Shown here: in pieces, positions 1 to 64,000 of the stretch
How the letters are laid out: each line of letters starts with the position of its first letter
Position numbering within the stretch: the stretch's first letter is position 1
Assembly: GCA_016780385.1 (NCBI GenBank)
Contig: JADHLY010000005.1
Location: 1 to 64,000, forward strand
Direction of reading: 5' to 3'
From: Flavobacteriales bacterium
Lineage (GTDB): Bacteria; Bacteroidota; Bacteroidia; Flavobacteriales_D; Sanyastnellaceae
DNA: 64,000 nucleotides
Position numbers and translations under genes: made by a program
The notes under the pieces: model-generated
Database searches by the model: none
Told to the model about the DNA's origin: nothing
Seen by the model: only the letters and a program-made list of their open reading frames with translations

Positions 1-1
1 G

Positions 2-1093
2 AACCACTTGGATGCAGAGACCATCGATTGGTTGGAGCAGCACCTGGAGCGCTATAAGGGAACCGTACTGTGCGTTACGCACGACCGCTATTTCCTCGAC
101 AATGTGGCGGGATGGATCCTGGAGCTGGACCGCGGTGAAGGCATTCCCTGGAAGGGCAACTACGCGGAATGGTTGGAGCAGAAGACCAAGCGCCTTGCAG
201 AGGAAGAGAAGCACGAGTCCAAGCGCCGCAAGGAATTGGAGCGCGAGTTGGATTGGGTGCGCCAGAACCCCAAGGGGCGCCGTGCCAAGAACAAGGCGCG
301 TTTGAGCAATTACGAGTCCATGTTGGCCGAGGGCAACAAGGAAAAGGAGGCGCGTTTGGAGATACCGATTCCCAATGGACCGCGCTTGGGTAACAAGGTG
401 ATCGAGGTCGAAGGCTTGCAGAAGGCGTTTGGCGATCGCTTGCTCATCGAGAACCTCTCGTTCTCTTTGCCACCGGCGGGCATTGTGGGCATCATTGGAC
501 CCAACGGTGCAGGAAAGACCACCCTCTTCCGCATGATGATGGGGGAGGAGCAGCCCGACGCGGGCACCGTGGACTTCGGAGACACCGTCGAGGTGGGTTA
601 TGTGGACCAACGCCACAAGGAAATTGATCCGGAGAAAACGGTGTGGGAAGTGGTGTCCGGCGGCCACGAACAGTTGGACATTGGTGGCAGCCTCATCAAT
701 TCGAGGGCATATGTATCCAAGTTCAACTTTGCCGGCTCCGACCAGCAGAAGAAGTGTGGGGTGCTTTCAGGTGGTGAACGAAACCGCCTACACTTGGCCA
801 TGACCCTGAAGACCGAAGCCAATGTGCTCCTGCTCGACGAGCCGACCAACGACATTGACGTAGGGACGCTGCGCGCCTTGGAGGAGGGCATCATGAGCTT
901 TGCGGGTTGTGCAGTGGTGATCTCTCACGACCGTTGGTTCTTGGACCGGATTTGCACCCATATCCTGGCCTTTGAAGGGGACAGTCAAGTGGTTTGGTTC
1001 GAGGGCACATACAGTGAATACGAGGCCAACCGAAAGGAGCGATTGGGAGATTCAGGTCCCAAGCGCATCAAGTACCGCAAGCTCGTACGGTGA
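2..1093 (+). CDS. ettA: EttA, ABC-F translational throttle ATPase (5' partial)
   Basis: ABC-F ATPase that binds the ribosomal E site and gates translation according to ADP/ATP ratio (known for EttA). The window starts inside the first ATPase domain: the frame is open from base 2 and reads NHLDAETIDWLE, the end of a Walker B/D-loop, followed by the H-loop VTHDRYFLD. The inter-domain linker carries the basic QNPKGRRAKNKARL segment typical of EttA rather than Uup. The second ATPase has P-loop GPNGAGKTT, signature LSGGERNR and Walker B LLLDEPTNDID. About 363 residues are present; roughly the first 190 lie outside. The stop codon overlaps the start of gluQ, so the two are probably co-transcribed. 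Confidence 0.93.
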   Translation, partial: NHLDAETIDWLEQHLERYKGTVLCVTHDRYFLDNVAGWILELDRGEGIPWKGNYAEWLEQKTKRLAEEEKHESKRRKELERELDWVRQNPKGRRAKNKARLSNYESMLAEGNKEKEARLEIPIPNGPRLGNKVIEVEGLQKAFGDRLLIENLSFSLPPAGIVGIIGPNGAGKTTLFRMMMGEEQPDAGTVDFGDTVEVGYVDQRHKEIDPEKTVWEVVSGGHEQLDIGGSLINSRAYVSKFNFAGSDQQKKCGVLSGGERNRLHLAMTLKTEANVLLLDEPTNDIDVGTLRALEEGIMSFAGCAVVISHDRWFLDRICTHILAFEGDSQVVWFEGTYSEYEANRKERLGDSGPKRIKYRKLVR

Positions 1094-2031
1094 TGGTGAA
1101 TGCCGGCTATGTCGGCAGGTTTGCTCCGTCTCCGACGGGCCGACTTCACATGGGCAGCATGCTGTCTGCGGTTGCTTCGTGGTGTGATGCACGTCATGCT
1201 GGAGGCACCTGGTATGTCCGCATGGAGGACTTAGATCCTCCGCGTGAAGTCGCAGGTGCAGCCGGTGACATATTGGAGACCCTTGAGGCGTTTGGACTGC
1301 AATGGGATGGTCCTGTGATGTATCAATCAAAGCGCCACGAAGCTTATGCAGAGGCGCTGGCTCAATTGTTGGAGCAGGGTCGGGCGTATGGATGCGCCTG
1401 CACCCGCAAGCTTTTGGAAGGGGCTGCAGTGTATCCGGGCTATTGCCGTTCCGGTCTTGGGGCGGGACAGGTGCCGCGCTCATACCGCCATGCCATGGCA
1501 TCAGAAACGTACGGTTGGGACGATGCCGTTCAGGGCAACCAAGCATTTGATGCCAAGGACCTGGGGGACTTTGTCATCAAGCGTGCAGACGGGCACTGGG
1601 CTTACCAATTGGCCGTCGTGGTGGACGATGTGGCACAAGGCATCAATGCCGTGGTGCGCGGTGCCGATTTGCTGGACAGCACACCACGACAGATCGCGTT
1701 GCGTCATGCCTTGGCCCCAGATGCCCCTGCTGTGTCATGGTCGCACCTGCCCATTTTGGTCAATGCTGATGGCCAAAAGCTGAGCAAGCAGACCTTGGCG
1801 GCTCCAGTAGAGGCGGACGAGGCTCCAGCTATTTTGGTGACTTGCCTGTCACTATTGGGCCAACCCTGTGCCCGTGAAGAGGGGGTGCTGGATATGGCCA
1901 AAAGTGGGGATGTGACGGGCATCTTGGCGGTTGCAGCCCGAGGGTGGGAGTTGGGGCGTGTGCCTGCGGCACCCATTCACTGGCAGGGGTCGGGACAGGG
2001 GCCGGGTAAAAAGCGCCCTTCCGATGACTGA
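1090..2031 (+). CDS. gluQ: Glutamyl-Q tRNA(Asp) synthetase
   Basis: Truncated GluRS paralogue (313 aa) that attaches glutamate to the queuosine base of tRNA-Asp. It has the class I N-terminus RFAPSPTGRLHMGS with a HIGH-like HMGS, a CAC...YC zinc-ligand cluster at about residues 104-122, and a degenerate KMSKS-like KLSKQT. It lacks the C-terminal anticodon-binding half of GluRS, which is the hallmark of the family. The start may be GTG 1090 or ATG 1093; both overlap the ettA stop (gTGATG), indicating translational coupling. The 3' end overlaps the convergent hydrolase gene by 55 bp. Confidence 0.9.
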   Translation: MMVNAGYVGRFAPSPTGRLHMGSMLSAVASWCDARHAGGTWYVRMEDLDPPREVAGAAGDILETLEAFGLQWDGPVMYQSKRHEAYAEALAQLLEQGRAYGCACTRKLLEGAAVYPGYCRSGLGAGQVPRSYRHAMASETYGWDDAVQGNQAFDAKDLGDFVIKRADGHWAYQLAVVVDDVAQGINAVVRGADLLDSTPRQIALRHALAPDAPAVSWSHLPILVNADGQKLSKQTLAAPVEADEAPAILVTCLSLLGQPCAREEGVLDMAKSGDVTGILAVAARGWELGRVPAAPIHWQGSGQGPGKKRPSDD

Positions 2032-2909
2032 AAAGCCTGTTGGATATTCTGTTCTCGGCCCATTTCCGTCAACCATCGGATCAAATCGAGTCGCAAAACA
2101 GGGTCCAACATGGCGCTGTTACAGACCATATGGTCACCCTGACAATACTCGCGGGTGGTTGCCTGCCCACCGGCATCCATGATGCGTTCAGCCCAACACA
2201 GTCCACCGCATAACCACCAGCCTCCTGCATCGCTTTCGCGGCAGCTGCGGTGCAAGTTTCGGTTTGGCGGAACCACGTCGTCACAGCGTCCGTGCACTGC
2301 AAAAAATGGAGGCGGATTCTTAGGCAATGTCAATGTATCGGTGATGGCGCCAGAAAAAGCCACGACCCCAAGCCAAGCATCGGGGTGTTCGCCATATCCG
2401 GCCCACATGGCTGTCTCTGCGCCCGCACTGCTGCCCATGGCGACCCAATCTTCTGGTAGGTTCAATGCAGCAGGGGCTGTGCCTAGCCAATCCAAAGCGG
2501 ACATCAGGTCTTCGGCAGCGGCCTCGACGGCATCCTGCTTTTCATTGGAAGGAACATCGCATCCGAAACCTTTTCCTTTCATCGTGAGGCGATAAGAAAT
2601 GCTCGCGCTGGCAATGCCTTGGGTGGCGAGGCTGTCCAAAAGGATGGTGTGTGCGCCTCGGTCTCTCATCCCTTGGCTGAATCCCCCACCATGGACGAAC
2701 ACCACACCGGGTGCATTGGCGGATACAGCTGAGGGTATTCGGAGGTCCAACAACAGGGTGTCGTTGCCGATATGGCGGTAAACGTGCGTGCTCTTGACGA
2801 CCCCAATACGGCCAACTTGTGCTACTGTGGAGGGCGCTGGGCGCAGATCCGCATTGGAACAAAAGGAAAGAAGAACCAGAAGGGGCCAGCAGTGCTGAGC
2901 CTTGATCAT
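1977..2909 (-). CDS. Secreted alpha/beta hydrolase (esterase/lipase-like)
   Basis: 310 aa with an N-terminal hydrophobic signal (WPLLVLLSFC) and an alpha/beta-hydrolase core of the carboxylesterase/HSL type. Visible are the oxyanion motif VFVHGGGFSQG, the nucleophile elbow GSSAGAE, an acid-region HGRCDDVVP and a late GDHM histidine. Several paired cysteines suggest folding outside the cytoplasm. LSFC could be a lipobox, but Phe at -1 is unusual, so lipidation is uncertain. The start ATG overlaps the xerD stop by 4 nt (ATGA), so it is probably expressed with xerD. The 3' end overlaps gluQ on the opposite strand. Substrate cannot be deduced. Confidence 0.8.
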   Translation of the reverse strand: MIKAQHCWPLLVLLSFCSNADLRPAPSTVAQVGRIGVVKSTHVYRHIGNDTLLLDLRIPSAVSANAPGVVFVHGGGFSQGMRDRGAHTILLDSLATQGIASASISYRLTMKGKGFGCDVPSNEKQDAVEAAAEDLMSALDWLGTAPAALNLPEDWVAMGSSAGAETAMWAGYGEHPDAWLGVVAFSGAITDTLTLPKNPPPFFAVHGRCDDVVPPNRNLHRSCRESDAGGWWLCGGLCWAERIMDAGGQATTREYCQGDHMVCNSAMLDPVLRLDLIRWLTEMGREQNIQQAFQSSEGRFLPGPCPDPCQ

Positions 2910-3865
2910 GCCTTGATGCTGCGGGGATGGAAGCGCTCCATCTGGTCCCTCAGGAAGTTTTGATCCAAGTGGGTGTAGATCTCAGTGGTGCTCACCGAGC
3001 TGTGGCCCAACATCTCCTGAACGACGCGAATGTCAGCTCCGCTTTCCATGAGGTGGGTCGCAAAGGAGTGGCGGAAGGTGTGGGGGCTCACTTGCTTACG
3101 AATGCCTGCATCGTGGGCGGTCCGGCGCAACATGGTGAACACCATTTGTCGGGTCAGTTCCCGTCCCCGACGTCCGAGGAACAAGGTGTCTTCGTATCCG
3201 GCCTCAATTTCTACAAACCTGCGGTACTGCTCGATGTAACGCGAGATCGTATCCAGTGCAACTTCCCCGATGGGAATGATGCGCTCTTTGTTGCCCTTGC
3301 CAATGACCTTGACCATGCCCTCAACCTCATCGATACAGCTGAGGCGAAGGCCGACCACTTCGGAGACACGCAAGCCACAGCTGTACATGGTCTCCAGGAT
3401 GGCGCGGTTCCGAACACCTTCCTTGCGGGATAGGTCAATCGCTTCGATGATGGACTGGATTTCCTCAACACTGAGGACATCGGGCAATTTCCTCTCTGGG
3501 CGGGGAGAGTCGAGCAATTCGAGGGGGTCGCGCTCGAGGATGCCTTCCAACAACAGGTACTTACAGAAATTGCGCACGCCACTTAGGATGCGGCTCTGGC
3601 TGTTGCGGCTGAGGCCCTCATCAAAAAGTTGTGCGACGAATGCGTCTACGTGGATCGTCTCAAATCCCTTGGGGTCGAATTTGGGGTCTGCCAAGTTTTG
3701 GGCAAAGAAGGCCAGGCGCTGGACATCCCTCAAATAAGCTTCTACCGAGTTTGAGCTCAGTCCACGTTCGAGCTGAAGCCAAGACCTAAATCCACGCATA
3801 CAAGCTGTCCAGCCTGCCGCAGGGGGAAGGGAGTGGGCCTTGTTTGTGGTGGGTTCGTTGCTCAT
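2906..3865 (-). CDS. xerD: Tyrosine recombinase XerD
   Basis: Site-specific recombinase resolving chromosome dimers at dif with XerC. 319 aa with an N-terminal SAM-like core-binding domain (about 20-110) and a C-terminal catalytic domain. Catalytic residues are all present: Arg166 (SCGLRVSEV), Lys190 (VIGKGNKERIIP), His262/Arg265 (PHTFRHSFATHL), His288 (MLGHSSVST) and Tyr297 (EIYTHL). The length and the C-terminal LGHSSVSTTEIYTHL are typical of housekeeping XerD, not an integron or phage integrase, and no att-like repeats or phage genes flank it. It overlaps the downstream hydrolase by 4 nt. Confidence 0.92.
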   Translation of the reverse strand: MSNEPTTNKAHSLPPAAGWTACMRGFRSWLQLERGLSSNSVEAYLRDVQRLAFFAQNLADPKFDPKGFETIHVDAFVAQLFDEGLSRNSQSRILSGVRNFCKYLLLEGILERDPLELLDSPRPERKLPDVLSVEEIQSIIEAIDLSRKEGVRNRAILETMYSCGLRVSEVVGLRLSCIDEVEGMVKVIGKGNKERIIPIGEVALDTISRYIEQYRRFVEIEAGYEDTLFLGRRGRELTRQMVFTMLRRTAHDAGIRKQVSPHTFRHSFATHLMESGADIRVVQEMLGHSSVSTTEIYTHLDQNFLRDQMERFHPRSIKA

Positions 3866-3895
3866 TCGTGTACTCTGGTTCTACCTACCCATCTT

Positions 3896-5083
3896 TCACG
3901 GGGTCCATTCTTGTCCTGTCCTCGTCAACGCTTCCTGAACGGAAATCCGTTGTCCCTCTCTCTTTGCTACAACGAAGGGACCTCTGAACGCGTGGCGTCT
4001 TGAGATTCCTTCTCTGCAGTCTCTGGCTGCCCTGTAATCAGCGAAGTGACCATGGGTGTACCGGTGCCATTTCGCTCCTCTCTCCTCGGTAAGTGGAAGG
4101 CGAAAATTCAACTTCTCTTCGAAATAATCGGTAACAACCCGATTTTTCGTTGCGGCAATCTGCACTTCGTACCAAATTTCGTTTGGTATGGAGGGTGAAG
4201 AAAGCCCCAAAGAGCGCGCTGATATCTGACTTTCACAGGGAATTACGGCTATTTCCATGGGAGAATCACCATCGATATATGATAATGAGCCGATAATTTC
4301 AGTAGGGGTGGATAATTGTGGTTTACTGACGATGTAACTCAAGCTTCCGGCCTCTTGGAAGTCAAACCAGACGAAAGAAAGTGTTTGGTCCGATGTCTGA
4401 GCCACACTACCGCCACTTGAGGTGATTTCCGGTGTGCAGCCAGGGGGTAACGTTTCGACACATTTGACGAAACCACCTTCGGGTACTCCGCTGAGTTGAA
4501 CCTGGATTTCGTAGCGCCCGTCAGGCAATTCAGTGGCGCAACGTGTCGCTGTTGGAGAAGCCTTTGTTCCAGTTTCTTCGGATGGAGTAGAACTTCGGTT
4601 TGCTTCAGTTGGAATTGGGAGTGCGGCTGAAGGAGCGGCGTTTGATGGGACAACTTTAAAATGGAAAGGGGCAGGTCTGACCGTCTCGCGATCGTTGTTC
4701 CGGATAAAACTGAAATCCCACTCGAGAGTCCGGTTGCCCGGTGGAGCCAGAGGAGAAACCTCGAGGTCCAGCAAGAGGTCGAATTGTTGGGCTTCGGGGA
4801 GCTTCAGCCAACTGATGACCGCAAGGTTGCGCTCGGGGTCCATGGTCATGCCTCCTCCATGCAGTTGTTTGGCGCTCAGCTGGCAATCCGGGGGCAGTGA
4901 GATCAGAATCCGCCCGAAATACTCAAGGTTGCCTTTTGTAATGCTGATGGTGAGTGGGGAGGAAGTGCCGGGGGATGGCGCGGTACTCAGTCTTCCTTCG
5001 ACGACCACTCCTCCCGGCGCCACCATAGCCAACCCAACGGCCAAAGCAAACGAAAGTAGGATGAGGAAAGGTGTGGTTCTCAC
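3896..5083 (-). CDS. Secreted protein with C-terminal SPOR-like domain
   Basis: 395 aa with a signal peptide (FLILLSFALAVGLAMVAPGG) from a GTG start. The middle (about 30-150 and 180-290) looks like two beta-rich segments joined by a Ser/Thr/Pro-rich linker; I do not recognise them. The last ~85 residues follow the SPOR-like pattern common in Bacteroidetes: YEVQIAATKN, then HRYTHGHFADYRAARDCR, then GPFVVAKREGQRISVQEAL. This fold is associated with peptidoglycan or envelope binding. It sits 31 bp before the xerD start on the same strand. Only the SPOR-like end is a confident assignment. Confidence 0.75.
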   Translation of the reverse strand: MRTTPFLILLSFALAVGLAMVAPGGVVVEGRLSTAPSPGTSSPLTISITKGNLEYFGRILISLPPDCQLSAKQLHGGGMTMDPERNLAVISWLKLPEAQQFDLLLDLEVSPLAPPGNRTLEWDFSFIRNNDRETVRPAPFHFKVVPSNAAPSAALPIPTEANRSSTPSEETGTKASPTATRCATELPDGRYEIQVQLSGVPEGGFVKCVETLPPGCTPEITSSGGSVAQTSDQTLSFVWFDFQEAGSLSYIVSKPQLSTPTEIIGSLSYIDGDSPMEIAVIPCESQISARSLGLSSPSIPNEIWYEVQIAATKNRVVTDYFEEKLNFRLPLTEERGAKWHRYTHGHFADYRAARDCREGISRRHAFRGPFVVAKREGQRISVQEALTRTGQEWTP

Positions 5084-5190
5084 AGAAGCAAGGTCAGGCG
5101 AATCCGAGGGGCACTGGAACCACGATGCGCGAAGGTGTCGACAATGCCATGTGAATCAGTTCGCTTCGAAAAAACGGTCGAATAAGAAAA

Positions 5191-5218
5191 GTCCCGCAGT
5201 GACGTTTCACCGCGGGAC
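5191..5218 (-). terminator. Intrinsic terminator, minus strand, without an obvious upstream gene
   Basis: Perfect 7-bp GC-rich stem GTCCCGC/GCGGGAC (5191-5197 with 5212-5218). Read on the minus strand it is followed by TTTTCTTATT, the form of a rho-independent terminator. No minus-strand ORF lies between it and the rpmE2 region, so it may end a small RNA. Confidence 0.6.
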
Positions 5219-5400
5219 TACTTAACCAAATTATCACTTGATGCTCAGCTAGCCGGAGCTAGCCTTCTCACTTAAAACCGTCGCAAGGTACCGAGTGATG
5301 GGCTTTTCCGGTCAGAATCTTATCCAATCCCGGCTGTTCATTACGTCTGTGTTTCGGGCGTTTGGTGGAGGGCAGAGGGCGGTCGGCCTGAAGAAAACAT
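5191..5400 (-). ncRNA. Candidate small RNA in the 370-bp gap before rpmE2
   Basis: The stretch 5084-5453 has no credible protein on either strand. On the minus strand it contains a second perfect hairpin (GCTAGC, 5248-5253 with 5258-5263, 4-nt loop) a short distance upstream of the terminator at 5191-5218, with A/T-rich flanks. This is the arrangement of an independently terminated small RNA. It does not match the conserved motifs I know for tmRNA, RNase P RNA or SRP RNA. 6S RNA cannot be excluded. The 5' end is a guess. Confidence 0.3.
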
Positions 5401-5404
5401 CACG

Positions 5405-5435
5405 TTGTGCGGTTTCGCAAAGCATCGTACTTTTG
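5405..5435 (+). promoter_or_regulatory. Bacteroidetes-type promoter of rpmE2
   Basis: TTG at 5405-5407, 20 bp spacer, and an exact TAnnTTTG box (TACTTTTG, 5428-5435). Start codon at 5454, giving a leader of about 12-15 nt. Confidence 0.55.
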
Positions 5436-5453
5436 CGCCCCATATCCTGTACG

Positions 5454-5711
5454 ATGAAAGAAGGAATTCACCCCGATAACTACCGCACTGTTATTTTTAA
5501 GGATCTCACCGCCGATTGGCGTTTCCTCGGAAAGAGTTGTGCTGAGAGCAAGGACTCCGAGAAGTGGGAGGACGGCAACGAGTACCCTGTCATCAAGGTG
5601 GAAGTGAGCTCTGCGAGCCACCCCTTCTTTACAGGAAAGAACACCTTGGTGGACACCGCGGGTCGAATTGACAAATTCCGCACGCGTTACGCCAAGCACA
5701 AGAAGAGCTGA
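5454..5711 (+). CDS. rpmE2: 50S ribosomal protein L31 type B
   Basis: 85 aa beginning [11 protein letters not shown], the family N-terminus. It continues with [21 protein letters not shown], a canonical L31 segment. It lacks the CxxC zinc ligands of zinc-containing L31 and is longer, so it is the zinc-independent (type B) form usual in Bacteroidetes. An upstream extension of the frame to 5295 is open but unlike any L31, and the start at 5454 sits just after a good -7 box. It is monocistronic, closed by a strong terminator 23 bp downstream. Confidence 0.93.
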
Positions 5712-5733
5712 ACCAATCAGGAATCTTGTCCAA

Positions 5734-5765
5734 CGAAAAAGCCCGGCCAACGCCGGGCTTTTTCG
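5734..5765. terminator. Bidirectional terminator between rpmE2 and ribB
   Basis: Perfect 14-bp stem (5734-5747 with 5752-5765), 4-nt loop, A-tract on the left arm and T-tract on the right arm, between two convergent genes. Confidence 0.9.
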
Positions 5766-5785
5766 TGCCTAGGTGTTCTGTCGCC

Positions 5786-6940
5786 TTATTCGCCATCAGG
5801 ACGCACAGGGATGATCCCTGAAATCTCAATGCCGTACAGCGTCATGCCTTTCGTGACAGTTGCGGTGTCACTCATGAGTTGCAACTTTCGGATGCCCAAG
5901 TCACGCAGGATTTGCGCGCCCAACCCAAAAGCGCGGCCTTGTCTTCTCCCTACTTCTACGTCGCTGATGTAGGTGGCTCCTGAATCCTCCAAGTTTGCTT
6001 TTGCAGCCCGGGCGAGGGTGTCTTCCCAAGAGGTGATGGGCTTCTGCAAATAGACCAAGGCACCACTTTCCCTGCTGCCCAGGTTGCGCAGCGCTTGATG
6101 AAAAATGTCACCCTTTCCCAAATCGCTTTCGCTCAACAGGTCCAATTGAGGCTGACTGGCGTGCATTCGCACAGGAACAGCATCGTTTTCATTCCAATGT
6201 CCCTTGGTCAGCGCAAAATGCTCACTGTCGTCGGTCGTCTGCCGGTAGGTGTTCAATTGAAATGTGCCGAATGCGGTGTCGATGGTGCGTGTTCCCGTGC
6301 GGCGGATGAGGGTGTCGTTGCTGATTCTATAGGCGATGAGATCCTCAATGGAGATGATCTTCATATCCAACCTGTCGGCCATTTCCAGTAATTCAGGCAA
6401 ACGGGCCATGGTCCCGTCCTCGTTCATTATTTCGACGATCACCCCCGCGGGCTCCAATCCCGCCAGGCGGGCGAGGTCGATCGCGGCTTCGGTGTGTCCA
6501 GCCCGGCGCAGTACGCCTCCTTTCCGCGCCTTGAGTGGGAATATGTGGCCTGGGCGGCCCAGTTCTTCAGGGTTGATTTCAGGATCGATCAGGGCCTTGA
6601 TGGTCTTGGCGCGGTCAGCGGCTGAAATGCCTGTGGTGCATCCGTGTCCGACCAGGTCAACACTCACCGTGAAGGGGGTTTCATAGGCCGCATTGTTGCG
6701 GCTGACCATCAAGTCAAGACCAAGGGTTTCGCACCGATCCTCAATAAGGGGGGCGCAAATCAAGCCCCGCCCTTCTGTGGCCATGAAGTTGATCATCTCG
6801 GGAGTGGCATGCCGGGCAGCGGCGACGAAATCGCCCTCGTTTTCCCGGTCCTCATCGTCCACGACGATGATGATTTTTCCGTTTTTGATGTCTTCAATCG
6901 CGTCCTCGATCCGGTCGAGGGGCCGTTGCGGTTGATTCAT
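5786..6940 (-). CDS. ribB: 3,4-dihydroxy-2-butanone-4-phosphate synthase with degenerate GTP cyclohydrolase II half
   Basis: 384 aa in RibBA layout. The N-terminal ~205 residues are an intact DHBP synthase, making the four-carbon riboflavin precursor from ribulose 5-phosphate: [11 protein letters not shown] metal/substrate loop, [13 protein letters not shown], and [12 protein letters not shown]. The C-terminal ~175 residues align in length and end with GCHII but lack the zinc cysteines (CxSECxTGDxF...RCDC) and catalytic residues, so this half should be inactive. The active enzyme is encoded separately at 20905. The start is the ATG at 6940 ([15 protein letters not shown]); a 13-residue upstream extension looks non-native, and a -7 box lies 4 nt before 6940. 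Confidence 0.92.
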
Positions 6941-6944
6941 GTGG

Positions 6945-6952
6945 CAAATGTA
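6945..6952 (-). promoter_or_regulatory. -7 box of ribB, 4 nt from start
   Basis: Exact TACATTTG on the minus strand, followed by CCAC and the ATG at 6940. The transcript should be leaderless or nearly so. It is divergent from the def box 24 bp away. Confidence 0.55.
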
Positions 6953-6976
6953 GCGGGACGAATGCCGCGAATGGCG

Positions 6977-6984
6977 CAAATTTG
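6977..6984 (+). promoter_or_regulatory. Probable -7 box of def, 4 nt from start
   Basis: CAAATTTG (one mismatch to TAnnTTTG), then ccgc and ATG 6989. Same spacing as the ribB box on the other strand. Confidence 0.4.
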
Positions 6985-6988
6985 CCGC

Positions 6989-7561
6989 ATGATTCTACCG
7001 GTAGTCGCCTATGGAGATCCTGTTTTGCGCAAAGAAGCAGCTGATGTCCTGAAGGGCATGGAGGGCTTGGATACGCTGATCGCCAACATGTGGGAGACCA
7101 TGTACCGGGCCGAAGGAGTGGGGCTTGCTGCGCCACAAATTGGGCGCTCTATGCGGCTTTTTGTGGTAGACGGTTCGCCTTTTGGGGAGGGGGAAGAAGG
7201 AGATGCGGGTTGCAAGGATTTCAAGCGGGTCATGATCAATCCTGTGATTTTTGAAGAGAGCGAGGAGTCCTGCGACATGGAAGAGGGGTGCCTGTCCATC
7301 CCAGGTGTGCGGGAGCCCGTCACGCGGCCAGTTTCGATCAAGGTGGAGTACTTCGACGACCAGTGGGTGCTGCGAGAAGAGGCTTTGACCGGCATCGCTG
7401 CGCGCATCGTTCAACATGAAAACGACCACTTGGACGGGGTGATGATCCCCGACTATGTGCCGGCATTGCGGAAAGCCATGTTGCAGGGCAAGCTCAAGGA
7501 CATCGCCAAAGGAAAGATCCCGGCTGATTATCCCATGCGCCACCCTAAAAACATCCGCTGA
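6989..7561 (+). CDS. def: Peptide deformylase
   Basis: 190 aa; removes the formyl group from nascent N-terminal methionine in the cytoplasm. The three family motifs are intact: GVGLAAPQIG, EGCLSIPG with the metal-binding Cys, and QHENDHLDG with two metal His and the catalytic Glu. The start MILPVVAYGDPVLRK is the family N-terminus; the longer open frame upstream overlaps ribB antisense and is not used. The stop overlaps the next start by 1 nt (TGATG), so it is coupled to the lipoprotein gene. Confidence 0.95.
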   Translation: MILPVVAYGDPVLRKEAADVLKGMEGLDTLIANMWETMYRAEGVGLAAPQIGRSMRLFVVDGSPFGEGEEGDAGCKDFKRVMINPVIFEESEESCDMEEGCLSIPGVREPVTRPVSIKVEYFDDQWVLREEALTGIAARIVQHENDHLDGVMIPDYVPALRKAMLQGKLKDIAKGKIPADYPMRHPKNIR

Positions 7562-8106
7562 TGAGGCATTGGATGCGGGTTGTTGCTGTGCTGTCCGTCG
7601 CTGCGTTGTGGGGGTGCTCCAACGCACCGAGCGATGCGGATGCCGAGTTGCTGGGCCAAATCGCCAAATCTGAAGCTGAGTTTCGGGACTTCTTGGACGC
7701 GGATGCGGATGTGGATTGGTTGGATGCGGACGTTCAGGCCGTGGTAGGAGAGTTGTTGCGCGGATATGCCGCATACGCCAACGGCCACCGCAGCGACAGC
7801 CTCTCGGTCGCTTTTTTGATGCGCAGGGCTGACTTGTTGCAGGGCAAAGGGGATGCTGAAGGGGCGGTGAAGCAGTGGATTGACCTTGCTGAGGGATTTC
7901 CGCAAAGTGCCAGTGCACCGGAGGCCATTTTCCGGGTTGGTTTTGCCCGTGAGTCGGCATTGCGTGACACCGCTGGTGCGCTGGAAGCCTATGCTGAATT
8001 GGTCAAGGCCTATCCCCAAAGTCCATGGGCCGAACAGGCGACGTTGGCAGCCAAGTGGTTGACCTTTGATGAGGCGGCCATCATTCGCGCCCTTGACGGG
8101 GAGTGA
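7561..8106 (+). CDS. TPR-containing lipoprotein
   Basis: 181 aa with signal peptide and lipobox LWGC (Cys about residue 19), then a helical region with tetratricopeptide-like helix pairs (AEGAVKQWIDLAEGFPQSASAPEAIFRVGF and the following AGALEAYAELVKAYPQSPWAEQA, each split by PQS). This resembles the BamD/YbgF style of periplasmic TPR lipoprotein but is shorter. Co-translated with def (1-nt overlap). The role is unknown; an envelope-assembly adaptor would fit but is inference. Confidence 0.75.
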   Translation: MRHWMRVVAVLSVAALWGCSNAPSDADAELLGQIAKSEAEFRDFLDADADVDWLDADVQAVVGELLRGYAAYANGHRSDSLSVAFLMRRADLLQGKGDAEGAVKQWIDLAEGFPQSASAPEAIFRVGFARESALRDTAGALEAYAELVKAYPQSPWAEQATLAAKWLTFDEAAIIRALDGE

Positions 8107-8243
8107 TGAGGGCGCGCGGCGTCCATTGCAAAGGGGGTTCGGATGGATGCCTTTGAGGGGTACAACTTTTGAAATCCCCGGCATGGAAGTCGCAGGTTAG
8201 GTGGGGCCTCCGAGGTAACTTGCGGCTACAACACCATCACAAC

Positions 8244-9311
8244 ATGTCCCGATTCCGTTCAGGCGTTCTTCACGGGGAAGAAGTCGCCGCCCTTTTTGAT
8301 GACGCCCAAGACAAAGGCTATGCGCTTCCAGCGGTCAATATCATTGGTACGAACTCACTGAATGCCACGCTGGAAACGGCCGCTTCCGTGGGTTCACCTG
8401 TAATTGTGCAACTCTCCAACGGCGGCGCTTCATTTTATGCGGGCAAGTCTCTGAAGCTTGACCAGCAAGCGGGAGCGGTACACGGCAGTGTTTCTGCAGC
8501 GCTGCACGTGCACGAGATGGCCAAGGCTTATGATGTGCCCGTGGTCTTGCACACCGACCACTGTGCCCGGAAGCTGTTGCCTTGGATTGATGGTCTGCTC
8601 GACCGGGGAGAGGCCCACTTTAAAGCGACTGGAGCCCCCCTGTTTTCTTCGCACATGATTGACCTTTCGGAGGAGCCACTCGAAGAGAACATTGCCACTT
8701 GCGTGGAGTACCTCAAGCGCATGGCGCCACTCGGCATGTTTCTCGAAATCGAGCTTGGTGTGACCGGAGGAGAAGAAGACGGAGTGGACAACACAGACAT
8801 CGATGCCAAGCACCTGTACACCCAGCCTGAAGAGGTGGCCTATGCCTACGAACAGCTGGGCGCGGTGAGTTCACAGTTCACGGTTGCGGCCGCCTTTGGC
8901 AACGTTCACGGTGTGTACAAGCCCGGTAATGTTGAGCTCACGCCCGTCATTCTCAAGAACAGCCAGTCCCACATCGCCCAGAAGCACGGCACCGGCCCCC
9001 GCCCAGTTGACTTTGTGTTCCACGGAGGTTCTGGCAGCAGTGTGGAGGAAATCCGTGAAGCCATTTCATACGGCGCCGTCAAGATGAACATCGACACGGA
9101 CATGCAGTGGGCCTACCTCAGTGGCGTGCGCGATTATGTGCAGGAGTGGTCCCCTTATTTGCAAACGCAAATTGGAAACCCTGAGGGCGCAGATCAACCC
9201 AACAAGAAGAGGTATGACCCCAGGGTATGGCTGCGCCAAGGCGAGCAGTATTTCGTCGAGCGCTTGACACAGGCCTTTGACGATTTGAATTGCCTTTCCC
9301 GCAACCGCTGA
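8244..9311 (+). CDS. fbaA: Class II fructose-bisphosphate aldolase
   Basis: 355 aa; cleaves fructose 1,6-bisphosphate in glycolysis and runs the reverse in gluconeogenesis. Zinc enzyme signatures: VVLHTDHCARK (zinc His and catalytic Asp), the EIELGVTGGEEDGVDN loop of the class IIa type, AAAFGNVHGVY and DFVFHGGSGS. The start MSRFRSGVLHGEEV is chosen because the upstream 25 codons are not family-like. Followed 37 bp later by pgi in the same direction, so two glycolytic genes are paired. Confidence 0.94.
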   Translation: MSRFRSGVLHGEEVAALFDDAQDKGYALPAVNIIGTNSLNATLETAASVGSPVIVQLSNGGASFYAGKSLKLDQQAGAVHGSVSAALHVHEMAKAYDVPVVLHTDHCARKLLPWIDGLLDRGEAHFKATGAPLFSSHMIDLSEEPLEENIATCVEYLKRMAPLGMFLEIELGVTGGEEDGVDNTDIDAKHLYTQPEEVAYAYEQLGAVSSQFTVAAAFGNVHGVYKPGNVELTPVILKNSQSHIAQKHGTGPRPVDFVFHGGSGSSVEEIREAISYGAVKMNIDTDMQWAYLSGVRDYVQEWSPYLQTQIGNPEGADQPNKKRYDPRVWLRQGEQYFVERLTQAFDDLNCLSRNR

Positions 9312-9348
9312 GGTGCAGGTTCTGCAGTCAAGGTGAAGGAACGACGTG

Positions 9349-11001
9349 ATGAAGACTTTTGATTTTGCGGCTGCGGTAGGGGATACGTCCCTTGCAGAAC
9401 AGGCTGCGCGGTTGCGGTCCAAGGGGCTATCGGCGCTCCAGCGGGAAGCGGGTCGCGTGAACCGCTGGGTATTGGATGCACCAGGCACTTGGAGAATGGA
9501 TTTCACCAAGCAGCTCATTGACCAGGCCGCGTGGGCCGAGTTGAAATCCTTGGCGGAGTCAGCCGACTGGAAAGGGGCTGTGGAGTCGCAGTTTGCTGGT
9601 GAGGCTATCAATGTCACCGAGCAACGCGCCGTGCTGCACATGGCCTTGCGGGGGGAGGCTGAAGATGCATTTCAAGTCGGTGGTCAGGACGTCATGCCTG
9701 AAGTCTTGGAGACGCGTGACCGGATGTTGGCCTTTGTGGATGCAGTGCGCTCGGGACACTACACCACAGCCCGTGACGGCAAGTTTCGCAATGTGATTAA
9801 CATCGGCATCGGAGGCTCAGACCTCGGGCCAGTGATGGTGCACGAGGCCTTGGCGCCGATTCGGATGAAGGCGGGCAGCCCATTGGAGGTTCGGTTCGTC
9901 AGCAACGTTGATCCTTTTCACCTGGACGAAGCCCTGTCGGGCCTTGATCCTGCTGAGACCTTGGTTGTGATCGTGTCTAAAACCTTCACGACCCAAGAGA
10001 CCATGGCCAATGCCCAGCGGGCCTTGCAATGGTTGGAGAATGGTCTGGGCAAGGAAAACGCAGGCCAACACATGGCGGCCGTCAGCTCAAACGTGGCAGG
10101 GGCCTCGGCCATGGGGATTGACCCCGGCCGGGTGTTCGGTTTTTCGGACTGGGTAGGTGGCCGCTTCTCTTTGTGGGGACCCGTTGGTTTGTCTGTGGCG
10201 TTGGGCTCGGGTGCTAATGTGTTTCGTGAATTGTTGGCCGGAGCGCGTGACATGGACCGTCATTTCAAAGAAGCGTCAGCAGATGCCAACGTGCCGCTGC
10301 ACATGGCGTTGATCGAGTTATGGAATGTCAATGTCCTCGGTTTCAGCAGCCGTGTGGTCCTTCCGTATGCCCAAGCACTCAAGTCATGGCCGGCTTACCT
10401 GCAACAGGCTGAGATGGAGTCCAATGGAAAGTCTGTCGGACGGGACGGCAAAGGGGTCGCTTGGTCGACCTCGCCTGTGGTGTGGGGCGCAGCGGGAACC
10501 AATGGTCAGCACGCCTTTCACCAGCTGTTGCACCAGGGAACCGAATTGCACCCCATGGATTTTGTGGGATTCCGGCTCCCGATGGGGGGCGATGCCGGGA
10601 TGCACAAGATGCTCTTGGCCAATGCTGTGGCTCAGGCCGAGGCGTTCTGTGAAGGCCGGAAATTGGAAGAAGTGCAAGATGAAATGCGGGCTGCTGGGGC
10701 GTCCGAGCAGCACATCGAGCGGGTAGCGCCACACCGTGCATTCGACGGAGGGCGTCCATCCACGTTCATGTTGGCCGAGAAGTTGAGTGCACATGCCATT
10801 GGCGCGCTCATTGCGGCCCACGAGCACAAAATTTTCTTGGAAGGGCTGTTGTGGGGCGTGTACAGCTTCGACCAGTGGGGTGTGGAACTGGGGAAGAAAC
10901 TGGCCAAAGCGATGTTGTCCGAATCCCAGGGACAGACGGCTTGGACCGCAGGAACAGAGGCCATGATGGCTTTGCTCGAAGGCGATTCCGCAAAGAGCTG
11001 A
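9349..11001 (+). CDS. pgi: Glucose-6-phosphate isomerase
   Basis: 550 aa; interconverts glucose 6-phosphate and fructose 6-phosphate. Recognised from VINIGIGGSDLGPVMV, SKTFTTQETM, GGRFSLWGPVGLS, the NGKSVGRDG/WGAAGTNGQHAFHQLLHQGT active-site region and a C-terminal DQWGVELGKKLA signature. Full length for the family. Start ATG 9349 (a GTG lies one codon earlier), preceded by a purine-rich AAGGTGAAGGA. Confidence 0.95.
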   Translation: MKTFDFAAAVGDTSLAEQAARLRSKGLSALQREAGRVNRWVLDAPGTWRMDFTKQLIDQAAWAELKSLAESADWKGAVESQFAGEAINVTEQRAVLHMALRGEAEDAFQVGGQDVMPEVLETRDRMLAFVDAVRSGHYTTARDGKFRNVINIGIGGSDLGPVMVHEALAPIRMKAGSPLEVRFVSNVDPFHLDEALSGLDPAETLVVIVSKTFTTQETMANAQRALQWLENGLGKENAGQHMAAVSSNVAGASAMGIDPGRVFGFSDWVGGRFSLWGPVGLSVALGSGANVFRELLAGARDMDRHFKEASADANVPLHMALIELWNVNVLGFSSRVVLPYAQALKSWPAYLQQAEMESNGKSVGRDGKGVAWSTSPVVWGAAGTNGQHAFHQLLHQGTELHPMDFVGFRLPMGGDAGMHKMLLANAVAQAEAFCEGRKLEEVQDEMRAAGASEQHIERVAPHRAFDGGRPSTFMLAEKLSAHAIGALIAAHEHKIFLEGLLWGVYSFDQWGVELGKKLAKAMLSESQGQTAWTAGTEAMMALLEGDSAKS

Positions 11002-11177
11002 ACGCCGAAGCAAGAGGGCTGTTGCGCCCTTGATGTGGTTTTGGGGGTGATTGTTGCGTGGACCATGGCCCGAATTGGATGTGTATCACTTGCTTTTAAA
11101 GGGGGAGCGCTGCAAGCACTGACAAAAATCACTGGCTGTCATTGGGTCAGGAACTGGGGGCGTGTTTATCTTACGGC

Positions 11178-12920
11178 ATGCCTAATTCCCAAATCTTGCT
11201 CAAGCACGCGCTGCTGGGTGTTTTCTTTTGTTTTTCAGGCCTTGCGCAGGCCGGCTTCACTGGGTTGACCTATGAAGTGGTGGACAATTCAGATGTAGGG
11301 GTCACCTACCGCATCTACGCCAACTTCGACAACAACACGGATATTATGCAGGCTGTTTACGGCGAAGCACCGTTTGGCTTGTCTGTGACTTCTACCGAAG
11401 GATTCTATCAAGATCCCTTTGGAGGCTTCACTCCGGTTGGGATCAATCCCTTGCTGTACAGCACTTTTGAAAATCTGACCCGAGACTCTTGGCTGACCAT
11501 CGGTCAGGAAGACAACTCTTTTGGGGATCCAATCGCCTCCGTTGGTGGGGCGTCTTGGAACTCAGCGGTGCTGAGTTTTGAAAATGGAGGTGATTTTGTG
11601 GTGAATGACGGCGTAGGGGGCAGTGTGTACGCCTTGCCAAGCCAGCCTCAGGCCATCCCCGATGCCAACGGTCAAGTATTGATTGGGCAGTTGACCACCA
11701 CCGGAAACTGGAACCTGACCTGCAACATTCAGTGGCGTGACGCTGCGCTGGTGGTGTCCAACGAAACTGATTTGAGCATTGGCTATGAGCAAACGGACTT
11801 CGAAGGGCTGTCATATGAACTCGTAGGTGAAAACACTTCCGGAGATGGCTTTGATACCTATCGGGTATATGCCGAGCTCACCGATCCGGGCGCCCAAATC
11901 GTCGCGGTGTACGGTCTTCAGGACACCGCATTGTCCATCACGACGACAGGAACGTTCTACCAGGATGCGTTGGGCGGGGCAACCTCGACCACAATCAATC
12001 CCATCTTGTATGGTACTTTTCCTTCATTGCAGTATGATTCATGGGTGACCATTGGTTCTGAGGACAACGCGGGTTCTGTGGACTACATCGGTGTGGATTT
12101 CATTCCATTTGAAGCCGGTGGTGATATCATCATCGACAATCCCGTGGGAGGCACTTGGTATATCCTGCCAGACTTGGAACCATTGGCGTTTCCCGATGCG
12201 GACGGTAAGGTGTTGCTCGGTCAGTTCACCACGGATGGCATCGTCGACATGGTGTTGAACATCCAGTATCGCTCATCAGGAGGTGCCAATATTCAAGTGC
12301 CTGGAGCGGCGTTGACATTCCCAGTTGTGACGCCGGGTTGTACCGATCCTGGCGCCTGTAACTACAATCCCTTGGCTGACTTCGAGGATGGCTCATGTGA
12401 CTTCCTCACATGCGCGGGGTGTGACGAAACCGATGCCTGCAACTACAACCCCCAGGCGAGCATCGTGGACAATGACTTGTGCGAGTTCCCGGTCGGGTAC
12501 CCCAACAACACAGTGGATTGCGATGGCAACTGCCTCAATGACGCGGACGGCGACCAGGTCTGTGATGAGGATGAGGTGCCAGGTTGTACCAATGACTTGG
12601 CGGACAACTACAATCCGCTCGCCACTGATGATGATGGGTCTTGTTTGATTTCAGGGTGTACAGATTCAGATGCACAGAACTACAATGCGAATGCCACTGA
12701 GGACAATGGTACTTGCGAGTTCTTGATCGTCGGAACCCAGGGATGCACCTATGATGATGCGACCAACTTTGAGGCGGGTGCGACCCTCGACGACGGTTCC
12801 TGTGAATTCGACTGCGAAGGCGGCGGCGGCTGTGCTTACGACACGGATGGCAATGGCTTGATCGGCTCAGCTGACTTGCTCGTCTTCCTGTCGCTTTACG
12901 GGCAGCCTTGCGGAGATTAA
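11178..12920 (+). CDS. Secreted protein: two DSWVTIG domains, five Cys repeats, dockerin-like tail
   Basis: 580 aa. Signal peptide (ALLGVFFCFSGLAQA) from MPNSQILLKH. Two copies of an unrecognised ~165-residue domain follow (DNA about 11253-11757 and 11796-12291), each with TYRIYA or TYRVYA, an FYQD segment, D-S-W-(L/V)-T-I-G, and a QxLIGQLTT or LLGQFTT end. Then come five cysteine units of the GCTDPGACNYNP...DDGSC type. The last ~30 residues are an EF-hand/dockerin-like element, DTDGNGLIGSADLL...CGD, with no T9SS type A or B domain. The DSWVTIG domain recurs in the genes at 13079, 50483 and 54612. Function unknown; extracellular. Confidence 0.8.
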   Translation: MPNSQILLKHALLGVFFCFSGLAQAGFTGLTYEVVDNSDVGVTYRIYANFDNNTDIMQAVYGEAPFGLSVTSTEGFYQDPFGGFTPVGINPLLYSTFENLTRDSWLTIGQEDNSFGDPIASVGGASWNSAVLSFENGGDFVVNDGVGGSVYALPSQPQAIPDANGQVLIGQLTTTGNWNLTCNIQWRDAALVVSNETDLSIGYEQTDFEGLSYELVGENTSGDGFDTYRVYAELTDPGAQIVAVYGLQDTALSITTTGTFYQDALGGATSTTINPILYGTFPSLQYDSWVTIGSEDNAGSVDYIGVDFIPFEAGGDIIIDNPVGGTWYILPDLEPLAFPDADGKVLLGQFTTDGIVDMVLNIQYRSSGGANIQVPGAALTFPVVTPGCTDPGACNYNPLADFEDGSCDFLTCAGCDETDACNYNPQASIVDNDLCEFPVGYPNNTVDCDGNCLNDADGDQVCDEDEVPGCTNDLADNYNPLATDDDGSCLISGCTDSDAQNYNANATEDNGTCEFLIVGTQGCTYDDATNFEAGATLDDGSCEFDCEGGGGCAYDTDGNGLIGSADLLVFLSLYGQPCGD

Positions 12921-13078
12921 GCCGGCCAGTGCTCGGCTGATTTCTATGCTGAGCGCGGTTGCCCAGGTATTCCATTGGGGCCATTACACGGTTTCATAGA
13001 GATCATCACGGGCAATGATGAATGTCACCGGATTTTACTTGACCGGCAGGTTAATTTGAGGACACCAAACTTCACTGA

Positions 13079-15352
13079 ATGAGAACCATCCACTCCATCT
13101 TCCTGGCCATTTGTGCTACTGTCGTTAGTGGTGCGGGCTCCTCAATTTTGGCCCAAGCCTGCTCCGATCCTTCGGCATGTAATTACCAGCCCAATGCAGG
13201 GCCGTATTGTGTTGAGACCGAGGTCATGCAAGTCCATACGGACGGTGTCTTGGCTGGCATGACCACCTATCGGGTATACTTCATTGCTGACACCTCGTCA
13301 GACTTGGTGTCTGCTGTATTCGGCGATGCTGATTATCCACTGACGGTGACCACCACCACTTCTTTCTATCAGAATGAATTTGGTGCCGCGACACCCAATG
13401 CCATCAACCCCATTCTGTATGGATTCGCTCCAGAACTTGCCTTTGACAGTTGGGTAACGCTTGGCATTGAGCAAGAGCCATCTGCTACAGCAGGCGAGGG
13501 TTTGGTAGGCCTGGTGTCCGATGAGGCGCAGGATTGGGGGCTTTCATTCGAGGCCGGAGGTGACATTGTCATCAACACTTCAGTAGGAGGTGCTTGGTTC
13601 TCGACCAATGACCAATCGAACGGAGTACCGGATGTCACTGGTCGTGTTCTGCTGGGGCAGTTCACGACGGATGGGGAGCTCGGTGGCATGATCAACCTAT
13701 CTGTCTTTCCCGGTGGCCAGCTTGGTGGTTCTGGTGAACTGGTTACTTATGCCATCGGAGAGGTGTGTCAATGTCTCTATCCCACGACATATTTCGTGGA
13801 CGCTGATGGCGATGGTTATGGCACCACGCCAGTGTTGCTGTGTGAGCCAGGCGAGGGATACGCGACCACAGGTGGTGATTGTAATGACAATACGGCGGTG
13901 GCATATCCTGGGAATCCCTCTGATGTTGTCGGAGATGGTATCGATGGCAATTGTGATGGACAAGAGACCTGTTACCGCGACATAGACAACGATGGCTACC
14001 GCAATGCGGATACGACGGATTTCATCGGCTCACCATTCAATTTAGATTGTGCTGAATTCGGTGAAGCCTATGGATATCAGCCATTTGACTGTGACGATAC
14101 GAACCCAGATCTGACCGTCCCCGATGAGAACGGCAATTGTGATCCTGACGTGACCTCGGCAACAGAGGGTTGTGGTGATCCCGGAGCCTGTAATTATGAC
14201 CCAGAGGCCATTCCGGAGGCGGAGAACTGCGAGTATTTGACTTGTCAGGGGTGTCCGAACCCTGCAGCGTGCAACTACGACCCTGATGCACAGATTCTAG
14301 CCCCCTTGGTTTGTGATTTTACCACTTGCGCGGGATGCACGGATCCGGCAGCCACCAATTACAGCGCAACGGTGGTCATAGCGGATGATTCGGAGTGTGT
14401 GTACGCGGGATTGCTGGCGATTGCGCCGGTCACTGTGCACTTCGAGGACAATGCGGGTCCAGCAATGACGTACACCAATGAGGTGTATGCTTTGTTGCCG
14501 CCTGATGCCATTCGCTTGAAGCGCGTGGTAGGCGTAAAAGGAGGCGATGTCACCTTGCGTGTCGAGCCTTTTGATGCCTTCCACCAATCGGCCACCTGTG
14601 ACGGATGGAACCCCCACGACATGGCCGTCACGACGGCTTTTAATGGGACAGAGTATACCAACTTGGATTGCCTCTCTGACTCTTGGTTTACGATTGGCGG
14701 TTCGGTTGGCAGCGGTCCTGACCTGGCGGCCATCGGGTTTGATGGTGAAGCCCTCTCTGAGATGTCTGCCTTTGACAGTGAATTGCTCGCTGCGGAGGGT
14801 GATAGCCTTGGCTGGGAAATTGAAGGAGATACAGGCGGAGAGCCGTCCAACCACTGTTTGGAACTGCTCGGACGCCCGGGTTGTGCGCATTCCGTGCGCA
14901 TCGCACGCGTCACATTGGCTTTGGGTCAGAGCTTCTCCTTTCAGGCGGGCTTGACCTACACTGTGGGTGGTGAGGGAGAGCGCAGCGTGGCTGGGTTTGA
15001 CATCACCGACGACTCGAGCACCTTTTCCGACAGCGGAGGAGGAGGAGAGGCGGACTCGGACGATGCCATCATTACAGACGGGGTGTCAAACACCATCTAT
15101 GGGTGCTTGAATCCAGTGGCATGCAATTATGATGCTAGTGCCAACGCCGACTCTGGATGGTGCGATTACGACAGCTGCCAGGGCTGTACCTATCAAGATG
15201 CAGACAACTATGACGAGGCGTCCACAGTGGACGATGGCACCTGCACTTTCTCCGTCACGTCGGATTGTCCCTTTGATTCAACGGGAGATGGCTTGATCGG
15301 CGCTTCTGACCTTGTGGATTTCCTCTCGCAATTCGACTCGAGCTGCGAGTAA
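13079..15352 (+). CDS. Secreted protein: DSWVTIG domains, MopE-like metal-binding segment, Cys repeats, dockerin-like tail
   Basis: 757 aa. Signal peptide ending SSILAQA, then a Cys unit (CSDPSACNYQ) and a DSWVTIG domain (DNA about 13205-13740). At about residues 235-345 there are two calcium/copper-type segments of the MopE kind: VDADGDGYGTTP...GGDCNDN...DGNCDGQ and DIDNDGYRNADT...FDCDDTNPDL. Further Cys units (GCGDPGACNYDP and others) flank a second, diverged copy of the domain containing SDSWFTIGG. It ends with a dockerin-like element, STGDGLIGASDLVDFL...CE. Six Cys units in total. Same overall design as the upstream gene, so the two probably arose by duplication. Role unknown. Confidence 0.78.
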   Translation: MRTIHSIFLAICATVVSGAGSSILAQACSDPSACNYQPNAGPYCVETEVMQVHTDGVLAGMTTYRVYFIADTSSDLVSAVFGDADYPLTVTTTTSFYQNEFGAATPNAINPILYGFAPELAFDSWVTLGIEQEPSATAGEGLVGLVSDEAQDWGLSFEAGGDIVINTSVGGAWFSTNDQSNGVPDVTGRVLLGQFTTDGELGGMINLSVFPGGQLGGSGELVTYAIGEVCQCLYPTTYFVDADGDGYGTTPVLLCEPGEGYATTGGDCNDNTAVAYPGNPSDVVGDGIDGNCDGQETCYRDIDNDGYRNADTTDFIGSPFNLDCAEFGEAYGYQPFDCDDTNPDLTVPDENGNCDPDVTSATEGCGDPGACNYDPEAIPEAENCEYLTCQGCPNPAACNYDPDAQILAPLVCDFTTCAGCTDPAATNYSATVVIADDSECVYAGLLAIAPVTVHFEDNAGPAMTYTNEVYALLPPDAIRLKRVVGVKGGDVTLRVEPFDAFHQSATCDGWNPHDMAVTTAFNGTEYTNLDCLSDSWFTIGGSVGSGPDLAAIGFDGEALSEMSAFDSELLAAEGDSLGWEIEGDTGGEPSNHCLELLGRPGCAHSVRIARVTLALGQSFSFQAGLTYTVGGEGERSVAGFDITDDSSTFSDSGGGGEADSDDAIITDGVSNTIYGCLNPVACNYDASANADSGWCDYDSCQGCTYQDADNYDEASTVDDGTCTFSVTSDCPFDSTGDGLIGASDLVDFLSQFDSSCE

Positions 15353-15384
15353 TCGAGTAGCGTTCAGGACCTGAATTACATTTG

Positions 15385-15411
15385 ATGCCCCCGGCCAAGT
15401 GTCGGGGGCAT
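15385..15411 (+). terminator. Intrinsic terminator after the 13079 gene
   Basis: 9-bp perfect stem ATGCCCCCG/CGGGGGCAT with a 9-nt loop, followed by TTTCAATT. It ends 15 bp before the transporter start. Confidence 0.75.
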
Positions 15412-15426
15412 TTCAATTCAATCGCC

Positions 15427-16779
15427 ATGAACACCAAGCGGCTTTCCTTCTGGGAAATCTGGAACATGAGTTTCGGATTCCTGGGCATCCAATTCGGTTT
15501 CGCCCTTCAGGGGGGCAACATGTCCCGCATCTTCCAGACACTCGGAGCGTCCAAGGACGAGATTCCGATGCTCTGGATTGCCGCTCCCCTGACGGGGTTG
15601 TTGGTCCAGCCTGTGATTGGATACCTCAGCGACAGAACTTGGCATCCGCGGTGGGGCCGCCGCCGGCCATTTTTTCTGATGGGGGCTGTGTTAAGCTCTT
15701 TGGCCTTGTTTTTCATGCCATACAGTCCAACGCTATGGATGGCGGCTGGCTTTCTGTGGATCCTGGACGCGAGCATCAACATCAGCATGGAGCCCTTCCG
15801 TGCGCTGGTGGCGGACAAACTGCCCGAAGAGCAGCGGAGCTATGGCTTCGTGCTCCAGACCTTAATCATCGGCATCGGAACTTGGGTGGCGTCCAATCTG
15901 CCTTGGTTCGTCACCAAGCTCGGCGTGGCCAACGAGGCTGCAGTAGGGGAGATTCCCGCCAGCGTTTATGTCTCCTTCGCCATTGGGGCCTTCGTATTCC
16001 TGACGAGTATTCTCTACACCGTGTTCACCACAAGCGAGGAGCCTCCAGCAGATTTGGCGGCATTTGAACAAGAAAAGGCCGAGCGCAGAGGGTGGGGGCA
16101 TGGCGCGGCTGAAATCACGGCATTTGTGGGGCAGATGCCGAGGGTCATGGTCAAGCTGGGGGCCGTCCAATTCTTCAGTTGGTTCGCATTTTTCACCATG
16201 TGGTCCTTTGCAACCCCAGCCTTGACGGAGCATGTTTTTGGAGCGGCAATGCCCGAGGAAGGGGCCTTAGATTATGCTGTCGCTAGCGCAGCGTACAACG
16301 AAGCCGCCAACGCGGTATCCAGTTCGATGGGGGTCTACGGATTGAGCAGCATGGTGTTTGCGCTGTTGCTTTCGGTATGGACAAGCCGCCGGGGATTGAA
16401 CCGCAAAATGACCCACTTGTTGAGCCTTGCGCTCGGGGGCTTGGGCTTCTTGACCATGACGTGGTGGGGACCTGAGACGGCGTCCAATCTCAATTGGAGC
16501 TTTGCCCTGATTGGCCTCGCTTGGGGCAGCATTTTGAGCATGCCCTATGCCATGCTTTCCGGCGCCATACCCTCGGAGAAGATGGGGGTGGGCATGGGGG
16601 TGTTCAACATGTTCATCGTCATTCCGCAAATCGTGGCGGCCCTCGGTGGCATCAATTGGGCCTACAAAACACTGCTGGGTGACGATGTCATTCAGACCAT
16701 GGTGCTCGCAGGCCTGAGTTTGATGGTGGCTTCGCTCATCAACCTCTGGATTCGGTCTTCCGACATGGAAGTTGGCTGA
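15427..16779 (+). CDS. MFS sugar transporter, SLC45/GPH-like
   Basis: 450 aa, about 12 hydrophobic segments. The loop [14 protein letters not shown] after TM2 and the N-terminal [21 protein letters not shown] match the MFS group related to plant sucrose carriers and SLC45, usually annotated in Bacteroidetes as maltose or other sugar transporters; [22 protein letters not shown] is typical of the C-terminal half. It lies in the inner membrane. Start MNTKRLSF directly after the terminator. It is embedded between secreted carbohydrate-binding-like proteins, consistent with oligosaccharide uptake, but no glycoside hydrolase is next to it. Confidence 0.85.
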
Positions 16780-16910
16780 TTGTGGAAACTATTTTGTATT
16801 CGTCGTGTTTCCTCGTTTGAGCCGATAAACATCGACGCTCTTGAGGTTTGGGGCTTTGATTGGTGCCCTTCCTTCTTGATAATGGCAGTGTCATTCCCCT
16901 GATTTGTGGG

Positions 16911-16931
16911 AAGGTGTATGATGTACACCTT
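16911..16931. promoter_or_regulatory. Inverted repeat upstream of the 16984 gene
   Basis: AAGGTGTA (16911-16918) and TACACCTT (16924-16931), a perfect 8-bp dyad around 5 nt, 53 bp before the start. It could be an operator or a 5'-leader hairpin. The rest of 16780-16983 shows nothing I recognise. Confidence 0.35.
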
Positions 16932-16983
16932 CTCTCGCTATATTGGCCGCGATTGTAGAAACCAAACTGTAACCACAAACACA

Positions 16984-19900
16984 ATGCGCAATATTTTGCT
17001 GCTCTTCATTGCTTTGTTCGGCTTCGGCTATGCACAAGCTCAAGATTGCACCGGAGCTGACCATACTGTCCTGGCCGGTAATTACTATTACAGCCCTTCT
17101 GCGCTGACGGTGACCGCTGGCGAGACCATTGCCTTCTTAAACGAAGGCGGCTTCCACAACGTGAATGGCGTTTCGAGTACACTTGGAGCCACATGGGGCA
17201 ATCCCGAGACGTTCTCGTTGGGTTCCAACAGCGGTTCTGCTGGAGGCGTGTGCATGGGCACAGTGACCTTGAACACTCCGGGAACATATCAGTATGACTG
17301 CAGCATTGGTTCACATGCTGCCAATGGCATGGTGGGTACGATTGTGGTGGAAGCGGCTGGCAGTGCCACACCTACAGACAATGCCGCTGATCCCACCTTG
17401 GATGCTGGAGATGTGGTCTCCATCTATGGAGGTGCGTACGATAACATTGCCAACAACTACAATCCATTCTGGGCTCAGTCCGGTACTGTGGATGAGGCTT
17501 ACGATCCCGGAACCGGGAATACTGTGTTGCAGTATGCCAACTTTAACTACCAGGGAACAGAGGTCTCATTGTCGGATTTGTCCGGTATGACCCACCTCCA
17601 CGTGGATGTCTGGGTGGCCGCCGGCAACGACCGGATGCTGAAGGTGACTCCTGTCAACAGTGGAACGGGTGCTGGCGAGTTCCTCGTAGAAGTTCCCCTC
17701 ACACCTGGTGCATGGAACAGCGTAGACCTGACCAAAGCCGCGTTTGAAGGCATGACTTGGGACGGCGTGTTCCAAATGAAGTTTGACGGTCAGTTCAATG
17801 CTGACGGCTCCGCCAATGGTGCGGGATGGGATGTTTATCTCGACAACATCTACTTCTGGAATGACGGCACGGGATCCGGGCCCCCATCAGGGGAAACGGT
17901 AGATGTGACGTTTACAGTGAACATGGAAAACGAGACCGTCTCATCTGATGGTGTGTCTTTGGCGGGAGGTGCCTATTTCGGATTTCCCGGAGACAACCCC
18001 ATGTCCGATAACGGCGACGGCACATGGTCTACGACCATTGCCGTTCCAGTGGGCTTCACCGGAAACTACACGTTTACGAATGGCGGTGCGGCCTGTGGCT
18101 GGAACTGCAAGGAGAACATTGCAGGGCTAGATTGCGCAGACGGTCCATTTGCCGACCGCTTGTTGAGCAACATCACCGAAGACACTACAATCAACACTTG
18201 TTTCGGAGAGTGTACTACGGACGGCTCTTGTTCAGCCCCTTCGACGCAATACAATGTGACCTTCCAAGTCGACATGTCCAATTCCGATTTGGATGGTACC
18301 GAAACGATTTATGTGACCGGTTCATTTGAAGGGTGGTGCGGTCCTTGTGACAACGTCATGACCGACAGTGGCAATGGCGTGTACACCCATACAGTGAGCC
18401 TCGATCCGGGGAGTTATGAGCACAAGTTCATGATCAATGCCTGGGGCGGTGACGAGCAGGCCATTTTGGGAACAGCTTGTGATTTCGTTCCTGGAGATGG
18501 TTTCGGCAACCGCGGTTTCGAAATCGTGGATGCAGACATCGTGCTGCCTGTGCAGTGCTTCGACTTCTGCGGCACTTGTGAAGAGCAGAACACCCAAGGG
18601 ACGGTGGACATTACATGGAATGTCAACATGTCCAATGAGGAGGTTTCTCCCGATGGCGTGCACCTTGCTGGTGGCGGCACATTCGGAAACCCCGGTGACA
18701 ATCCGTTGACCGACAATGGAGATGGCACTTGGTCTATTACAATGACACTGCCTGAAGGTGTTTCTAGCTACTACATCTTCACCAACGGTGGAGCTGCGTG
18801 CAGTTGGGGTTGTAAGGAGGACCTTACCGGTCTTCCTTGTGGTGATCCTGGAAACTTCAATGACCGTTATTTAGACAACATCACGCAAGACACTACATTC
18901 AATTTCTGCTTTGGAGAATGCGGCACAGACGGTGTCTGTGTAGGCGATGACGGCGGTGGCCCTACGGATCCTGCGGACAGCTTGGCAGTGACGTTTAACG
19001 TCGACATGAACAACTACGGCGGTACGTTTGGTTTCGTCAACGTTGCAGGCAGCTGGAATGACTTCTGCGCAGACTGCAACCAGATGACCGACGATGATTT
19101 GGATGGCATCTGGACAGCGACCATCAGCCTGCCTCTAGGAGAGAACTATCGCTACAAGTACCAGGTCGATTCTTGGGCCGATCAAGAAGATCTGGCCCCT
19201 GGTGACAACCCGGTGGGACCTTGTGTCGTCAAGGAAGGCGGTTTCACCAACCGCGATCTTGATGTTGCCGGAACAGAGGCCATTGATTTGGGCGTTGTAT
19301 GCTGGGGTTCATGTTGGGCCTGCATCGGCCAAGACGACGTGCCTGGATGTAATGACAGTGCAGCAGCGAACTACGATGAGGCTGCTACGGCCAATGATGG
19401 CACTTGTATCTACGACGTGACCTTCTCGGTCAACATGAGTGAGTATCCACTCAATGAATTGGACTCTGTGTATGTAAACGGCGAGTTCAATGGTTGGTGC
19501 GGTGCTTGCAACGCGATGTTGGATGAGGATGGTAACGGCATTTATGAGACGACCATTCCGTTGACGAGTGATTACTATGAGTACAAGTTCACGGTGAATG
19601 CTTGGAGCGCTGAGGAGAACCTCGCAGGTGCAGGTGGTTGTGTGACCGAGAACTTCGGGTTTACGAACCGTGTGCTTCAGTTGGCTACGAACCAAAGCCA
19701 GCCTGTCGTTTGCTGGAACAGCTGTTCCGACTGCGAAGGCGGTGGAGAGGTGTTCGGCTGTACCGATCAGGCAGCAACCAATTACAGTGACTTGGCTACT
19801 GACGACGACGGATCATGTACGTACATGGTCACCTTCCAGGTGGACATGAACGAATACGCCGGCAGCTTCAGTGCGGTCAATCTGAACGGAACATTCACCG

Positions 19901-20796
19901 GATGGTGTGGAGCTTGCGTTCCGATGACAGATGACGATGTCGATGGTGTTTATCAGGCGACTGTAGAGTTGACCGTGGGCACTGTGGAATACAAGTTCAC
20001 GGTTGATGGATGGGCGGACCAGGAGTACTTCTCTGAAGGTGCCGTTTGCACCTCTACCATTGATGGCTTCACCAACCGTTCCGTCGATGTCACCGGAGCG
20101 GCTACGCTTGACGTTGTGTGTTGGGCTTCCTGCTATGCATGCGATGTTGCTACGGGCTGTACCGACTCAGATGCTCAGAATTACGATGCAGACGCAGTGG
20201 CCGATGATGGATCTTGTTCTTACATCGTGACCATTCGTTTGGATATGACCACTTCTACATTGGGTGCAGGTGGTGTGCACATTGCAGGTTCTTTCCAAGG
20301 CTGGGATCCGGGCGCTACCGCCATGACCTCTCCAGGCTTGAACCTTTATGAGTACACCTTGCAGTTGTCCAATGGCGCTTACCAGTACATCTTCATCAAC
20401 GGCAACACTTGGGACGGTCAAGAGACGGTTCCAGCCGATTGCGGAGCAGACAATGGTCTGGGCGGCTACAACCGCGAGGTTGTTGTTGCTGGTTCAGATA
20501 TGACGCTGGATGTTGTGTGCTTCAACAGCTGTGAGGCATGCGCTGGTTGTACTGACCCATTGAGTGCAGAGTTCAGCCCATGGGCCGGATCAGATGATGG
20601 TTCTTGCGCTACGCCACTGGTGTTTGGCTGTACCTACCCAGACGCTGACAACTACAATGCTGCTGCGACTTCAGAGGATGGCACTTGCGTGTTCTCTGGC
20701 GCAAGCGACTGTCCAACGGACATCGACGGCGACGGCTCTACGGCTGTTGGTGACCTCTTGGTCATCCTCGGTGCCTTCGGACAGGCCTGCGAGTAA
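16984..20796 (+). CDS. Large secreted protein: cupredoxin, CBM-like domain, seven CBM-like repeats, Cys repeats, dockerin-like tail
   Basis: 1270 aa. Signal peptide MRNILLLFIALFGFGYAQAQ. Residues ~21-123 are a cupredoxin with all type 1 copper ligands: His58, Cys106, His111, Met116 (CSIGSHAANGM). A ~160-aa beta-sandwich follows (Trp/Asp-rich, ending WDVYLDNIYFW, as in carbohydrate-binding modules). Then seven ~105-aa repeats each start V-T-F-x-V-(D/N)-M and contain G-x-F-x-G-W and Y-x-Y-K-F, the form of CBM20/CBM48 or glycogen-binding folds; each has conserved Cys pairs. Five GCTDxxAxNY Cys units are interspersed. The C-terminus is DIDGDGSTAVGDLLVIL...CE. No T9SS domain. Predicted extracellular, glycan-binding and possibly redox-active. 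Confidence 0.82.
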   Translation: MRNILLLFIALFGFGYAQAQDCTGADHTVLAGNYYYSPSALTVTAGETIAFLNEGGFHNVNGVSSTLGATWGNPETFSLGSNSGSAGGVCMGTVTLNTPGTYQYDCSIGSHAANGMVGTIVVEAAGSATPTDNAADPTLDAGDVVSIYGGAYDNIANNYNPFWAQSGTVDEAYDPGTGNTVLQYANFNYQGTEVSLSDLSGMTHLHVDVWVAAGNDRMLKVTPVNSGTGAGEFLVEVPLTPGAWNSVDLTKAAFEGMTWDGVFQMKFDGQFNADGSANGAGWDVYLDNIYFWNDGTGSGPPSGETVDVTFTVNMENETVSSDGVSLAGGAYFGFPGDNPMSDNGDGTWSTTIAVPVGFTGNYTFTNGGAACGWNCKENIAGLDCADGPFADRLLSNITEDTTINTCFGECTTDGSCSAPSTQYNVTFQVDMSNSDLDGTETIYVTGSFEGWCGPCDNVMTDSGNGVYTHTVSLDPGSYEHKFMINAWGGDEQAILGTACDFVPGDGFGNRGFEIVDADIVLPVQCFDFCGTCEEQNTQGTVDITWNVNMSNEEVSPDGVHLAGGGTFGNPGDNPLTDNGDGTWSITMTLPEGVSSYYIFTNGGAACSWGCKEDLTGLPCGDPGNFNDRYLDNITQDTTFNFCFGECGTDGVCVGDDGGGPTDPADSLAVTFNVDMNNYGGTFGFVNVAGSWNDFCADCNQMTDDDLDGIWTATISLPLGENYRYKYQVDSWADQEDLAPGDNPVGPCVVKEGGFTNRDLDVAGTEAIDLGVVCWGSCWACIGQDDVPGCNDSAAANYDEAATANDGTCIYDVTFSVNMSEYPLNELDSVYVNGEFNGWCGACNAMLDEDGNGIYETTIPLTSDYYEYKFTVNAWSAEENLAGAGGCVTENFGFTNRVLQLATNQSQPVVCWNSCSDCEGGGEVFGCTDQAATNYSDLATDDDGSCTYMVTFQVDMNEYAGSFSAVNLNGTFTGWCGACVPMTDDDVDGVYQATVELTVGTVEYKFTVDGWADQEYFSEGAVCTSTIDGFTNRSVDVTGAATLDVVCWASCYACDVATGCTDSDAQNYDADAVADDGSCSYIVTIRLDMTTSTLGAGGVHIAGSFQGWDPGATAMTSPGLNLYEYTLQLSNGAYQYIFINGNTWDGQETVPADCGADNGLGGYNREVVVAGSDMTLDVVCFNSCEACAGCTDPLSAEFSPWAGSDDGSCATPLVFGCTYPDADNYNAAATSEDGTCVFSGASDCPTDIDGDGSTAVGDLLVILGAFGQACE

Positions 20797-20817
20797 CTCC
20801 AATTGCATATAACAATG

Positions 20818-20844
20818 AAAGGGCTGCCTTCGGGCGGCCCTTTT
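20818..20844 (+). terminator. Intrinsic terminator after the 16984 gene
   Basis: Stem AAAGGGCTGCC/GGCGGCCCTTT with a TTCG tetraloop (one G-U pair) followed by TTTTCG. Confidence 0.85.
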
Positions 20845-20892
20845 CGTTGGGTCCGTTGTGATAGAGGGCGGTACAGCGGCGCAGGGATGCCG

Positions 20893-20900
20893 TAGTTTTG
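20893..20900 (+). promoter_or_regulatory. -7 box of ribA, 4 nt from start
   Basis: Exact TAGTTTTG, then cacc and ATG 20905. Same layout as ribB. Confidence 0.55.
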
Positions 20901-20904
20901 CACC

Positions 20905-21486
20905 ATGGAATTGCTGGTCACAAGCAGATTGCCCAACCAATGGGGCGCCTACCACATCAGTGCGTTTGGTGCGCCTGGTGACGCCTTTCCGCACGTGGTC
21001 TTGCACAGAGGAGTCGAAGAATATGTGACTTCGGACCAACCTCTTCCAGTGCGCATTCACAGTGAGTGTATGACGGGCGATGTGTTTGCCAGCAACAGAT
21101 GTGACTGTGGAGAGCAGTTGCACGGAGCCTTGGCGCACTTCAAGGAGCATGGGGGCATGCTCATTTATCTGAGGCAAGAGGGCAGGGGGATTGGCCTCGT
21201 GGAGAAGTTGAAGGCGTACAATCTTCAGGATGAAGGATTGAATACGTTCGAGGCCAACACAACCATGGGCCATGCAGAGGATGAGCGCACCTATGTGGAT
21301 GCAGTCGCGGTGTTGGCCCACTTTGGAGTTCAATCAGTGCGATTGCTGACCAACAACCCACTCAAGGAGGCGGCGTTGCGTGATGCCGGGCTGAGCGTAG
21401 AACGCGTTCCCCTGGTTCTACCGGTCCGTCCCGAAAATGAGGATTACCTCAAGGCCAAGCGAGAGATTACGGGGCACTGGCTCTAA
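20905..21486 (+). CDS. ribA: GTP cyclohydrolase II
   Basis: 193 aa, stand-alone GCHII: opens GTP to the pyrimidine precursor of riboflavin. The zinc and active-site block is complete (HSECMTGDVFASNRCDCGEQL: three Cys ligands), as are YLRQEGRGIGLVEKLKAY and the C-terminal RLLTNNPLKEAALRDAG. It supplies the activity missing from the C-terminal half of ribB. Monocistronic between a terminator and a convergent gene. Confidence 0.94.
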   Translation: MELLVTSRLPNQWGAYHISAFGAPGDAFPHVVLHRGVEEYVTSDQPLPVRIHSECMTGDVFASNRCDCGEQLHGALAHFKEHGGMLIYLRQEGRGIGLVEKLKAYNLQDEGLNTFEANTTMGHAEDERTYVDAVAVLAHFGVQSVRLLTNNPLKEAALRDAGLSVERVPLVLPVRPENEDYLKAKREITGHWL

Positions 21487-21509
21487 TCAGTGACTGAGGG
21501 GCCACTGCG

Positions 21510-22406
21510 TTAGGTCCATATGTCGCGCGCTACTTTAAATGTGTTCATGTGGGCCTTGACGATGGTGGAGATGTTCTGGGAGTAACCGCCCCCCATTGCA
21601 CAGGCCACACCAATACTGGCGTCCTTGCATGCTTGAAAGACCATTTCATCGCGGGTCCGACATCCTTCAATGGTCAGGGCGAGCCGGCCCAGCTTATCGG
21701 TGGCCAAGACATCTACTCCACATTGATACAGGACCACTTGCGGCTGGAATTCCGTCATGACTCTGTGCAAGGCGTGGTCTAGGCGATTGAGGTAATCAAG
21801 GTCGCCGGTGCCATCCGGAAGTGGGATGTCCAGTGAGCTCTGCGGCTTGTGCAAGGGGTAGTTGTGTTCCCCGTGCATGCTCAAGGTGAAGATGCGGTCC
21901 TCCTGTGCCGTAATCTGGGCAGTGCCATTGCCTTGGTGCACATCCAAGTCAATGATGGCGATGCGGTCCATGCCCCTGTCCAGAAGGTCATATGCGGTGA
22001 TGGCAAGGTCATTGAGTAGACAAAAACCTTCAGCTCGGTCTTTGAAGGCGTGGTGCGTCCCGCCAGCAATGTTCAATGCGATGCCTCCTCGAGCGGCTTC
22101 GATGCCGCACAGGCGAGTGCCTTCCATGATGGTCTTCTCGCGGTCAATCAATGCGAGTGACCATGGAAATCCTGAGCGCCGCTCCTCTTGGCGGCTCCAG
22201 CTCCCTGCTTCCAACTTATTGAGGTATTTACTGTCATGGACGCGCAGCAGGTTATGCTCCTCAATGGCATTGGGCGCAAAGAATTGAGCGGGCTCCATGA
22301 TCCCTTCATATTGCAGTTGTTGCCTCAATAGCTCGTACTTGGCCATCGGAAATCGATGCAATTCGGGCAGTGGATGGGAATAACAGGGGTGATAGGCAGC
22401 AGTCAA
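21510..22406 (-). CDS. Histone deacetylase family protein
   Basis: 298 aa arginase/deacetylase-fold amidohydrolase of the HDAC/AcuC/acetylpolyamine amidohydrolase superfamily. N-terminal AYHPCYSHPLPELHRFPMAKY is typical of the bacterial group. Zinc and catalytic residues are visible: GGTHHAF (tandem His), DLDVHQGNGT (Asp-x-His) and QCGVDVLATDKLG (third ligand Asp). It probably deacetylates a small molecule or lysine. The only possible start giving the conserved N-terminus is TTG at 22406, because an in-frame TAA precedes it at once. Confidence 0.87.
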   Translation of the reverse strand: MTAAYHPCYSHPLPELHRFPMAKYELLRQQLQYEGIMEPAQFFAPNAIEEHNLLRVHDSKYLNKLEAGSWSRQEERRSGFPWSLALIDREKTIMEGTRLCGIEAARGGIALNIAGGTHHAFKDRAEGFCLLNDLAITAYDLLDRGMDRIAIIDLDVHQGNGTAQITAQEDRIFTLSMHGEHNYPLHKPQSSLDIPLPDGTGDLDYLNRLDHALHRVMTEFQPQVVLYQCGVDVLATDKLGRLALTIEGCRTRDEMVFQACKDASIGVACAMGGGYSQNISTIVKAHMNTFKVARDIWT

Positions 22407-22552
22407 TGTTATGTGATCACTTATTGGTTAGAGGGTTTTAGAAAGCACGGTGACAGGCGAAAAAGGAGACTCAATTGGGTTTAAATTGAGCGGGAAATAT
22501 GTGTGGGAACGTACTTCACTCAATTGTGTTTGCACGTATTGAGGGATGTGGT

Positions 22553-22560
22553 TTGTTTTG
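22553..22560 (+). promoter_or_regulatory. Probable -7 box, 4 nt from a GTG start
   Basis: TTGTTTTG (one mismatch to TAnnTTTG), then ctac and GTG 22565. It helps to choose the start of the membrane protein gene. Confidence 0.35.
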
Positions 22561-22564
22561 CTAC

Positions 22565-23935
22565 GTGAGCCGTTCACTCCTCCCTTGCTTTCTGTTGTTG
22601 TGGTCATTTCCTGTCTTGGCCCAGCAACCAGAGATGCGCGCAGATCCTGACGTTTGGTTGAGCACGCCGAGGGTGCAACAAGCCAGGTCGATTCTGGGTT
22701 CATCGGATGATCTCTACTCATCCTTGGTGAAGGTTGGCACTAGCAGGCTGGAGACCATCGCAGGAAGTAAAGGTGAATGGGTCATGCGCCTAGGGGATTT
22801 GAGGCTCTTGGTGGACAGTGCCGGGGTCAACCATTCCAAAAGCCACAATGTGGGATTCAATGTGGGTGCCGTTCCTTTTTATTGGAACAACAAGGTCTTC
22901 CTGGCTGGAGGAGCAGGTTTTTGGCATTACCACTCCAAGGTGGTGGAGTTTGTATCCAATACCGGAGAGTGGGAGTGGTCGCCCTGTCCATCAGGTCCGG
23001 AGCATTTCAGGCAGCAATTTGCTTGGTGGGACGGACAGAACAGCCGCGTTGTGGCATTGGGGTATGAAAAAACAGGGACAGGGGCCATCGAAACGACAGG
23101 GTTGTTCCATGCCTTGAACATGAATGGCTACTCTTGGGAACTCTTGGGACAATACAATCCTGTGTTCGAGCTCATCATGAAGGACGATGTGGGGAGGCCC
23201 GTGGACATGGGAGACTATTTTCTGGTATCGAGCGTCCACAACTCACTGGTTGTCCGAAAGTCAGATTTGACCGCCGTCATCAGCAGTGCCTTCAACAGGG
23301 GGCCTTTGGTCAAACATTCGAAGGCACCCATCGATGAAGGGTTCAAGTGTTTTCGCAGTACAGCGGGTGAATTTTGGATTGAGCACCACAACCCTGTCGA
23401 TTCTGTGGAGATCATGTTGCATTGGAATGTGGACAGCGTGTTTAACGCACTGGCGTCAGCATCCATGCCTTTGGTTGTGCCGGCTGCAATAGAGACAGCC
23501 GAAGGCCCATCTCAATTGGAGTCGGAAGGCGGGGGGGGACCTTGGAAGTTTCTCGGAGCGTTGTTGGCCCTCGTTGTAGCGTTTGTGCTGGGGCGTGGCG
23601 TTTCGCGCAAGCGGGATGCGGCAGCCAATGCAGTACCTGCATCAGCCCAGTCTGGGACCGCCCGGGTCAAAGTCGACGTGGGCCTGTCACCAACAGTTTT
23701 AAAGTTTCACTCCTTGGGCCCCATTAGTATGGACACGGAGGAGGTTAACGCATTGCTCAATTTGGGAGATGATCTCACGGGGGAAACCAAAAGGGCCAGG
23801 CGCGCGCAGGCCATTCGTCAGGTCAATCAGGAGTATGCACTGAGGTATGGTGTGGATTTGATCCGCAGAGAGCGTCATGAGGCGGACCGGCGCCGCACCA
23901 CATACGTCATCCAACCATACTCAGATAACGCATAA
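22565..23935 (+). CDS. Single-pass membrane protein with extracytoplasmic domain and small cytoplasmic domain
   Basis: 456 aa from GTG 22565, which gives a clean signal peptide (SRSLLPCFLLLWSFPVLAQQ); an ATG at 22499 would add 22 atypical residues. A ~315-residue extracytoplasmic part has kelch-like strands (FLAGGAGFWHYHSK, NSRVVALGYEK). After a Gly-rich linker comes one membrane segment (LGALLALVVAFVLG), an Ala-rich linker, and a ~75-aa cytoplasmic end: MDTEEVNALLNL, GETKRARRAQAIRQVNQEY, and RRERHEADRRRTTYVIQ. That basic end resembles the helix-wing of winged-helix proteins such as MarR, but only loosely. No family recognised. It overlaps the DUF819 gene by 29 bp convergently. Confidence 0.65.
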   Translation: MSRSLLPCFLLLWSFPVLAQQPEMRADPDVWLSTPRVQQARSILGSSDDLYSSLVKVGTSRLETIAGSKGEWVMRLGDLRLLVDSAGVNHSKSHNVGFNVGAVPFYWNNKVFLAGGAGFWHYHSKVVEFVSNTGEWEWSPCPSGPEHFRQQFAWWDGQNSRVVALGYEKTGTGAIETTGLFHALNMNGYSWELLGQYNPVFELIMKDDVGRPVDMGDYFLVSSVHNSLVVRKSDLTAVISSAFNRGPLVKHSKAPIDEGFKCFRSTAGEFWIEHHNPVDSVEIMLHWNVDSVFNALASASMPLVVPAAIETAEGPSQLESEGGGGPWKFLGALLALVVAFVLGRGVSRKRDAAANAVPASAQSGTARVKVDVGLSPTVLKFHSLGPISMDTEEVNALLNLGDDLTGETKRARRAQAIRQVNQEYALRYGVDLIRRERHEADRRRTTYVIQPYSDNA

Positions 23936-25205
23936 ATTCCATGCACACCACGGCGCCTATGGTGCCTACGGCGTAACCCAAAACGGCAAGGAGCACGCCA
24001 ACTGGTGCAAGCGCGGGGCTAAATGCGCTGGCCACAATGGGTGCACTGGCTGCACCACCAACGTTGGCTTGGCTGCCTACTGCAACGAAGAAGAACGGGG
24101 CCTTGATCAATTTGGCGACCACCAGGAGCACAGTCACGTGCACGAGCATCCACAGCAGGCCAATGACCAGGACGGGCCAATATTGGTTCCACGAAGCGAT
24201 GAGTTCCCCGATGTCCATTTTGGCACCAATTGTGGCGACTAAGACGTAGAGAAAGACACTCGCCAGTTTGCTGGCTCCGGCGCCTTCATACTTGCGCATG
24301 GGCGTGAAACTCAATGCGACCCCGAACATCGTAGAGAGGAAGACCAGCCAAAAGAAGGGGCTCTTCAAGGAACTGAGGAACCGGACAATGGAGTCCGGGT
24401 CGCTGGCGATGGATTCGGCATACCATGCGCCCATGCCCTCACTGATGGAGCCCCCAACAAAATGGGCCACACCAACCATTCCGAAAATGACACCCAACAA
24501 GACCATGAGGTCATTGAACGTCGGAATCCTTGCGATGCTGCTCTGGTAGGCTTCGACCTTGGCTTTGAGCGCGTCTACAGCAGAGGCGTCCGCCTTGAGT
24601 CGCTTGTCAATCACGGCGCTCATTCCCGCTCCAATCAGGAGGAAAGGCATCCAAATGTTGGCTACAAATACATCTACGATGATCATGACGCTGAATTGAT
24701 CGTCCTGGGCTTGGGCGATTTCCTTGAGCGCTGTCTGATTGGCGCCACCGCCGATCCAACTGCCTGCGATGGTGGATAGCCCGCGCCACAGGGCATCTGG
24801 AGCATCACCGCCAAAGACATCGGGCCGGATTTGGCCCACCAGCCAGAGCGCAGCAGGTCCACCGACAATGATGCCGAAGGTGGCGGCAAAAAACATGATG
24901 AGCGCTTTGGGGCCGAGGTTGATGATGCCTTTGATGTCGATGGAAAGGCAGAACATCAGCAGGCTCGCCGGCAAGAGGTATCGGCTCGCCACGTAGTACA
25001 GGTTGCTTCCTTCTCCCGCCTCTATGATGCCGGACGAATTGAGAATGGCAGGAAGGAAGTAGGCCATGAGCAAGGCCGGGACGAACTTGTAAAACTTCGC
25101 AAAGCGGGGCAGCCTTGACGTGTGAAAAACGAGGGCGAGACTGGCCAGCAACAGGCCGAGGATGGGGGCATCTTGAGTGAACACGGGGGCAAGATAAACC
25201 TTCAC
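23907..25205 (-). CDS. DUF819 family membrane protein
   Basis: 432 aa integral membrane protein with about ten hydrophobic segments, matching DUF819 (YjcL-like), a family related to anion or organic-acid permeases without an established substrate. Characteristic pieces are FCLSIDIKGIINLGPKALIMF, GSWIGGGANQTALKEI and VGSQANVGGAASAPIVA. GTG start at 25205. The gene runs divergently from the glycosyltransferase. Inner membrane. Confidence 0.82.
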   Translation of the reverse strand: MKVYLAPVFTQDAPILGLLLASLALVFHTSRLPRFAKFYKFVPALLMAYFLPAILNSSGIIEAGEGSNLYYVASRYLLPASLLMFCLSIDIKGIINLGPKALIMFFAATFGIIVGGPAALWLVGQIRPDVFGGDAPDALWRGLSTIAGSWIGGGANQTALKEIAQAQDDQFSVMIIVDVFVANIWMPFLLIGAGMSAVIDKRLKADASAVDALKAKVEAYQSSIARIPTFNDLMVLLGVIFGMVGVAHFVGGSISEGMGAWYAESIASDPDSIVRFLSSLKSPFFWLVFLSTMFGVALSFTPMRKYEGAGASKLASVFLYVLVATIGAKMDIGELIASWNQYWPVLVIGLLWMLVHVTVLLVVAKLIKAPFFFVAVGSQANVGGAASAPIVASAFSPALAPVGVLLAVLGYAVGTIGAVVCMEFMRYLSMVG

Positions 25206-25242
25206 GCCCGGCGGAATGGTAGGATGCCCCGTCCACAGGTGC

Positions 25243-25250
25243 TACTTTCG
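25243..25250 (+). promoter_or_regulatory. Probable -7 box, 3 nt from a GTG start
   Basis: TACTTTCG (one mismatch to TAnnTTTG), then ggt and GTG 25254. Confidence 0.4.
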
Positions 25251-25253
25251 GGT

Positions 25254-26309
25254 GTGCGTTTTTCTGTCATTGTCCCCCTTTTTAACCGGCCAGATGAAAT
25301 CCGGGAGCTCCTCGAGAGTTTGACCGCGCAGACGGTGCAGGATTTTGAGGTCCTCGTGGTCGAGGATGGAAGCGATCGGGATGCCCGAGAAATTGTGTCG
25401 GGTTTTGAGGACCGTCTCGATATCCAGTATTTCTGGAAGGAAAATGAGCGGCAGGGTTTTACCCGCAATTTTGGTTTTGAGCGTGCCAAAGGGGATTGGA
25501 TGGTCGTTTTCGATTCAGATTGCCTCATCCCCGAGCGCTATTTCGAGCATGTGGCGCATTTCTTGGACCAGCACCCCGATGTCGATGTCTACGGTGGACC
25601 CGATGCGGCGCACCCTTCGTTTACGCCCATTCAAAAAGCCATCAGCCACGCGATGACGTCTTTCCTGACCACAGGCGGTATTCGCGGTGGCCAGCAGCGG
25701 TTGGGTACCTATCAGCCGCGCTCCTTCAACATGGGGATTTCGCGCAAGGCGTGGGAAGTGAGCGGGGGTTATCGCATTACGGTCAAAGGAGAAGACATTG
25801 AATTTTCCATGCGATTGATTGCGCATGGTCTGAAGTCGGCCTTGATTCCTGAAGCCGTTGTTTACCACAAGCGCCGCACCGATTTCCGTCAATTCCAAAA
25901 GCAAGTTGAATTCTTCGGTCGTGCGCGGGTCAACATTCGCCGCTTCTTTCCAGGAAGCCTGCGCCCGATGCATTGGATGCCTACAATGTTCCTCATCTAC
26001 CTGTGGGCTCTTGGGCCCTTTTACGTGGGGGGCTTGGTGTTGGACAACGGGTGGGTGACATTTGGTGTGCGCATGGCCTTTGTGCCCGTTATCGTTTGGT
26101 ATGTCGCTCTTTTCTTCGAAGCCCTGCTCAAAACAGGAGAATGGCGGGTGGCCTTTCTGGCACCAAGGGCTGCCAGCATGCAGTTGACGGCCTACGGTTG
26201 GGGCTTGCTCTCCGAGTATGTGGCGGTAGTGGTTTTGCGCCGCAGGGACTCCATCATTGGTGAGGTGAGACCGGTACCGCCCATCCCCTCCAATCCGCCG
26301 CGCCCATGA
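25254..26309 (+). CDS. Family 2 glycosyltransferase, membrane-associated
   Basis: 351 aa from GTG 25254 (VRFSVIVPLFNRPDEIRELL, the usual GT2 N-terminus); ATG 25224 is the alternative. GT-A fold features: EVLVVEDGSD, nucleotide/metal motif VVFDSDCLIPE, acceptor region GGYRITVKGEDIEFSMRL. Two or three hydrophobic C-terminal segments (FLIYLWALGPFYVGGLVL and FVPVIVWYVALFFEAL) anchor it in the inner membrane. The family makes cell-surface polysaccharide or glycolipid. It overlaps the next small gene by 4 nt. Confidence 0.85.
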   Translation: MRFSVIVPLFNRPDEIRELLESLTAQTVQDFEVLVVEDGSDRDAREIVSGFEDRLDIQYFWKENERQGFTRNFGFERAKGDWMVVFDSDCLIPERYFEHVAHFLDQHPDVDVYGGPDAAHPSFTPIQKAISHAMTSFLTTGGIRGGQQRLGTYQPRSFNMGISRKAWEVSGGYRITVKGEDIEFSMRLIAHGLKSALIPEAVVYHKRRTDFRQFQKQVEFFGRARVNIRRFFPGSLRPMHWMPTMFLIYLWALGPFYVGGLVLDNGWVTFGVRMAFVPVIVWYVALFFEALLKTGEWRVAFLAPRAASMQLTAYGWGLLSEYVAVVVLRRRDSIIGEVRPVPPIPSNPPRP

Positions 26310-26710
26310 GATTGCTGACAGGATTGTTGTTGATGGGAGTGGTCATATTCTTGGCCTATGCCGCATTGTGTCTCGCTGCTCCGATGGAGCAAAGGGCCGC
26401 ATATACATGGCCGGTGGAGTCCGAGTGGGCCACCTGGGACAAGGGCCTGTCGGTGTGGTCTGAGACCGCTGTGCAGGTTGCGGGCATCGAAGTTTGGTGG
26501 TCAGCAGATGGGGGCGTGGCTTCAGGTGATACGCTGATTCGTCCGTTCACAGCAGCATGGAATGCGACCGGCGAGGTGAAGGTGTTTCCCTGCGATACCG
26601 AGGTCGAGCGAATAATTTGTGGTGAAATACGGTGGCAGATCCCTTGGGCATGGCGCGGAATGAGCGTTTTGATGGGAGCGGGCCGTTTTAAGACGGACTC
26701 CCCGATATAG
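26306..26710 (+). CDS. Small membrane-anchored protein of unknown function
   Basis: 134 aa, one N-terminal membrane segment or signal anchor (LLTGLLLMGVVIFLAYAALCLAA), then a ~105-residue Trp-rich domain with two Cys (FPCDTEVERIICGEI). Overlaps the GT2 stop by 4 nt (ATGA), so it is translationally coupled and probably works with that enzyme. No family recognised. Confidence 0.6.
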   Translation: MRLLTGLLLMGVVIFLAYAALCLAAPMEQRAAYTWPVESEWATWDKGLSVWSETAVQVAGIEVWWSADGGVASGDTLIRPFTAAWNATGEVKVFPCDTEVERIICGEIRWQIPWAWRGMSVLMGAGRFKTDSPI

Positions 26711-26763
26711 GAGGTGGGCGGCATGGCCGTCTGATTGGCACGCTGGCCAACCGACCTAAGAGC

Positions 26764-26799
26764 ACAACAGCGCTGAAGCCAAGGCCTCAACGCTGTTGT
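26764..26799. terminator. Hairpin between convergent genes
   Basis: ACAACAGCG (26764-26772) pairs with CGCTGTTGT (26791-26799), extendable inward with one mismatch. There is no clear T-tract, but the position between two convergent genes fits termination. Confidence 0.35.
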
Positions 26800-26823
26800 C
26801 ATGTCGTTCTCGCGGGATTGCAA

Positions 26824-29331
26824 TCAGTGCACCAGGATCCGAGAGGAACCCGTGGCGATGCCGGTGTCAGCAGGCGATGTAAGTGTCACGATGTACACCC
26901 CCGCCTTGTGAGGGGCTTCGACCCCAACGGACCAAGCGCCATGACTTTCGCCGGCTTGCAGCTTGGCCTTCTGCACGAGTTGTCCCGTTGCGTTGCGGAT
27001 TTCGAGGTCCCATCCGCCTTGTGCTGGCAGTCCGGAAATTTGGAAGAAGCCGCCCTGATTGATGGGGTTGGGATACGTGGTCAGCGACAGCGCCCGTTCC
27101 GTCAAATCGGACACACTGTTGGTCAGCGGATTCCCGTCACAATCAAACCCCGCCTCCGCATATTCGCATTCACCAGACGCTGTGGCTTCCGCATTGTAGT
27201 TGCAAGCCACAGGGTCCATGCAGCCTGCGATATCGTCGCTGTCGCATATGCCGTCACCATCCAGATCGGCTGCACAATCACCGCCGCATTCGCCCAGGGC
27301 GTCGAGGTATTCGCAGCTGCCGTCATCTGTGTTGGCCGCAGCATCATAGGTGCAGCTGCCCTCATCCGTGCAGCCCATGATGGCCACCACCACGTTCCCT
27401 TCACAGTCAAAGTTGACCGGTGGATAGGTGCAGTTTTGGCCATCGTCGGTGGCAGCGCTGTCGTAATTGCATGCTGTGGGATCCATGCAGCCTTCGATTT
27501 CGGCGTCGTCGCAAATGCTGTCGCCATCGGCATCCCCCGGGCAATTGCCTCCGCACTCGCCCACGGCATCGAGGTAGTCGCAGCTGCCATCGTCTGAGTT
27601 GGCCTCAGCGTTGAACGTACAGCTCAGCGGATCGGTGCATCCCGTGACCACAGGGGGTTCACTTGCGTCACACAGGTCGTTGCCGTTGGCGTCCACACAG
27701 GGTTCGACGGCAGCGCCTTCGATACAGAAAGCATGCGTTTGCTCAGACCCGAAGTCGCCTGATCCAGTGCCCAGCACATTGCCTTCATCATCGGTCAAGG
27801 TGTACCATCCACCCGGCGGGTAGTGCAAGCCATTGCCGAACAGGTCTTCTACCACAAGCTCATAACACCCTGTCGTGGCGCATTGGCTCTCCGAGATATA
27901 GACATTCGAGAAAGTGCCATTGGTATAGTCTGCCCCCGACATGATTTCTAGACCATTGTCTGCGTTTTGCAAGCTCCAGGTAAATCCGAAGGGAAGGGCA
28001 TCCAGTTGGATGTCCATTTGCAGAAAGGCCCCGTCGAGCACTTCAAAATCCACCGCCAAGGTGTCATTGAGTGCATAACCATCTTCCACAGTGGTGATCC
28101 AGACGTTCAAAGCATGGCTGCCACTGGAGGCCGCCATCGACGGGAGTGCCACTTCGGCCGTTTCGCCTTCGGCCAGGTTGCCTGACCACGCCATGGTGTT
28201 GACCGTGCCGCCATCCAATGCGAAGTGGATGGAGGCATGGGTCAATGGTGCCGTGCCGAAATTCTGGAGGGTCACCTGCGGTTCAATGGTGGGGTTGCAC
28301 CCTTGGGAGGCGAGGCCTTCGATGGAGGAAATACCGGCGTCTGTGGCCATCACTGGAATGGCGCCTTCGCTTTCGAGGAGGGAGGCACGTTGCACCTCCA
28401 AGGCGTCCCGCATGCGCACTTTTTGGCCCTCAGTGAAGGACTCCATGCAGGGATCGTTGGAGTAATCCATGAAGTTCTCAGACAACGTTTCAGGACAATC
28501 GATTGGGCTGCAACCAATGGAGCCTGTGGTGGGAGGGGTGTCGCATACGCGGTCACCTTGGGCGGCACAATTGGTTTCGTCCCCACAGTCGTTGGTGCCG
28601 TTGAACGTGTGGTACAACCCGAGGTAATGTCCGACTTCATGGGTCAAAGTGCGGTTGAGGTCGAAGTTGGGCAGGAGGTCAAAGGCCTCTCCGACGCCGA
28701 ACACCTTGTGATGGACCACAATGCCGTCGTGCTCTCCAGAGGTTGGGGGGAGGTAGGCAAAACCAAGGGGAGAGGTCCCGCCGTTCAAGCGATAGAGCAC
28801 CCAAATGTTGATGTAGTCCGTGCCCGGCCAGTGGCTGAGCGTTTTGATGTTCATCTCCGAGGCGGGGTCGGAATTGTTGTTGGTGACCATGCCCGTCGTG
28901 GCAAAGCTGGGAATGACGTCCGTTACGTTGGTGCGCGTGATGCCGGAGGTTGGATTGCCCTCAGGGTCCCGCGCGGCCAATTGGAATTCCATGTTGACGT
29001 CGGCGCCTCCAAAGGTGCCGCTGAAATCCGCATTCAGCGCGTCGATGGCGCTCTGAACCTGGGCTTCCGAAATGTTGGATCCATTTCCTGCGCCCTCACC
29101 ATTGTGCATGATGTGTACGACCACGGGCAGCACATGATGATCGCCCGATCGCTGCGCGCTGTTGCTCATCTCGGCAATGGCCGCTTCAAAGGCAAAGAAG
29201 CTGCGCGCAAAGGCGGTGTCCTCCATCATGGCGGCTTGCAGTTCGGCTGACTGGCAGCGGTCACCCTGAGCCTGGGCGAAGGACAAGAGAAAGGAAAAGG
29301 CGACAAATAGGATGGATGCACGAATACGCAT
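26824..29331 (-). CDS. Secreted M43 (pappalysin-type) metalloprotease, T9SS type A cargo
   Basis: 835 aa. Signal peptide ending FAQAQ. Catalytic domain to about residue 320 with the metzincin zinc motif HEVGHYLGLYH (231-241) and Met-turn ENFMDYS; the insertion CAAQGDRVCDTPPT is typical of M43B. A ~130-residue CARDB-like and adhesion region follows. Four Cys units (GCTDPLSCTFNAEANSDDGSC type) alternate with calcium-like NCPGDADGDSICDD segments. The C-terminal ~90 residues are a T9SS type A sorting domain (TTYPNPINQGGFFQI ... GVYIVTL). Exported through the outer membrane and either released or anchored. Confidence 0.9.
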   Translation of the reverse strand: MRIRASILFVAFSFLLSFAQAQGDRCQSAELQAAMMEDTAFARSFFAFEAAIAEMSNSAQRSGDHHVLPVVVHIMHNGEGAGNGSNISEAQVQSAIDALNADFSGTFGGADVNMEFQLAARDPEGNPTSGITRTNVTDVIPSFATTGMVTNNNSDPASEMNIKTLSHWPGTDYINIWVLYRLNGGTSPLGFAYLPPTSGEHDGIVVHHKVFGVGEAFDLLPNFDLNRTLTHEVGHYLGLYHTFNGTNDCGDETNCAAQGDRVCDTPPTTGSIGCSPIDCPETLSENFMDYSNDPCMESFTEGQKVRMRDALEVQRASLLESEGAIPVMATDAGISSIEGLASQGCNPTIEPQVTLQNFGTAPLTHASIHFALDGGTVNTMAWSGNLAEGETAEVALPSMAASSGSHALNVWITTVEDGYALNDTLAVDFEVLDGAFLQMDIQLDALPFGFTWSLQNADNGLEIMSGADYTNGTFSNVYISESQCATTGCYELVVEDLFGNGLHYPPGGWYTLTDDEGNVLGTGSGDFGSEQTHAFCIEGAAVEPCVDANGNDLCDASEPPVVTGCTDPLSCTFNAEANSDDGSCDYLDAVGECGGNCPGDADGDSICDDAEIEGCMDPTACNYDSAATDDGQNCTYPPVNFDCEGNVVVAIMGCTDEGSCTYDAAANTDDGSCEYLDALGECGGDCAADLDGDGICDSDDIAGCMDPVACNYNAEATASGECEYAEAGFDCDGNPLTNSVSDLTERALSLTTYPNPINQGGFFQISGLPAQGGWDLEIRNATGQLVQKAKLQAGESHGAWSVGVEAPHKAGVYIVTLTSPADTGIATGSSRILVH

Positions 29332-29476
29332 GACGGAGCGGGTTGTTTTTCTCCCGTACTCAGTTATGCAAGTTGAGGTTACACTTTGGCCTCAGAATCT
29401 GTCTTGTTGTTGTTTTTCAAACAGTTACATCCGGTTATTGACTGCTGTATAATCCCGGACCAAAACGGGAATAAAA

Positions 29477-29510
29477 AAGGCGGACCCCCTGTGAATGGGA
29501 AGTCCGCCTT
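29477..29510 (-). terminator. Terminator after the fkp-yaaA pair
   Basis: 9-bp stem AAGGCGGAC/GTCCGCCTT; on the minus strand the stem is followed by TTTTTTAT. The 29332-29534 gap holds otherwise only A/T-rich sequence and a small CCCG/CGGG hairpin at about 29453-29471. Confidence 0.7.
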
Positions 29511-29534
29511 GTTTTAAAAAAAAGTCTGAGAAGA

Positions 29535-30245
29535 TCAGTCCGCTGGCTCCACTTCGAGCAGCTCCACTTTGAAGACGAGGGTGGAGTTGGCACCGATGAC
29601 ATCGCCGGTGGCGCGGGGGCCGTATGCGAGGTCAGAAGGAATGAAGAAAGTGGTTTGTCCACCTTGCTTCATGGTTTGCAATCCTTCGGTCCAGCCGCTG
29701 ATGACCTGGTTCAACCCGAACGTGGCAGGTTGGCCACGGTCGTAGCTGCTGTCGAACGTGGTGCCGTCGATCAACGTGCCGTGGTAGTGCACCGTAACGC
29801 GGTCATTCTGGTCAGGGCTTGGGCCATCACCTTCACGGTCGACGCGGTACTGCAATCCGCTGGCCGTTTCTACGACACCATCCTTGCCTTTGTTTTCGGC
29901 GAGAAAGGCCTTGCCCGCCTCGAGGTTGGCTTCACCGGCCTTGGCTTCTTGCGCCTGCATGGTCGTACGAACCAGCTCGTTGGCTTGCTCGGGGGTCATG
30001 GCGGCATTGCCGGCCTGAACATCGGTAAACGCCTGAGCAATCTGAGCAGGAACATAGTCCTTGATGCCCTGGCTCTGCACGTTGGTGGCGAAGAGTACGC
30101 CCAATGCGTAGCTCAGGGAGTCACTGTTGTTTTCCATATTGGGGGTAGGGGTGTTCTGGCCATTTACAGCGCATCCTGTCCACGCCATTGGGGCGAAGAT
30201 CAGGCTGGCCATGAGGACCATCTTATGTACGGGGTAGAGTTTCAT
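29535..30245 (-). CDS. FKBP-type peptidyl-prolyl isomerase lipoprotein
   Basis: 236 aa. Lipoprotein signal with lipobox WTGC, an N-terminal helical dimerisation region of the Mip/FkpA type (SDSLSYALGVLFATNVQSQG ... AGKAFLAENKGKDGV), then a C-terminal FKBP domain: GLQYRVDREGDGPSPDQNDRVTVHYHGTL begins the domain, with IDGTTFDSSYDRG, VISGWTEGLQTMKQGG and LAYGPRATGDVIGANSTLVF. A periplasmic or outer-membrane-facing folding catalyst for secreted proteins. Its start overlaps the yaaA stop by 4 nt. Confidence 0.9.
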   Translation of the reverse strand: MKLYPVHKMVLMASLIFAPMAWTGCAVNGQNTPTPNMENNSDSLSYALGVLFATNVQSQGIKDYVPAQIAQAFTDVQAGNAAMTPEQANELVRTTMQAQEAKAGEANLEAGKAFLAENKGKDGVVETASGLQYRVDREGDGPSPDQNDRVTVHYHGTLIDGTTFDSSYDRGQPATFGLNQVISGWTEGLQTMKQGGQTTFFIPSDLAYGPRATGDVIGANSTLVFKVELLEVEPAD

Positions 30246-31015
30246 GATGTGGACTGGTTGTTCCGGGTAAAAATGTAGGAGGACTCAGTGCTGAGTGCCT
30301 GATGAAAGGTGTAGCCGTCCTCATTAAAATCTTGGATTCCGTTGGGTTGGTCTACCCTTTCCTGAATGAGGAATCGGGCCATGCGCCCTCGGGCCGTCTT
30401 GGCGTAAGTGCCGATCATCTTGAAGGCATCGCCGCGCTGCTCCTTGAACTGGACGTGGATGAACCTGCCAGCGAGGGCAGGGCGGTCCACGGCCTTGAAA
30501 TACTCCTGGCTTGCCAAGTTCACAATGGTGTCGTCTTCCGATTCCGCGTCCAGGCCTTCAGCCAAGGTGTCGCCCCAAAAACTGTAGAGGTTGTCCTGGC
30601 CCTTGGGGACAAAACGCCCCCCCATTTCCAAACGGTATTCTTGAATGAGGTCGAGTGGGCGGAGCAAGCCGTAGAGCCCGCTGATGATGCGCAAACGCTC
30701 CTGTGCATGGTCCAGGTCGTTTGAATTCCAACGCTCGGCTCCCAGTGCCCGAAACACTTCGCCATGAAAAGCATGCACTGCGGTGCGCGCATTGCCCGGA
30801 TGGAAAGGTTGTTCCCAGCTGTGGTGCCTGTTGAAGGTGTCTTTGGCGAGGTCCTCACTGATGTCCATCAGTGTCATCAGCTCCGGGGCCTTCACCTTGG
30901 ACAGCGCAGACATCAATTCAGCAGCCCTGTCTGCAAACCTCGGTTGGCTTGCACCGGCATCCACTGAGAAATCACCACTTCTGAAAGTCTTGGCTGGTGA
31001 GAGCAAAATGCGCAT
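30242..31015 (-). CDS. yaaA: YaaA family peroxide-stress protein
   Basis: 257 aa of the YaaA/DUF328 family, which lowers free iron and limits DNA damage under peroxide stress in E. coli. Recognisable from MRILLSPAKTF, the PAFTRFNG-like region replaced here by HPGNARTAVHAFHGEVF, GLYGLLRPLDLIQEYRLEMG, and FIHVQFKEQRGDAFKMIGTYAKTARGRMARF. Full length. A -7 box lies 7 nt before the ATG. Followed by the FKBP gene with a 4-nt overlap. Confidence 0.9.
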   Translation of the reverse strand: MRILLSPAKTFRSGDFSVDAGASQPRFADRAAELMSALSKVKAPELMTLMDISEDLAKDTFNRHHSWEQPFHPGNARTAVHAFHGEVFRALGAERWNSNDLDHAQERLRIISGLYGLLRPLDLIQEYRLEMGGRFVPKGQDNLYSFWGDTLAEGLDAESEDDTIVNLASQEYFKAVDRPALAGRFIHVQFKEQRGDAFKMIGTYAKTARGRMARFLIQERVDQPNGIQDFNEDGYTFHQALSTESSYIFTRNNQSTS

Positions 31016-31022
31016 CGGGCCG

Positions 31023-31030
31023 CAAATCTA
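31023..31030 (-). promoter_or_regulatory. -7 box of yaaA
   Basis: Exact TAGATTTG on the minus strand, 7 nt before the ATG at 31015. Confidence 0.5.
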
Positions 31031-31066
31031 CTACATGTGCAGTGCCCTATGGACTATTTTGCCCCC

Positions 31067-32986
31067 ATGAAAACCAAAGCGCTCAAGTTCTTCGCGGGTG
31101 GCGGTCTTTTGGCTGCGTCTAGTCTCGTTGCCGCTCAAGTCTGTCCAGATGGCCAAAGCCCCTTTGAAATGGTGGTGTACACCGACAATTGGGGATATGA
31201 GGTGTATTGGGAGATGACGCCGGCTGAGACGCCTTGCGGAACCAATACACTCGCTTGGGGTGGCAATGCCATTGGCGTGGGGTGCAGCGGTGACGGCGAC
31301 CCCGAGGCGCCAGCGGGCGAGTACGCCTCCAATGCCACATTCGTCATTGACTCTTTGTGCGCTACCCCAGGAGAGGTGGTCACGCTGCACTACGTGGACA
31401 GCTATGGAGACGGCGGGACCTACTTTGAAATTCGGCTTGACGGCGTCATCCACCATGCGTTTCAGGGGACTGGAGGGGGAAATTCATGGGAATTTGACCC
31501 TTTTGAGTCGGCATTCCCAGTGTACGATTCTCCCTGTGGTGCCCTGCCCATTGAAGTCGATGGTGAGGTTGTGGTGTTGTCCAATGACAGCTGCTCGGCA
31601 TCTCTCGGTGAGCCAGGACCTCCTGACTTTCCCGGAGTGTATGCCTGCCAAATTGCAGGAGGGTGGTGCGAAGGAGGTGTAGGGGCTTCTGCTTGGCTTT
31701 CTTTCGAGGCGACGTCCGGGAACTGCAGGATCTCATCCTGCACGGACTCCACAGATTTTGATACCCAACTGGCCCTATGGGCAGTCGAGGATTGCGGCGA
31801 CTTTGAGTCCTACACTTTGATGGGAGCCAACGACGACATTCCCGGAGGCTGCGGACCCGGCAACGTTTATTCCAGTGCGCTGTGGACCGGGTGCCTTGAC
31901 AGTGGCGTCACTTACCTGATTCAACTTGATGGTTGGTACGGTTCAAGGGGGACGGCGGGCATCTTCATCGAGTCTGTAGACACGGAGGAGGTCATCACAA
32001 GCGCCACAGGAGGGCTTTCTTGCGCTTTGGGCAAGGAGGAAGACCCCAACGGCACCATTGTACTGAATCCTGTGGGCATGGGCTCAGGTTTTACCGCTGC
32101 TTGGGTCGGGCCCAATGGGTTCTCTGGAGAAGGCCAGCAGATCAGTGGGCTGACTGCGGGAACCTATTCCGCCGTCGTCGTATCCAATTGCGGGGGGAGC
32201 CTGGTCCATACCGTGACCTTGACCGAACCGGCTCCCATTTCAACCAACCTTGAAGTGGTGCCGCCGTTGTGCCCCGAGCTTGCAGATGGTTCAGCGTCAT
32301 TGGCCGTTGAGGGGGGCACGGAGCCTTATACCATCACATGGTTCGGCGAGGCGGGTGAGCTCGGCACAGGCGCGGTCATTGAGGGCTTGGCTGAGGGTGA
32401 ATACGCGTTCACCATGGAAGATGGGAATGGCTGCCAAGAAGACCAGAGCTTCAGCATTGAGGCCAACGACGACGCCTTTGCCTTCAGCTTAGGACCTGAC
32501 ACCACCTTTTGTGAAGATGAGCAGGTCATATTATCGGGCCCGGTCGGGTTGGAATACCTCTGGAGTACGGGCAGCATTGATCAGTTTATCATCGTCAACG
32601 GGTCCGAATGGGGACCGGGCACTTATCCCATTGTGCTGGAAGCGTCCAATGAATTCGGATGCTCCCACTCGGATGCCATTTTCTTGACCATTTTTGATTG
32701 CACCACTGGAATCGGAGACCTTTTTGGTGGCAGTGCAGGCTTGGCGGCTTTTCCCAATCCAGTCGCGGGTCAAGGGGCTTGGAACCTCACGTGGGAAGCG
32801 CCTTCCCAACGGTGGGACGGAGAGTGGGAGCTCATTGATCTTGCAGGCAGGACTGTGCAGCAAGGCCGCAATCCGCTCAACGCTGGAGCATGGACTTTGG
32901 CGCTTCCAACCGATGGATTGGCTCCGGGTCAATACTTCTGGCTGGCAAAGGGCACCCCAGTGTCCCTGCGCTTGCAGCTCAATTGA
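31067..32986 (+). CDS. Secreted multidomain protein, T9SS type A cargo
   Basis: 639 aa. Signal peptide ([17 protein letters not shown]) from MKTKALK. Residues ~25-150 resemble a Cys-containing beta-sandwich also found at the start of the 36670 protein ([14 protein letters not shown] compares with YGDGLVGDAFYQVWLDG there). A PPC-like domain follows (about 165-310, [16 protein letters not shown]), then two SprB-like repeats ([36 protein letters not shown]). The end is a T9SS type A sorting domain ([16 protein letters not shown] ... [11 protein letters not shown]). No catalytic motif seen; adhesin-like. Confidence 0.8.
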
Positions 32987-33021
32987 TTCCTGACACCGCA
33001 TTTCTAAGCAGCTTTCGGACC

Positions 33022-34038
33022 ATGATTGACTTGAGAAGCGATACCGTGACCCGTCCCACAGAGGCGATGCTGAAGGCCATGATGGCGGCGCCAACGGGGG
33101 ATGATGTATATGCGGAGGACCCTACCGTCAACCGACTCCAGGCGGAGCTTGCGGAGCGATTTGGACATGAGGCTGGGCTCTTCTGTCCTTCGGGGACCAT
33201 GGCCAATCAGATCGCCATCAACGTCCACGTTGCACCAGGCGATGAGGTCATCTGCCACCGCCTGAGCCACATCTACAATTATGAAGGTGGTGGCATTGCC
33301 CGAAACAGTGGGGCCAGTGTGCGCCTGGTCGATGCCCCCCGGGGCGCCATGCCTGCTGATGTGATCCAGGCGGAGGTGAACCCTGCCGACAGTCATTTTG
33401 CGCGCACGGCCTTGGTGTGTGTGGAGGATACGGTCAACAAAGGCGGAGGGGCTGTGCAGTCTTTGGAGATGTTGGCAGCAGGCAGCGATGCCAGCAGGGC
33501 TGTTGGGTTGCCTTTTCACCTTGACGGGGCCCGCGCGTGGAATGCATTGAGGACAACTGGACAGGACTGGGGGCGCTATGGACAGATGTTCGACAGCATA
33601 TCGCTCTGCCTGTCCAAGGGTTTGGGAACTCCGGCAGGTTCGGTGCTTTTGGGAAACAGGGATTTCATAGAGGAGGCGCACCGCACCCGGAAAGTCATGG
33701 GCGGCGGCATGCGACAGGTGGGCATCTTGGCTGCGGCCGGATTGCATGCGATTGAACACCACTTCGACCGGTTGGAGGAAGACCACAGGCGCGCGGCGCG
33801 CATCGGGCAGTTGCTCTCAGACCACCCTTCGATTGCCCAAGTGGCTCCCGTTGAGACCAACATTGTCATCGCGCAGTTGAGCAACGGAAGGTCAGCCTCA
33901 GAGTTGGTTGAAGCCCAACGACAAGAGGGGGTGCTGTGTTCGGCATTTGGCCCGGACAAGGTGCGTTGGGTGACGCATTTGGATTTTGGCGACGGCGATC
34001 TCAGTCGCGTTTTGCAGGCCCTCGAAACCTGGAGATAA
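33022..34038 (+). CDS. ltaE: Low-specificity L-threonine aldolase
   Basis: 338 aa PLP enzyme cleaving threonine to glycine and acetaldehyde. Family start [20 protein letters not shown] and [15 protein letters not shown]; substrate region [34 protein letters not shown]-type [14 protein letters not shown] lysine in [14 protein letters not shown]. The upstream 44 codons of the frame overlap the previous gene and are not used. It begins 35 bp after the T9SS cargo gene. Confidence 0.92.
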
Positions 34039-34078
34039 CCCCAAATCACAAGACCGGTGATGGGCCGGCCAAGGGGCA

Positions 34079-34086
34079 TTAATTTG
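34079..34086 (+). promoter_or_regulatory. Probable -7 box of the S46 peptidase gene
   Basis: TTAATTTG (one mismatch to TAnnTTTG), then ccgtc and ATG 34092. Confidence 0.35.
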
Positions 34087-34091
34087 CCGTC

Positions 34092-36425
34092 ATGATTGCA
34101 ATTTGGAAAACCGCCAGCGCCGCAGTGCGTCAGGCGACCTGCGTGCTGATGGCTGTGTGCTTGACCTTCAGTGTACAAGCGACCGAAGGAATGTGGATTC
34201 CGGCCTTGCTGAAGGCCGTGGAGGGCGACATGCAGGACATGGGCCTGAAATTGACCGCAGAAGACATCTATTCCATCAACCGGAGTTCGCTCAAGGACGC
34301 CATCGTCCAATTTGGTGGCGGCTGCACGGCCAGCGTGATTTCCGATCAGGGACTGTTGCTGACCAATCACCACTGCGGCTATGGACAGATCCAATCGCAC
34401 AGCAGCTTGGAGCGTGACATCTTGAAGGATGGGTTCTGGGCCATGTCGATGGAAGAAGAATTGACAAATCCTGGACTGACGGCCATGTTCATCGTGCGGA
34501 TCGAAGACGTGACCGAGGCCGTACAGCAGGCGCGGTTGGAAGGGGAGGACGCCGAAAAAGCCAAGCGCGAAGCGTTGGCTACGGCTGCTACGGAAGGCAC
34601 GGACCATGACGCCGTGGTGCGGGATTTTCTGTATGGTAACCAACAGTTCCTCATCGTCACACGGACGTTTAAGGATGTGCGCCTGGTGGGCGCTCCACCG
34701 AGTTCCATCGGCAAGTTTGGTGGGGACACCGACAATTGGGTGTGGCCGCGCCACACGGGCGATTTCTCCTTGTTCAGGATTTACAGTGGTCCGGATGGTG
34801 CTCCTGCGGAGCCCAGCGAGGACAACATTCCACTGGATCCAGCGCACCATTTGCCCGTATCCATGCATGGCGTTGAAGAGGGGGATTTCACCATGGTGTT
34901 TGGATTTCCCGGGCGCACCGAACGGTACATCCCTGCGCTCCAGGTGCAGCACTTGATCGAAACGTTGAACCCGACCCGAATCGGAATGCGCACCGCTAGC
35001 TTGGAGGTGATCAACAGCGCCATGCGGGCCGATGATGGCACCCGCATTGCCTATGCCGCCAAACAAAGCCGCATTGCCAATGCCTGGAAAAAGTGGATTG
35101 GCCAGAATGAGGGCTTGATTGATTTCGGAGCCGTAGCGGAAAAGCGACAGGCCCAAATCGCCCTCGCGAAAGCGGTGCGTGAGCGTGGTTTGGACGATTA
35201 CAGCACAGTAGTGGGCGACCTCAGCAAAGACTTCAAGGCATTGCGACCATACCTCGAGGCGCGGTCGTTGTTCATCGAGTGGTTTTACTACGGGCCGGAG
35301 ATTTTACGCTGGGCCGCACAGGTTGGGGATGTACTTGAGGTGGCGGCAGATAAATCGTTGTCAGACAGTATTTTCAATGCGCGCGCAGGAGAAGTTCTGG
35401 AAGCGGCAAAGGGGTTCTATCCCGACTACAGGGCGGAAGTGGACCGCAAGGTGTTTGCCGCGGTCTTTCCGCTCTATATGGACGCCTTGCCCGATGGGTT
35501 TGCGCCCGACGTGGCGGCCGCGACTTGGGCACTTTCTGCAGAGAAGGATGCCAGCGACATTGCGCGGGACCTATATGAAGGCAGCATCCTCGACGACGGC
35601 GATGAGTTCATGGCCTTGCTCGAGGCCCGTGACCGCAAGGCTTTGAAAAAACGCGCCAAGGACCCCTTGATCGAATGGGCGCGACAAACCAACGACAGTT
35701 ATTGGGGGAAAGTCCGCGACGAATACAGCCGGCTTCAGTCCGCCATGGAGGAAAACATGGGCCGATACCTCCGCGCTCTATCCGAGGTCTATCCCGAGCA
35801 GACGTTCTGGCCTGACGCCAACAGCACGCTGCGGTTGACATACGGCATGATGGAGGGCAGTGAGCCCCGCGATGCGGTCACCTACAAGCCCTATACCACC
35901 GCCGGTGGGGTGCTGGATAAGTACGTTCCTGGCGACGCTGAGTTTGACCTGCCTGAGGGCCTCGTCACCAAGCTGCGTGCAGAAGAATACGGGCCTTATG
36001 CAGACAGCGAGGGCAATCTGCGGGTGTGTTTCCTTGGATCCAACCACACCACGGGCGGCAATTCAGGGTCTCCAGCCATCAACGGCACGGGAGACCTCAT
36101 CGGGTTGAATTTCGATCGCACTTGGGAAAGCACCATGAGCGACGTGCGCTTCGATGCGGACCGCTGTCGCAACATTATGGTGGACATCCGCTACGTGTTG
36201 TGGGTGACCGATATCTATGCGGGTGCCTCACACCTGGTCCAGGAGATGACCCTGACAGAAAGAGATCCCGACAACCTGAGTCCCGCCTGGCGCCCATTTG
36301 GCCCTGGCACTGGAATGGGCAAGGGCATAGAACGGAGTGAAGAAGAAGTCCGTGAGGAATTCAGGAAGCGCTCCTTGGAGCGCATGCAGGAGCGCCGACA
36401 GAAGATGGAAGCAGGGGGGCAGTAA
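34092..36425 (+). CDS. S46 dipeptidyl-peptidase, DPP11-type (Asp/Glu-specific)
   Basis: 777 aa with signal peptide (VLMAVCLTFSVQA). Family S46 serine exopeptidase releasing dipeptides in the periplasm. Chymotrypsin-like triad: His in TNHHCGYGQ (91-99), Asp224 in WPRHTGDFSLF, Ser658 in TGGNSGSPAING. The residue 18 positions after the Ser is Arg676 (GLNFDRTWE). In Porphyromonas this position is Arg in DPP11, conferring P1 Asp/Glu specificity, and Gly in DPP7, so this copy should prefer acidic P1 residues. That suits a proteome whose secreted proteins are extremely Asp-rich. Full length. Confidence 0.93.
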   Translation: MIAIWKTASAAVRQATCVLMAVCLTFSVQATEGMWIPALLKAVEGDMQDMGLKLTAEDIYSINRSSLKDAIVQFGGGCTASVISDQGLLLTNHHCGYGQIQSHSSLERDILKDGFWAMSMEEELTNPGLTAMFIVRIEDVTEAVQQARLEGEDAEKAKREALATAATEGTDHDAVVRDFLYGNQQFLIVTRTFKDVRLVGAPPSSIGKFGGDTDNWVWPRHTGDFSLFRIYSGPDGAPAEPSEDNIPLDPAHHLPVSMHGVEEGDFTMVFGFPGRTERYIPALQVQHLIETLNPTRIGMRTASLEVINSAMRADDGTRIAYAAKQSRIANAWKKWIGQNEGLIDFGAVAEKRQAQIALAKAVRERGLDDYSTVVGDLSKDFKALRPYLEARSLFIEWFYYGPEILRWAAQVGDVLEVAADKSLSDSIFNARAGEVLEAAKGFYPDYRAEVDRKVFAAVFPLYMDALPDGFAPDVAAATWALSAEKDASDIARDLYEGSILDDGDEFMALLEARDRKALKKRAKDPLIEWARQTNDSYWGKVRDEYSRLQSAMEENMGRYLRALSEVYPEQTFWPDANSTLRLTYGMMEGSEPRDAVTYKPYTTAGGVLDKYVPGDAEFDLPEGLVTKLRAEEYGPYADSEGNLRVCFLGSNHTTGGNSGSPAINGTGDLIGLNFDRTWESTMSDVRFDADRCRNIMVDIRYVLWVTDIYAGASHLVQEMTLTERDPDNLSPAWRPFGPGTGMGKGIERSEEEVREEFRKRSLERMQERRQKMEAGGQ

Positions 36426-36437
36426 GCCTCCGGTCGG

Positions 36438-36554
36438 TCAGCTCAGGAAGTAGATGACCGTAATGACAACCGCAAACAAAAAGAGGGCGAGGACAACGGG
36501 TCCTCCGATTTCGTTCTGCTCGGCTTCTGAGTGGTCGTGGTGATCGTGTCCCAT
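36438..36554 (-). CDS. 38-residue His-rich single-pass membrane micropeptide
   Basis: ATG 36554 to TGA 36438. The peptide starts MGHDHHDHSEAEQNEIGGP, a His/Asp-rich head, followed by one clean membrane helix (VVLALFLFAVVITVIYFL) and a terminal Ser. An exact -7 box (TATTTTTG) lies 22 bp upstream on the same strand, which supports a real gene. The head could bind a metal, and the size resembles small respiratory-complex subunits, but no family is recognised. It fills most of the 244-bp gap between two large plus-strand genes. Confidence 0.6.
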   Translation of the reverse strand: MGHDHHDHSEAEQNEIGGPVVLALFLFAVVITVIYFLS

Positions 36555-36576
36555 GATGGTGCTTCGTTTGCAACCT

Positions 36577-36584
36577 CAAAAATA
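36577..36584 (-). promoter_or_regulatory. -7 box of the micropeptide gene
   Basis: Exact TATTTTTG on the minus strand; predicted leader about 15-18 nt to ATG 36554. Confidence 0.45.
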
Positions 36585-36637
36585 ACACACCTCGGCGTGC
36601 TTTGAAGGCGGCCATAGCTTCAGGTCCACCATGTTTC

Positions 36638-36657
36638 CCACACAACGCTTCGTGTGG
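36638..36657. promoter_or_regulatory. Small inverted repeat before the lysyl-oxidase-like gene
   Basis: CCACAC/GTGTGG (36638-36643 with 36652-36657) around 8 nt, ending 12 bp before ATG 36670. A possible operator or leader hairpin. Confidence 0.25.
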
Positions 36658-36669
36658 TAAATTCAACGC

Positions 36670-39105
36670 ATGCTAATCCGAGTCAGCCTCCTGTTTTCTC
36701 TGTTTGCCTTTGCTCCTCTTTTTGGGGCGGCCCAAGAGCCCTGTGAAGAAGGTCAACACACTTTCTCAGTGGTGATTTCTCCGGACTCCTGGCCGGGCGA
36801 GATGAGTTGGGTTCTGACCAATGGCGATGGCGATTTGCTGTTGGAAGCAGACGTGCAGAATGCCGCTGATACGCTCTACACCTTTTGTATTGATGCCGCT
36901 GATTGGGAAGACTGTATGGTCTTCACGATGAACGACACCTATGGCGATGGCCTCGTTGGAGATGCGTTCTATCAGGTTTGGCTAGATGGTGACATGCTGG
37001 TCGAAGGCAGTGGCAATTATGGATTTGGCCAGTCCCACGCCATTGATTGTCCCCCAGGTTGGACCTGCAATGAGGCCATTGAACTCAACCTGGGAGACGA
37101 TCCGATCACGGTCTCAGCCTCGGGCAATGTCGAGTGGTGGACGTTTACCCCTGCTGAGAACGGCATGTACGCCTTGTCGAGTTGTGGTTCAGGCTGTGAT
37201 ACACGGCTTTGGGTCTACGACTACTGCAACATGAACAACTTCGACGACACCAACGAAGGGTCCATCTATTACGATGACAATCAGGGCAGTTGTGAGGACA
37301 ACGAAGAGAGCGCCCAGCTTTATGTCCTGCTCGAAGGCGGTGTGACGTATTGGGTGCGCTTCGCCAACCTAGCAGGCGATTGTGGAGGATTTGATTGGAC
37401 GCTGGCCTACGGCGGCCCTGCAGAGGGGTGCATGGATGAGACCGCATGCAACTACAATCCTGCTGCGGAAGTCGATAACGGCAGCTGCATCTATCCCGGC
37501 GACCCGCTGTGCACTGGTCCGGACCTCATGGTGGTCGAAAGCGCCATCGAGAACAGCCTGCAGGCCGAGACGATGATGGTGGACGAGGACAACTGCTACA
37601 TCGTAGAGGGGTGTCTCAACGGCTATGGCGAGCGTGAGCTCGTCCGCTTCACTACCCACATCAAGAACATTGGCGACATCGATTACTACATCGGCACCAC
37701 CGCCCAAAGCGATACGACCGAGCAGTTCGAGTGGGGCGATTGCCACAACCACTGGCACTACAAGGGCTATGCGAAGTATGACCTGTTCACCATGGACGGC
37801 CAGATGCTGCCCATCGGCTTCAAGAACGGCTTCTGCGTCATGGACCTCGAGTGTAGCGATGGCGGTACTTTTCAGTACGGCTGCAGCAACATGGGCATTT
37901 CTGCCCATTGTGGCGACATTTATGGGGCGGGCCTTTCCTGTCAATGGATTGACGTCACAGGCATTCCAGACGGGGTGTACCACTTGGTGGTGCGGGTCAA
38001 TTGGGACTACAGCCCAGATGCCCTCGGTCGACAGGAAAACGATTACGAAAACAACTGGGGGGTCGTCTGCATCCAAATGGACCGCTCCTCAGGAGAATTG
38101 GCGGTCGAAGTGTGGGACGATTGTGACCAGCTCGTCGATTGCAACGGAGAGGCATACGGAACGGCGCAAATGGACTGCATGGGCGATTGTGGCGGAACGG
38201 CCTTGATGGGCGACCTCGACCTCGACGCCGACCAGGATTTGACCGATGCCGAAGCCTATGTGGACGGCATTCTCGGCAATGACCTGAGCCCCATGCCGTG
38301 CAACGACCTGGATCAGGATGGCGAACTAACAGTATCAGACGCGGCCCTCATGGCGCGTTGCCAGTTTTGGGATATGGCGCATGACCACCCGGACAGCGCC
38401 GGTTTCCACGACAAGTGTCAATTCCCCGCACCCCATGTGATCAATCCCTACGACAGCGTCTGGTTTTCCTTGGGGGAGGTCAATTGGGAGCAGGGCTTCT
38501 TTGATGTCCAGGTCCTGAATCCCCACAACCGCATTTTGGGGTACCAGTTCGATGTGAGCTGTGGCATTCAACAGGTGGTCAGCATGGTTGACCCGATTGA
38601 GTACATGATCCAGCCTGAGTTCGCCTTGGGGGGCAACACTGTCATTGGTTTGAGCTACGAAAACGCATCCATGTCCAAGCACTACGAGTGGACGACACTT
38701 TGCCGCATATACTGGACTGAAGCCCCCGCAACGGAGCTTTGCATCAACGGTATCACGGAGGTGGTCAACAGCATGTACCAGAATGCCGTGCCGTACCTCG
38801 TCGATCCATGCACCACGGTCAATGGAATCGGTGGCGTGCTCGCAGGTTCTGTGCTCCAGGTCAACCCTAACCCCGTGCAGGCGGGCGAGTCCCTGGTCTT
38901 GAATTTCTCTGGAGGATCCCTCGCTGGTGCCGAAGTGCGCTGGTTGGATTTGACAGGTCGCTTACTGGGAAAGACGCGCTGGACGGGCGCCGAGCGCTTC
39001 ATGCTCGGAACCGATGGGCGTCCTGCGGGCAGCTATCTGATTCAGGTGGTACAGCGGACCGCAGGTGGCGACATCCTGCATACCCGTCGGGTCACCGTGC
39101 GCTGA
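36670..39105 (+). CDS. Secreted lysyl-oxidase-like enzyme with dockerin and cohesin-like modules, T9SS type A cargo
   Basis: 811 aa. Signal peptide, a Cys-rich beta domain, a PPC-like domain (to ~248), one Cys unit (GCMDETACNYNP), then a lysyl oxidase domain (~283-475). Copper ligands CHNHWHY (His359, 361, 363); Lys385 (GFKNGFCVMDL) and Tyr418 (CGDIYGAGLSCQWIDVT) match the Lys320/Tyr355 pair that forms the LTQ cofactor of human LOX, with similar spacing (33 here, 35 there). Also NDYENNWGVVC, equal to the SDYTNNVVRC of LOX. Next come a type I dockerin (GDLDLDADQDL, NDLDQDGELTVSDAAL), a cohesin-like beta-sandwich (~595-715) and a T9SS type A domain (VNPNPVQAGESL). Predicted extracellular copper amine oxidase; substrate unknown. 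Confidence 0.88.
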   Translation: MLIRVSLLFSLFAFAPLFGAAQEPCEEGQHTFSVVISPDSWPGEMSWVLTNGDGDLLLEADVQNAADTLYTFCIDAADWEDCMVFTMNDTYGDGLVGDAFYQVWLDGDMLVEGSGNYGFGQSHAIDCPPGWTCNEAIELNLGDDPITVSASGNVEWWTFTPAENGMYALSSCGSGCDTRLWVYDYCNMNNFDDTNEGSIYYDDNQGSCEDNEESAQLYVLLEGGVTYWVRFANLAGDCGGFDWTLAYGGPAEGCMDETACNYNPAAEVDNGSCIYPGDPLCTGPDLMVVESAIENSLQAETMMVDEDNCYIVEGCLNGYGERELVRFTTHIKNIGDIDYYIGTTAQSDTTEQFEWGDCHNHWHYKGYAKYDLFTMDGQMLPIGFKNGFCVMDLECSDGGTFQYGCSNMGISAHCGDIYGAGLSCQWIDVTGIPDGVYHLVVRVNWDYSPDALGRQENDYENNWGVVCIQMDRSSGELAVEVWDDCDQLVDCNGEAYGTAQMDCMGDCGGTALMGDLDLDADQDLTDAEAYVDGILGNDLSPMPCNDLDQDGELTVSDAALMARCQFWDMAHDHPDSAGFHDKCQFPAPHVINPYDSVWFSLGEVNWEQGFFDVQVLNPHNRILGYQFDVSCGIQQVVSMVDPIEYMIQPEFALGGNTVIGLSYENASMSKHYEWTTLCRIYWTEAPATELCINGITEVVNSMYQNAVPYLVDPCTTVNGIGGVLAGSVLQVNPNPVQAGESLVLNFSGGSLAGAEVRWLDLTGRLLGKTRWTGAERFMLGTDGRPAGSYLIQVVQRTAGGDILHTRRVTVR

Positions 39106-39937
39106 TTTTTTTTCGGCCGGCGATGGCATTGGCGGTGACGGCCGCCAGCACGATGCCAATGCCAACCAGCGCCCACCCGGTGATCTTTTCGTCGAAGAGG
39201 AACCAGGCCATACCCAGGGCAAGGATGGCCCCGAAGTACTTGAATGGCATTACGCGGGCTGCGTCTTCGAGGTGCAAGGCCTTGGTCATGGCGACCTGGG
39301 CGAGGAGGGACAACACCCCGATACCGAGCGCCATCCCCCATTGAGAAGAGGTCATGGGATGCCATACAGTGGCGCTCCAAGTGCCCATGATGGGCGTGGC
39401 AATCATATGGAAATAGGTCACCACACCCACAGGTGTGTCCGTCTCCCGGCACTTGATGGTCGCGAGGTAGGCCACGGCGGCCAGCAAAGCACTGCCGAGG
39501 CCCATGCCCAGGTAAAGCCACGAGACGCGCGGATCGAATCCCTTGACCACCAAGATGCCGCCAAAAGCGGCTGCGAAGTAAAGCCAGCGGTGGGGTCGGA
39601 TGCGCTGACCGTCAAACAGAATGGCCAGCAGCACCGTGAAAATGGGAGAGAGGTATTGGATGACGGTTGCGCTCGCCAGCGGAATGTGCCGGATGGTGTG
39701 AAAGAACAATGTCAGGGCAATCATCCCCGACACACCGCGCAACAAGAGCCACTTTCTATTGTGTCCGAGAAGTGGATCCCCTTGGCGCCAAATCCACACA
39801 GCACAGAAAACAAAGCTGATGGCGCTTCGCAAAAAGACCAGTTGTGGCGTAGGAAGGACGGCCAAGGCCTTCACCAAAAGGTTGGCCGAGGTGTACAGCA
39901 CCACCGACTGCAACATGAAGACCAGTCCTCGTGACAT
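39092..39937 (-). CDS. DMT-superfamily (EamA) transporter
   Basis: 281 aa, ten hydrophobic helices in two EamA halves; the signature FFHTIRHIPLASATVIQYLSP and its second-half counterpart MTKALHLEDAARVMPFKY are typical of the RhaT/EamA group. Probably an inner-membrane metabolite exporter; substrate unknown. The 3' end overlaps the lysyl-oxidase-like gene by 14 bp in convergent orientation. Confidence 0.85.
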   Translation of the reverse strand: MSRGLVFMLQSVVLYTSANLLVKALAVLPTPQLVFLRSAISFVFCAVWIWRQGDPLLGHNRKWLLLRGVSGMIALTLFFHTIRHIPLASATVIQYLSPIFTVLLAILFDGQRIRPHRWLYFAAAFGGILVVKGFDPRVSWLYLGMGLGSALLAAVAYLATIKCRETDTPVGVVTYFHMIATPIMGTWSATVWHPMTSSQWGMALGIGVLSLLAQVAMTKALHLEDAARVMPFKYFGAILALGMAWFLFDEKITGWALVGIGIVLAAVTANAIAGRKKISAR

Positions 39938-39977
39938 CGGCGCGAAGGTCGGTGCCGCGAGCCTTATCAGGTTCCGG

Positions 39978-40421
39978 TCAGCGAATGGGCTTGATTTTCA
40001 ACGCCAGTTTCCACCCCAGCCAGCCCATGGGCAGGTATCCCAGGATGTCGATAGCGAGGAAAAGGGGAGGTTGTCCTGGCAACATGAAGGCATTGGCAAT
40101 GCCGCCGACCAGCACAAAGCCGGCCACGAACAAGGGGACGCGTGGCCCCCGGTTGGCAGCCACAAGGCCGGCCACCAAAGCCCCAATGAAAGCACCATTC
40201 CAATGGGCGACGAGCGGACCGAGCATGTGCACGGGTTCCAGCGTGGCGAAATAGGCGCGCCATACTTCCTCCATGGCTTCTGGAGCGGCAGTAGGATCAT
40301 AAGGAGGGGCCAGGGGGGCTTGGGTCAGCTTGGCCATGGGCCCGAGCAAAAACATGTTGGCGGGCATACTGGCGATGGCTCCAGCCACACCAGCGAGAAT
40401 ATTGCGAAGGATGGGGTTCAT
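39978..40421 (-). CDS. Small integral membrane protein, unknown
   Basis: 147 aa from MNPILRNILAGVAGAIASM, about four membrane segments (residues ~5-28, 70-90, 98-115, 122-140) with a short extramembrane loop (LTQAPLAPPYDPTAAPEAME). The longer upstream frame overlaps the aminotransferase gene and is not expected. It lies 40 bp after that gene on the same strand and may be co-transcribed. No family recognised. Confidence 0.6.
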   Translation of the reverse strand: MNPILRNILAGVAGAIASMPANMFLLGPMAKLTQAPLAPPYDPTAAPEAMEEVWRAYFATLEPVHMLGPLVAHWNGAFIGALVAGLVAANRGPRVPLFVAGFVLVGGIANAFMLPGQPPLFLAIDILGYLPMGWLGWKLALKIKPIR

Positions 40422-40461
40422 GACGTAAAAGTCTTGGGCAAATTTGGCGTATTGCAGGGAT

Positions 40462-41367
40462 TCAAAACGGCAGCGCAACCGCCGTTTCGAGGATGTAGTC
40501 GTTGTAGCGCTGCTGCAGTTGCGTGGTCAGAGGGCCCTTGTTGCCGGAAGCGATGCGTCGGCCATCGGCTGCTACAATGTGGGCCAGGGCGCCCATGGTG
40601 CCGGTGGTAAAGGCCTCGTCAGCAGTGTAGAGTTCCGTCAAGGTCAGGTCGGCCTCCCGGGCAGGGATTCCGGCTTCTGCGGCGGTGTCGAGCACGAACT
40701 TCCGCGTCAGTCCAGGCAGGCAGGCGTGTGCAAACGGCGTGAGCAATTCACCGCCGCGCACAAGGAAGAGGTTGGTCGCATTGGTTTCCGCCAGGAAGCC
40801 ACGGTCGTCAAGCATGATGGCATCATCCATGCCCGCCACGTTGGCCTCGATTTTGGCGAGGATGTTGTTGAGCAGGTTGTTGTGGTGGATGTGGCTGTCG
40901 AGGAATTGCGGGCTGTTGCGGCGGATGGCGCTCGTGATGAGTCGAATGCCTTCATCGCCGTAGACCATCCCTTTGTACTCGGGCACCACGATGAGGGTGG
41001 GACCATGTACGTTGAGCCTTGGATCCATACCGCTGGTCGACTTGCGTCCCCGACTGAGCGTAATGCGGCAATGCACGCCGTCCCGCATGCCATTGGCTTC
41101 GAGCGTCGAAAAGATGGCGTTTCTCACGGCGTCGCGTTCCGGAATGTCTGCAAATGCGAGGGCATGGGCAGAGGCGAGCAGACGGTCGAGGTGTTCCTCG
41201 AGTTGTATGGCCTTGCCCTCTGTGATCCGGAGGCCTTCCCACACGGCATCGCCACCTTGTACCACGCTGTCGAGGACGTGGACTTTGGCCTCATCGCGGG
41301 CTACGAGCCCATCGACCCAGCACTGTGTGCTGGCATTGCGGGGGTCGGGTTGGTTGAATTTGGCCAT
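40462..41367 (-). CDS. Class IV PLP aminotransferase (branched-chain/D-amino acid type)
   Basis: 301 aa fold type IV aminotransferase. Visible: WVDGLVARDEAKVHVLDSVVQGGDAVWEGLR (N-terminal family block), CRITLSRG, the PLP-lysine region NNLLNNILAKIEAN, the E-T-N-A-T-N-LF motif that binds the cofactor, and TGTMGALAHI. It resembles branched-chain aminotransferase but lacks some ilvE features, so the exact amino acid is uncertain. Start MAKFNQPDP overlaps the sulfotransferase stop by 1 nt (TGATG). The run icmF, sulfotransferase, aminotransferase suggests a link to branched-chain acyl metabolism. Confidence 0.85.
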   Translation of the reverse strand: MAKFNQPDPRNASTQCWVDGLVARDEAKVHVLDSVVQGGDAVWEGLRITEGKAIQLEEHLDRLLASAHALAFADIPERDAVRNAIFSTLEANGMRDGVHCRITLSRGRKSTSGMDPRLNVHGPTLIVVPEYKGMVYGDEGIRLITSAIRRNSPQFLDSHIHHNNLLNNILAKIEANVAGMDDAIMLDDRGFLAETNATNLFLVRGGELLTPFAHACLPGLTRKFVLDTAAEAGIPAREADLTLTELYTADEAFTTGTMGALAHIVAADGRRIASGNKGPLTTQLQQRYNDYILETAVALPF

Positions 41368-42083
41368 CAGATCGCGTGTTGAAGCAAGGTGTGATATGCG
41401 GCCTTGCAGTCCTGGTGAAGATCGGACAAATGCGCTGGAACGTCGTGCTCGCGCGGCGTTCGGGGCTCCCAGCCCGAAGAAGCGTGGACGCCGGCATACC
41501 ACCAAGGAGCCCACGGGCCGTCTTCTGGCCGGGGACCGGGGGGCCACTGCATCATGTCGGCATTCCATTCCAAGCCCAATGCCGAACACATCGCGCGCAA
41601 CGTGGACTCGGGAGCGGCTTGCAATCGGTCACTGCACACGACCACAGGGGGACGCCCTGAAGCCGTCAGCTGTTTCAGGAGCTGGCATTGCAAGGCATAG
41701 CCCACATCCTGCATGGTGGGCCGGGTGATGTGGGCGCCATACGAAGCCATCACAGCGGCGGGATTGCGGAAGAGCAAAACGTGATGGTCCTCGGCAAAAG
41801 CGGACCAGGGCAGTCCTTCGAAGTGATTGGCGATGTGCTTGCAGAAGAGGACCTTGTCTCCGTTGCGTTCCATGGGTGCAGGGGCCATGCGCGCGAGCGC
41901 GGCCTCGGCAGTCGTGGGCCAGACGGCCATTGTGGCTTCACGGTCGGGGCGTTGAGCGCCGGTGTTGGCCAAGAAGTATCCGTAGAGAGGCTCATCCAGG
42001 ACCCTGGTGTCGGGCCGTTGGGCAAAGCTGTACATGAGCGCTGTGCTCATGGAGCGGGGGCCAGACCACAGGTGGATGACCAC
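41367..42083 (-). CDS. Sulfotransferase-like P-loop protein
   Basis: 238 aa with the PAPS-binding type N-terminus IHLWSGPRSMSTALMYSFAQRPD and a central LLFRNPAAVMASY, as in sulfotransferase-family proteins often found next to aminotransferases. GTG start; only 3 bp after icmF and overlapping the aminotransferase by 1 nt, so it is in one operon. Whether it transfers sulfate is not certain; proteins of this group are poorly characterised. Confidence 0.75.
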   Translation of the reverse strand: MVIHLWSGPRSMSTALMYSFAQRPDTRVLDEPLYGYFLANTGAQRPDREATMAVWPTTAEAALARMAPAPMERNGDKVLFCKHIANHFEGLPWSAFAEDHHVLLFRNPAAVMASYGAHITRPTMQDVGYALQCQLLKQLTASGRPPVVVCSDRLQAAPESTLRAMCSALGLEWNADMMQWPPGPRPEDGPWAPWWYAGVHASSGWEPRTPREHDVPAHLSDLHQDCKAAYHTLLQHAI

Positions 42084-42086
42084 AGC

Positions 42087-45000
42087 TTACATGTTGCGGC
42101 GGTAAGCACCGCCCACTTCAAACAAAGCTTCAGTCAATTGGCCCAATGAGCATGACTTCACCGCTTGCATCAATTCGACAAACAGGTTGCCGTGTGCGAC
42201 TGCAGTGGCTTTCACCTGGCCCACCGCATCGCTGGAGTCGGATTCAAAGGCGCTGTGCATAGCACGCAAACCGTCAATTTGGGCCTGCTTTTCCTTTGCC
42301 GTGGCCCGGATGACTTCTCCAGGCACCAGGGTGGGGGACCCCTCCTTGGACAGGAAGGTGTTCACGCCAATGATGGGGTATTCACCGGTATGCTTCAAGG
42401 TTTCGTAGTGCAGGGACTCCTCTTGAATCCGGCTGCGCTGGTACATCGTTTCCATGGCGCCGAGCACGCCTCCGCGTTCGGTCAAGCGGTCGAATTCGAC
42501 CATTACGGCTTCTTCTACCAGGTCCGTCAGCTCTTCGATGATGAACGCGCCTTGGAGCGGATTTTCGTTTTTGGCCAGGCCGAGTTCGCGGTTGATGATC
42601 AATTGGATGGCAATGGCCCTCCGCACACTGCCTTCGGTTGGCGTCGTGATCGCTTCGTCGAATGCATTGGTATGCAATGAATTGCAGTTGTCGTAAATGG
42701 CATAGAGCGCCTGAAGCGTCGTGCGGATGTCGTTGAAGTCGATTTCCTGGGCATGCAACGAGCGGCCGCTCGTTTGGATGTGGTACTTCAACTTCTGGGC
42801 CCGCTCATCGGCGCCGTACTTCCGGTCGAGGGCCTTGGCCCAAATGCGGCGTGCGACCCGACCGATCACGGCATATTCGGGGTCGATGCCGTTGGAGAAG
42901 AAAAAGCTGAGGTTGGGTCCGAACGCATTGATGTCCATTCCTCGGCTCAGGTAATACTCCACGTAGGTGAAGCCATTGGCGAGGGTGAAAGCGAGTTGGG
43001 TAATGGGGTTCGCACCGGCCTCTGCGATATGATAGCCGCTGATGGACACCGAATAGAAATTCCGGACGCTGTGTTCGATGAAATAGGCCTGTACATCTCC
43101 CATGAGCCTCAAGGCAAATTCCGTGGAGAAGATGCAGGTGTTCTGGGCCTGGTCCTCCTTGAGGATGTCGGCTTGTACAGTTCCGCGCACCTGAGACAAT
43201 GCCTCGGCGGCCAATTGCTGATAGGTGCCTGGATCGAGGACTTCGTCACCGGTGCAGCCGAGCAGCATCAGTCCAAGGCCATCGTTGCCATCGGGCAACT
43301 CTCCGCGATAGCCGGGCCTCTCCAGTCCACGGTCATCCCAGCGCGCCTTGAGCACTTTCTCAACGGCGCCTTCCAGTTTGTGGACGCGGATGTGTTTCTC
43401 GCAGCGCTGATCAATGGCCGCATTCAGGAAAAATGCGAGGACCATGGGCGCTGGGCCGTTGATGGTCATGGACACACTGGTCGACGGGTCACACAGGTCA
43501 AACCCGCTGTACAACCGCTTGGCGTCATCGAGGCAAGAGACGCTGACCCCTGAGTTTCCAACTTTGCCTTGAATGTCAGGCCGGAGGTCTGGGTCGCGTC
43601 CGTAAAGGGTAACTGAGTCAAACGCTGTAGACAGCCGCTTGGCGGGCATGTCCGAACTGACGTAGTGGAACCTGCGGTTCGTCCGCTCCGGACCGCCTTC
43701 TCCGGCAAACATCCGGGTGGGGTCTTCTCCTTCGCGCTTGAACGGATAAATGCCCGCGGTAAATGGGAAGGAGCCCGGCAGGTTTTCCTGCAGGCCCCAG
43801 CGCAGCAAATCTTGCCAGCCTTGGAGTCGGGGCACACTGACCTTGGGAATGGCCTGGTGACTCAGGCTCTGTGAGGTCGTAGGAATACGGATTTCTCGCC
43901 CCCTGACCTCGAAGATGTATTCCTCTTGGCGGTAGCGGTCAGCTTCAGCAGGCCATGATTCCAGCCAATGGAGATTCTTGGGGTCGAGTTCGCGGGTCAA
44001 AGCCTCGGCCTTGGCATGCAGGGCTTCTTGGGCCTCAGGTGCATCAGACAACTCTCCTGCGGCTTTTTGGACCACTTGAAGCCTTCCGGCCACTTCTGCC
44101 TGCGCTGCTGTCCACTCATTGTAACCGCGCACCGTGTCGGCGATTTCGCTCAAGTAGCGCGTGCGTTTGGGAGGGATGACGTGCACCTTTTCACTGTCCC
44201 CCGCTTCAGCGCCAAAAGTGCTGGCCAAATCTGCACCGGTCTGCTCCGCGAGGGCATTCATCAACGTGCGGTACAGCCTGTGGGTGCCCGGGTCGTTGAA
44301 CTGTGACGCAATGGTCCCAAAGATGGGCAGGCTGCCGTCCTCGGCCTCCCACAATTCGTGGTTGCGCTTGTATTGCTTGCGCACGTCGCGCAGGGCATCG
44401 GCCCCGCCGCGCTTGTCAAACTTGTTGATGGCCACCACGTCGGCGAAGTCGAGCATATCGATTTTCTCGAGCTGTGTCGCTGCCCCGAATTCAGGGGTCA
44501 TCACATAGAGGGCCACATCGCTGTGGTCCATGATTTCGGTATCGCTTTGGCCGATGCCGGAAGTCTCCAATACGATGAGGTCGAAGCCGGCCACCTTGAG
44601 AATGTCCAGGGCGTCTCCCACATGGCGGCTAAGGGCAAGGTTGGATTGGCGCGTCGCCAAGGAGCGCATGTAGACGCGGTCAGAAGCGATGGCGTTCATG
44701 CGGATTCGGTCGCCCAACAAGGCGCCACCGGTTTTGCGTTTGGACGGATCCACTGATACAATGGCCATCCGCTTGTCCGTGAAGTCGAGCAGGAAACGGC
44801 GGACCAGCTCATCGACCAAAGAACTCTTGCCGGCGCCACCTGTACCGGTAATGCCCAGCACGGGGACTTGGGCTGTTTGGGCGGCTTTGCGGATGCCCTC
44901 CAAAATGCCGGCGTAACTATCGGCAGCCACTTCAGCTGCGGTGATCAGTCGGGCCAGATCGCCGGGTTGCTGTTGCGAGATGCGGTCGGCTTCACCAGCA

Positions 45001-45476
45001 GGCTGGTCCACGACGGGAAAGTCACAGCGGCGAATGACGTCGTCAATCATCCCTTGCAGACCCAGTGCGCGTCCGTCGTCGGGATGGTAAATGCGTTCGA
45101 TGCCGTATTCCTGAAGTGCTTTGATTTCCTCGGGGAGGATGGTGCCACCGCCACCGCCAAAAATGCGGATATGACCTGCGCCGCGTTCGTCGAGCAGGTC
45201 CTTCATGTATTTGAAGTACTCCATGTGCCCCCCTTGGTAGGAGGTCATGGCAATGGCCTGAACGTCTTCTTCGATGGCGCAGTTGACCACTTCATCCACC
45301 GAACGGTCGTGTCCGAGGTGGATGATCTCACAGCCTGAGCGCTGAAGGATGCGCCGCATGATGTTGATGGCTGCATCGTGCCCATCGAAGAGGGAGGCCG
45401 CGGTGACGATGCGGATGGGATGACCGGATCGTCGGGCAGCAGTGGTCGGTACGTCTTGTGGTTGAGAGGATTCCAT
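42087..45476 (-). CDS. icmF: IcmF, fused isobutyryl-CoA mutase with G-protein chaperone
   Basis: 1129 aa, the fused coenzyme-B12 mutase. Order: B12-binding domain (residues ~20-150, [10 protein letters not shown] with the Co-ligand His), MeaB-like GTPase chaperone (P-loop [10 protein letters not shown] at ~211-220, [18 protein letters not shown]), then the substrate-binding mutase barrel ([38 protein letters not shown]). This order is specific to IcmF rather than methylmalonyl-CoA mutase. It isomerises isobutyryl-CoA and n-butyryl-CoA and sometimes isovaleryl/pivalyl-CoA. Start ATG 45476 rather than TTG 45524; a -7 box lies 21 bp upstream. Followed by two overlapping genes. Confidence 0.93.
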
Positions 45477-45497
45477 GCGCGTTTCAATGGAGCACCC

Positions 45498-45505
45498 CAA
45501 AGTTA
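45498..45505 (-). promoter_or_regulatory. -7 box of icmF
   Basis: Exact TAACTTTG on the minus strand, 21 nt before ATG 45476; a TTG lies 16 bp upstream. Confidence 0.5.
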
Positions 45506-45554
45506 GCCCAGGCGGTGAGGCCAAGGCACGGCTTCAGAGGGTCTCTACAGCGGA

Positions 45555-48500
45555 TTATTGACAGGGGTCTCCAAACAGACCGAGCATCATAAGCAAGTCG
45601 TTGACGCTCACGATGCCATCGGCGTCGACATCGGCCGGTCCACAATCCGCGATGCAGCCAAAAACGCTCAATGCGATGAGCAAGTCGCCGACATCGTGGA
45701 CGCCGTTATCGTTGGCATCCCCCAGACAGAAGCCGCTCGGAGAAACACAGCCCGATGCGGTTGCGGCCACATTGTGGCGGTCCTCGTTGGTGACTTCAGC
45801 CGAGGCTGTGAGACAAATGTCTTCACCAGCTTCAGTGAAGTGCAGGCGCACCAGAGGCTGCGGCAGTGTGCTTTTGTGGATGAGGCTGTCCTCAAGCGCC
45901 ACGCCGAAGGCCATGCCACCCGCAGAAAGGTGGAAGTAATGCTGGTAGCCGGTGGTGTCGAAGAGGGGGGTGACGTCGGTAAACGTCGCGCCCTCCAATT
46001 GAACCGACCATCCGCTCAGCCATGTCTGCGGGTTTTGGACATACAGGTCGACAAAGCCAGAGTCCTCGTGCATCATCATGAGGCTGAAATCGACCTGCTG
46101 GTCGGGAACCACCAAGGTGCCGTTCCAATCGCAATGGTCCTCAATACCGTTGTCTCCGAAGTGGTTGTGGCCATAGTGGGCGCAATCGGCGGCCAAGGCC
46201 ACGTCGGTCACGCTCAGGGTGCCGTCGCTGTTGAGGTCAACGCAAGGCGCCGCGGTTTCCACACCATCGATGACCAAGTCCGCATAGAGCAGGGGGTCAT
46301 CCGCATCGACTTCGCCATCTTGATCGAGGTCTCCTTTGGTCAGATACCCGGGGCAGTTGCCCGCACAATCCGGCTCTTCGTCGCCATATGGATGCCCGAG
46401 GCAATCCACAGGGACGTCACAATCATCGTATTTCTCAAAGTTGATGGCTTGCCCGTCTCCGTTGCGCTCGAAGGAGAAACACACGGCCACGGCGTTGTTG
46501 GCGTAGTTCAATTCGAAACTGCCATTGGCATCGGGACTGTAGTCCCAGTTGACGCGGATGACCAAGGTGTAGTCGCCCCCCGGAAGGTCGGTGATGTCCA
46601 CCCATTGGCAGTCGAGGTAACGGGAGTAGATGTCCTGGCAACCTGCTGTGATGCCCATGTTGGAGCAGGTGTATTTCTGTGGGCCTCCACCATAGTTGCA
46701 GCCGCCGAGGTCCAGCACGCAGAAGCCGTTTTTGAATCCGATGGTCGGCAGCGGAGAGCCGCTGTCGTCGAAAAGGGCATACTCGGCATAGCCTTCGTAG
46801 TGATAGTGGTTGTGACAGGCGTCCCACTCGAACTGATCGGGCTGGGCTGAGGGCGCACCGATGAAATAGTCTTCGGTGCCGATGTTGGCGATTTCGGTGT
46901 CGAAGCGCACAATTTCCCGGGTGCCATACCCTTGAATGCACCCCTCGGCGATCATGCACGCATCACTGTTGCTCTCGGTGGTCATCTCCAGCGTGCTGTA
47001 TGCCCGCAATCCATTGATGATGAGGTCCGGTCCGATGTTGGGGCATTCAGGATCTCCGGCGAGATAGCAGGTGTCCGGGGCTGTGGCAATGGGGAGGTAG
47101 TTGCAGGCTTCAATGTTCATGCAGCCGAGCACCCCACCGAGGTATTCCACTTCGAATGGGATGCCCCCTGCTCCGCTGTTGCAATCACCGTCACCTTCGA
47201 TGCGGATGTAAATAGTCTCGCCCGCGATGAGCACGGGGGTCACCTCGCTTTGCAAGCCGCAGTCGTCGTCCGACATGGTGATGAAGGCCTCTGAAGAGGT
47301 CTCAAACACCGCCATGTCGCAGTAGTCGTAAAGGTGGATGCGGGTGTCGCACGTGGTCAATCCGCAGGTAGAGAACCGATACTGCCCCGTCGTGTCGACC
47401 GGGAGGTAATACCATGTGTCGGAGAGGGGGGCGACCAGCGATTGCACCCCGCCTTCCGCCGAAATCTCAAGCCCAATCGGGTCGTCACATCCACTGCCCT
47501 CCGGACAGCCGATGAGCGTGAGTTGGGCCGCGTCGAAGTGTTCTCCGTCGCGGAGGATGTTGCCGTCGTATCGGATTTGATAGGTGCCTCCTATCGAAAA
47601 GCCGTCGGCACCGGCATCGAAGAGCCATACAGATAGGCACCCGGTGGGCACACAGACATCGAGGCCTTCTGCTCCGCCGGAGTAGAGCGTGTCCCCGTCT
47701 TCATTGGTGACTGCAAATGAGGTTTCTTGAGGAAAGCTGTCGGGCGTAATGTCAATCTCAAGCCGGTGCAGGTTCTCGCCGACATCTAGGGTGGCCATGT
47801 TGATGGATGTCGAGCTGCCGTCATCTCCCACGGTAAGGGTGATCTCGTAGGTGCCGGCATCTTCCCAAGTGACCACCGGGCTGGCCGCCGCGCTCGTGGC
47901 CGGAGTACCGCCTTCAAAAGTCCAAGCGTAGGTGACCACGTTTCCGATGCTGAGGTCCGTGAATTGGGCCGTCAGTGGCAGGCCGCAATTGGAAGCCCAA
48001 TTAAACCCGGCAGAAAGCTCCGGGTAGTTGCAGCTTCCATCATCGGCCATGGCACAGGCGTCGTAGTTCAGCGCGGCCGGGTCGGTGCACCCGGGGTTGT
48101 CGCCTTCTGCACAAGGTCCAATGAGGTCAAGGGTCATCCCGTAATCACTCAAGCCGCCTGAATTCCAGGCATTCATAACCTCCACGAGCCAGCATCCTGA
48201 TCCGGATAGGCCATAACCGTCGAGGTCGGTGATGGAGGCGGAGTAGGTGCCGTCGGCTGAAGTATTCCAAGAAGGGGGCCAACCACCGGCCTCCACATAG
48301 CCGAAATCGACATTGTAACCACCGACTTCGATGCGGTTGCCATTGGGTGCCGTGATGGCGAGCGCCATATCGCCGGGCCAATTGCTCCCCGGTGCTTCGA
48401 ACTCAAGGGTGATGTCGAAGCCCTCGAGTGCGCAACCGGCCGTGAAGTCAATGCTCGCCGTCTGCGATCCCGAAAGGCTTCCCGCCCACACGATTTGCGT

Positions 48501-48596
48501 GGTGTCCTGGGCCGCCAAGCGACCGCTGACCATGGTGGCCAAAGTCGAGGCGAACAGAAGGAGGCATAGGCGGCAGCAAGAACCGAGTGTCTTCAT
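45555..48596 (-). CDS. Secreted lysyl-oxidase-like enzyme 2 with P-domain, PKD, PPC, dockerin and cohesin-like modules
   Basis: 1013 aa. Signal peptide; P-domain-like sandwich (~45-160, GSNWPGDMALAITAPNG); Cys unit; PKD domain (~192-272, VVTYAWTFEGGTP); Cys-rich beta domain; PPC domain (~370-485); second Cys unit; lysyl oxidase domain (~520-712) with CHNHYHY (His595, 597, 599), Lys622 (GFKNGFCVLDL) and Tyr657 (CQDIYSRYLDCQWVDIT), so the copper site and LTQ residues are kept. Then a dockerin (GDLDQDGEVDADDP, VDLNSDGTLSVTDVAL), a cohesin-like sandwich (~834-950) and a terminal double dockerin-like tail (DANDNGVHDVGDLL, DVDADGIVSVNDLL ... CQ). No T9SS domain, unlike its paralogue at 36670. Confidence 0.87.
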   Translation of the reverse strand: MKTLGSCCRLCLLLFASTLATMVSGRLAAQDTTQIVWAGSLSGSQTASIDFTAGCALEGFDITLEFEAPGSNWPGDMALAITAPNGNRIEVGGYNVDFGYVEAGGWPPSWNTSADGTYSASITDLDGYGLSGSGCWLVEVMNAWNSGGLSDYGMTLDLIGPCAEGDNPGCTDPAALNYDACAMADDGSCNYPELSAGFNWASNCGLPLTAQFTDLSIGNVVTYAWTFEGGTPATSAAASPVVTWEDAGTYEITLTVGDDGSSTSINMATLDVGENLHRLEIDITPDSFPQETSFAVTNEDGDTLYSGGAEGLDVCVPTGCLSVWLFDAGADGFSIGGTYQIRYDGNILRDGEHFDAAQLTLIGCPEGSGCDDPIGLEISAEGGVQSLVAPLSDTWYYLPVDTTGQYRFSTCGLTTCDTRIHLYDYCDMAVFETSSEAFITMSDDDCGLQSEVTPVLIAGETIYIRIEGDGDCNSGAGGIPFEVEYLGGVLGCMNIEACNYLPIATAPDTCYLAGDPECPNIGPDLIINGLRAYSTLEMTTESNSDACMIAEGCIQGYGTREIVRFDTEIANIGTEDYFIGAPSAQPDQFEWDACHNHYHYEGYAEYALFDDSGSPLPTIGFKNGFCVLDLGGCNYGGGPQKYTCSNMGITAGCQDIYSRYLDCQWVDITDLPGGDYTLVIRVNWDYSPDANGSFELNYANNAVAVCFSFERNGDGQAINFEKYDDCDVPVDCLGHPYGDEEPDCAGNCPGYLTKGDLDQDGEVDADDPLLYADLVIDGVETAAPCVDLNSDGTLSVTDVALAADCAHYGHNHFGDNGIEDHCDWNGTLVVPDQQVDFSLMMMHEDSGFVDLYVQNPQTWLSGWSVQLEGATFTDVTPLFDTTGYQHYFHLSAGGMAFGVALEDSLIHKSTLPQPLVRLHFTEAGEDICLTASAEVTNEDRHNVAATASGCVSPSGFCLGDANDNGVHDVGDLLIALSVFGCIADCGPADVDADGIVSVNDLLMMLGLFGDPCQ

Positions 48597-48615
48597 AACC
48601 TGTAATTTAAGGTCT

Positions 48616-49635
48616 TCAGCCCAACTCTCGGTTACGGTTGGTCGCGAACCGGAACAATTCCACCTGTTTCTCGAGGTTCAGGCGGATGTTGTCCCAGAAC
48701 AGGTTGTAGTCCGCCACATGCCAATTCTTCATGGCAAACATGCCTGCTCCGAGCACCCGAAGCGGCTTGATCCACAGCATGCCTTGGTGCAGGGCACCGG
48801 AAAGGGCGCCTTGGTGGCGGAGTTTGAATCCGCGCGTCACAATGCCTTGGTGGGCATCCCAATGGTTCCATTGGCCTTCCTCCGGCGTCCAGAGAATGGG
48901 GTGGACCATTTTGGTGTTCTGCATGTGCGAAGCGTGGAATTCCGGAACGAACGATTCGGCGAACGTCATCCATCCGTGGACGGCGCCGACATGGGCCTCC
49001 CGGTCCGCAAAAGGGATGTGGTGCAAACTGTCTCCCGGGATGGGGTAGCCCGGCAGATAAGCGGCCACCAAACGGGGCTGCAGGCCGGAACCGTCGAAGA
49101 ACTCCTGTAGAATTCGCCAGCCGTGGTGTGAGCCCTGGCTGTGACCGGCCACAATGATGCCCGCCTTGTCGTCAATGTTTTGCAAGAAATGAATGAAGGC
49201 CCTGCGGATGTCCGAATAGGCGAGTTCGAGGGCCGCTTGGCTGTCCGCCCCCCTCAGAAAGAAGGTGCGCAAGTGCGCCTGGCGGTATCGGGGCGCCGAA
49301 ACGCGCCCCACGGCGCGAAACAGGCTCGCTTGGTGGCGGAGTGGCCACTCGTCGGTAATGGTCGCAATGGCCGGGTCGTCCCAGGCGGCATTCCATCCGG
49401 TGTCCAGTCCGCGAAAAGTGGTGGGGTGTATGAAGAAGGTGTGCACGGGGTCTGGAACCCGCTCGGGCGAGACCGGCAGGGAGGGGACACGCGATGGCCA
49501 ACTGCGGATCGGCCCGTGGTGGGGGTGGGCGGCCCATGCTTTGGGGTGCGCATAATCGGGAGCAGCGGGTTCAGGAAAGTCAGCAAAGGGACCCGGGTGC
49601 GCTGTTTTGTCGCGGTGATCACTTCCGAATATCAT
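48616..49635 (-). CDS. DUF3089 alpha/beta-hydrolase-like protein
   Basis: 339 aa matching DUF3089, a lipase-like family: PVHTFFIHPTTF, WNAAWDDPAI, HQASLFRAVGRVSAPRYRQAHLRTFF, then the nucleophile elbow IIVAGHSQGSHHG and a C-terminal VHPILWTPEEGQWN. No clear signal peptide. Overlaps the upstream pseudouridine synthase by 4 nt (ATGA). Substrate unknown. Confidence 0.82.
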   Translation of the reverse strand: MIFGSDHRDKTAHPGPFADFPEPAAPDYAHPKAWAAHPHHGPIRSWPSRVPSLPVSPERVPDPVHTFFIHPTTFRGLDTGWNAAWDDPAIATITDEWPLRHQASLFRAVGRVSAPRYRQAHLRTFFLRGADSQAALELAYSDIRRAFIHFLQNIDDKAGIIVAGHSQGSHHGWRILQEFFDGSGLQPRLVAAYLPGYPIPGDSLHHIPFADREAHVGAVHGWMTFAESFVPEFHASHMQNTKMVHPILWTPEEGQWNHWDAHQGIVTRGFKLRHQGALSGALHQGMLWIKPLRVLGAGMFAMKNWHVADYNLFWDNIRLNLEKQVELFRFATNRNRELG

Positions 49636-50414
49636 GGGTGCTCTTCATTGGCTGCTGTGCGGATGACGCTGTGTTGATTGTACGCGTCCAAACCCCATCC
49701 GGTTGCGTCACTGATGCGCTGCCACCGCGCGGGCAGTGCGGCTGAGATGTCCAAGGCGCCGCCATCGGGATGTGTAAATGCAAACCTGCGCGCGTGAAGC
49801 AACAAGCCGCTCACCTGCGTGTATGCCGCAAAAGCCCGGTTTTGGTGTTTGTCACCGTGTTGTGAGTCGCCGATGATCGGGTGCCTGAAATGGCGCATGT
49901 GGAGGCGGATTTGGTGATACCGACCGGTATGGGGCACACAGCGCAGCATCGAAAAACGGGCGGTGGGATAACGCGATGCGGCATACGGCAATTCACACCT
50001 GAACAACGGCTCGAATTCTGTCCTCGCCATCCGCGGTGGGCCGTCCATGCCTTTGGGCAGGGGTTTGGCAATTCCCCCCGCATGGTGCACATGTCCCCTG
50101 ACCAGGCAGAGGTATTCTTTGGCGGTTTCGCGCGCTTCGAATTGACGCTTGCAATTGTCGATGGCTTCTTTGTCCTTCCCAAAAACGATCACCCCGCTGG
50201 TGGGTTTGTCGAGCCGGTGGACAGGGTCGAGCTTGCCCTCGGTGTGGTCGCGCAAAATGTCCCTGAGGTTCTCGTTTTCGTAGGCGTCAATGGGGGTTTT
50301 GTGCACCAATAAGCCCGCAGGCTTGTGCACGACGAGATAACGTTCATCTTCAAAAAGCAACGGTATCTCCCCTTGGCGCGATATTCCAATAGTCTTTGCC
50401 GGCATCAATTGCAT
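49632..50414 (-). CDS. RluA/TruC-family tRNA or rRNA pseudouridine synthase
   Basis: 260 aa. Catalytic motif VHRLDKPTSGVIVFGKD (Asp nucleophile), preceded by YLVVHKPAGLLVHK and followed by KEYLCLVRGHV and TGRYHQIRLHMRHFRHPIIGD. No S4 domain; length and sequence are closest to TruC (tRNA-U65), though the exact site is not provable. The start is taken as ATG 50414; the frame extends to a TTG at 50444 and another ATG is at 50405. It runs divergently from the type B cargo gene. Confidence 0.85.
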   Translation of the reverse strand: MQLMPAKTIGISRQGEIPLLFEDERYLVVHKPAGLLVHKTPIDAYENENLRDILRDHTEGKLDPVHRLDKPTSGVIVFGKDKEAIDNCKRQFEARETAKEYLCLVRGHVHHAGGIAKPLPKGMDGPPRMARTEFEPLFRCELPYAASRYPTARFSMLRCVPHTGRYHQIRLHMRHFRHPIIGDSQHGDKHQNRAFAAYTQVSGLLLHARRFAFTHPDGGALDISAALPARWQRISDATGWGLDAYNQHSVIRTAANEEHP

Positions 50415-50421
50415 TAATTTG
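50411..50421 (+). promoter_or_regulatory. Possible -7 box for the type B cargo operon
   Basis: TTAATTTG at 50414-50421 (one mismatch to TAnnTTTG), 61 nt before ATG 50483. It overlaps the start of the divergent pseudouridine synthase gene. Confidence 0.25.
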
Positions 50422-50482
50422 CGCGACCTATCGTGGTAGGACAAGATTCATCAAAGCCGCGCAAAGTACCGGACCGAACGCC

Positions 50483-53400
50483 ATGGGAGCACTACGCAGC
50501 ATTCTCTTATTGACACTGATCGTCACATTCTGTTGGGATGGACAGGCGCAAAACAACATCAACTTCGACTTGGAAGTGGACGTTGTCCTCGATACCGTGT
50601 TGTACGACGGTTATGTCGATGTTCCTGAAGGGTTCCGACGCTACAACCTTTACGCCATCCTGCCCTCTCCCGACCACTTCATGTTGGGGCCTGCGGCGGA
50701 CAATGCCAGTGACCCCATCATTCCAGGGTTCATGTACAACGCGCCATGCGGTTGCTACAATTACCAAGACCCTTTGTTTGCGCCCAACGGCTACAACAAT
50801 GGCGCCAACGTCAGCGCGGCGATTTTGGGCATCGAGCCTCAGCTCGCCTATGACACCTGGTGGACGACCCACGTGTCGCAAGGCACTCCAGGCACCACAG
50901 TCTTTGAGACTTCAGGCATGTTCCCCGTCGGGTTCAACAGCTGCTCCGACATGGTGGGGCAGGGGGGAATCGTTGTGACCAATGCAGACCCCATTCATGC
51001 TACGGTCCAAAACGGACGTGCCCTCATCGGCCAGATCACCACGTGTGAGACCTTTTCCTTTCAAGTGTGTGTCGCGATGCAGCTTGGTACGGATGTGACC
51101 AGCTACTGCACGGACGGTTTGGTGGAAGTAGAGGATTTTTGCTTGCCCATGGCCGATCCTCAGTTCTCTGTGGTAGAGTCCATCGACTGCTTCGGGGAAA
51201 CCGCTTCCGTCGAAGTGGTTCCAAACGATCCCACCGCATCGTTCAATTCCACAGTGGAGTATAGCCTGTTCCAATTTGACGGAACAGACACCACGCTGGT
51301 TCAGCAACAAATTGGAAACCCCAGTTTTACGGGCATTGGCGATGGCAATTACTTCGTGGCCTTGGTGGATACAGCGCGAACCATCGCGTTCTCCTCGAAC
51401 ACGTGCCGGGATACCACAGGTGTTTTTGCCTTTACCTCTCCAGATGAAATCCAGCTCGAGGCGACCTTGGCCCAGGACAACCTCTGCGGGGATGTCGTAG
51501 AAGCCACAATTTGTGCCACCGCCAGTGGTGGAACCGGTGCCATTACCGAGGAGGCCTCTCACAACTTGGGCTTTTCGGTTAGTCCTGACGCCGCCGGTTG
51601 TTTCGGACCACTGGAGTGCTTTGGTGGCGATGGCGCATACACCATCACCGCGACGGACGAACAGGGCTGCAGCAAAGACACGACCATCACAGTGTCTTGC
51701 CCTGAACCGCTGGCTTTCGACGCAGACGCTTCGGAAGTGAGTTGCACGGGCTATTCAGATGCCACATTGAGTGCCTCGGCTTCCGGCGGAACCGGGACGG
51801 TTGTCTTTGAGGTGCCGGAAATTAATGTGACCATCGAATTTGACGGCAGCATTGATTTCGACCAAGACAGCCTGCCCAGCGGCACCTACACGTTTACGAT
51901 CACCGATGACAACGGGTGCACCTATAGCGAGCCTTTGATCATTGAAGAGCCCGAAGGCTTGGAAGTCTCTTATGCCGTCACCGATGTGGCGTGTGCGGGA
52001 GATTGCAATGGCCTGATCCTTGCCGACATCCAAGGCGGTGAATTGCCCTACACCATTACGGTGACCGACCTCGACGGAGGTGATGCCAATCCTGGGCAGC
52101 TCTGTCCAGGGACATACGTGCACATCACAGAGGACGGCAACCAGTGCCTGATGACCGACACCTTGAGCATCGTAGGCCCGGACACCATCCAGTTCAGCTT
52201 CAGCGTATCCAATGTGCCGTGCAGCGGAGCGAGCAGCGGTCAGATTTGTTTGGACAGCTTGGAGGGGGGGACAGGAACGCTGACCCCACAGCTCGTGCCG
52301 TTGCCCACAGGCAGCCAGGACGGCAACTGTTTCAACGTTCCGGCTGGTGGTTATGACGTGCTCGTACAAGACAGCTTGGGCTGCACGAGTGATTTCTTCT
52401 CGGTACAAGTAGAGGAACCCGCCTCCATCCAAATCATCCCCGGCATCACGCCCATCTCCTGCACAGGGTTGGGCGATGGCATGCTCATTGTGAATGCATT
52501 GGGGGGCAGCGGAGCGCTGGAACTCTTGTCGCCCTTCATCATTTCTTCACTGCCCGACACCCTGTTCAACTTGGGCGCGGACTCACTGATGTTGGTGGTA
52601 GGGGATACCCTCGGCTGCATCGACAGCTTGCAAGTGGAGATTCCCGAGCCCGACCCGGTAACGTTGGACATCTTGAGTACCGTATTGCCTGAGTGCGGCG
52701 GAGACTGCACGGGTGGCATCGAGGTGGCGATTAATGGAGGTACTGGTGTCTTGGATTTGTATCAAGACGCGGTGTCCGATTCCACGGGTGTCATTCCCAG
52801 CGGATTGGTCAACCTCTGTGCGGGAATCTATCCGCTCTTCCTCAGCGATGAAAATGGATGTTTGGACTCCACCGTGGTGGAGATTTCAGAGCCCGACCCG
52901 CTGTTGTTTGACATCACCATTCAAAACGTGACGTGCACGGGCATGGATGACGGTGTGGCCATCATCGGCACGACCGGAGGATCCGGTGCCAGCGCTTGGG
53001 AATTTGTGGGAGGTCCGGTGGATGTGCTCAACCTCTTTGAAGGTGAGTACTTCGTCTCCGCAGTGGATACTGCGGGTTGTACCGCCGACTCCAGCTTCTT
53101 TGTCGAGGCGGACATCATCACCGACATGGTGGTCGAGATGTTCACGACCCCTGTGACGTGCTGGCAGACCTCTGACGGCACAGCCACTGCCGCTGTGACT
53201 GGAGGGCAGCAGCCCATCCAATTCGCATGGAGCGATCCCGATTCGCAAACCACGGCCACCGCCATTGGACTCGCAGAAGACGTGTACAGCGTGACCGTGA
53301 CCGACGACATCGGTTGCACCCTCGGGTTCCTTGCCACGGTTGACCCTACTGAAGAATGTCTGTTCATTGCAGATGCCCTCACCCCCAATGGCGATGGCAT

Positions 53401-53620
53401 CAATGACCGATGGGTTGTGGGCGGACTCGAATTCTACCCGCAGAGTGAAGTGGAAGTCTTCAACCGTTGGGGACAATTGTTGTTCCGCTCGAAACCAGGC
53501 ACCACATGGTGGGATGGCACTTACAATGGAGCCTTGCTTCCCGCCAGTGATTACTACTACGTGATTACGGTGGAGCCCGGCGTAGCTCCCATCACGGGAA
53601 CAGTTACCCTCAAGTACTGA
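50483..53620 (+). CDS. T9SS type B cargo: DSWVTIG-like N-domain and nine SprB-like repeats
   Basis: 1045 aa. Signal peptide ending WDGQAQ. The N-terminal ~190 residues are a diverged copy of the DSWVTIG domain (RRYNLYA, AYDTWWTTH, ALIGQITT) with extra cysteines. About nine ~75-90-residue SprB-like repeats follow, recognisable by paired phrases such as VSCTGYSDATLSASASGGTG and TYTFTITDDNGC, VPCSGASSG, VTCTGMDDG. The C-terminal ~85 residues are the T9SS type B (gliding-motility-associated) domain: ADALTPNGDGINDRW, VEVFNRWGQLLF, WWDGTYNG. Next to PorP/SprF, its expected partner. A large surface adhesin, by analogy with SprB. Confidence 0.9.
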   Translation: MGALRSILLLTLIVTFCWDGQAQNNINFDLEVDVVLDTVLYDGYVDVPEGFRRYNLYAILPSPDHFMLGPAADNASDPIIPGFMYNAPCGCYNYQDPLFAPNGYNNGANVSAAILGIEPQLAYDTWWTTHVSQGTPGTTVFETSGMFPVGFNSCSDMVGQGGIVVTNADPIHATVQNGRALIGQITTCETFSFQVCVAMQLGTDVTSYCTDGLVEVEDFCLPMADPQFSVVESIDCFGETASVEVVPNDPTASFNSTVEYSLFQFDGTDTTLVQQQIGNPSFTGIGDGNYFVALVDTARTIAFSSNTCRDTTGVFAFTSPDEIQLEATLAQDNLCGDVVEATICATASGGTGAITEEASHNLGFSVSPDAAGCFGPLECFGGDGAYTITATDEQGCSKDTTITVSCPEPLAFDADASEVSCTGYSDATLSASASGGTGTVVFEVPEINVTIEFDGSIDFDQDSLPSGTYTFTITDDNGCTYSEPLIIEEPEGLEVSYAVTDVACAGDCNGLILADIQGGELPYTITVTDLDGGDANPGQLCPGTYVHITEDGNQCLMTDTLSIVGPDTIQFSFSVSNVPCSGASSGQICLDSLEGGTGTLTPQLVPLPTGSQDGNCFNVPAGGYDVLVQDSLGCTSDFFSVQVEEPASIQIIPGITPISCTGLGDGMLIVNALGGSGALELLSPFIISSLPDTLFNLGADSLMLVVGDTLGCIDSLQVEIPEPDPVTLDILSTVLPECGGDCTGGIEVAINGGTGVLDLYQDAVSDSTGVIPSGLVNLCAGIYPLFLSDENGCLDSTVVEISEPDPLLFDITIQNVTCTGMDDGVAIIGTTGGSGASAWEFVGGPVDVLNLFEGEYFVSAVDTAGCTADSSFFVEADIITDMVVEMFTTPVTCWQTSDGTATAAVTGGQQPIQFAWSDPDSQTTATAIGLAEDVYSVTVTDDIGCTLGFLATVDPTEECLFIADALTPNGDGINDRWVVGGLEFYPQSEVEVFNRWGQLLFRSKPGTTWWDGTYNGALLPASDYYYVITVEPGVAPITGTVTLKY

Positions 53621-54609
53621 TGACCATGAACACAGCACACAATTTCCGGAAACGTTCGCTCGGATGGAGCATGGTCGCGCTTGGTGTCATGGTGGCATTG
53701 ACCGCTGAGGCCCAGCAATTGTCTCGGCAGAGTCAGTTTATCCAAAACCCCTTCCTCGTGAACCCAGCCTTTGCTGGTACGGAGTTGGGCACCTTTGCCT
53801 CACTCAGCCACCGCGAGCAGTGGGTGGGGTTCCATGGCGCGCCCTCGACGAGCAGTGTCACCGTGACCTCGAGTTTGCCCAACCGATTTGGTGTCGGGTT
53901 CACCGTAGAACGCGATGACCAAGGTGGGGCCTTCAGGCGCACGGGCATGGAGCTTTCAGGCACTTACACGGTAGACCTGAACAACCAAGACGCCGTAGCC
54001 TTTGGCATTGGACTGATTGGTCGCAATACCCGCTTTGATGGGACAGACCTGCAGCTCTGGCAACCCGACGACCCCGCCATCACCGGGGCTGTGGAGAGCA
54101 AGTTTGCGTTTGACTCCCGGTTTGGTTTGATGGTGTTTGGTCAGCATTACCAGTTCGGATTGGCCGTGTCCAATCTGTTGCAGACGCCACTGGGGCTCGA
54201 GTCGGAGCCTACGGATTCCCGCAACCGAGGCGTGCGCCACTATGCCCTCACCGGGCGCTACGATTACACCTTGGACGCCAGCTGGGTGATTCAGCCTGCT
54301 GTGATGATGCGGTTCACGGAAATCACGCCGGTACAATTGGATATCCATGCCCGCGCCTTGTACCAGAACCGGTACTGGGGTGGAATGGGCTTCAGACAAG
54401 GAGATGCGTTGGTCCTGATGGTCGGAGCGACCTTCCAAGACATTCAGGTGGGATACTCCTACGATGCAGGGACTGGCGCCGTTGGGAATCTTTCACCCAA
54501 CACGCATGAAATCACGCTATCTTACGTATTGCCCAGGCAAGGCGCGGGATTCTCCCGCAGAGGTTTGGGTGGTCGACTGCTCGACCGGAATTTGATCATC
54601 CGCAATTGA
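53620..54609 (+). CDS. PorP/SprF family T9SS membrane protein
   Basis: 329 aa outer-membrane barrel-type protein: after the signal peptide come SQFIQNPFLVNPAFAGTE and the HREQWVGFHGAPST block that defines the PorP/SprF family. The type B cargo immediately upstream overlaps it by 1 nt (TGATG), the usual pairing in which an SprF-like protein handles one type B substrate. The next gene starts about 3 nt after its stop. Confidence 0.93.
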   Translation: MTMNTAHNFRKRSLGWSMVALGVMVALTAEAQQLSRQSQFIQNPFLVNPAFAGTELGTFASLSHREQWVGFHGAPSTSSVTVTSSLPNRFGVGFTVERDDQGGAFRRTGMELSGTYTVDLNNQDAVAFGIGLIGRNTRFDGTDLQLWQPDDPAITGAVESKFAFDSRFGLMVFGQHYQFGLAVSNLLQTPLGLESEPTDSRNRGVRHYALTGRYDYTLDASWVIQPAVMMRFTEITPVQLDIHARALYQNRYWGGMGFRQGDALVLMVGATFQDIQVGYSYDAGTGAVGNLSPNTHEITLSYVLPRQGAGFSRRGLGGRLLDRNLIIRN

Positions 54610-54611
54610 CA

Positions 54612-55232
54612 ATGAACATGCTCAAGAATTTGGCCCTGTGCTGCGGTGCTTTGGCCATCGCGCTTTCGTCCACTGCCCAGTTCAAGGGAATCGTGGTAGA
54701 AGAAGTGGACAATAAAGGCATCGTGCCGGGCAAGACGTACCGCATTTATGCCCAAATGGAAGCGGAGGGCGACGTGGTCGACGCCATCTTCGGCGATGGG
54801 GAGGACTACCTCGAGGTCAAGAGCACCGCACCATTCTATCAGCACGAACGGGGCGGCAACGCCGCCAATGAGCTGCAGCGTTCTGATGTACAAACCCTCG
54901 AAGGCTTGGCCTACGACAGCTGGGTGACCATCGGGTACGAGGACAACTACATGAATGCACTGACGGCCTTCCTGATGGACTTTTCGGAGTTCGAAACAGG
55001 AGGTCGGCTCTACACCAACAATGGCGCCTGGTTTGTGACGCCAGACATGCGCCAGGCCGCCGCAGGTCCTGATGGAAAGCTGCTGTTGATGCAGTTGACC
55101 ACTGAAGGCGACATCTCAGGCCGCATCAATCTCCACGGCCGCACGCGTCCTGTGCCCATGAAGACCCAGCCAGACAGCCTCGCGCCCCGATTGATTGACG
55201 AGCGTAACATCGCCATTGACATCAAAGGCTGA
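54612..55232 (+). CDS. Single-domain secreted DSWVTIG protein
   Basis: 206 aa from ATG 54612 (a TTG at 54606 overlaps the previous stop). Signal peptide LALCCGALAIALSSTAQ, then one complete DSWVTIG domain: KTYRIYAQME, VDAIFGDGEDYL, FYQHERGG, AYDSWVTIGYEDNY, FETGGRLYTNNGAWFVTPD and KLLLMQLTTEGD. No Cys repeats and no sorting tail. It is the minimal version of the domain found once or twice in the genes at 11178, 13079 and 50483, and is co-transcribed with the type B cargo and PorP/SprF, so it probably works at the cell surface with them. Function unknown. Confidence 0.8.
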   Translation: MNMLKNLALCCGALAIALSSTAQFKGIVVEEVDNKGIVPGKTYRIYAQMEAEGDVVDAIFGDGEDYLEVKSTAPFYQHERGGNAANELQRSDVQTLEGLAYDSWVTIGYEDNYMNALTAFLMDFSEFETGGRLYTNNGAWFVTPDMRQAAAGPDGKLLLMQLTTEGDISGRINLHGRTRPVPMKTQPDSLAPRLIDERNIAIDIKG

Positions 55233-55263
55233 GGCCAACACAACTCAACCGTTTGGATTGAGC

Positions 55264-55295
55264 ACAAAAAAGGCACCTTCGGGTGCCTTTTTTGT
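55264..55295. terminator. Bidirectional terminator, end of SprF operon and msrB
   Basis: Stem of at least 12 bp (AAAAAAGGCACC/GGTGCCTTTTTT) with TTCG tetraloop and A and T tracts on both sides, between convergent genes. Confidence 0.9.
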
Positions 55296-55315
55296 TATTC
55301 AGCGTTTCGTGCGGC

Positions 55316-55849
55316 TCAATCGTAGCGCACCCCTTGAACGGCGGTAGAGTCGGCGACGAACTGTAAGGCGGCCGAATTGATGCAATAGCGCAGGCCTGTG
55401 GGCCTGGGGCCGTCCTCAAATACGTGGCCGAGGTGGCCGCCGCAAGCAGAACAGGTGACCTCTACACGGCGCATGCCCCAGCTGTCGTCTTCCTTTTCCA
55501 CGATGGCGCTTCCTTCAGCGGGTTTGAAGAAACTGGGCCATCCAGTGCCCGACTCGAACTTGTGGTCTGAGTCAAACAGCGCAAGGCCGCAACCTGCGCA
55601 TTGGTAGGTGCCCTTTTCGTGGAGGTCCCAATACTCACCAGAGAACGCCCGTTCTGTTCCCTTTTCTCTCAGGACGAAACAGGCCATGTGGGGAAGCTCT
55701 TCTCGCCATTCGGCCTCGGATTTGTTGACGGTTGTGGTGCTGTCGGTCGCTGCGGGCTCATCGTTGGACGGCTCGTTTTGTGCGCTGCACGATGGGGCAA
55801 GGGCACAACAGGCCATCAGGAGGAGGGAGTGGAGGCTGTGTTTTGTCAT
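55316..55849 (-). CDS. msrB: Peptide-methionine (R)-S-oxide reductase, lipoprotein form
   Basis: 177 aa. Lipoprotein-like signal (LAPSC) and a low-complexity Ser/Thr linker, then a full MsrB domain: zinc motifs CAGCGLALF and CSACGGHLGHVF, substrate region GTGWPSFFKP, and catalytic Cys in GLRYCINSAAL. It repairs oxidised methionine in exported proteins. Start overlaps the uvrA stop by 4 nt. Confidence 0.93.
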   Translation of the reverse strand: MTKHSLHSLLLMACCALAPSCSAQNEPSNDEPAATDSTTTVNKSEAEWREELPHMACFVLREKGTERAFSGEYWDLHEKGTYQCAGCGLALFDSDHKFESGTGWPSFFKPAEGSAIVEKEDDSWGMRRVEVTCSACGGHLGHVFEDGPRPTGLRYCINSAALQFVADSTAVQGVRYD

Positions 55850-58755
55850 GGCGTCTTGTATTGTGTGTTCAGACGCTCCTTCAGGAACGCTGCTGTCTTG
55901 GATTGCACGGATTGTGCCACAATTTCTGGCGCACCCGTGGCGACCAGCGCGCCACCATGTTTTCCGCCACCTGGGCCCAGGTCCACGATGTGGTCCGCAG
56001 CCGCCATGACATCGAGGTTGTGCTCCACACAGATCACCGTATGGCCTTGTTTGATGAGGGCGTCAAATGCAGCGAGCAACTGAACCACATCATGGAAATG
56101 CAGGCCCGTCGTCGGTTCGTCAAAGATGAAGACGGTATGGCCGGCCCTGTCTCCCTTGGCCAGGAACGCTCCGAGCTTGATCCGCTGGGCTTCTCCACCG
56201 CTGAGTGTGGTGGCGCTTTGACCGATGCGGACATAACCAAGGCCCACGTCAATCAGCGGGGCAAGCTTGCGAACGATGGATTTTTCTGCTGACGTGGGTT
56301 TGGGGCGGGCCGCAAAAAAGGCCGAGGCATCCGCTACCGTCATTTCGAGGATGTCGTGGATGCTGCGCCCGTCGACGGTGACTTCGAGAACGGCATCGGT
56401 GAAGCGCCGGCCTTTGCAGGCGTCACAAGTCAAAGTCACGTCGGCCATGAACTGCATGCCGATGGACACCCGCCCTTCGCCTTCGCAAGTCTCGCAGCGC
56501 CCACCGCTGGTGTTGAAGCTGAAGACCGAAGGTTTGTAGCCCCGATTTCGGGAGAGCGGCTGGGCCGCAAAACAAGCCCGAACATCGTCCCAAGCCTTGA
56601 CATAGGTGGCCGGGTTGGATCGGCTGCTTTTGCCGATGGGATTCTGGTCCACGAATTCGACCCCCTCGATGCGGTGGAAGTCTCCGGAGAGGCCGTCGCT
56701 GACCCCGGGCCGGTCCCCTCCGAGATCGAGGTGGCGCGTGAGCAGGGGGTACAGAATGCGTTTGACCAAGGTGCTCTTTCCCGATCCGGATACCCCTGTG
56801 ACGACGTTCAAGGCCTGCAGCAGGAAGGTCGCATCGACGCCTTGAAGGTTGTGTTCCTTGGCCTGCAGGACGCCCAATTGACCAGCACCTGGCCTGCGGG
56901 AGGGGGGAATCTCAATGCCACGCTCACCACGCAGATACTGGGCGGTCAGGGAGTCCTTTGCGGCCAAAAGTTCGGATTGGGTGCCGGAGAACACCACTTC
57001 GCCGCCTTCGGATCCAGCCAATGGCCCCATGTCAATCACGTGGTCAGCCGCGCGGATGACCGCCTCCTCGTGCTCCACCACCACCACGGTGTTGCCCAGG
57101 TCGCGCAGGCCATTGAGCACCTTGATCAACCGTTCCGTATCGAAAGGATGCAGGCCGATGCTGGGCTCATCGAGGACATAGGTGCTGCCGACAAGGCTGC
57201 TGCCGAGGCTGGTGCCCAATTGGATGCGCTGGCTTTCCCCGCCACTCAGCGTGGCAGAACCCCGATTCAAGTTCAAATACCCGAGACCGACATCGAGCAG
57301 AAATTGCAGGCGGTGTTCAAGTTCGATCAGGAGGCGGTGCGCAATGGTACGCTCGTTGTCATTGAGGTTGAGTTCTTGAAGGACCTGCAGCACCTCATCG
57401 ATGGGCCGGGACAACAAGTCGGGCAGCGCATGACCGTCCACTCGGACGTATGTGGCTTCTGCTTTGAGTCGGCTGCCTCCACAGGCATCACAGGCCGTGC
57501 GTCCCCGATATCGGCTGAGCATCACCCGGTTTTGGATCTTGTAGCTCTTGGCTTCGAGGCGTCCGAAGAAGTCATCGATGCCCTTCCACCATTTGTTGCC
57601 TTGCCAAAGCAGGCGTCGCTGGGCTGCGGAGAGCTCCACATAGGGTGTGTGCACAGGAAAGTCGACCGCGTGGGCATGTTCCAAAAGGCGCTGCTTGTAA
57701 CGGCTCGCCTTTTCACCCCGCCAAGGCGCCACCGCGTCCTCGTATACGGACTTCGACGGATCAGGAATCACCAGGTCCTCGCTGATGCCAATCACATGGC
57801 CAAAGCCTTCACAGCGGGGGCAAGCACCCTGAGGACTGTTGAAGCTGAACAGGTCAGGAGACGGCCATTCGAAGGCCATGCCGTCCAATTCGAAGCGGTC
57901 GCTGAAGGCGTCGGTGCGTATGCTGCCGTCGGGCTGCACCCAATGCAGGAGGCAATGTCCGCGGCCTTCATAGAATGCTGTTTCCACGGAGTCGGCCAGG
58001 CGGTGGTTAAACCCCTCGATGTCTCCATCTTTTGCTGGAACCGCCAGCCTGTCGATGACCAACTCAAGGGCGTCAGGCAGTGGTGTGGCGTCGTTGGCTT
58101 CTGCGGCCATATCGGCCAAGGCGACGGGCTGTTCATCGGCCCTCAGTCGCGCAAACCCCTGCTGTTGCCAAATGTCAAGTTGGGCTTTGAGCGGCCGTCC
58201 TTCGGGCAAGCTGACGGGGGCACAGACCATGAATCTCATCCCGCTGTCGGCCGCGTTGACCGCATTTACGACATCGGTCACGGTGTCCCGTTTGACTTCT
58301 TGGCCGGATATAGGGCTGTAGGTTTTGCCGATGCGCGCCCACATCAGTTTGAGGTGGTCGTGGATTTCGGTGACCGTGCCGACGGTGGACCGGCTGCTGC
58401 GGGAGGTGACGCGTTGTTCCACGGCGATGGCCGGGGTCAGGTTGTCAATCTTGTCCACGTCGGGTTTCTCCATCCGTCCGGCAAATTGCCGCACATAGGC
58501 GCTCAGGCTTTCGACGTAACGGCGCTGGCCTTCGGCATACAATGTGTCAAAGGCCAAGGAGCTCTTGCCCGAGCCACTCAGGCCTGTAATGACCGTGAGG
58601 GCACCGAGCGGAATGTCGACATCCACGCCTTTGAGGTTGTGCATGCGCGCGCCGCGGATGCGAATCTCCCGTGGCAATTCCGCCATGGTCTCCGAGGCGT
58701 TGCTTCCCTGAACAGGGGGTGAAGCAGGGGGTGAAGGCTCGGATTTTCTGGGCAT
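55846..58755 (-). CDS. uvrA: UvrA, excinuclease ABC subunit A
   Basis: 969 aa, damage-recognition ATPase of nucleotide excision repair. Two ABC modules: P-loops GLSGSGKSSLAF and GVSGSGKSTLV, signatures ATLSGGESQRIQLG and TTLSGGEAQRIKLG, Walker B YVLDEPSIGLHP and FIFDEPTTGLHF. Zinc modules CPRCEGFG/CDACGGSR and CETCEGEG/CDACKGRR are complete. The start at ATG 58755 (MPRKSEP) or 58686 (MAELPREIRI) is more plausible than the frame's first ATG at 58887. Co-transcribed with msrB. Bacteroidetes often carry two UvrA genes; which copy this is cannot be told here. Confidence 0.93.
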   Translation of the reverse strand: MPRKSEPSPPASPPVQGSNASETMAELPREIRIRGARMHNLKGVDVDIPLGALTVITGLSGSGKSSLAFDTLYAEGQRRYVESLSAYVRQFAGRMEKPDVDKIDNLTPAIAVEQRVTSRSSRSTVGTVTEIHDHLKLMWARIGKTYSPISGQEVKRDTVTDVVNAVNAADSGMRFMVCAPVSLPEGRPLKAQLDIWQQQGFARLRADEQPVALADMAAEANDATPLPDALELVIDRLAVPAKDGDIEGFNHRLADSVETAFYEGRGHCLLHWVQPDGSIRTDAFSDRFELDGMAFEWPSPDLFSFNSPQGACPRCEGFGHVIGISEDLVIPDPSKSVYEDAVAPWRGEKASRYKQRLLEHAHAVDFPVHTPYVELSAAQRRLLWQGNKWWKGIDDFFGRLEAKSYKIQNRVMLSRYRGRTACDACGGSRLKAEATYVRVDGHALPDLLSRPIDEVLQVLQELNLNDNERTIAHRLLIELEHRLQFLLDVGLGYLNLNRGSATLSGGESQRIQLGTSLGSSLVGSTYVLDEPSIGLHPFDTERLIKVLNGLRDLGNTVVVVEHEEAVIRAADHVIDMGPLAGSEGGEVVFSGTQSELLAAKDSLTAQYLRGERGIEIPPSRRPGAGQLGVLQAKEHNLQGVDATFLLQALNVVTGVSGSGKSTLVKRILYPLLTRHLDLGGDRPGVSDGLSGDFHRIEGVEFVDQNPIGKSSRSNPATYVKAWDDVRACFAAQPLSRNRGYKPSVFSFNTSGGRCETCEGEGRVSIGMQFMADVTLTCDACKGRRFTDAVLEVTVDGRSIHDILEMTVADASAFFAARPKPTSAEKSIVRKLAPLIDVGLGYVRIGQSATTLSGGEAQRIKLGAFLAKGDRAGHTVFIFDEPTTGLHFHDVVQLLAAFDALIKQGHTVICVEHNLDVMAAADHIVDLGPGGGKHGGALVATGAPEIVAQSVQSKTAAFLKERLNTQYKTP

Positions 58756-58964
58756 GGGGCGAATTTCGGACAAGACGCCCGATGGGTCGTTAACACGCTT
58801 TGGGGCGCAGTGGTTCGCCTTTGGAATAAAATCTCCGTATATTAGAGAAGCAATGCAGCCCATGCTGCACACAAAACAGTAGGCCATACGTCAGACACTA
58901 CCCTCACCGCACGTCACTTCCTGATCGGTTACCGTTCTACGGTGCGTGCACAATTCGTAGTGTC

Positions 58965-59552
58965 ATGGCCCAACAGCCCAACCCCGACCGCGCGCTCATC
59001 GCGCAATTCCAACAAGGCGACCAACGCGCCTTCGATGCCCTGTTCACCCGTCACCGGGACCAGGTGTATACCAAGCTTTACCTGCTCGTCCGCGACCACG
59101 ATGTGGCTGCCGACCTCTTTCAGGATGTCTTCATCAAAGTGGTGGATGTCCTGAGGAGTGGCAAGTACAACGAGGAAGGGAAGTTTTTGCCGTGGGTGCT
59201 GCGCATTGCACACAACGCGGGCATTGACCATTTCCGTCGCCAGAAGAAGATGCCGATGAGCAGGGGAACCGAAGAGTTCGACTTGCTCGGCGGCCTGCAG
59301 GATGGCAATCCCACCCGCGAAGAAGAAATCATTTCCGAGCGCATCCTTTCTGATGTGCGCGGACTCGTCGAGCTATTGCCCGATGAACAGTGCGAAGTGG
59401 TACAGATGCGCATGTACCGCGAGATGAGTTTCAAGGACATCGCGGATGCCACTGGCGTCAGCATCAATACGGCTTTGGGGCGCATGCGCTATGCGTTGAT
59501 CAACCTTCGCAAGATGATGGCAGAGCAAGATGTATCCCTCACGCTGGACTAG
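58965..59552 (+). CDS. ECF-type RNA polymerase sigma factor
   Basis: 195 aa sigma-70 family region 2 plus region 4. Region 2: DQRAFDALFTRHRDQVYTKLY, ADLFQDVFIKV, KFLPWVLRIAHNAGIDHFRR. Region 4: LPDEQCEVVQMRMYREMSFKDIADATGVSINTALGRMRYAL (helix-turn-helix). Divergent from uvrA with a 209-bp gap that must carry both promoters. Followed by a terminator and a small ORF of a type that often trails such sigma factors in this phylum. No anti-sigma gene adjacent. Confidence 0.9.
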   Translation: MAQQPNPDRALIAQFQQGDQRAFDALFTRHRDQVYTKLYLLVRDHDVAADLFQDVFIKVVDVLRSGKYNEEGKFLPWVLRIAHNAGIDHFRRQKKMPMSRGTEEFDLLGGLQDGNPTREEEIISERILSDVRGLVELLPDEQCEVVQMRMYREMSFKDIADATGVSINTALGRMRYALINLRKMMAEQDVSLTLD

Positions 59553-59579
59553 TATCACTGAGCGACACACCGAAAAATC

Positions 59580-59609
59580 AAAGGGCCGGGCAATAACACC
59601 CGGCCCTTT
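59580..59609 (+). terminator. Intrinsic terminator after the sigma factor gene
   Basis: 11-bp perfect stem AAAGGGCCGGG/CCCGGCCCTTT with an 8-nt loop. Confidence 0.75.
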
Positions 59610-59655
59610 GCGTTGATAGGGCGTCTGACACGTGTCGGACACCATTCAAACGCGC

Positions 59656-59817
59656 ATGGAGCATACTACCCCGAATTCCCCTTCCGACGCCCTTTTTGTT
59701 CCCCCTGCTGCTGACCAGTGGTCGGCTCCGGAGCACGCCATCGCCAACGTATTGGCCTATGCCCGTTCGACAGCTTCAGGCAGCACTGCCTTGGGCGGTG
59801 CGGTGCATCTGAACTGA
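59656..59817 (+). CDS. Small protein following the ECF sigma factor
   Basis: 53 aa from ATG 59656 (MEHTTPNSPSDALFVPP; a GTG at 59632 is also in frame). The C-terminal half IANVLAYARSTASGS...LN follows the loose pattern of short proteins that I have seen encoded after ECF sigma factors in Flavobacteria. It lies beyond the terminator and abuts the convergent exonuclease stop. It may be a sigma-associated regulator, but this is inference. Confidence 0.5.
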   Translation: MEHTTPNSPSDALFVPPAADQWSAPEHAIANVLAYARSTASGSTALGGAVHLN

Positions 59818-61146
59818 TCAGCACTCCTCCGCTTCGAGGAAATGACGCTCCAAAGCGGCGTCAATGCGGCCCGAACCCGAGTCGAATTGCCATTCGTCGA
59901 GCTGGGCGTCTCCGGCAAACCGGTAGGCGCGGAAGCGTCCGCCTTCCATCATGATTTCCGGTGTGGTACCCTGCGGCGTATCCGCCAGGCCGATCACTTC
60001 GCTGAGGGCCTGTTTCGCCCGTGCCGCAGTCACCGTCTTCCACCACGTATCGTGTCGCACGTTGTGCAATGTCCGAGATGCGGCATTGTCGACCCATCCT
60101 TCGCCCCAAGCCGTGCCGGGGAGTCCGCACCAGGCGGGGTTCAAACCGTGGCGATGGACCACATCCCTCAACCAAGCTTCCCCCTCGCTCTTGGCGCGAA
60201 ACCGCTGCACGGCAGTGGGCTTGCTGCCCTTGACAAGCGAAAGACGAGTGGTGCCGGCGCGGCAGGTGAAGCGTTCGATGGACCATCCTTTTCCCACCAC
60301 TTTCTGCGCGGCATTCAGCGGGGGGTGATGGCGACGGATGAGCACGTCCTCGAGGATGAGGGCCATGAGTTCCGATCCCGTTTCTTCCCATGTGACCTTG
60401 TGCACCATGCGCCGGAGCTCTTGCGCTCGGGTGGGGTTGGATGAGTTGTTGAAATGCTGGCGTACCCGAGAGGAGAGGTTTTTGCTCATGCCGATGTACG
60501 CGATGCTGCCCCGTTCATCCAGAAAGCGATAGACGCCAGGGGTGGCGGGCAGATCCGCCAATGCGTCGGGTGGGAGGTTGGGCGGCCACCAAGAGGTGCC
60601 GTCCCCACGGCCGATTTCCGCTGTGATTTCGTCAGCCCTTTGGGCCCATAGTTTGGAAAACAGGATGGCCGTCGCGGTCGCGTCTCCCCATGCCCTGTGG
60701 TGGGCTTCGTTTTCGATGTCGAAGTAGGCGCACAGCGCACCGAGGCTATAGCGCTGGGGCCCCTTGAGCCATTTGCGTGACATCCGAACGGTGCACAGTC
60801 GGCGTGGGTTGTAGTGCAGTCCGTTGGCCTTGAATGCGGCCTGGAGATAGCGCAGATCGAAGCCGACATTGTGGGCGACAAATACCGCGTCTCCGAGAAA
60901 CTGCAGGAGGTCCTCAGCCACATGGGCGAAAGGCGGGGCCTCCGAGACCATGTGGTCGTCAATCCCGGTCAGCCGCGTGATGCCCGCCGGAATGGAGGCC
61001 TCGGGATGTATGAGGTGCACCCACCGGTCCAATTCGTGTTGCCCATCGTGCAGAATGGCCGCGACCTCGGTGATGTTGGCCCCATTTGGAGGGCCTCCGG
61101 TGGTCTCGATATCGACGATGACAAATTGAAGTGGGGTCTTGCTCAT
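59818..61146 (-). CDS. DnaQ-type 3'-5' exonuclease fused to GIY-YIG nuclease
   Basis: 442 aa. N-terminal ~175 residues are a DEDDh exonuclease of the PolIII-epsilon type: FVIVDIETTGG (ExoI), VAHNVGFDLRYL (ExoII), HHRAWGDATATAIL (ExoIII). After ~30 residues a GIY-YIG domain as in UvrC begins: ATPGVYRFLDERGSIAYIGMSKNLSSRVRQHF. The remaining ~190 residues have no further nuclease motif I recognise. No UvrC HhH or RNase H half. Such fusions are known but uncharacterised. Start MSKTPLQFV. Probably DNA repair. Confidence 0.88.
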   Translation of the reverse strand: MSKTPLQFVIVDIETTGGPPNGANITEVAAILHDGQHELDRWVHLIHPEASIPAGITRLTGIDDHMVSEAPPFAHVAEDLLQFLGDAVFVAHNVGFDLRYLQAAFKANGLHYNPRRLCTVRMSRKWLKGPQRYSLGALCAYFDIENEAHHRAWGDATATAILFSKLWAQRADEITAEIGRGDGTSWWPPNLPPDALADLPATPGVYRFLDERGSIAYIGMSKNLSSRVRQHFNNSSNPTRAQELRRMVHKVTWEETGSELMALILEDVLIRRHHPPLNAAQKVVGKGWSIERFTCRAGTTRLSLVKGSKPTAVQRFRAKSEGEAWLRDVVHRHGLNPAWCGLPGTAWGEGWVDNAASRTLHNVRHDTWWKTVTAARAKQALSEVIGLADTPQGTTPEIMMEGGRFRAYRFAGDAQLDEWQFDSGSGRIDAALERHFLEAEEC

Positions 61147-61189
61147 GCAATCAAAGGACAGGGGCAGGTCCATCATGGACGTACGGTGC

Positions 61190-61197
61190 TAAATTTC
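61190..61197 (+). promoter_or_regulatory. Probable -7 box, 3 nt from start
   Basis: TAAATTTC (one mismatch to TAnnTTTG), then ggc and ATG 61201. Confidence 0.4.
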
Positions 61198-61200
61198 GGC

Positions 61201-62160
61201 ATGATGTTCATTCAACATCCCACAAGGTCCTTGTGCGGTTTCTTCCTGATGTGCCTGCCGCTGTTGACTTCGGCCCAGGTGTTCAATTACGAGCCCTACG
61301 ACGACAGCGATCTGCTGGGTGACTTCGAGCGCCCGAAGCAGTTGCATTTCGGCATGAACATCAACATCGGTAAGGCAGGAGGGAAGTCCAGTGTGTTCTA
61401 CAACGGCACGGGATTCTCGGAACTCGGCGATGTGTTTCGCGAGCTGATCAGCATTCCCGAACGGCTGGATTGGAACAGCGTGGCAGGCGGCTCTGGAAAC
61501 ACGGTGCGCAATCAAATTGCCCAATCACTCGGCATAGCCAATGCCGGAGCCATGTCCGTGGCGACCTATCCCATAGACCAGCGCTATGACGTGGGCTTCG
61601 GCTTTGGGCTCAGGGTATTGCAGCGTTTCAATTTGGAGAATTCACTCGTGATGGACGTGGACATTTGGCGCTTGAAGTCACGTGGGGCTTGGCAGTTGAA
61701 CACAGGGGAGCTGCCCGATCAGGGACAGGGCTCTACCGACCTCCGCGACTTCGGGATTTTTGGTGCGGAGGACCGGACGGCGATCTCCCTGGGGTACCGC
61801 ACGGCAAGTCCCATCGACCACAGTATGAGTTGGATTTTCGAGTTCGGTGGCAACATGACTGCGACACGCATCCGCGACCATTACATCGAAGTGGCGGGCA
61901 ATACGTATGACCTGATCGTCCCCATCGGTGGGCAAGTTGGCGGCCAGGGCATTCAGGAGCTGACCTGGGGCATAGGATATGGGGGCTATGTGCGCCTGGG
62001 CGCTGAGGCATACATGGACGCAGGGGCCGGCCTCGAACTCAGCTATCGCCTTGGATATGACGGCATCGTGCTGGGGACTTCGGATTTCCGCGTCTTCAAT
62101 CACGCCATACAGCTGACTTGGCTTTTCCCGCCACCGCAGTCAGTCGCCGCCAGTTTCTGA
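61201..62160 (+). CDS. Putative outer-membrane beta-barrel protein
   Basis: 319 aa with signal peptide (LCGFFLMCLPLLTSAQ). Alternating hydrophobic/polar strands with aromatic ends (YDVGFGFGLRVLQRF, SWIFEFGGNMTATRI, GGYVRLGAEAYMDAGAGLELSY, HAIQLTWLF) indicate a ~12-14-stranded barrel. No specific family recognised. Start 61201 or the ATG at 61204. It opens the phosphorelay run but precedes hpt by 17 bp, so it may be co-transcribed with it. Confidence 0.7.
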   Translation: MMFIQHPTRSLCGFFLMCLPLLTSAQVFNYEPYDDSDLLGDFERPKQLHFGMNINIGKAGGKSSVFYNGTGFSELGDVFRELISIPERLDWNSVAGGSGNTVRNQIAQSLGIANAGAMSVATYPIDQRYDVGFGFGLRVLQRFNLENSLVMDVDIWRLKSRGAWQLNTGELPDQGQGSTDLRDFGIFGAEDRTAISLGYRTASPIDHSMSWIFEFGGNMTATRIRDHYIEVAGNTYDLIVPIGGQVGGQGIQELTWGIGYGGYVRLGAEAYMDAGAGLELSYRLGYDGIVLGTSDFRVFNHAIQLTWLFPPPQSVAASF

Positions 62161-62177
62161 ATGAAAAAGACCGCTGT

Positions 62178-62519
62178 ATGCGGTATCTTGCCCCTGTAGA
62201 TATGGAGATCATTGACCGCTTGTCTGCCGGAGATCCGGAGAAGAAGAAATACTACATCCGACTGTTTTTAGACACGTTGGAGCCTGAATTGGACAACCTC
62301 AAGGCTGCCAACGTGGCCCAACCTCAGGAGCCCATTCGCGCCATTCTGCACAAATTGAAGAGCCAAGTTCAAACCATTGGAGCGGCAGAAACCCACGCGC
62401 TGATGGCCCAACAGGAGCAGCACATCAAGGAAGGCGGTCAGATTGACCAGCCCCAATTGGATGAGACCTGCGCCCAGCTCTCTACATTGATTGAAAACCT
62501 GCAAGAGTTACTGAAATGA
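62178..62519 (+). CDS. Histidine-containing phosphotransfer (Hpt) protein
   Basis: 113 aa helical protein with the Hpt core IRAILHKLKSQVQTIGA (phospho-accepting His in LHKLKSQ) and DLLRxFLD-type LFLDTLEPEL. A relay between a hybrid kinase and a response regulator. Start ATG 62178 or 62202. Overlaps the receiver gene by 4 nt (ATGA), so the two are co-translated. Confidence 0.8.
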   Translation: MRYLAPVDMEIIDRLSAGDPEKKKYYIRLFLDTLEPELDNLKAANVAQPQEPIRAILHKLKSQVQTIGAAETHALMAQQEQHIKEGGQIDQPQLDETCAQLSTLIENLQELLK

Positions 62520-63004
62520 GCAAGCATTTGAAAGTCGCGCTGGTCGACGATGACATCCCCAACACGGAAGTCCTCCGTGATTTCCTCATTCGCAATGGCT
62601 ACAGCCATGTGGACAAGTACCACGATGGCGAGAGCTTTTTGGAGAGCTTGGACCGCTTTGACGAGCGGGCTGTGGTGTTGGACTTTGACCTGAGTGGTAG
62701 CGGTGACCTGAACGGCCTTGAAGTGCTCGAAGCCGTGAAGGAGCGCAGCCCAAGCACGCACGTGATTTTCTTCAGTGGACAGGACAGCCTTGAAGTGGCC
62801 GTTGAAAGCCTCAAAAACGGAGCGGACGACTACATCGTGAAGTCCAATGCGGCTTTCGCCCTGGTCAAGACGTCCCTCGACAAGGTCTACGACATTCAAG
62901 TCCTCAAGCTCAATGAGCGCCGCAGCCAGCGCATCAGCTGGATCATGGCCATCGGTTGGATGGCGACGATTGCAGGTGTGGCCCTCTTCTTCGCCGGACG
63001 TTGA
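62516..63004 (+). CDS. Response-regulator receiver domain with C-terminal membrane anchor
   Basis: 162 aa. Receiver domain (1-125): acidic pair VALVDDDIPN, phospho-Asp in VVLDFDLSG, Thr/Ser switch IFFSGQDS, and Lys in DDYIVKSNA. Instead of a DNA-binding or enzymatic output it ends in a basic linker (NERRSQRISW) and one membrane helix (IMAIGWMATIAGVALFFAG). A membrane-tethered receiver is unusual. It overlaps hpt and faces a convergent hybrid kinase with two receivers. Confidence 0.85.
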   Translation: MSKHLKVALVDDDIPNTEVLRDFLIRNGYSHVDKYHDGESFLESLDRFDERAVVLDFDLSGSGDLNGLEVLEAVKERSPSTHVIFFSGQDSLEVAVESLKNGADDYIVKSNAAFALVKTSLDKVYDIQVLKLNERRSQRISWIMAIGWMATIAGVALFFAGR

Positions 63005-63051
63005 TGTGCACGGCCCGGTAGGGGCCTGATGTGTGCCCCCACCGCGTTCCG

Positions 63052-63999
63052 CTATGAAGAGCGGGACAGGTGGGCGCGCTCTATTTCACCGAGCAACTGT
63101 TCCAATTTGAACGGCTTGGGTACAAACCCGTTCATGCCTTTCTGGATGTAGTGGTCTGTTTCTTCCTTGAGCACGCTCGCTGTCATGGCGATGATGGTGG
63201 TCTGCGCCTTGGATGGGTTGGCGAGTTTCCGGATGGCAGCCGTGGCTTCGAGTCCCGTCATTTCTGGCATGGCGATGTCCATCAATACCAGGTCCCATTC
63301 GCCATCCCGAACGGCCTCAAAGGCCTCCTTGCCATTGACGGCTTTGCCGATGGTCACGCCCTCAATTTCTGACCTCAAGGTGTCCTCCGCGACGATGACG
63401 TTGAACGGATTGTCCTCGGCGATGAGAATGCGCAGGGCAGGAATCTTGGGTTTGCTGTTTTGCGGCTTGCGAGAGCTCCTGAGCCTGCGGATTTCGCTGA
63501 TGAGCTGCTCCACTTGGAAGGGTTTGGGGACAAATCCATTCATCCCGTGGCGGATGTAGCTGTCGGTTTCCTCCTTGAGCACACTCGCCGTCATGGCGAT
63601 GATGAGGGTGTCGGATTTGGTGTTGCCCAGCTTGCGGATGGCGGCGGTGGCCTCCAGGCCGCTCATCTCGGGCATGTGCACGTCCATGAGCACGAGGTCC
63701 CACTCTTCATCCCGGACTTTCTCGAAGGCGATCCGGCCGTTTTCGGCCTTGCCGATGGTGATGTCCTCGAGCTCGCTGCGCAAGGTGTCTTCGGTGACAA
63801 TGACGTTGAAGGGGTTGTCCTCGGCGATGAGGACCCTCAAGGGGCCGATCTCGCCATTGTCGGTCACCACTTCGCTCGCGTCTTCGACCACATCTGAAGC
63901 GAGTGCAGGCAAGGCAAACGCAAAGGTGGACCCTTCGCCCTCTGCACTCTCCACCCAAATTACACCGCCTTGGAGCTCGACGATCTGTTTGGAAATACT
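63052..63999 (-). CDS. Hybrid sensor histidine kinase, C-terminal part with two receiver domains (5' partial)
   Basis: The frame is open to the window end. It begins inside the HATPase domain (SISKQIVELQGG, WVESAEGEGSTFAFALP, the last beta-strands of the ATP-binding lid region), then two receiver domains in tandem (phospho-Asp in LVLMDVHMPEMSGLEA and LVLMDIAMPEMTGLEA). The two receivers are close copies of each other: VLIAEDNPFNVIVTEDTLRSE against ILIAEDNPFNVIVAEDTLRSE, so a recent internal duplication. The sensor and dimerisation domains are outside. Likely partner of the neighbouring Hpt. Confidence 0.9.
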   Translation of the reverse strand, partial: SISKQIVELQGGVIWVESAEGEGSTFAFALPALASDVVEDASEVVTDNGEIGPLRVLIAEDNPFNVIVTEDTLRSELEDITIGKAENGRIAFEKVRDEEWDLVLMDVHMPEMSGLEATAAIRKLGNTKSDTLIIAMTASVLKEETDSYIRHGMNGFVPKPFQVEQLISEIRRLRSSRKPQNSKPKIPALRILIAEDNPFNVIVAEDTLRSEIEGVTIGKAVNGKEAFEAVRDGEWDLVLMDIAMPEMTGLEATAAIRKLANPSKAQTTIIAMTASVLKEETDHYIQKGMNGFVPKPFKLEQLLGEIERAHLSRSS

Positions 64000-64000
64000 C

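Follow-up and report, generated by a model that had tools for sequence, protein, structure and literature searches.

A predicted type IX-exported lysyl oxidase with docking-type domains and a second, separate lysyl oxidase nearby in a Flavobacteriales genome

The role of lysyl oxidase (LOX) in bacteria was posed as a question by one study of 2015 (PMC4448552) and by another of 2019 (PMC6452851). The locus described here poses that question in concrete form. Within the window, by which we mean the whole 64,000-nucleotide stretch of the Flavobacteriales contig under analysis, an intact open reading frame at 36670-39105 (+) encodes a protein of 811 residues, here called loxA. The original prediction took it for a LOX that is mounted on the cell surface and that, together with a paralogue nearby, cross-links a matrix of Cys-repeat proteins. 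Is loxA a genuine member of the family, where would it act, and on what?

Family membership and catalytic residues

By profile, residues and predicted fold, loxA is a true member of the lysyl oxidase family, as originally proposed. The search with PF01186 (Lysyl_oxidase) that had been suggested as a check returned a significant match rather than none: the score of 104.8 bits exceeds the curated cut-off of 20.4 about fivefold (E=6.4e-30), which excludes a chance match, and the match covers profile positions 48-193 of 204. Human LOXL2 (5ze3) is the sole sequence match of loxA in a phmmer search of all PDB chains (E=1.8e-19), and the same structure fits the modelled catalytic domain (Z=19.8; Table 1). 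All three motifs quoted in the original prediction are present in the intact reading frame. A TPQ copper amine oxidase and a LodA-type lysine oxidase were considered and rejected: the Pfam domains of these enzymes are absent, and no Pfam entry other than PF01186 matches loxA up to E=1.

Alignment with LOXL2 places H359, H361 and H363 at the copper site, and K385 and Y418 at the positions of the lysine and tyrosine that form the lysine tyrosylquinone (LTQ) cofactor, so that the copper site and LTQ residues are intact, as had been claimed. The His triad and the Lys/Tyr pair are conserved in essentially all relatives of loxA's group. The spacings given at that time are likewise correct, with 26 residues from the first His to Lys and 33 from Lys to Tyr; the corresponding values in LOXL2 are 27 and 36. 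Ten cysteines of loxA (C309, 315, 358, 389, 395, 405, 414, 424, 467 and 485) are equivalent to those of the five LOXL2 disulfides; eight of them match LOXL2 C573, C579, C625, C657, C663, C673, C685 and C695 residue by residue, and C467 and C485 occupy the place of the fifth disulfide, matched by position only. The outer His of animal LOX (LOX H289), which is missing from bacterial LOX in general (PMC4448552), is absent from loxA too. The second LOX of the window, loxB, keeps the catalytic residues and the cysteines, with the C663 equivalent displaced by a few residues. Among distant matches, one copy (L061) lacks some of the cysteines and retains the His, Lys and Tyr residues; four others (L033, L071-L073) are degraded or partial only.

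From these residues, quinone formation and enzymatic activity are predicted for loxA. A Lys/Tyr pair lying too far apart in a predicted structure had been named as grounds for refutation; such a distance is no valid test, because the pair is 16.6 Å apart in the crystal of the LOXL2 precursor and yet the enzyme forms LTQ (PMC9180022).

Domain architecture and predicted export

An AlphaFold2 model of loxA, computed from 36 orthologues (mean pLDDT 75, pTM 0.46), is good inside domains, uncertain between domains and weak at the active-site loops, where pLDDT is about 52-67. The signal peptide ends in GAA before a Gln residue, which fits the Q-rule for signal-peptide cleavage in Bacteroidetes (PMC5837995). 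Ahead of the Cys repeat and the catalytic domain, the model contains a beta-sandwich like the collagen-binding domains of Hathewaya ColG; the likeness is one of fold only, and no function follows from it.

Behind the catalytic domain lie a pair of calcium-loop/helix motifs and a second beta-sandwich. The dockerin of the original prediction stands as a dockerin-like motif pair: PF00404 (Dockerin type I) matches 2 of the 36 close orthologues and also the relative L052 at residues 747-795, just after its LOX domain and hence at the place equivalent to the loxA pair. It falls short in that loxA itself has no PF00404 match. The cohesin-like sandwich is backed by the fold of the model (pLDDT mostly 75-92 in this domain); a Pfam cohesin match was not found in loxA. 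CopC appeared at rank 43 among the structure-comparison matches of the model.

The last 85 residues adopt, in the model, the fold of a type IX secretion system (T9SS) type A sorting domain, and the C-terminal domains (CTDs) of PorZ and PorU are also among the structure matches. The type A profile TIGR04183 is weak in loxA itself (13.6 bits vs a cut-off of 23), and PF18962 is matched by 25 of the 36 orthologues. T9SS machinery is encoded in the genome (SprA_N, E=2e-152), with a PorP/SprF gene inside the window, and about 37 further type A tails occur in the genome. The modelled CTD fold, the orthologue matches and the T9SS genes all support the export route named in the original prediction, and we infer that loxA is exported by the T9SS, with a predicted location at the surface.

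An exported protein encoded at 16906-20796 in the window carries a plastocyanin-type copper domain (PF00127), several domains like those that bind starch or glycogen, and a dockerin-like tail. Cu-binding_MopE motifs (PF11617) are numerous in the LOX relatives L052, L059, L060 and L066, with up to 17 stretches in L060; the name suggests copper, and these may instead be calcium loops.

Table 1. Features of the two lox genes and of their surroundings in the window
Feature	Position	Strand	Basis
SprB-repeat protein, exported, T9SS-like tail, conserved in same island	31037..32986	+	PF13573; synteny; 0.8% Lys
Peptidase S46 (Dpp7-like dipeptidyl peptidase), directly upstream of loxA	34092..36425	+	PF10459 E=8e-214
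loxA, predicted exported lysyl oxidase, 811 aa	36670..39105	+	ORF; PF01186 E=6.4e-30
Signal peptide of loxA, MLIRVSLLFSLFAFAPLFGAA	36670..36732	+	Read from sequence; helix 2-19 in model; cleavage before Gln
ColG-like beta-sandwich, aa 128-247	37051..37410	+	VIA-align Z=11.3, rmsd 2.5, 103 aligned, 12% identity (Hathewaya ColG collagen-binding domains)
Cys repeat of loxA, GCMDETACNYNPAAEVDNGSC	37426..37488	+	Read from sequence
LOX catalytic domain, aa 281-488	37510..38133	+	LOXL2 5ze3 Z=19.8, rmsd 3.1, 194 aligned, 30% identity (model)
Copper-site His triad, H359-N-H361-W-H363	37744..37758	+	Aligned with LOXL2 H626/H628/H630
K385, LTQ lysine	37822..37824	+	Aligned with LOXL2 K653; invariant in 36 orthologues
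Y418, LTQ tyrosine	37921..37923	+	Aligned with LOXL2 Y689; invariant in 36 orthologues
Dockerin-like motif pair, about aa 514-570	38209..38379	+	Calcium-loop/helix motifs DLDLDADQDLTDAEAY and DLDQDGELTVSDAA; helices 521-535, 555-570 in model
Cohesin-like beta-sandwich, aa 591-721	38440..38832	+	Cellulosomal cohesins Z 10.0-10.4, about 3 Å (model)
T9SS type A C-terminal sorting domain, aa 727-811	38848..39102	+	Mirolase CTD 8qb1 Z=11.5, rmsd 1.7, 26% identity (model)
IcmF (fused isobutyryl-CoA mutase), 30 bases 3' of loxB	42087..45524	-	NF045497 1748.6 bits; synteny
loxB, second lysyl oxidase, 1013 aa, N-terminal PKD domain	45555..48596	-	PF01186 E=8.3e-31; PKD_4 E=2.5e-10; catalytic residues intact
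Dockerin-like EF-hand C-terminal tail of loxB	45558..45749	-	31 matches in own genome, itself included
LOX domain of loxB	46452..47051	-	PF01186 match

Two lox lineages, their distribution and their neighbours

A second LOX nearby had also been foreseen, correctly: loxB lies 6.45 kb from loxA, and the two are the only LOX copies in this 84%-complete genome. They are not the recent doubling that the word paralogue may imply. In a tree of 124 bacterial LOX domains, loxA and loxB fall into different well-supported groups and thus into separate old lineages, with loxB grouping with larger PKD-bearing proteins from other genera. Those PKD-bearing relatives occupy the loxB site, with a pseudouridine synthase before and IcmF after, and loxA orthologues occupy the loxA site, preceded by the S46 peptidase. 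The simplest reading of these sequences is an old LOX pair in one island, one or other member of which would have been lost in most genera and both retained here. Nor are both copies mounted alike, as had been supposed, for loxB is without a type A tail and ends in a dockerin-like tail instead. LOX tails, assigned from the length after the LOX domain together with the end sequences, are of these two kinds, T9SS type A (T9A) or dockerin-like EF-hand (EF). The EF-hand tail occurs in two separate parts of the LOX tree, and many other proteins of the window's genome share it, with about 30 matching places; PF00404 is found at the C terminus of the loxB-type relatives L050 and L058. In one genus member (L047), loxB (688-3742, -) is split over two frames, by an assembly error or in a broken gene.

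LOX is common in the host's family but rare across its phylum. Of the 17 genomes of the window's genus, the window's own included, 15 carry LOX (the two LOX-less genomes are each under 70% complete); so do 16 of 20 other genomes of the family, 7 of 23 from elsewhere in the order, where some matches are weak or partial, and 4 of 395 sampled across the phylum. A scan of 84,980 species genomes yielded 359 LOX-matching stretches, of which the best 80 come nearly all from uncultured Flavobacteriales, Crocinitomicaceae or unplaced Bacteroidetes, with some from Saprospiraceae. No LOX was found on viral contigs, and plasmids gave one match (Gemmatirosa, 31% identity). Two PBNL01 contigs labelled 'Euryarchaeota archaeon' (L101, L129) bear LOX of the Flavobacteriales type, and the island of L129 is also of that type; they are probably mislabelled bins, and a trap for claims of archaeal LOX.

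Among the neighbours, the S46 peptidase precedes lox on the same strand in all 17 loci analysed from the T9A-tailed group. IcmF is a syntenic marker, probably with no functional link to loxB. Outside the window's genus, all 42 evaluable T9A-tailed loci have a same-strand gene directly 3' of lox, with a product of about 1020 residues. In the two copies scanned this product contains LTD, chitobiase-C-like, CotH and CHU_C domains; judged by them, it is a T9SS-exported protein of the CotH-kinase family. The loci with this arrangement are L085-L092, L103, L106, L111-L119, L123-L126 and L128-L147. That position lacks the gene in the window's genus (0 of 11, after loxA), among EF-tailed loci (0 of 15) and at six distant loci, and CotH has no match in the window's own genome. 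A PDB sequence search with the CotH-family protein gave zero matches. In Bacillus, CotH is a kinase of spore-coat proteins (PMC7821199). Co-occurrence of CotH and lox by presence alone was rejected as a signal: CotH is found in 57 of 60 relatives, most often with several copies each, and so only the adjacency is informative. That adjacency hints that the two act jointly on exported proteins, but inherited gene order could account for much of it. In part of the EF-tailed group (L093 5595-7097, L097, L098, L110 and L113), a glucose/sorbosone dehydrogenase, which represents another quinone-type enzyme family, lies directly upstream of lox on the same strand; PF07995 was identified in the L093 gene.

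Substrates, rival readings and known systems

As the target of cross-linking, the matrix of Cys-repeat proteins put forward in the original prediction is not supported. The exported Cys-rich proteins of the window contain 0.3-0.9% Lys, compared with about 2-7% in most other proteins, which places them among the lysine-poorest encoded there and rules them out as a lysine-rich matrix. At this Lys content, multi-site cross-linking of exported proteins encoded nearby is unlikely, and the Cys-repeat proteins are not likely to be the bulk substrate. Arginine, too, is strongly depleted in the exported Cys-rich proteins. The loxA protein has seven Lys in all, and its own Cys repeat has none. LOX-driven depletion of lysine, as self-protection, was weighed and rejected. 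The exported-to-cytosolic Lys ratio is 0.17-0.63 in nine genomes with LOX and 0.27-0.64 in five without, a small sample tied to family, and across these 14 genomes the exported proteins are low in Lys and Arg alike, whether or not the genome encodes LOX. Since the depletion includes Arg and the ratios of the family's two LOX-free genomes lie in overlapping territory, lysine depletion is a general trait of exported proteins with no clear LOX signature. In collagen, the targets of lysyl oxidase are few, specific lysines; by analogy, loxA could act on a few specific lysines as well.

We consider it fairly probable that loxA is an exported LTQ/copper amine oxidase at the cell surface that modifies amines of selected extracellular proteins. 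It would make its own LTQ cofactor from K385 and Y418, leave the cell via Sec and the type IX system, and then be anchored at the surface or released. There it would act on primary amines, of which the likeliest are particular lysine side chains on surface or matrix proteins, and convert them to aldehydes, with ammonia and hydrogen peroxide as by-products; the aldehydes could go on to covalent cross-links. Proteins, rather than small amines, would be its substrates. The loxB product would be another such enzyme; its lineage is older, and the dockerin-like tail replaces the type A signal.

That copper ligands, Lys, Tyr and Cys are retained across the aligned relatives, down to about 40% overall identity, makes it most improbable that the LOX domain has turned into a binding or structural module without quinone formation, even if the literature found reports no LOX activity from Bacteroidota. 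The characterised archaeal LOX shares these residues and has lysyl/amine oxidase activity that is sensitive to BAPN; its specificity is relaxed, and it oxidises small amines in addition to peptides (PMC6452851). This breadth lends some weight to a scavenging or defensive amine oxidase that draws nitrogen and hydrogen peroxide from small amines, polyamines or the lysines of foreign peptides and leaves the producer's own matrix uncross-linked. The lysine-poor exported proteins of the producer, the somewhat lower exported-to-cytosolic Lys ratios in the sampled LOX-bearing genomes and the peroxide-stress gene yaaA in the same conserved island point the same way. However, the depletion extends to Arg, the family's two LOX-free genomes have ratios that overlap the range, yaaA may be in the island by chance, and the cohesin-like, dockerin-like and other beta-sandwich domains suggest siting beside macromolecules, so we hold scavenging or defence to be rather unlikely. 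Action on the material of other organisms, such as algal or animal matrix proteins or detritus, whereby the cell would be anchored or particles loosened, seems to us less likely still. It draws on the ColG collagen-binding fold in loxA (Z=11.3) and on the origin of the relatives as environmental metagenome-assembled genomes, but the ColG-like domain shares only 12% identity and its fold also occurs in bacteria outside collagen binding.

A bolder extension of the favoured reading, that of a surface oxidase of selected extracellular proteins, is that in part of one Flavobacteriales family LOX and the tandem-encoded CotH-type kinase, both T9SS cargo, modify the same surface proteins, with cohesin-dockerin contacts bringing dockerin-tailed proteins to the oxidase, as a bacterial counterpart of LOX-based matrix maturation; we offer it as speculation with a slim chance of being right. 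The group provides a tractable setting for bacterial LOX: the enzyme is common in one family, is joined to domains for export and protein docking, and has conserved neighbours, namely the S46 peptidase and, in many loci, the CotH-family kinase. Should the native substrate prove to be a surface protein, this would establish lysyl-oxidase chemistry on extracellular protein beyond the eukaryotes.

In the literature searched, which took in a minority of subscription papers, we found no description of a multidomain, T9SS-linked LOX with its neighbours, and no relevant paper joined LOX with the T9SS or with a CotH kinase. Of the known systems, human LOXL2 (5ZE3) shares with loxA the whole catalytic domain at 30% identity, the His triad, the LTQ Lys and Tyr and the five-disulfide cysteines, whereas loxA lacks the SRCR domains and the outer His and bears cohesin-like, dockerin-like and T9SS domains. 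Cellulosomal cohesins and dockerins resemble loxA in the fold of residues 591-721 and in the paired calcium loops of dockerin type, a likeness drawn from predicted fold and motifs, but no scaffoldin is seen here. Bacillus CotH belongs to the same Pfam family as the exported protein adjoining lox in most relatives (PMC7821199); the lox-adjacent protein differs in being T9SS-exported with lamin-tail and CHU_C domains, and it is missing from the locus in the window's genus. The Haloterrigena turkmenica LOX (PMC6452851) is likewise prokaryotic and has the catalytic residues, but it is archaeal, is without T9SS and cohesin-like parts, and is of broad specificity. The enzyme itself is not new, since bacterial LOX, including those of Bacteroidetes, were reported by Grau-Bove et al. 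in 2015 (PMC4448552), with the same family, the same residue pattern and the outer His missing. Nearly all prokaryotic LOX of that set consist of the LOX domain alone, with or without a signal peptide or transmembrane segment; by contrast, the proteins described here are multidomain with a T9SS tail, come in two lineages side by side and have conserved neighbours.

Follow-up and report, generated by a model that had tools for sequence, protein, structure and literature searches.

Organization of the locus

In the present study, we analyzed a stretch of 64,000 nucleotides from a Flavobacteriales bacterium (hereafter the window), in which three genes on the + strand, between positions 50483 and 55232, encode a type B cargo of the T9SS, a PorP/SprF-family shuttle, and a third protein with a DSWVTIG domain. 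The features of the locus are as follows.

50483..53620, + strand: type B T9SS cargo, 1045 aa, with a signal peptide, N-domain, SprB repeats, and type B sorting domain
50549..51187, + strand: N-domain of the cargo, a diverged homologue of the DSWVTIG domain as judged by hhalign and AlphaFold2
53372..53614, + strand: type B C-terminal sorting domain (TIGR04131, E 5e-23; CHU_C, E 4e-23)
53620..54609, + strand: PorP/SprF shuttle, 329 aa (PF11751, E 2.5e-61; TIGR03519, E 1.8e-63)
54532..54606, + strand: C-terminal tail of SprF, the last 25 residues, basic and cysteine-free in the window
54612..55232, + strand: third gene, 206 aa (or 204 aa if translated from the likelier start at 54618), encoding a signal peptide and a single DSWVTIG domain
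54678..55229, + strand: mature DSWVTIG domain of the third protein (AlphaFold2 pLDDT 91, pTM 0.87)
55272..55293, no strand assigned: hairpin resembling a terminator (GGCACC-TTCG-GGTGCC, then six T) in the gap that separates the third gene from the convergent MsrB gene

The stop codon of the cargo gene (TGA, 53618-53620) overlaps the start codon of SprF (ATG, 53620) by 1 base, and the first ATG of the third gene, at 54612, lies two bases past the end of the SprF stop codon. The true start of the third gene is probably the ATG at 54618 (MLKN...), as indicated by those orthologues that have no ATG at the position corresponding to 54612. The cluster is bordered by a divergent RluA-like gene on one side and the convergent MsrB gene on the other. 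The hairpin at 55272-55293 was read directly from the sequence and was absent from the output of the scan that was run, and a promoter scan returned nothing above chance. The tight layout described in the first-pass annotation is borne out by the coordinates and by the 1-base overlap between the cargo and SprF genes, and we infer that the three genes are transcribed as one operon.

The cargo shows two hallmarks of a type B substrate, namely a C-terminal sorting domain (81 bits against a cut-off of 35 for TIGR04131, and 82 bits against 27 for CHU_C) and a PorP/SprF gene directly downstream, an arrangement that recurred at 60/60 loci with room on the contig. At one related locus (L146:2541-10579), a single SprF gene and a single third gene come after a tandem pair of type B cargos, each of which has the N-domain. 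The shuttle in the window passed the family cut-offs with 208 bits for PF11751 and 215 bits for TIGR03519. Its C-terminal end, GGRLLDRNLIIRN, belongs to a tail that is common only to SprF orthologues with a third gene, the net charge of which ranges between +3 and +11; other SprFs were alignable only as far as residue 278-293 of 305. The Cys-X-Cys motif that marks the gliding subgroup of SprF was absent from the window SprF and from the orthologue tails listed. No third gene was found near the other six SprF genes of the same genome. Two other SprF-like genes of this genome directly adjoin GldJ-family genes (G000:C53 7007-9690 and G000:C20 46292-48632), and the product of the former has a cysteine-containing tail end (PCPGF), unlike the window SprF.

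Conservation of the three-gene cluster among relatives

A scan of species genomes yielded 80 loci, 67 of which contained an orthologue of the third gene. SprF was located directly upstream on the same strand in 64 of these 67 loci, the remaining three being at a contig start, and the type B cargo was present wherever the contig left room for it (60/60). The trio was intact in 17 relatives, with gene spacings of about 1-110 nt throughout. In a reciprocal search of 40 relatives with SprF as the query, the orthologue was detected in 19 genomes, which were exactly the 19 with the third gene. Six family genomes, several of them incomplete, lacked both genes, and no genome had only one of the two. 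The same three-gene cluster was, therefore, found in relatives, as the first-pass annotation had proposed to look for, and the pattern that it had named as contrary, SprF operons consistently lacking the third gene and third genes at random loci, was searched for and did not appear. The trio is a real conserved cluster beyond local chance.

RluA, MsrB, UvrA, and a sigma factor also flank the trio in most loci, and, thus, part of its conservation is attributable to regional synteny. Five loci (L153 and L156-L159) retain the trio with none of the neighbors of the window found, although some of these contigs are short downstream. Among the database records that hold the Flavobacteriales trio are some titled Euryarchaeota archaeon (L140) and Chryseobacterium gleum (L153 and L156), and these MAG names are probably wrong.

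The third protein and its domain

The first-pass annotation stated that the third gene encodes nothing but one DSWVTIG domain, and this was confirmed apart from the signal peptide: AlphaFold2 modelled the mature protein as a single beta-sandwich (pLDDT 91), the last strand of which forms the C terminus. No match to the third protein was obtained in Pfam or NCBIfam, searches with TIGR04131, TIGR04183, and CHU_C revealed no T9SS sorting domain, and its signal peptide (SSTAQF) contains no lipobox. The gene is under strong purifying selection, with dN/dS of 0.04-0.09 within the genus, where dS was computable.

The cargo N-domain was also confidently modelled as a beta-sandwich (pLDDT 88), and the profiles of the third protein and the N-domain were aligned by hhalign with a probability of 99.5. 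Clearer versions of the motif occur in the cargo N-domains of other genera (YDTWWTIG, YDSFMTIG, and LDSFWTIG). These profile and motif comparisons uphold the earlier view that the cargo begins with a diverged copy of the same domain and identify the N-domain as a real, strongly diverged homologue of the domain in the third protein.

The 1.86-Mb genome contained 27 matches to the DSWVTIG domain, many of which were in very large open frames, and the domain was found in many unrelated architectures. The domain family has no name so far, and genomes of the genus to which the window belongs each contain about 20 to 40 copies of it. A second conserved family of single-domain proteins, about 325-350 aa long (L088-L095, e.g., L088:5973-6959, and L046-L049), carries, besides the DSWVTIG domain, the module GCTD..NYN..DGSC and a type A-like tail at the C terminus, and spans the same bacterial family, including genomes in which no orthologue of the third gene was found (e.g., G008).

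Candidate partners of the third protein

We compared evolutionary distances for 15 pairs across about 30 to 40 loci, with the distances of the sigma factor and UvrA as covariates. With this two-covariate correction, the third protein correlated with the cargo N-domain at 0.21-0.25 (permutation p 0.0025-0.0125), a weak correlation that involves an N-domain close to saturation; SprF, the cargo core, the CTD, and MsrB showed none with the third protein. As a positive control, the known pair of SprF and the CTD reached 0.29-0.41 with the same two covariates. Correlations corrected for UvrA only were discarded because the unrelated sigma factor correlated equally well.

Since the third protein showed a weak signal of co-divergence with the cargo N-domain and none with SprF, we favor a pairing with the N-domain, and tentatively suggest that the operon gives rise to one surface complex, with the third protein as a dedicated accessory subunit, a reading to which we assign slightly less than an even chance. 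The cargo would be an adhesin-like type B protein exported by the T9SS translocon, of which SprA is encoded in the genome, and the dedicated SprF would hold it at the outer membrane, by analogy with the type B pairs of cargo and SprF already known. Sec would export the third protein, which would fold as a homologue of the cargo N-domain and pair with it. Considering that it carries neither a sorting domain nor a lipobox, such a pairing would most likely start in the periplasm, where the third protein is placed by default; it may act as a periplasmic escort, holding the N-domain until export, and may then accompany the cargo outward and stay on it at the cell surface. We infer the pairing, the place, and the role of the third protein. 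Regarding the earlier proposal that the small protein pairs with the N-domain of the cargo, the weak co-divergence fits, and the physical association itself is a prediction; an end-cap role or a surface location is hypothetical for a protein that is without a T9SS sorting domain and periplasmic by default. In sequence, the third protein has nearer relatives in another single-domain family, at 40-42 % identity, than in the cargo N-domain. We counted this against the pairing, together with the finding that the larger part of the synteny extends to unrelated neighbors.

The main rival concerns the tail of SprF. The C-tail of SprF is periplasmic in F. johnsoniae, in which the gliding SprF is bound to GldK through a Cys-X-Cys C-tail (PMC12635249). 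Since the window SprF has no Cys-X-Cys and its basic tail is specific to the orthologous group, a contact between this tail and the third protein is possible. The third protein may then be a periplasmic partner of SprF in a PorE-like slot and role, which binds the C-tail and fixes or regulates the SprF-cargo complex. Its gene takes the position that a PorE-like gene has behind the SprF-like gene Fjoh_3951 (PMC12618676), and a complex of PorE, PorP, and PG1035 is known (PMC9143113). The basic tail is exclusive to the SprF group linked to the third gene, and most third proteins are acidic (net charge -12 and pI 4.5 in the window); however, some are near neutral, and with a cargo N-domain of still greater acidity, charge does not discriminate between the two candidate partners. 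The third protein also has no recognizable peptidoglycan-binding domain in addition to its missing lipobox, and its corrected correlation with SprF was between -0.15 and -0.21, i.e., no correlation. Taken together, we regard a role as a SprF partner as rather unlikely.

It is also conceivable that the third protein has an envelope function of its own, such as ligand binding, and shares only a promoter with its neighbors, the trio then being maintained mainly by regional synteny. The conserved genes around the trio and the many unrelated architectures in which the domain occurs in the genome are consistent with such independence, whereas the five loci that keep the trio where no neighbor was found, the joint absence of SprF and the third gene in 6 family genomes, and the close spacing throughout argue against it, and we consider this explanation unlikely.

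Comparison with known T9SS arrangements

A type B cargo with a dedicated SprF is a known arrangement, and some type B operons contain an additional PorE-like protein, through which the complex may be attached to the cell wall (PMC12618676; PMC9143113). The idea of the trio as the smallest unit of a surface-assembly system not yet described was not supported. The pairs SprB-SprF and Fjoh_3952-Fjoh_3951 of F. johnsoniae (PMC12618676; PMC12635249) likewise consist of a type B cargo with SprB repeats and, immediately downstream, its PorP/SprF-family gene; the window differs from these pairs by the addition of the DSWVTIG third gene and by a SprF without the GldK-binding Cys-X-Cys tail. A third component with a shuttle and a cargo is also present in PorE-PorP-PG1035 and in the type B operons with PorE (PMC9143113; PMC12618676). 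The lipoprotein PorE contains TPR, propeller, and OmpA-like domains (PMC9143113), whereas the third protein of the window is a single small beta-sandwich without a lipobox and akin to the N-domain of the cargo itself. Without a lipobox or a Pfam match, and with one domain, the third protein does not qualify as a PorE-like anchor.

In a limited literature search, we found no title or abstract describing such a third gene. The third gene is a new element, an undescribed component added to the known arrangement of type B cargo and SprF. Its constant co-encoding in one uncultured Flavobacteriales family suggests that the small protein is an undescribed part of a known surface-display machinery. 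This bears on how type B T9SS proteins are held and assembled at the cell surface, and a conserved small partner, one shuttle, and a homologous cargo N-domain represent a compact and directly testable three-protein system.

Rhodes et al., as cited in PMC12635249, reportedly described a sprC-sprD-sprB-sprF operon in 2011. This operon likewise combines accessory genes with an adhesin and SprF; judged from the gene order in the title and not from the sequence, its extra genes precede the adhesin, while that of the window follows SprF.

Relation to cohesins and dockerin-like repeats

No PDB chain was related to the domain by sequence, Foldseek returned no match under E 0.001 for either model, and VIA-align Z values were 6.5 or below for both, with a weak likeness to cohesins, Als/MSCRAMM adhesins, and pilins; therefore, no fold family was assigned. 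The general beta-sandwich arrangement resembles that of cohesins and of MSCRAMM/Als-type adhesins (Z 4-6.5), whereas the window domain has no sequence relation to solved structures or to Pfam cohesin, and this likeness is too weak for a family claim.

A cohesin-like module would nevertheless make the operon a display for a receptor of secreted proteins that end in GC-type dockerin repeats. Cohesin modules were among the weak PDB matches of both models (Z about 4-5.5), although they were tied with adhesin and pilin domains, such that these Z values are uninformative. The genome yielded 26 matches to the GC-type dockerin NF041540, three of which were over the cut-off, and no match to the Pfam cohesin PF00963 anywhere at E <= 10. 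Among the 40 relatives, the same 25 genomes had the domain and dockerins, and the domain co-occurs with C-terminal dockerin-like repeats in Phycisphaerales; however, this co-occurrence is inflated by those domain proteins that have a dockerin-like tail of their own. The strong association in the 40 genomes, in which the two sets were identical, broke down in a 299-genome sample of the order: several genomes (G050, G132, G195, G234, G241, and G267) had the third gene without a dockerin match at E <= 0.01, and the domain mostly occurred without dockerins in family f9. Due to this imperfect match across the order, the operon is no simple receptor for dockerins, and we judge a receptor of this type very improbable. 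A broader version, to which we attach the least credence of all the readings, is that the third protein and the cargo N-domain constitute an undescribed cohesin-like family and a T9SS-anchored scaffold, capable of self-pairing and of binding GC-type dockerin tails; if true, Bacteroidota would possess a surface assembly resembling a cellulosome, in common with some Phycisphaerales.

In Phycisphaerales MAGs, three tandem single-domain DSWVTIG proteins with PEP-CTERM-like tails are encoded at L163:3479-6206, and DSWVTIG proteins ending in two dockerin-like repeats at L166:2061-4304 and L169:9878-12220; no SprF was found in these three loci. In the window itself, the secreted proteins encoded at 11142-12920, 13079-15352, and 16906-20796 on the + strand and at 45555-48596 on the - strand end in dockerin-like repeats (DxDGDG...DLLxxLxxFGxxC). 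Such tails are frequent in the genome and could be an anchoring or sorting signal.
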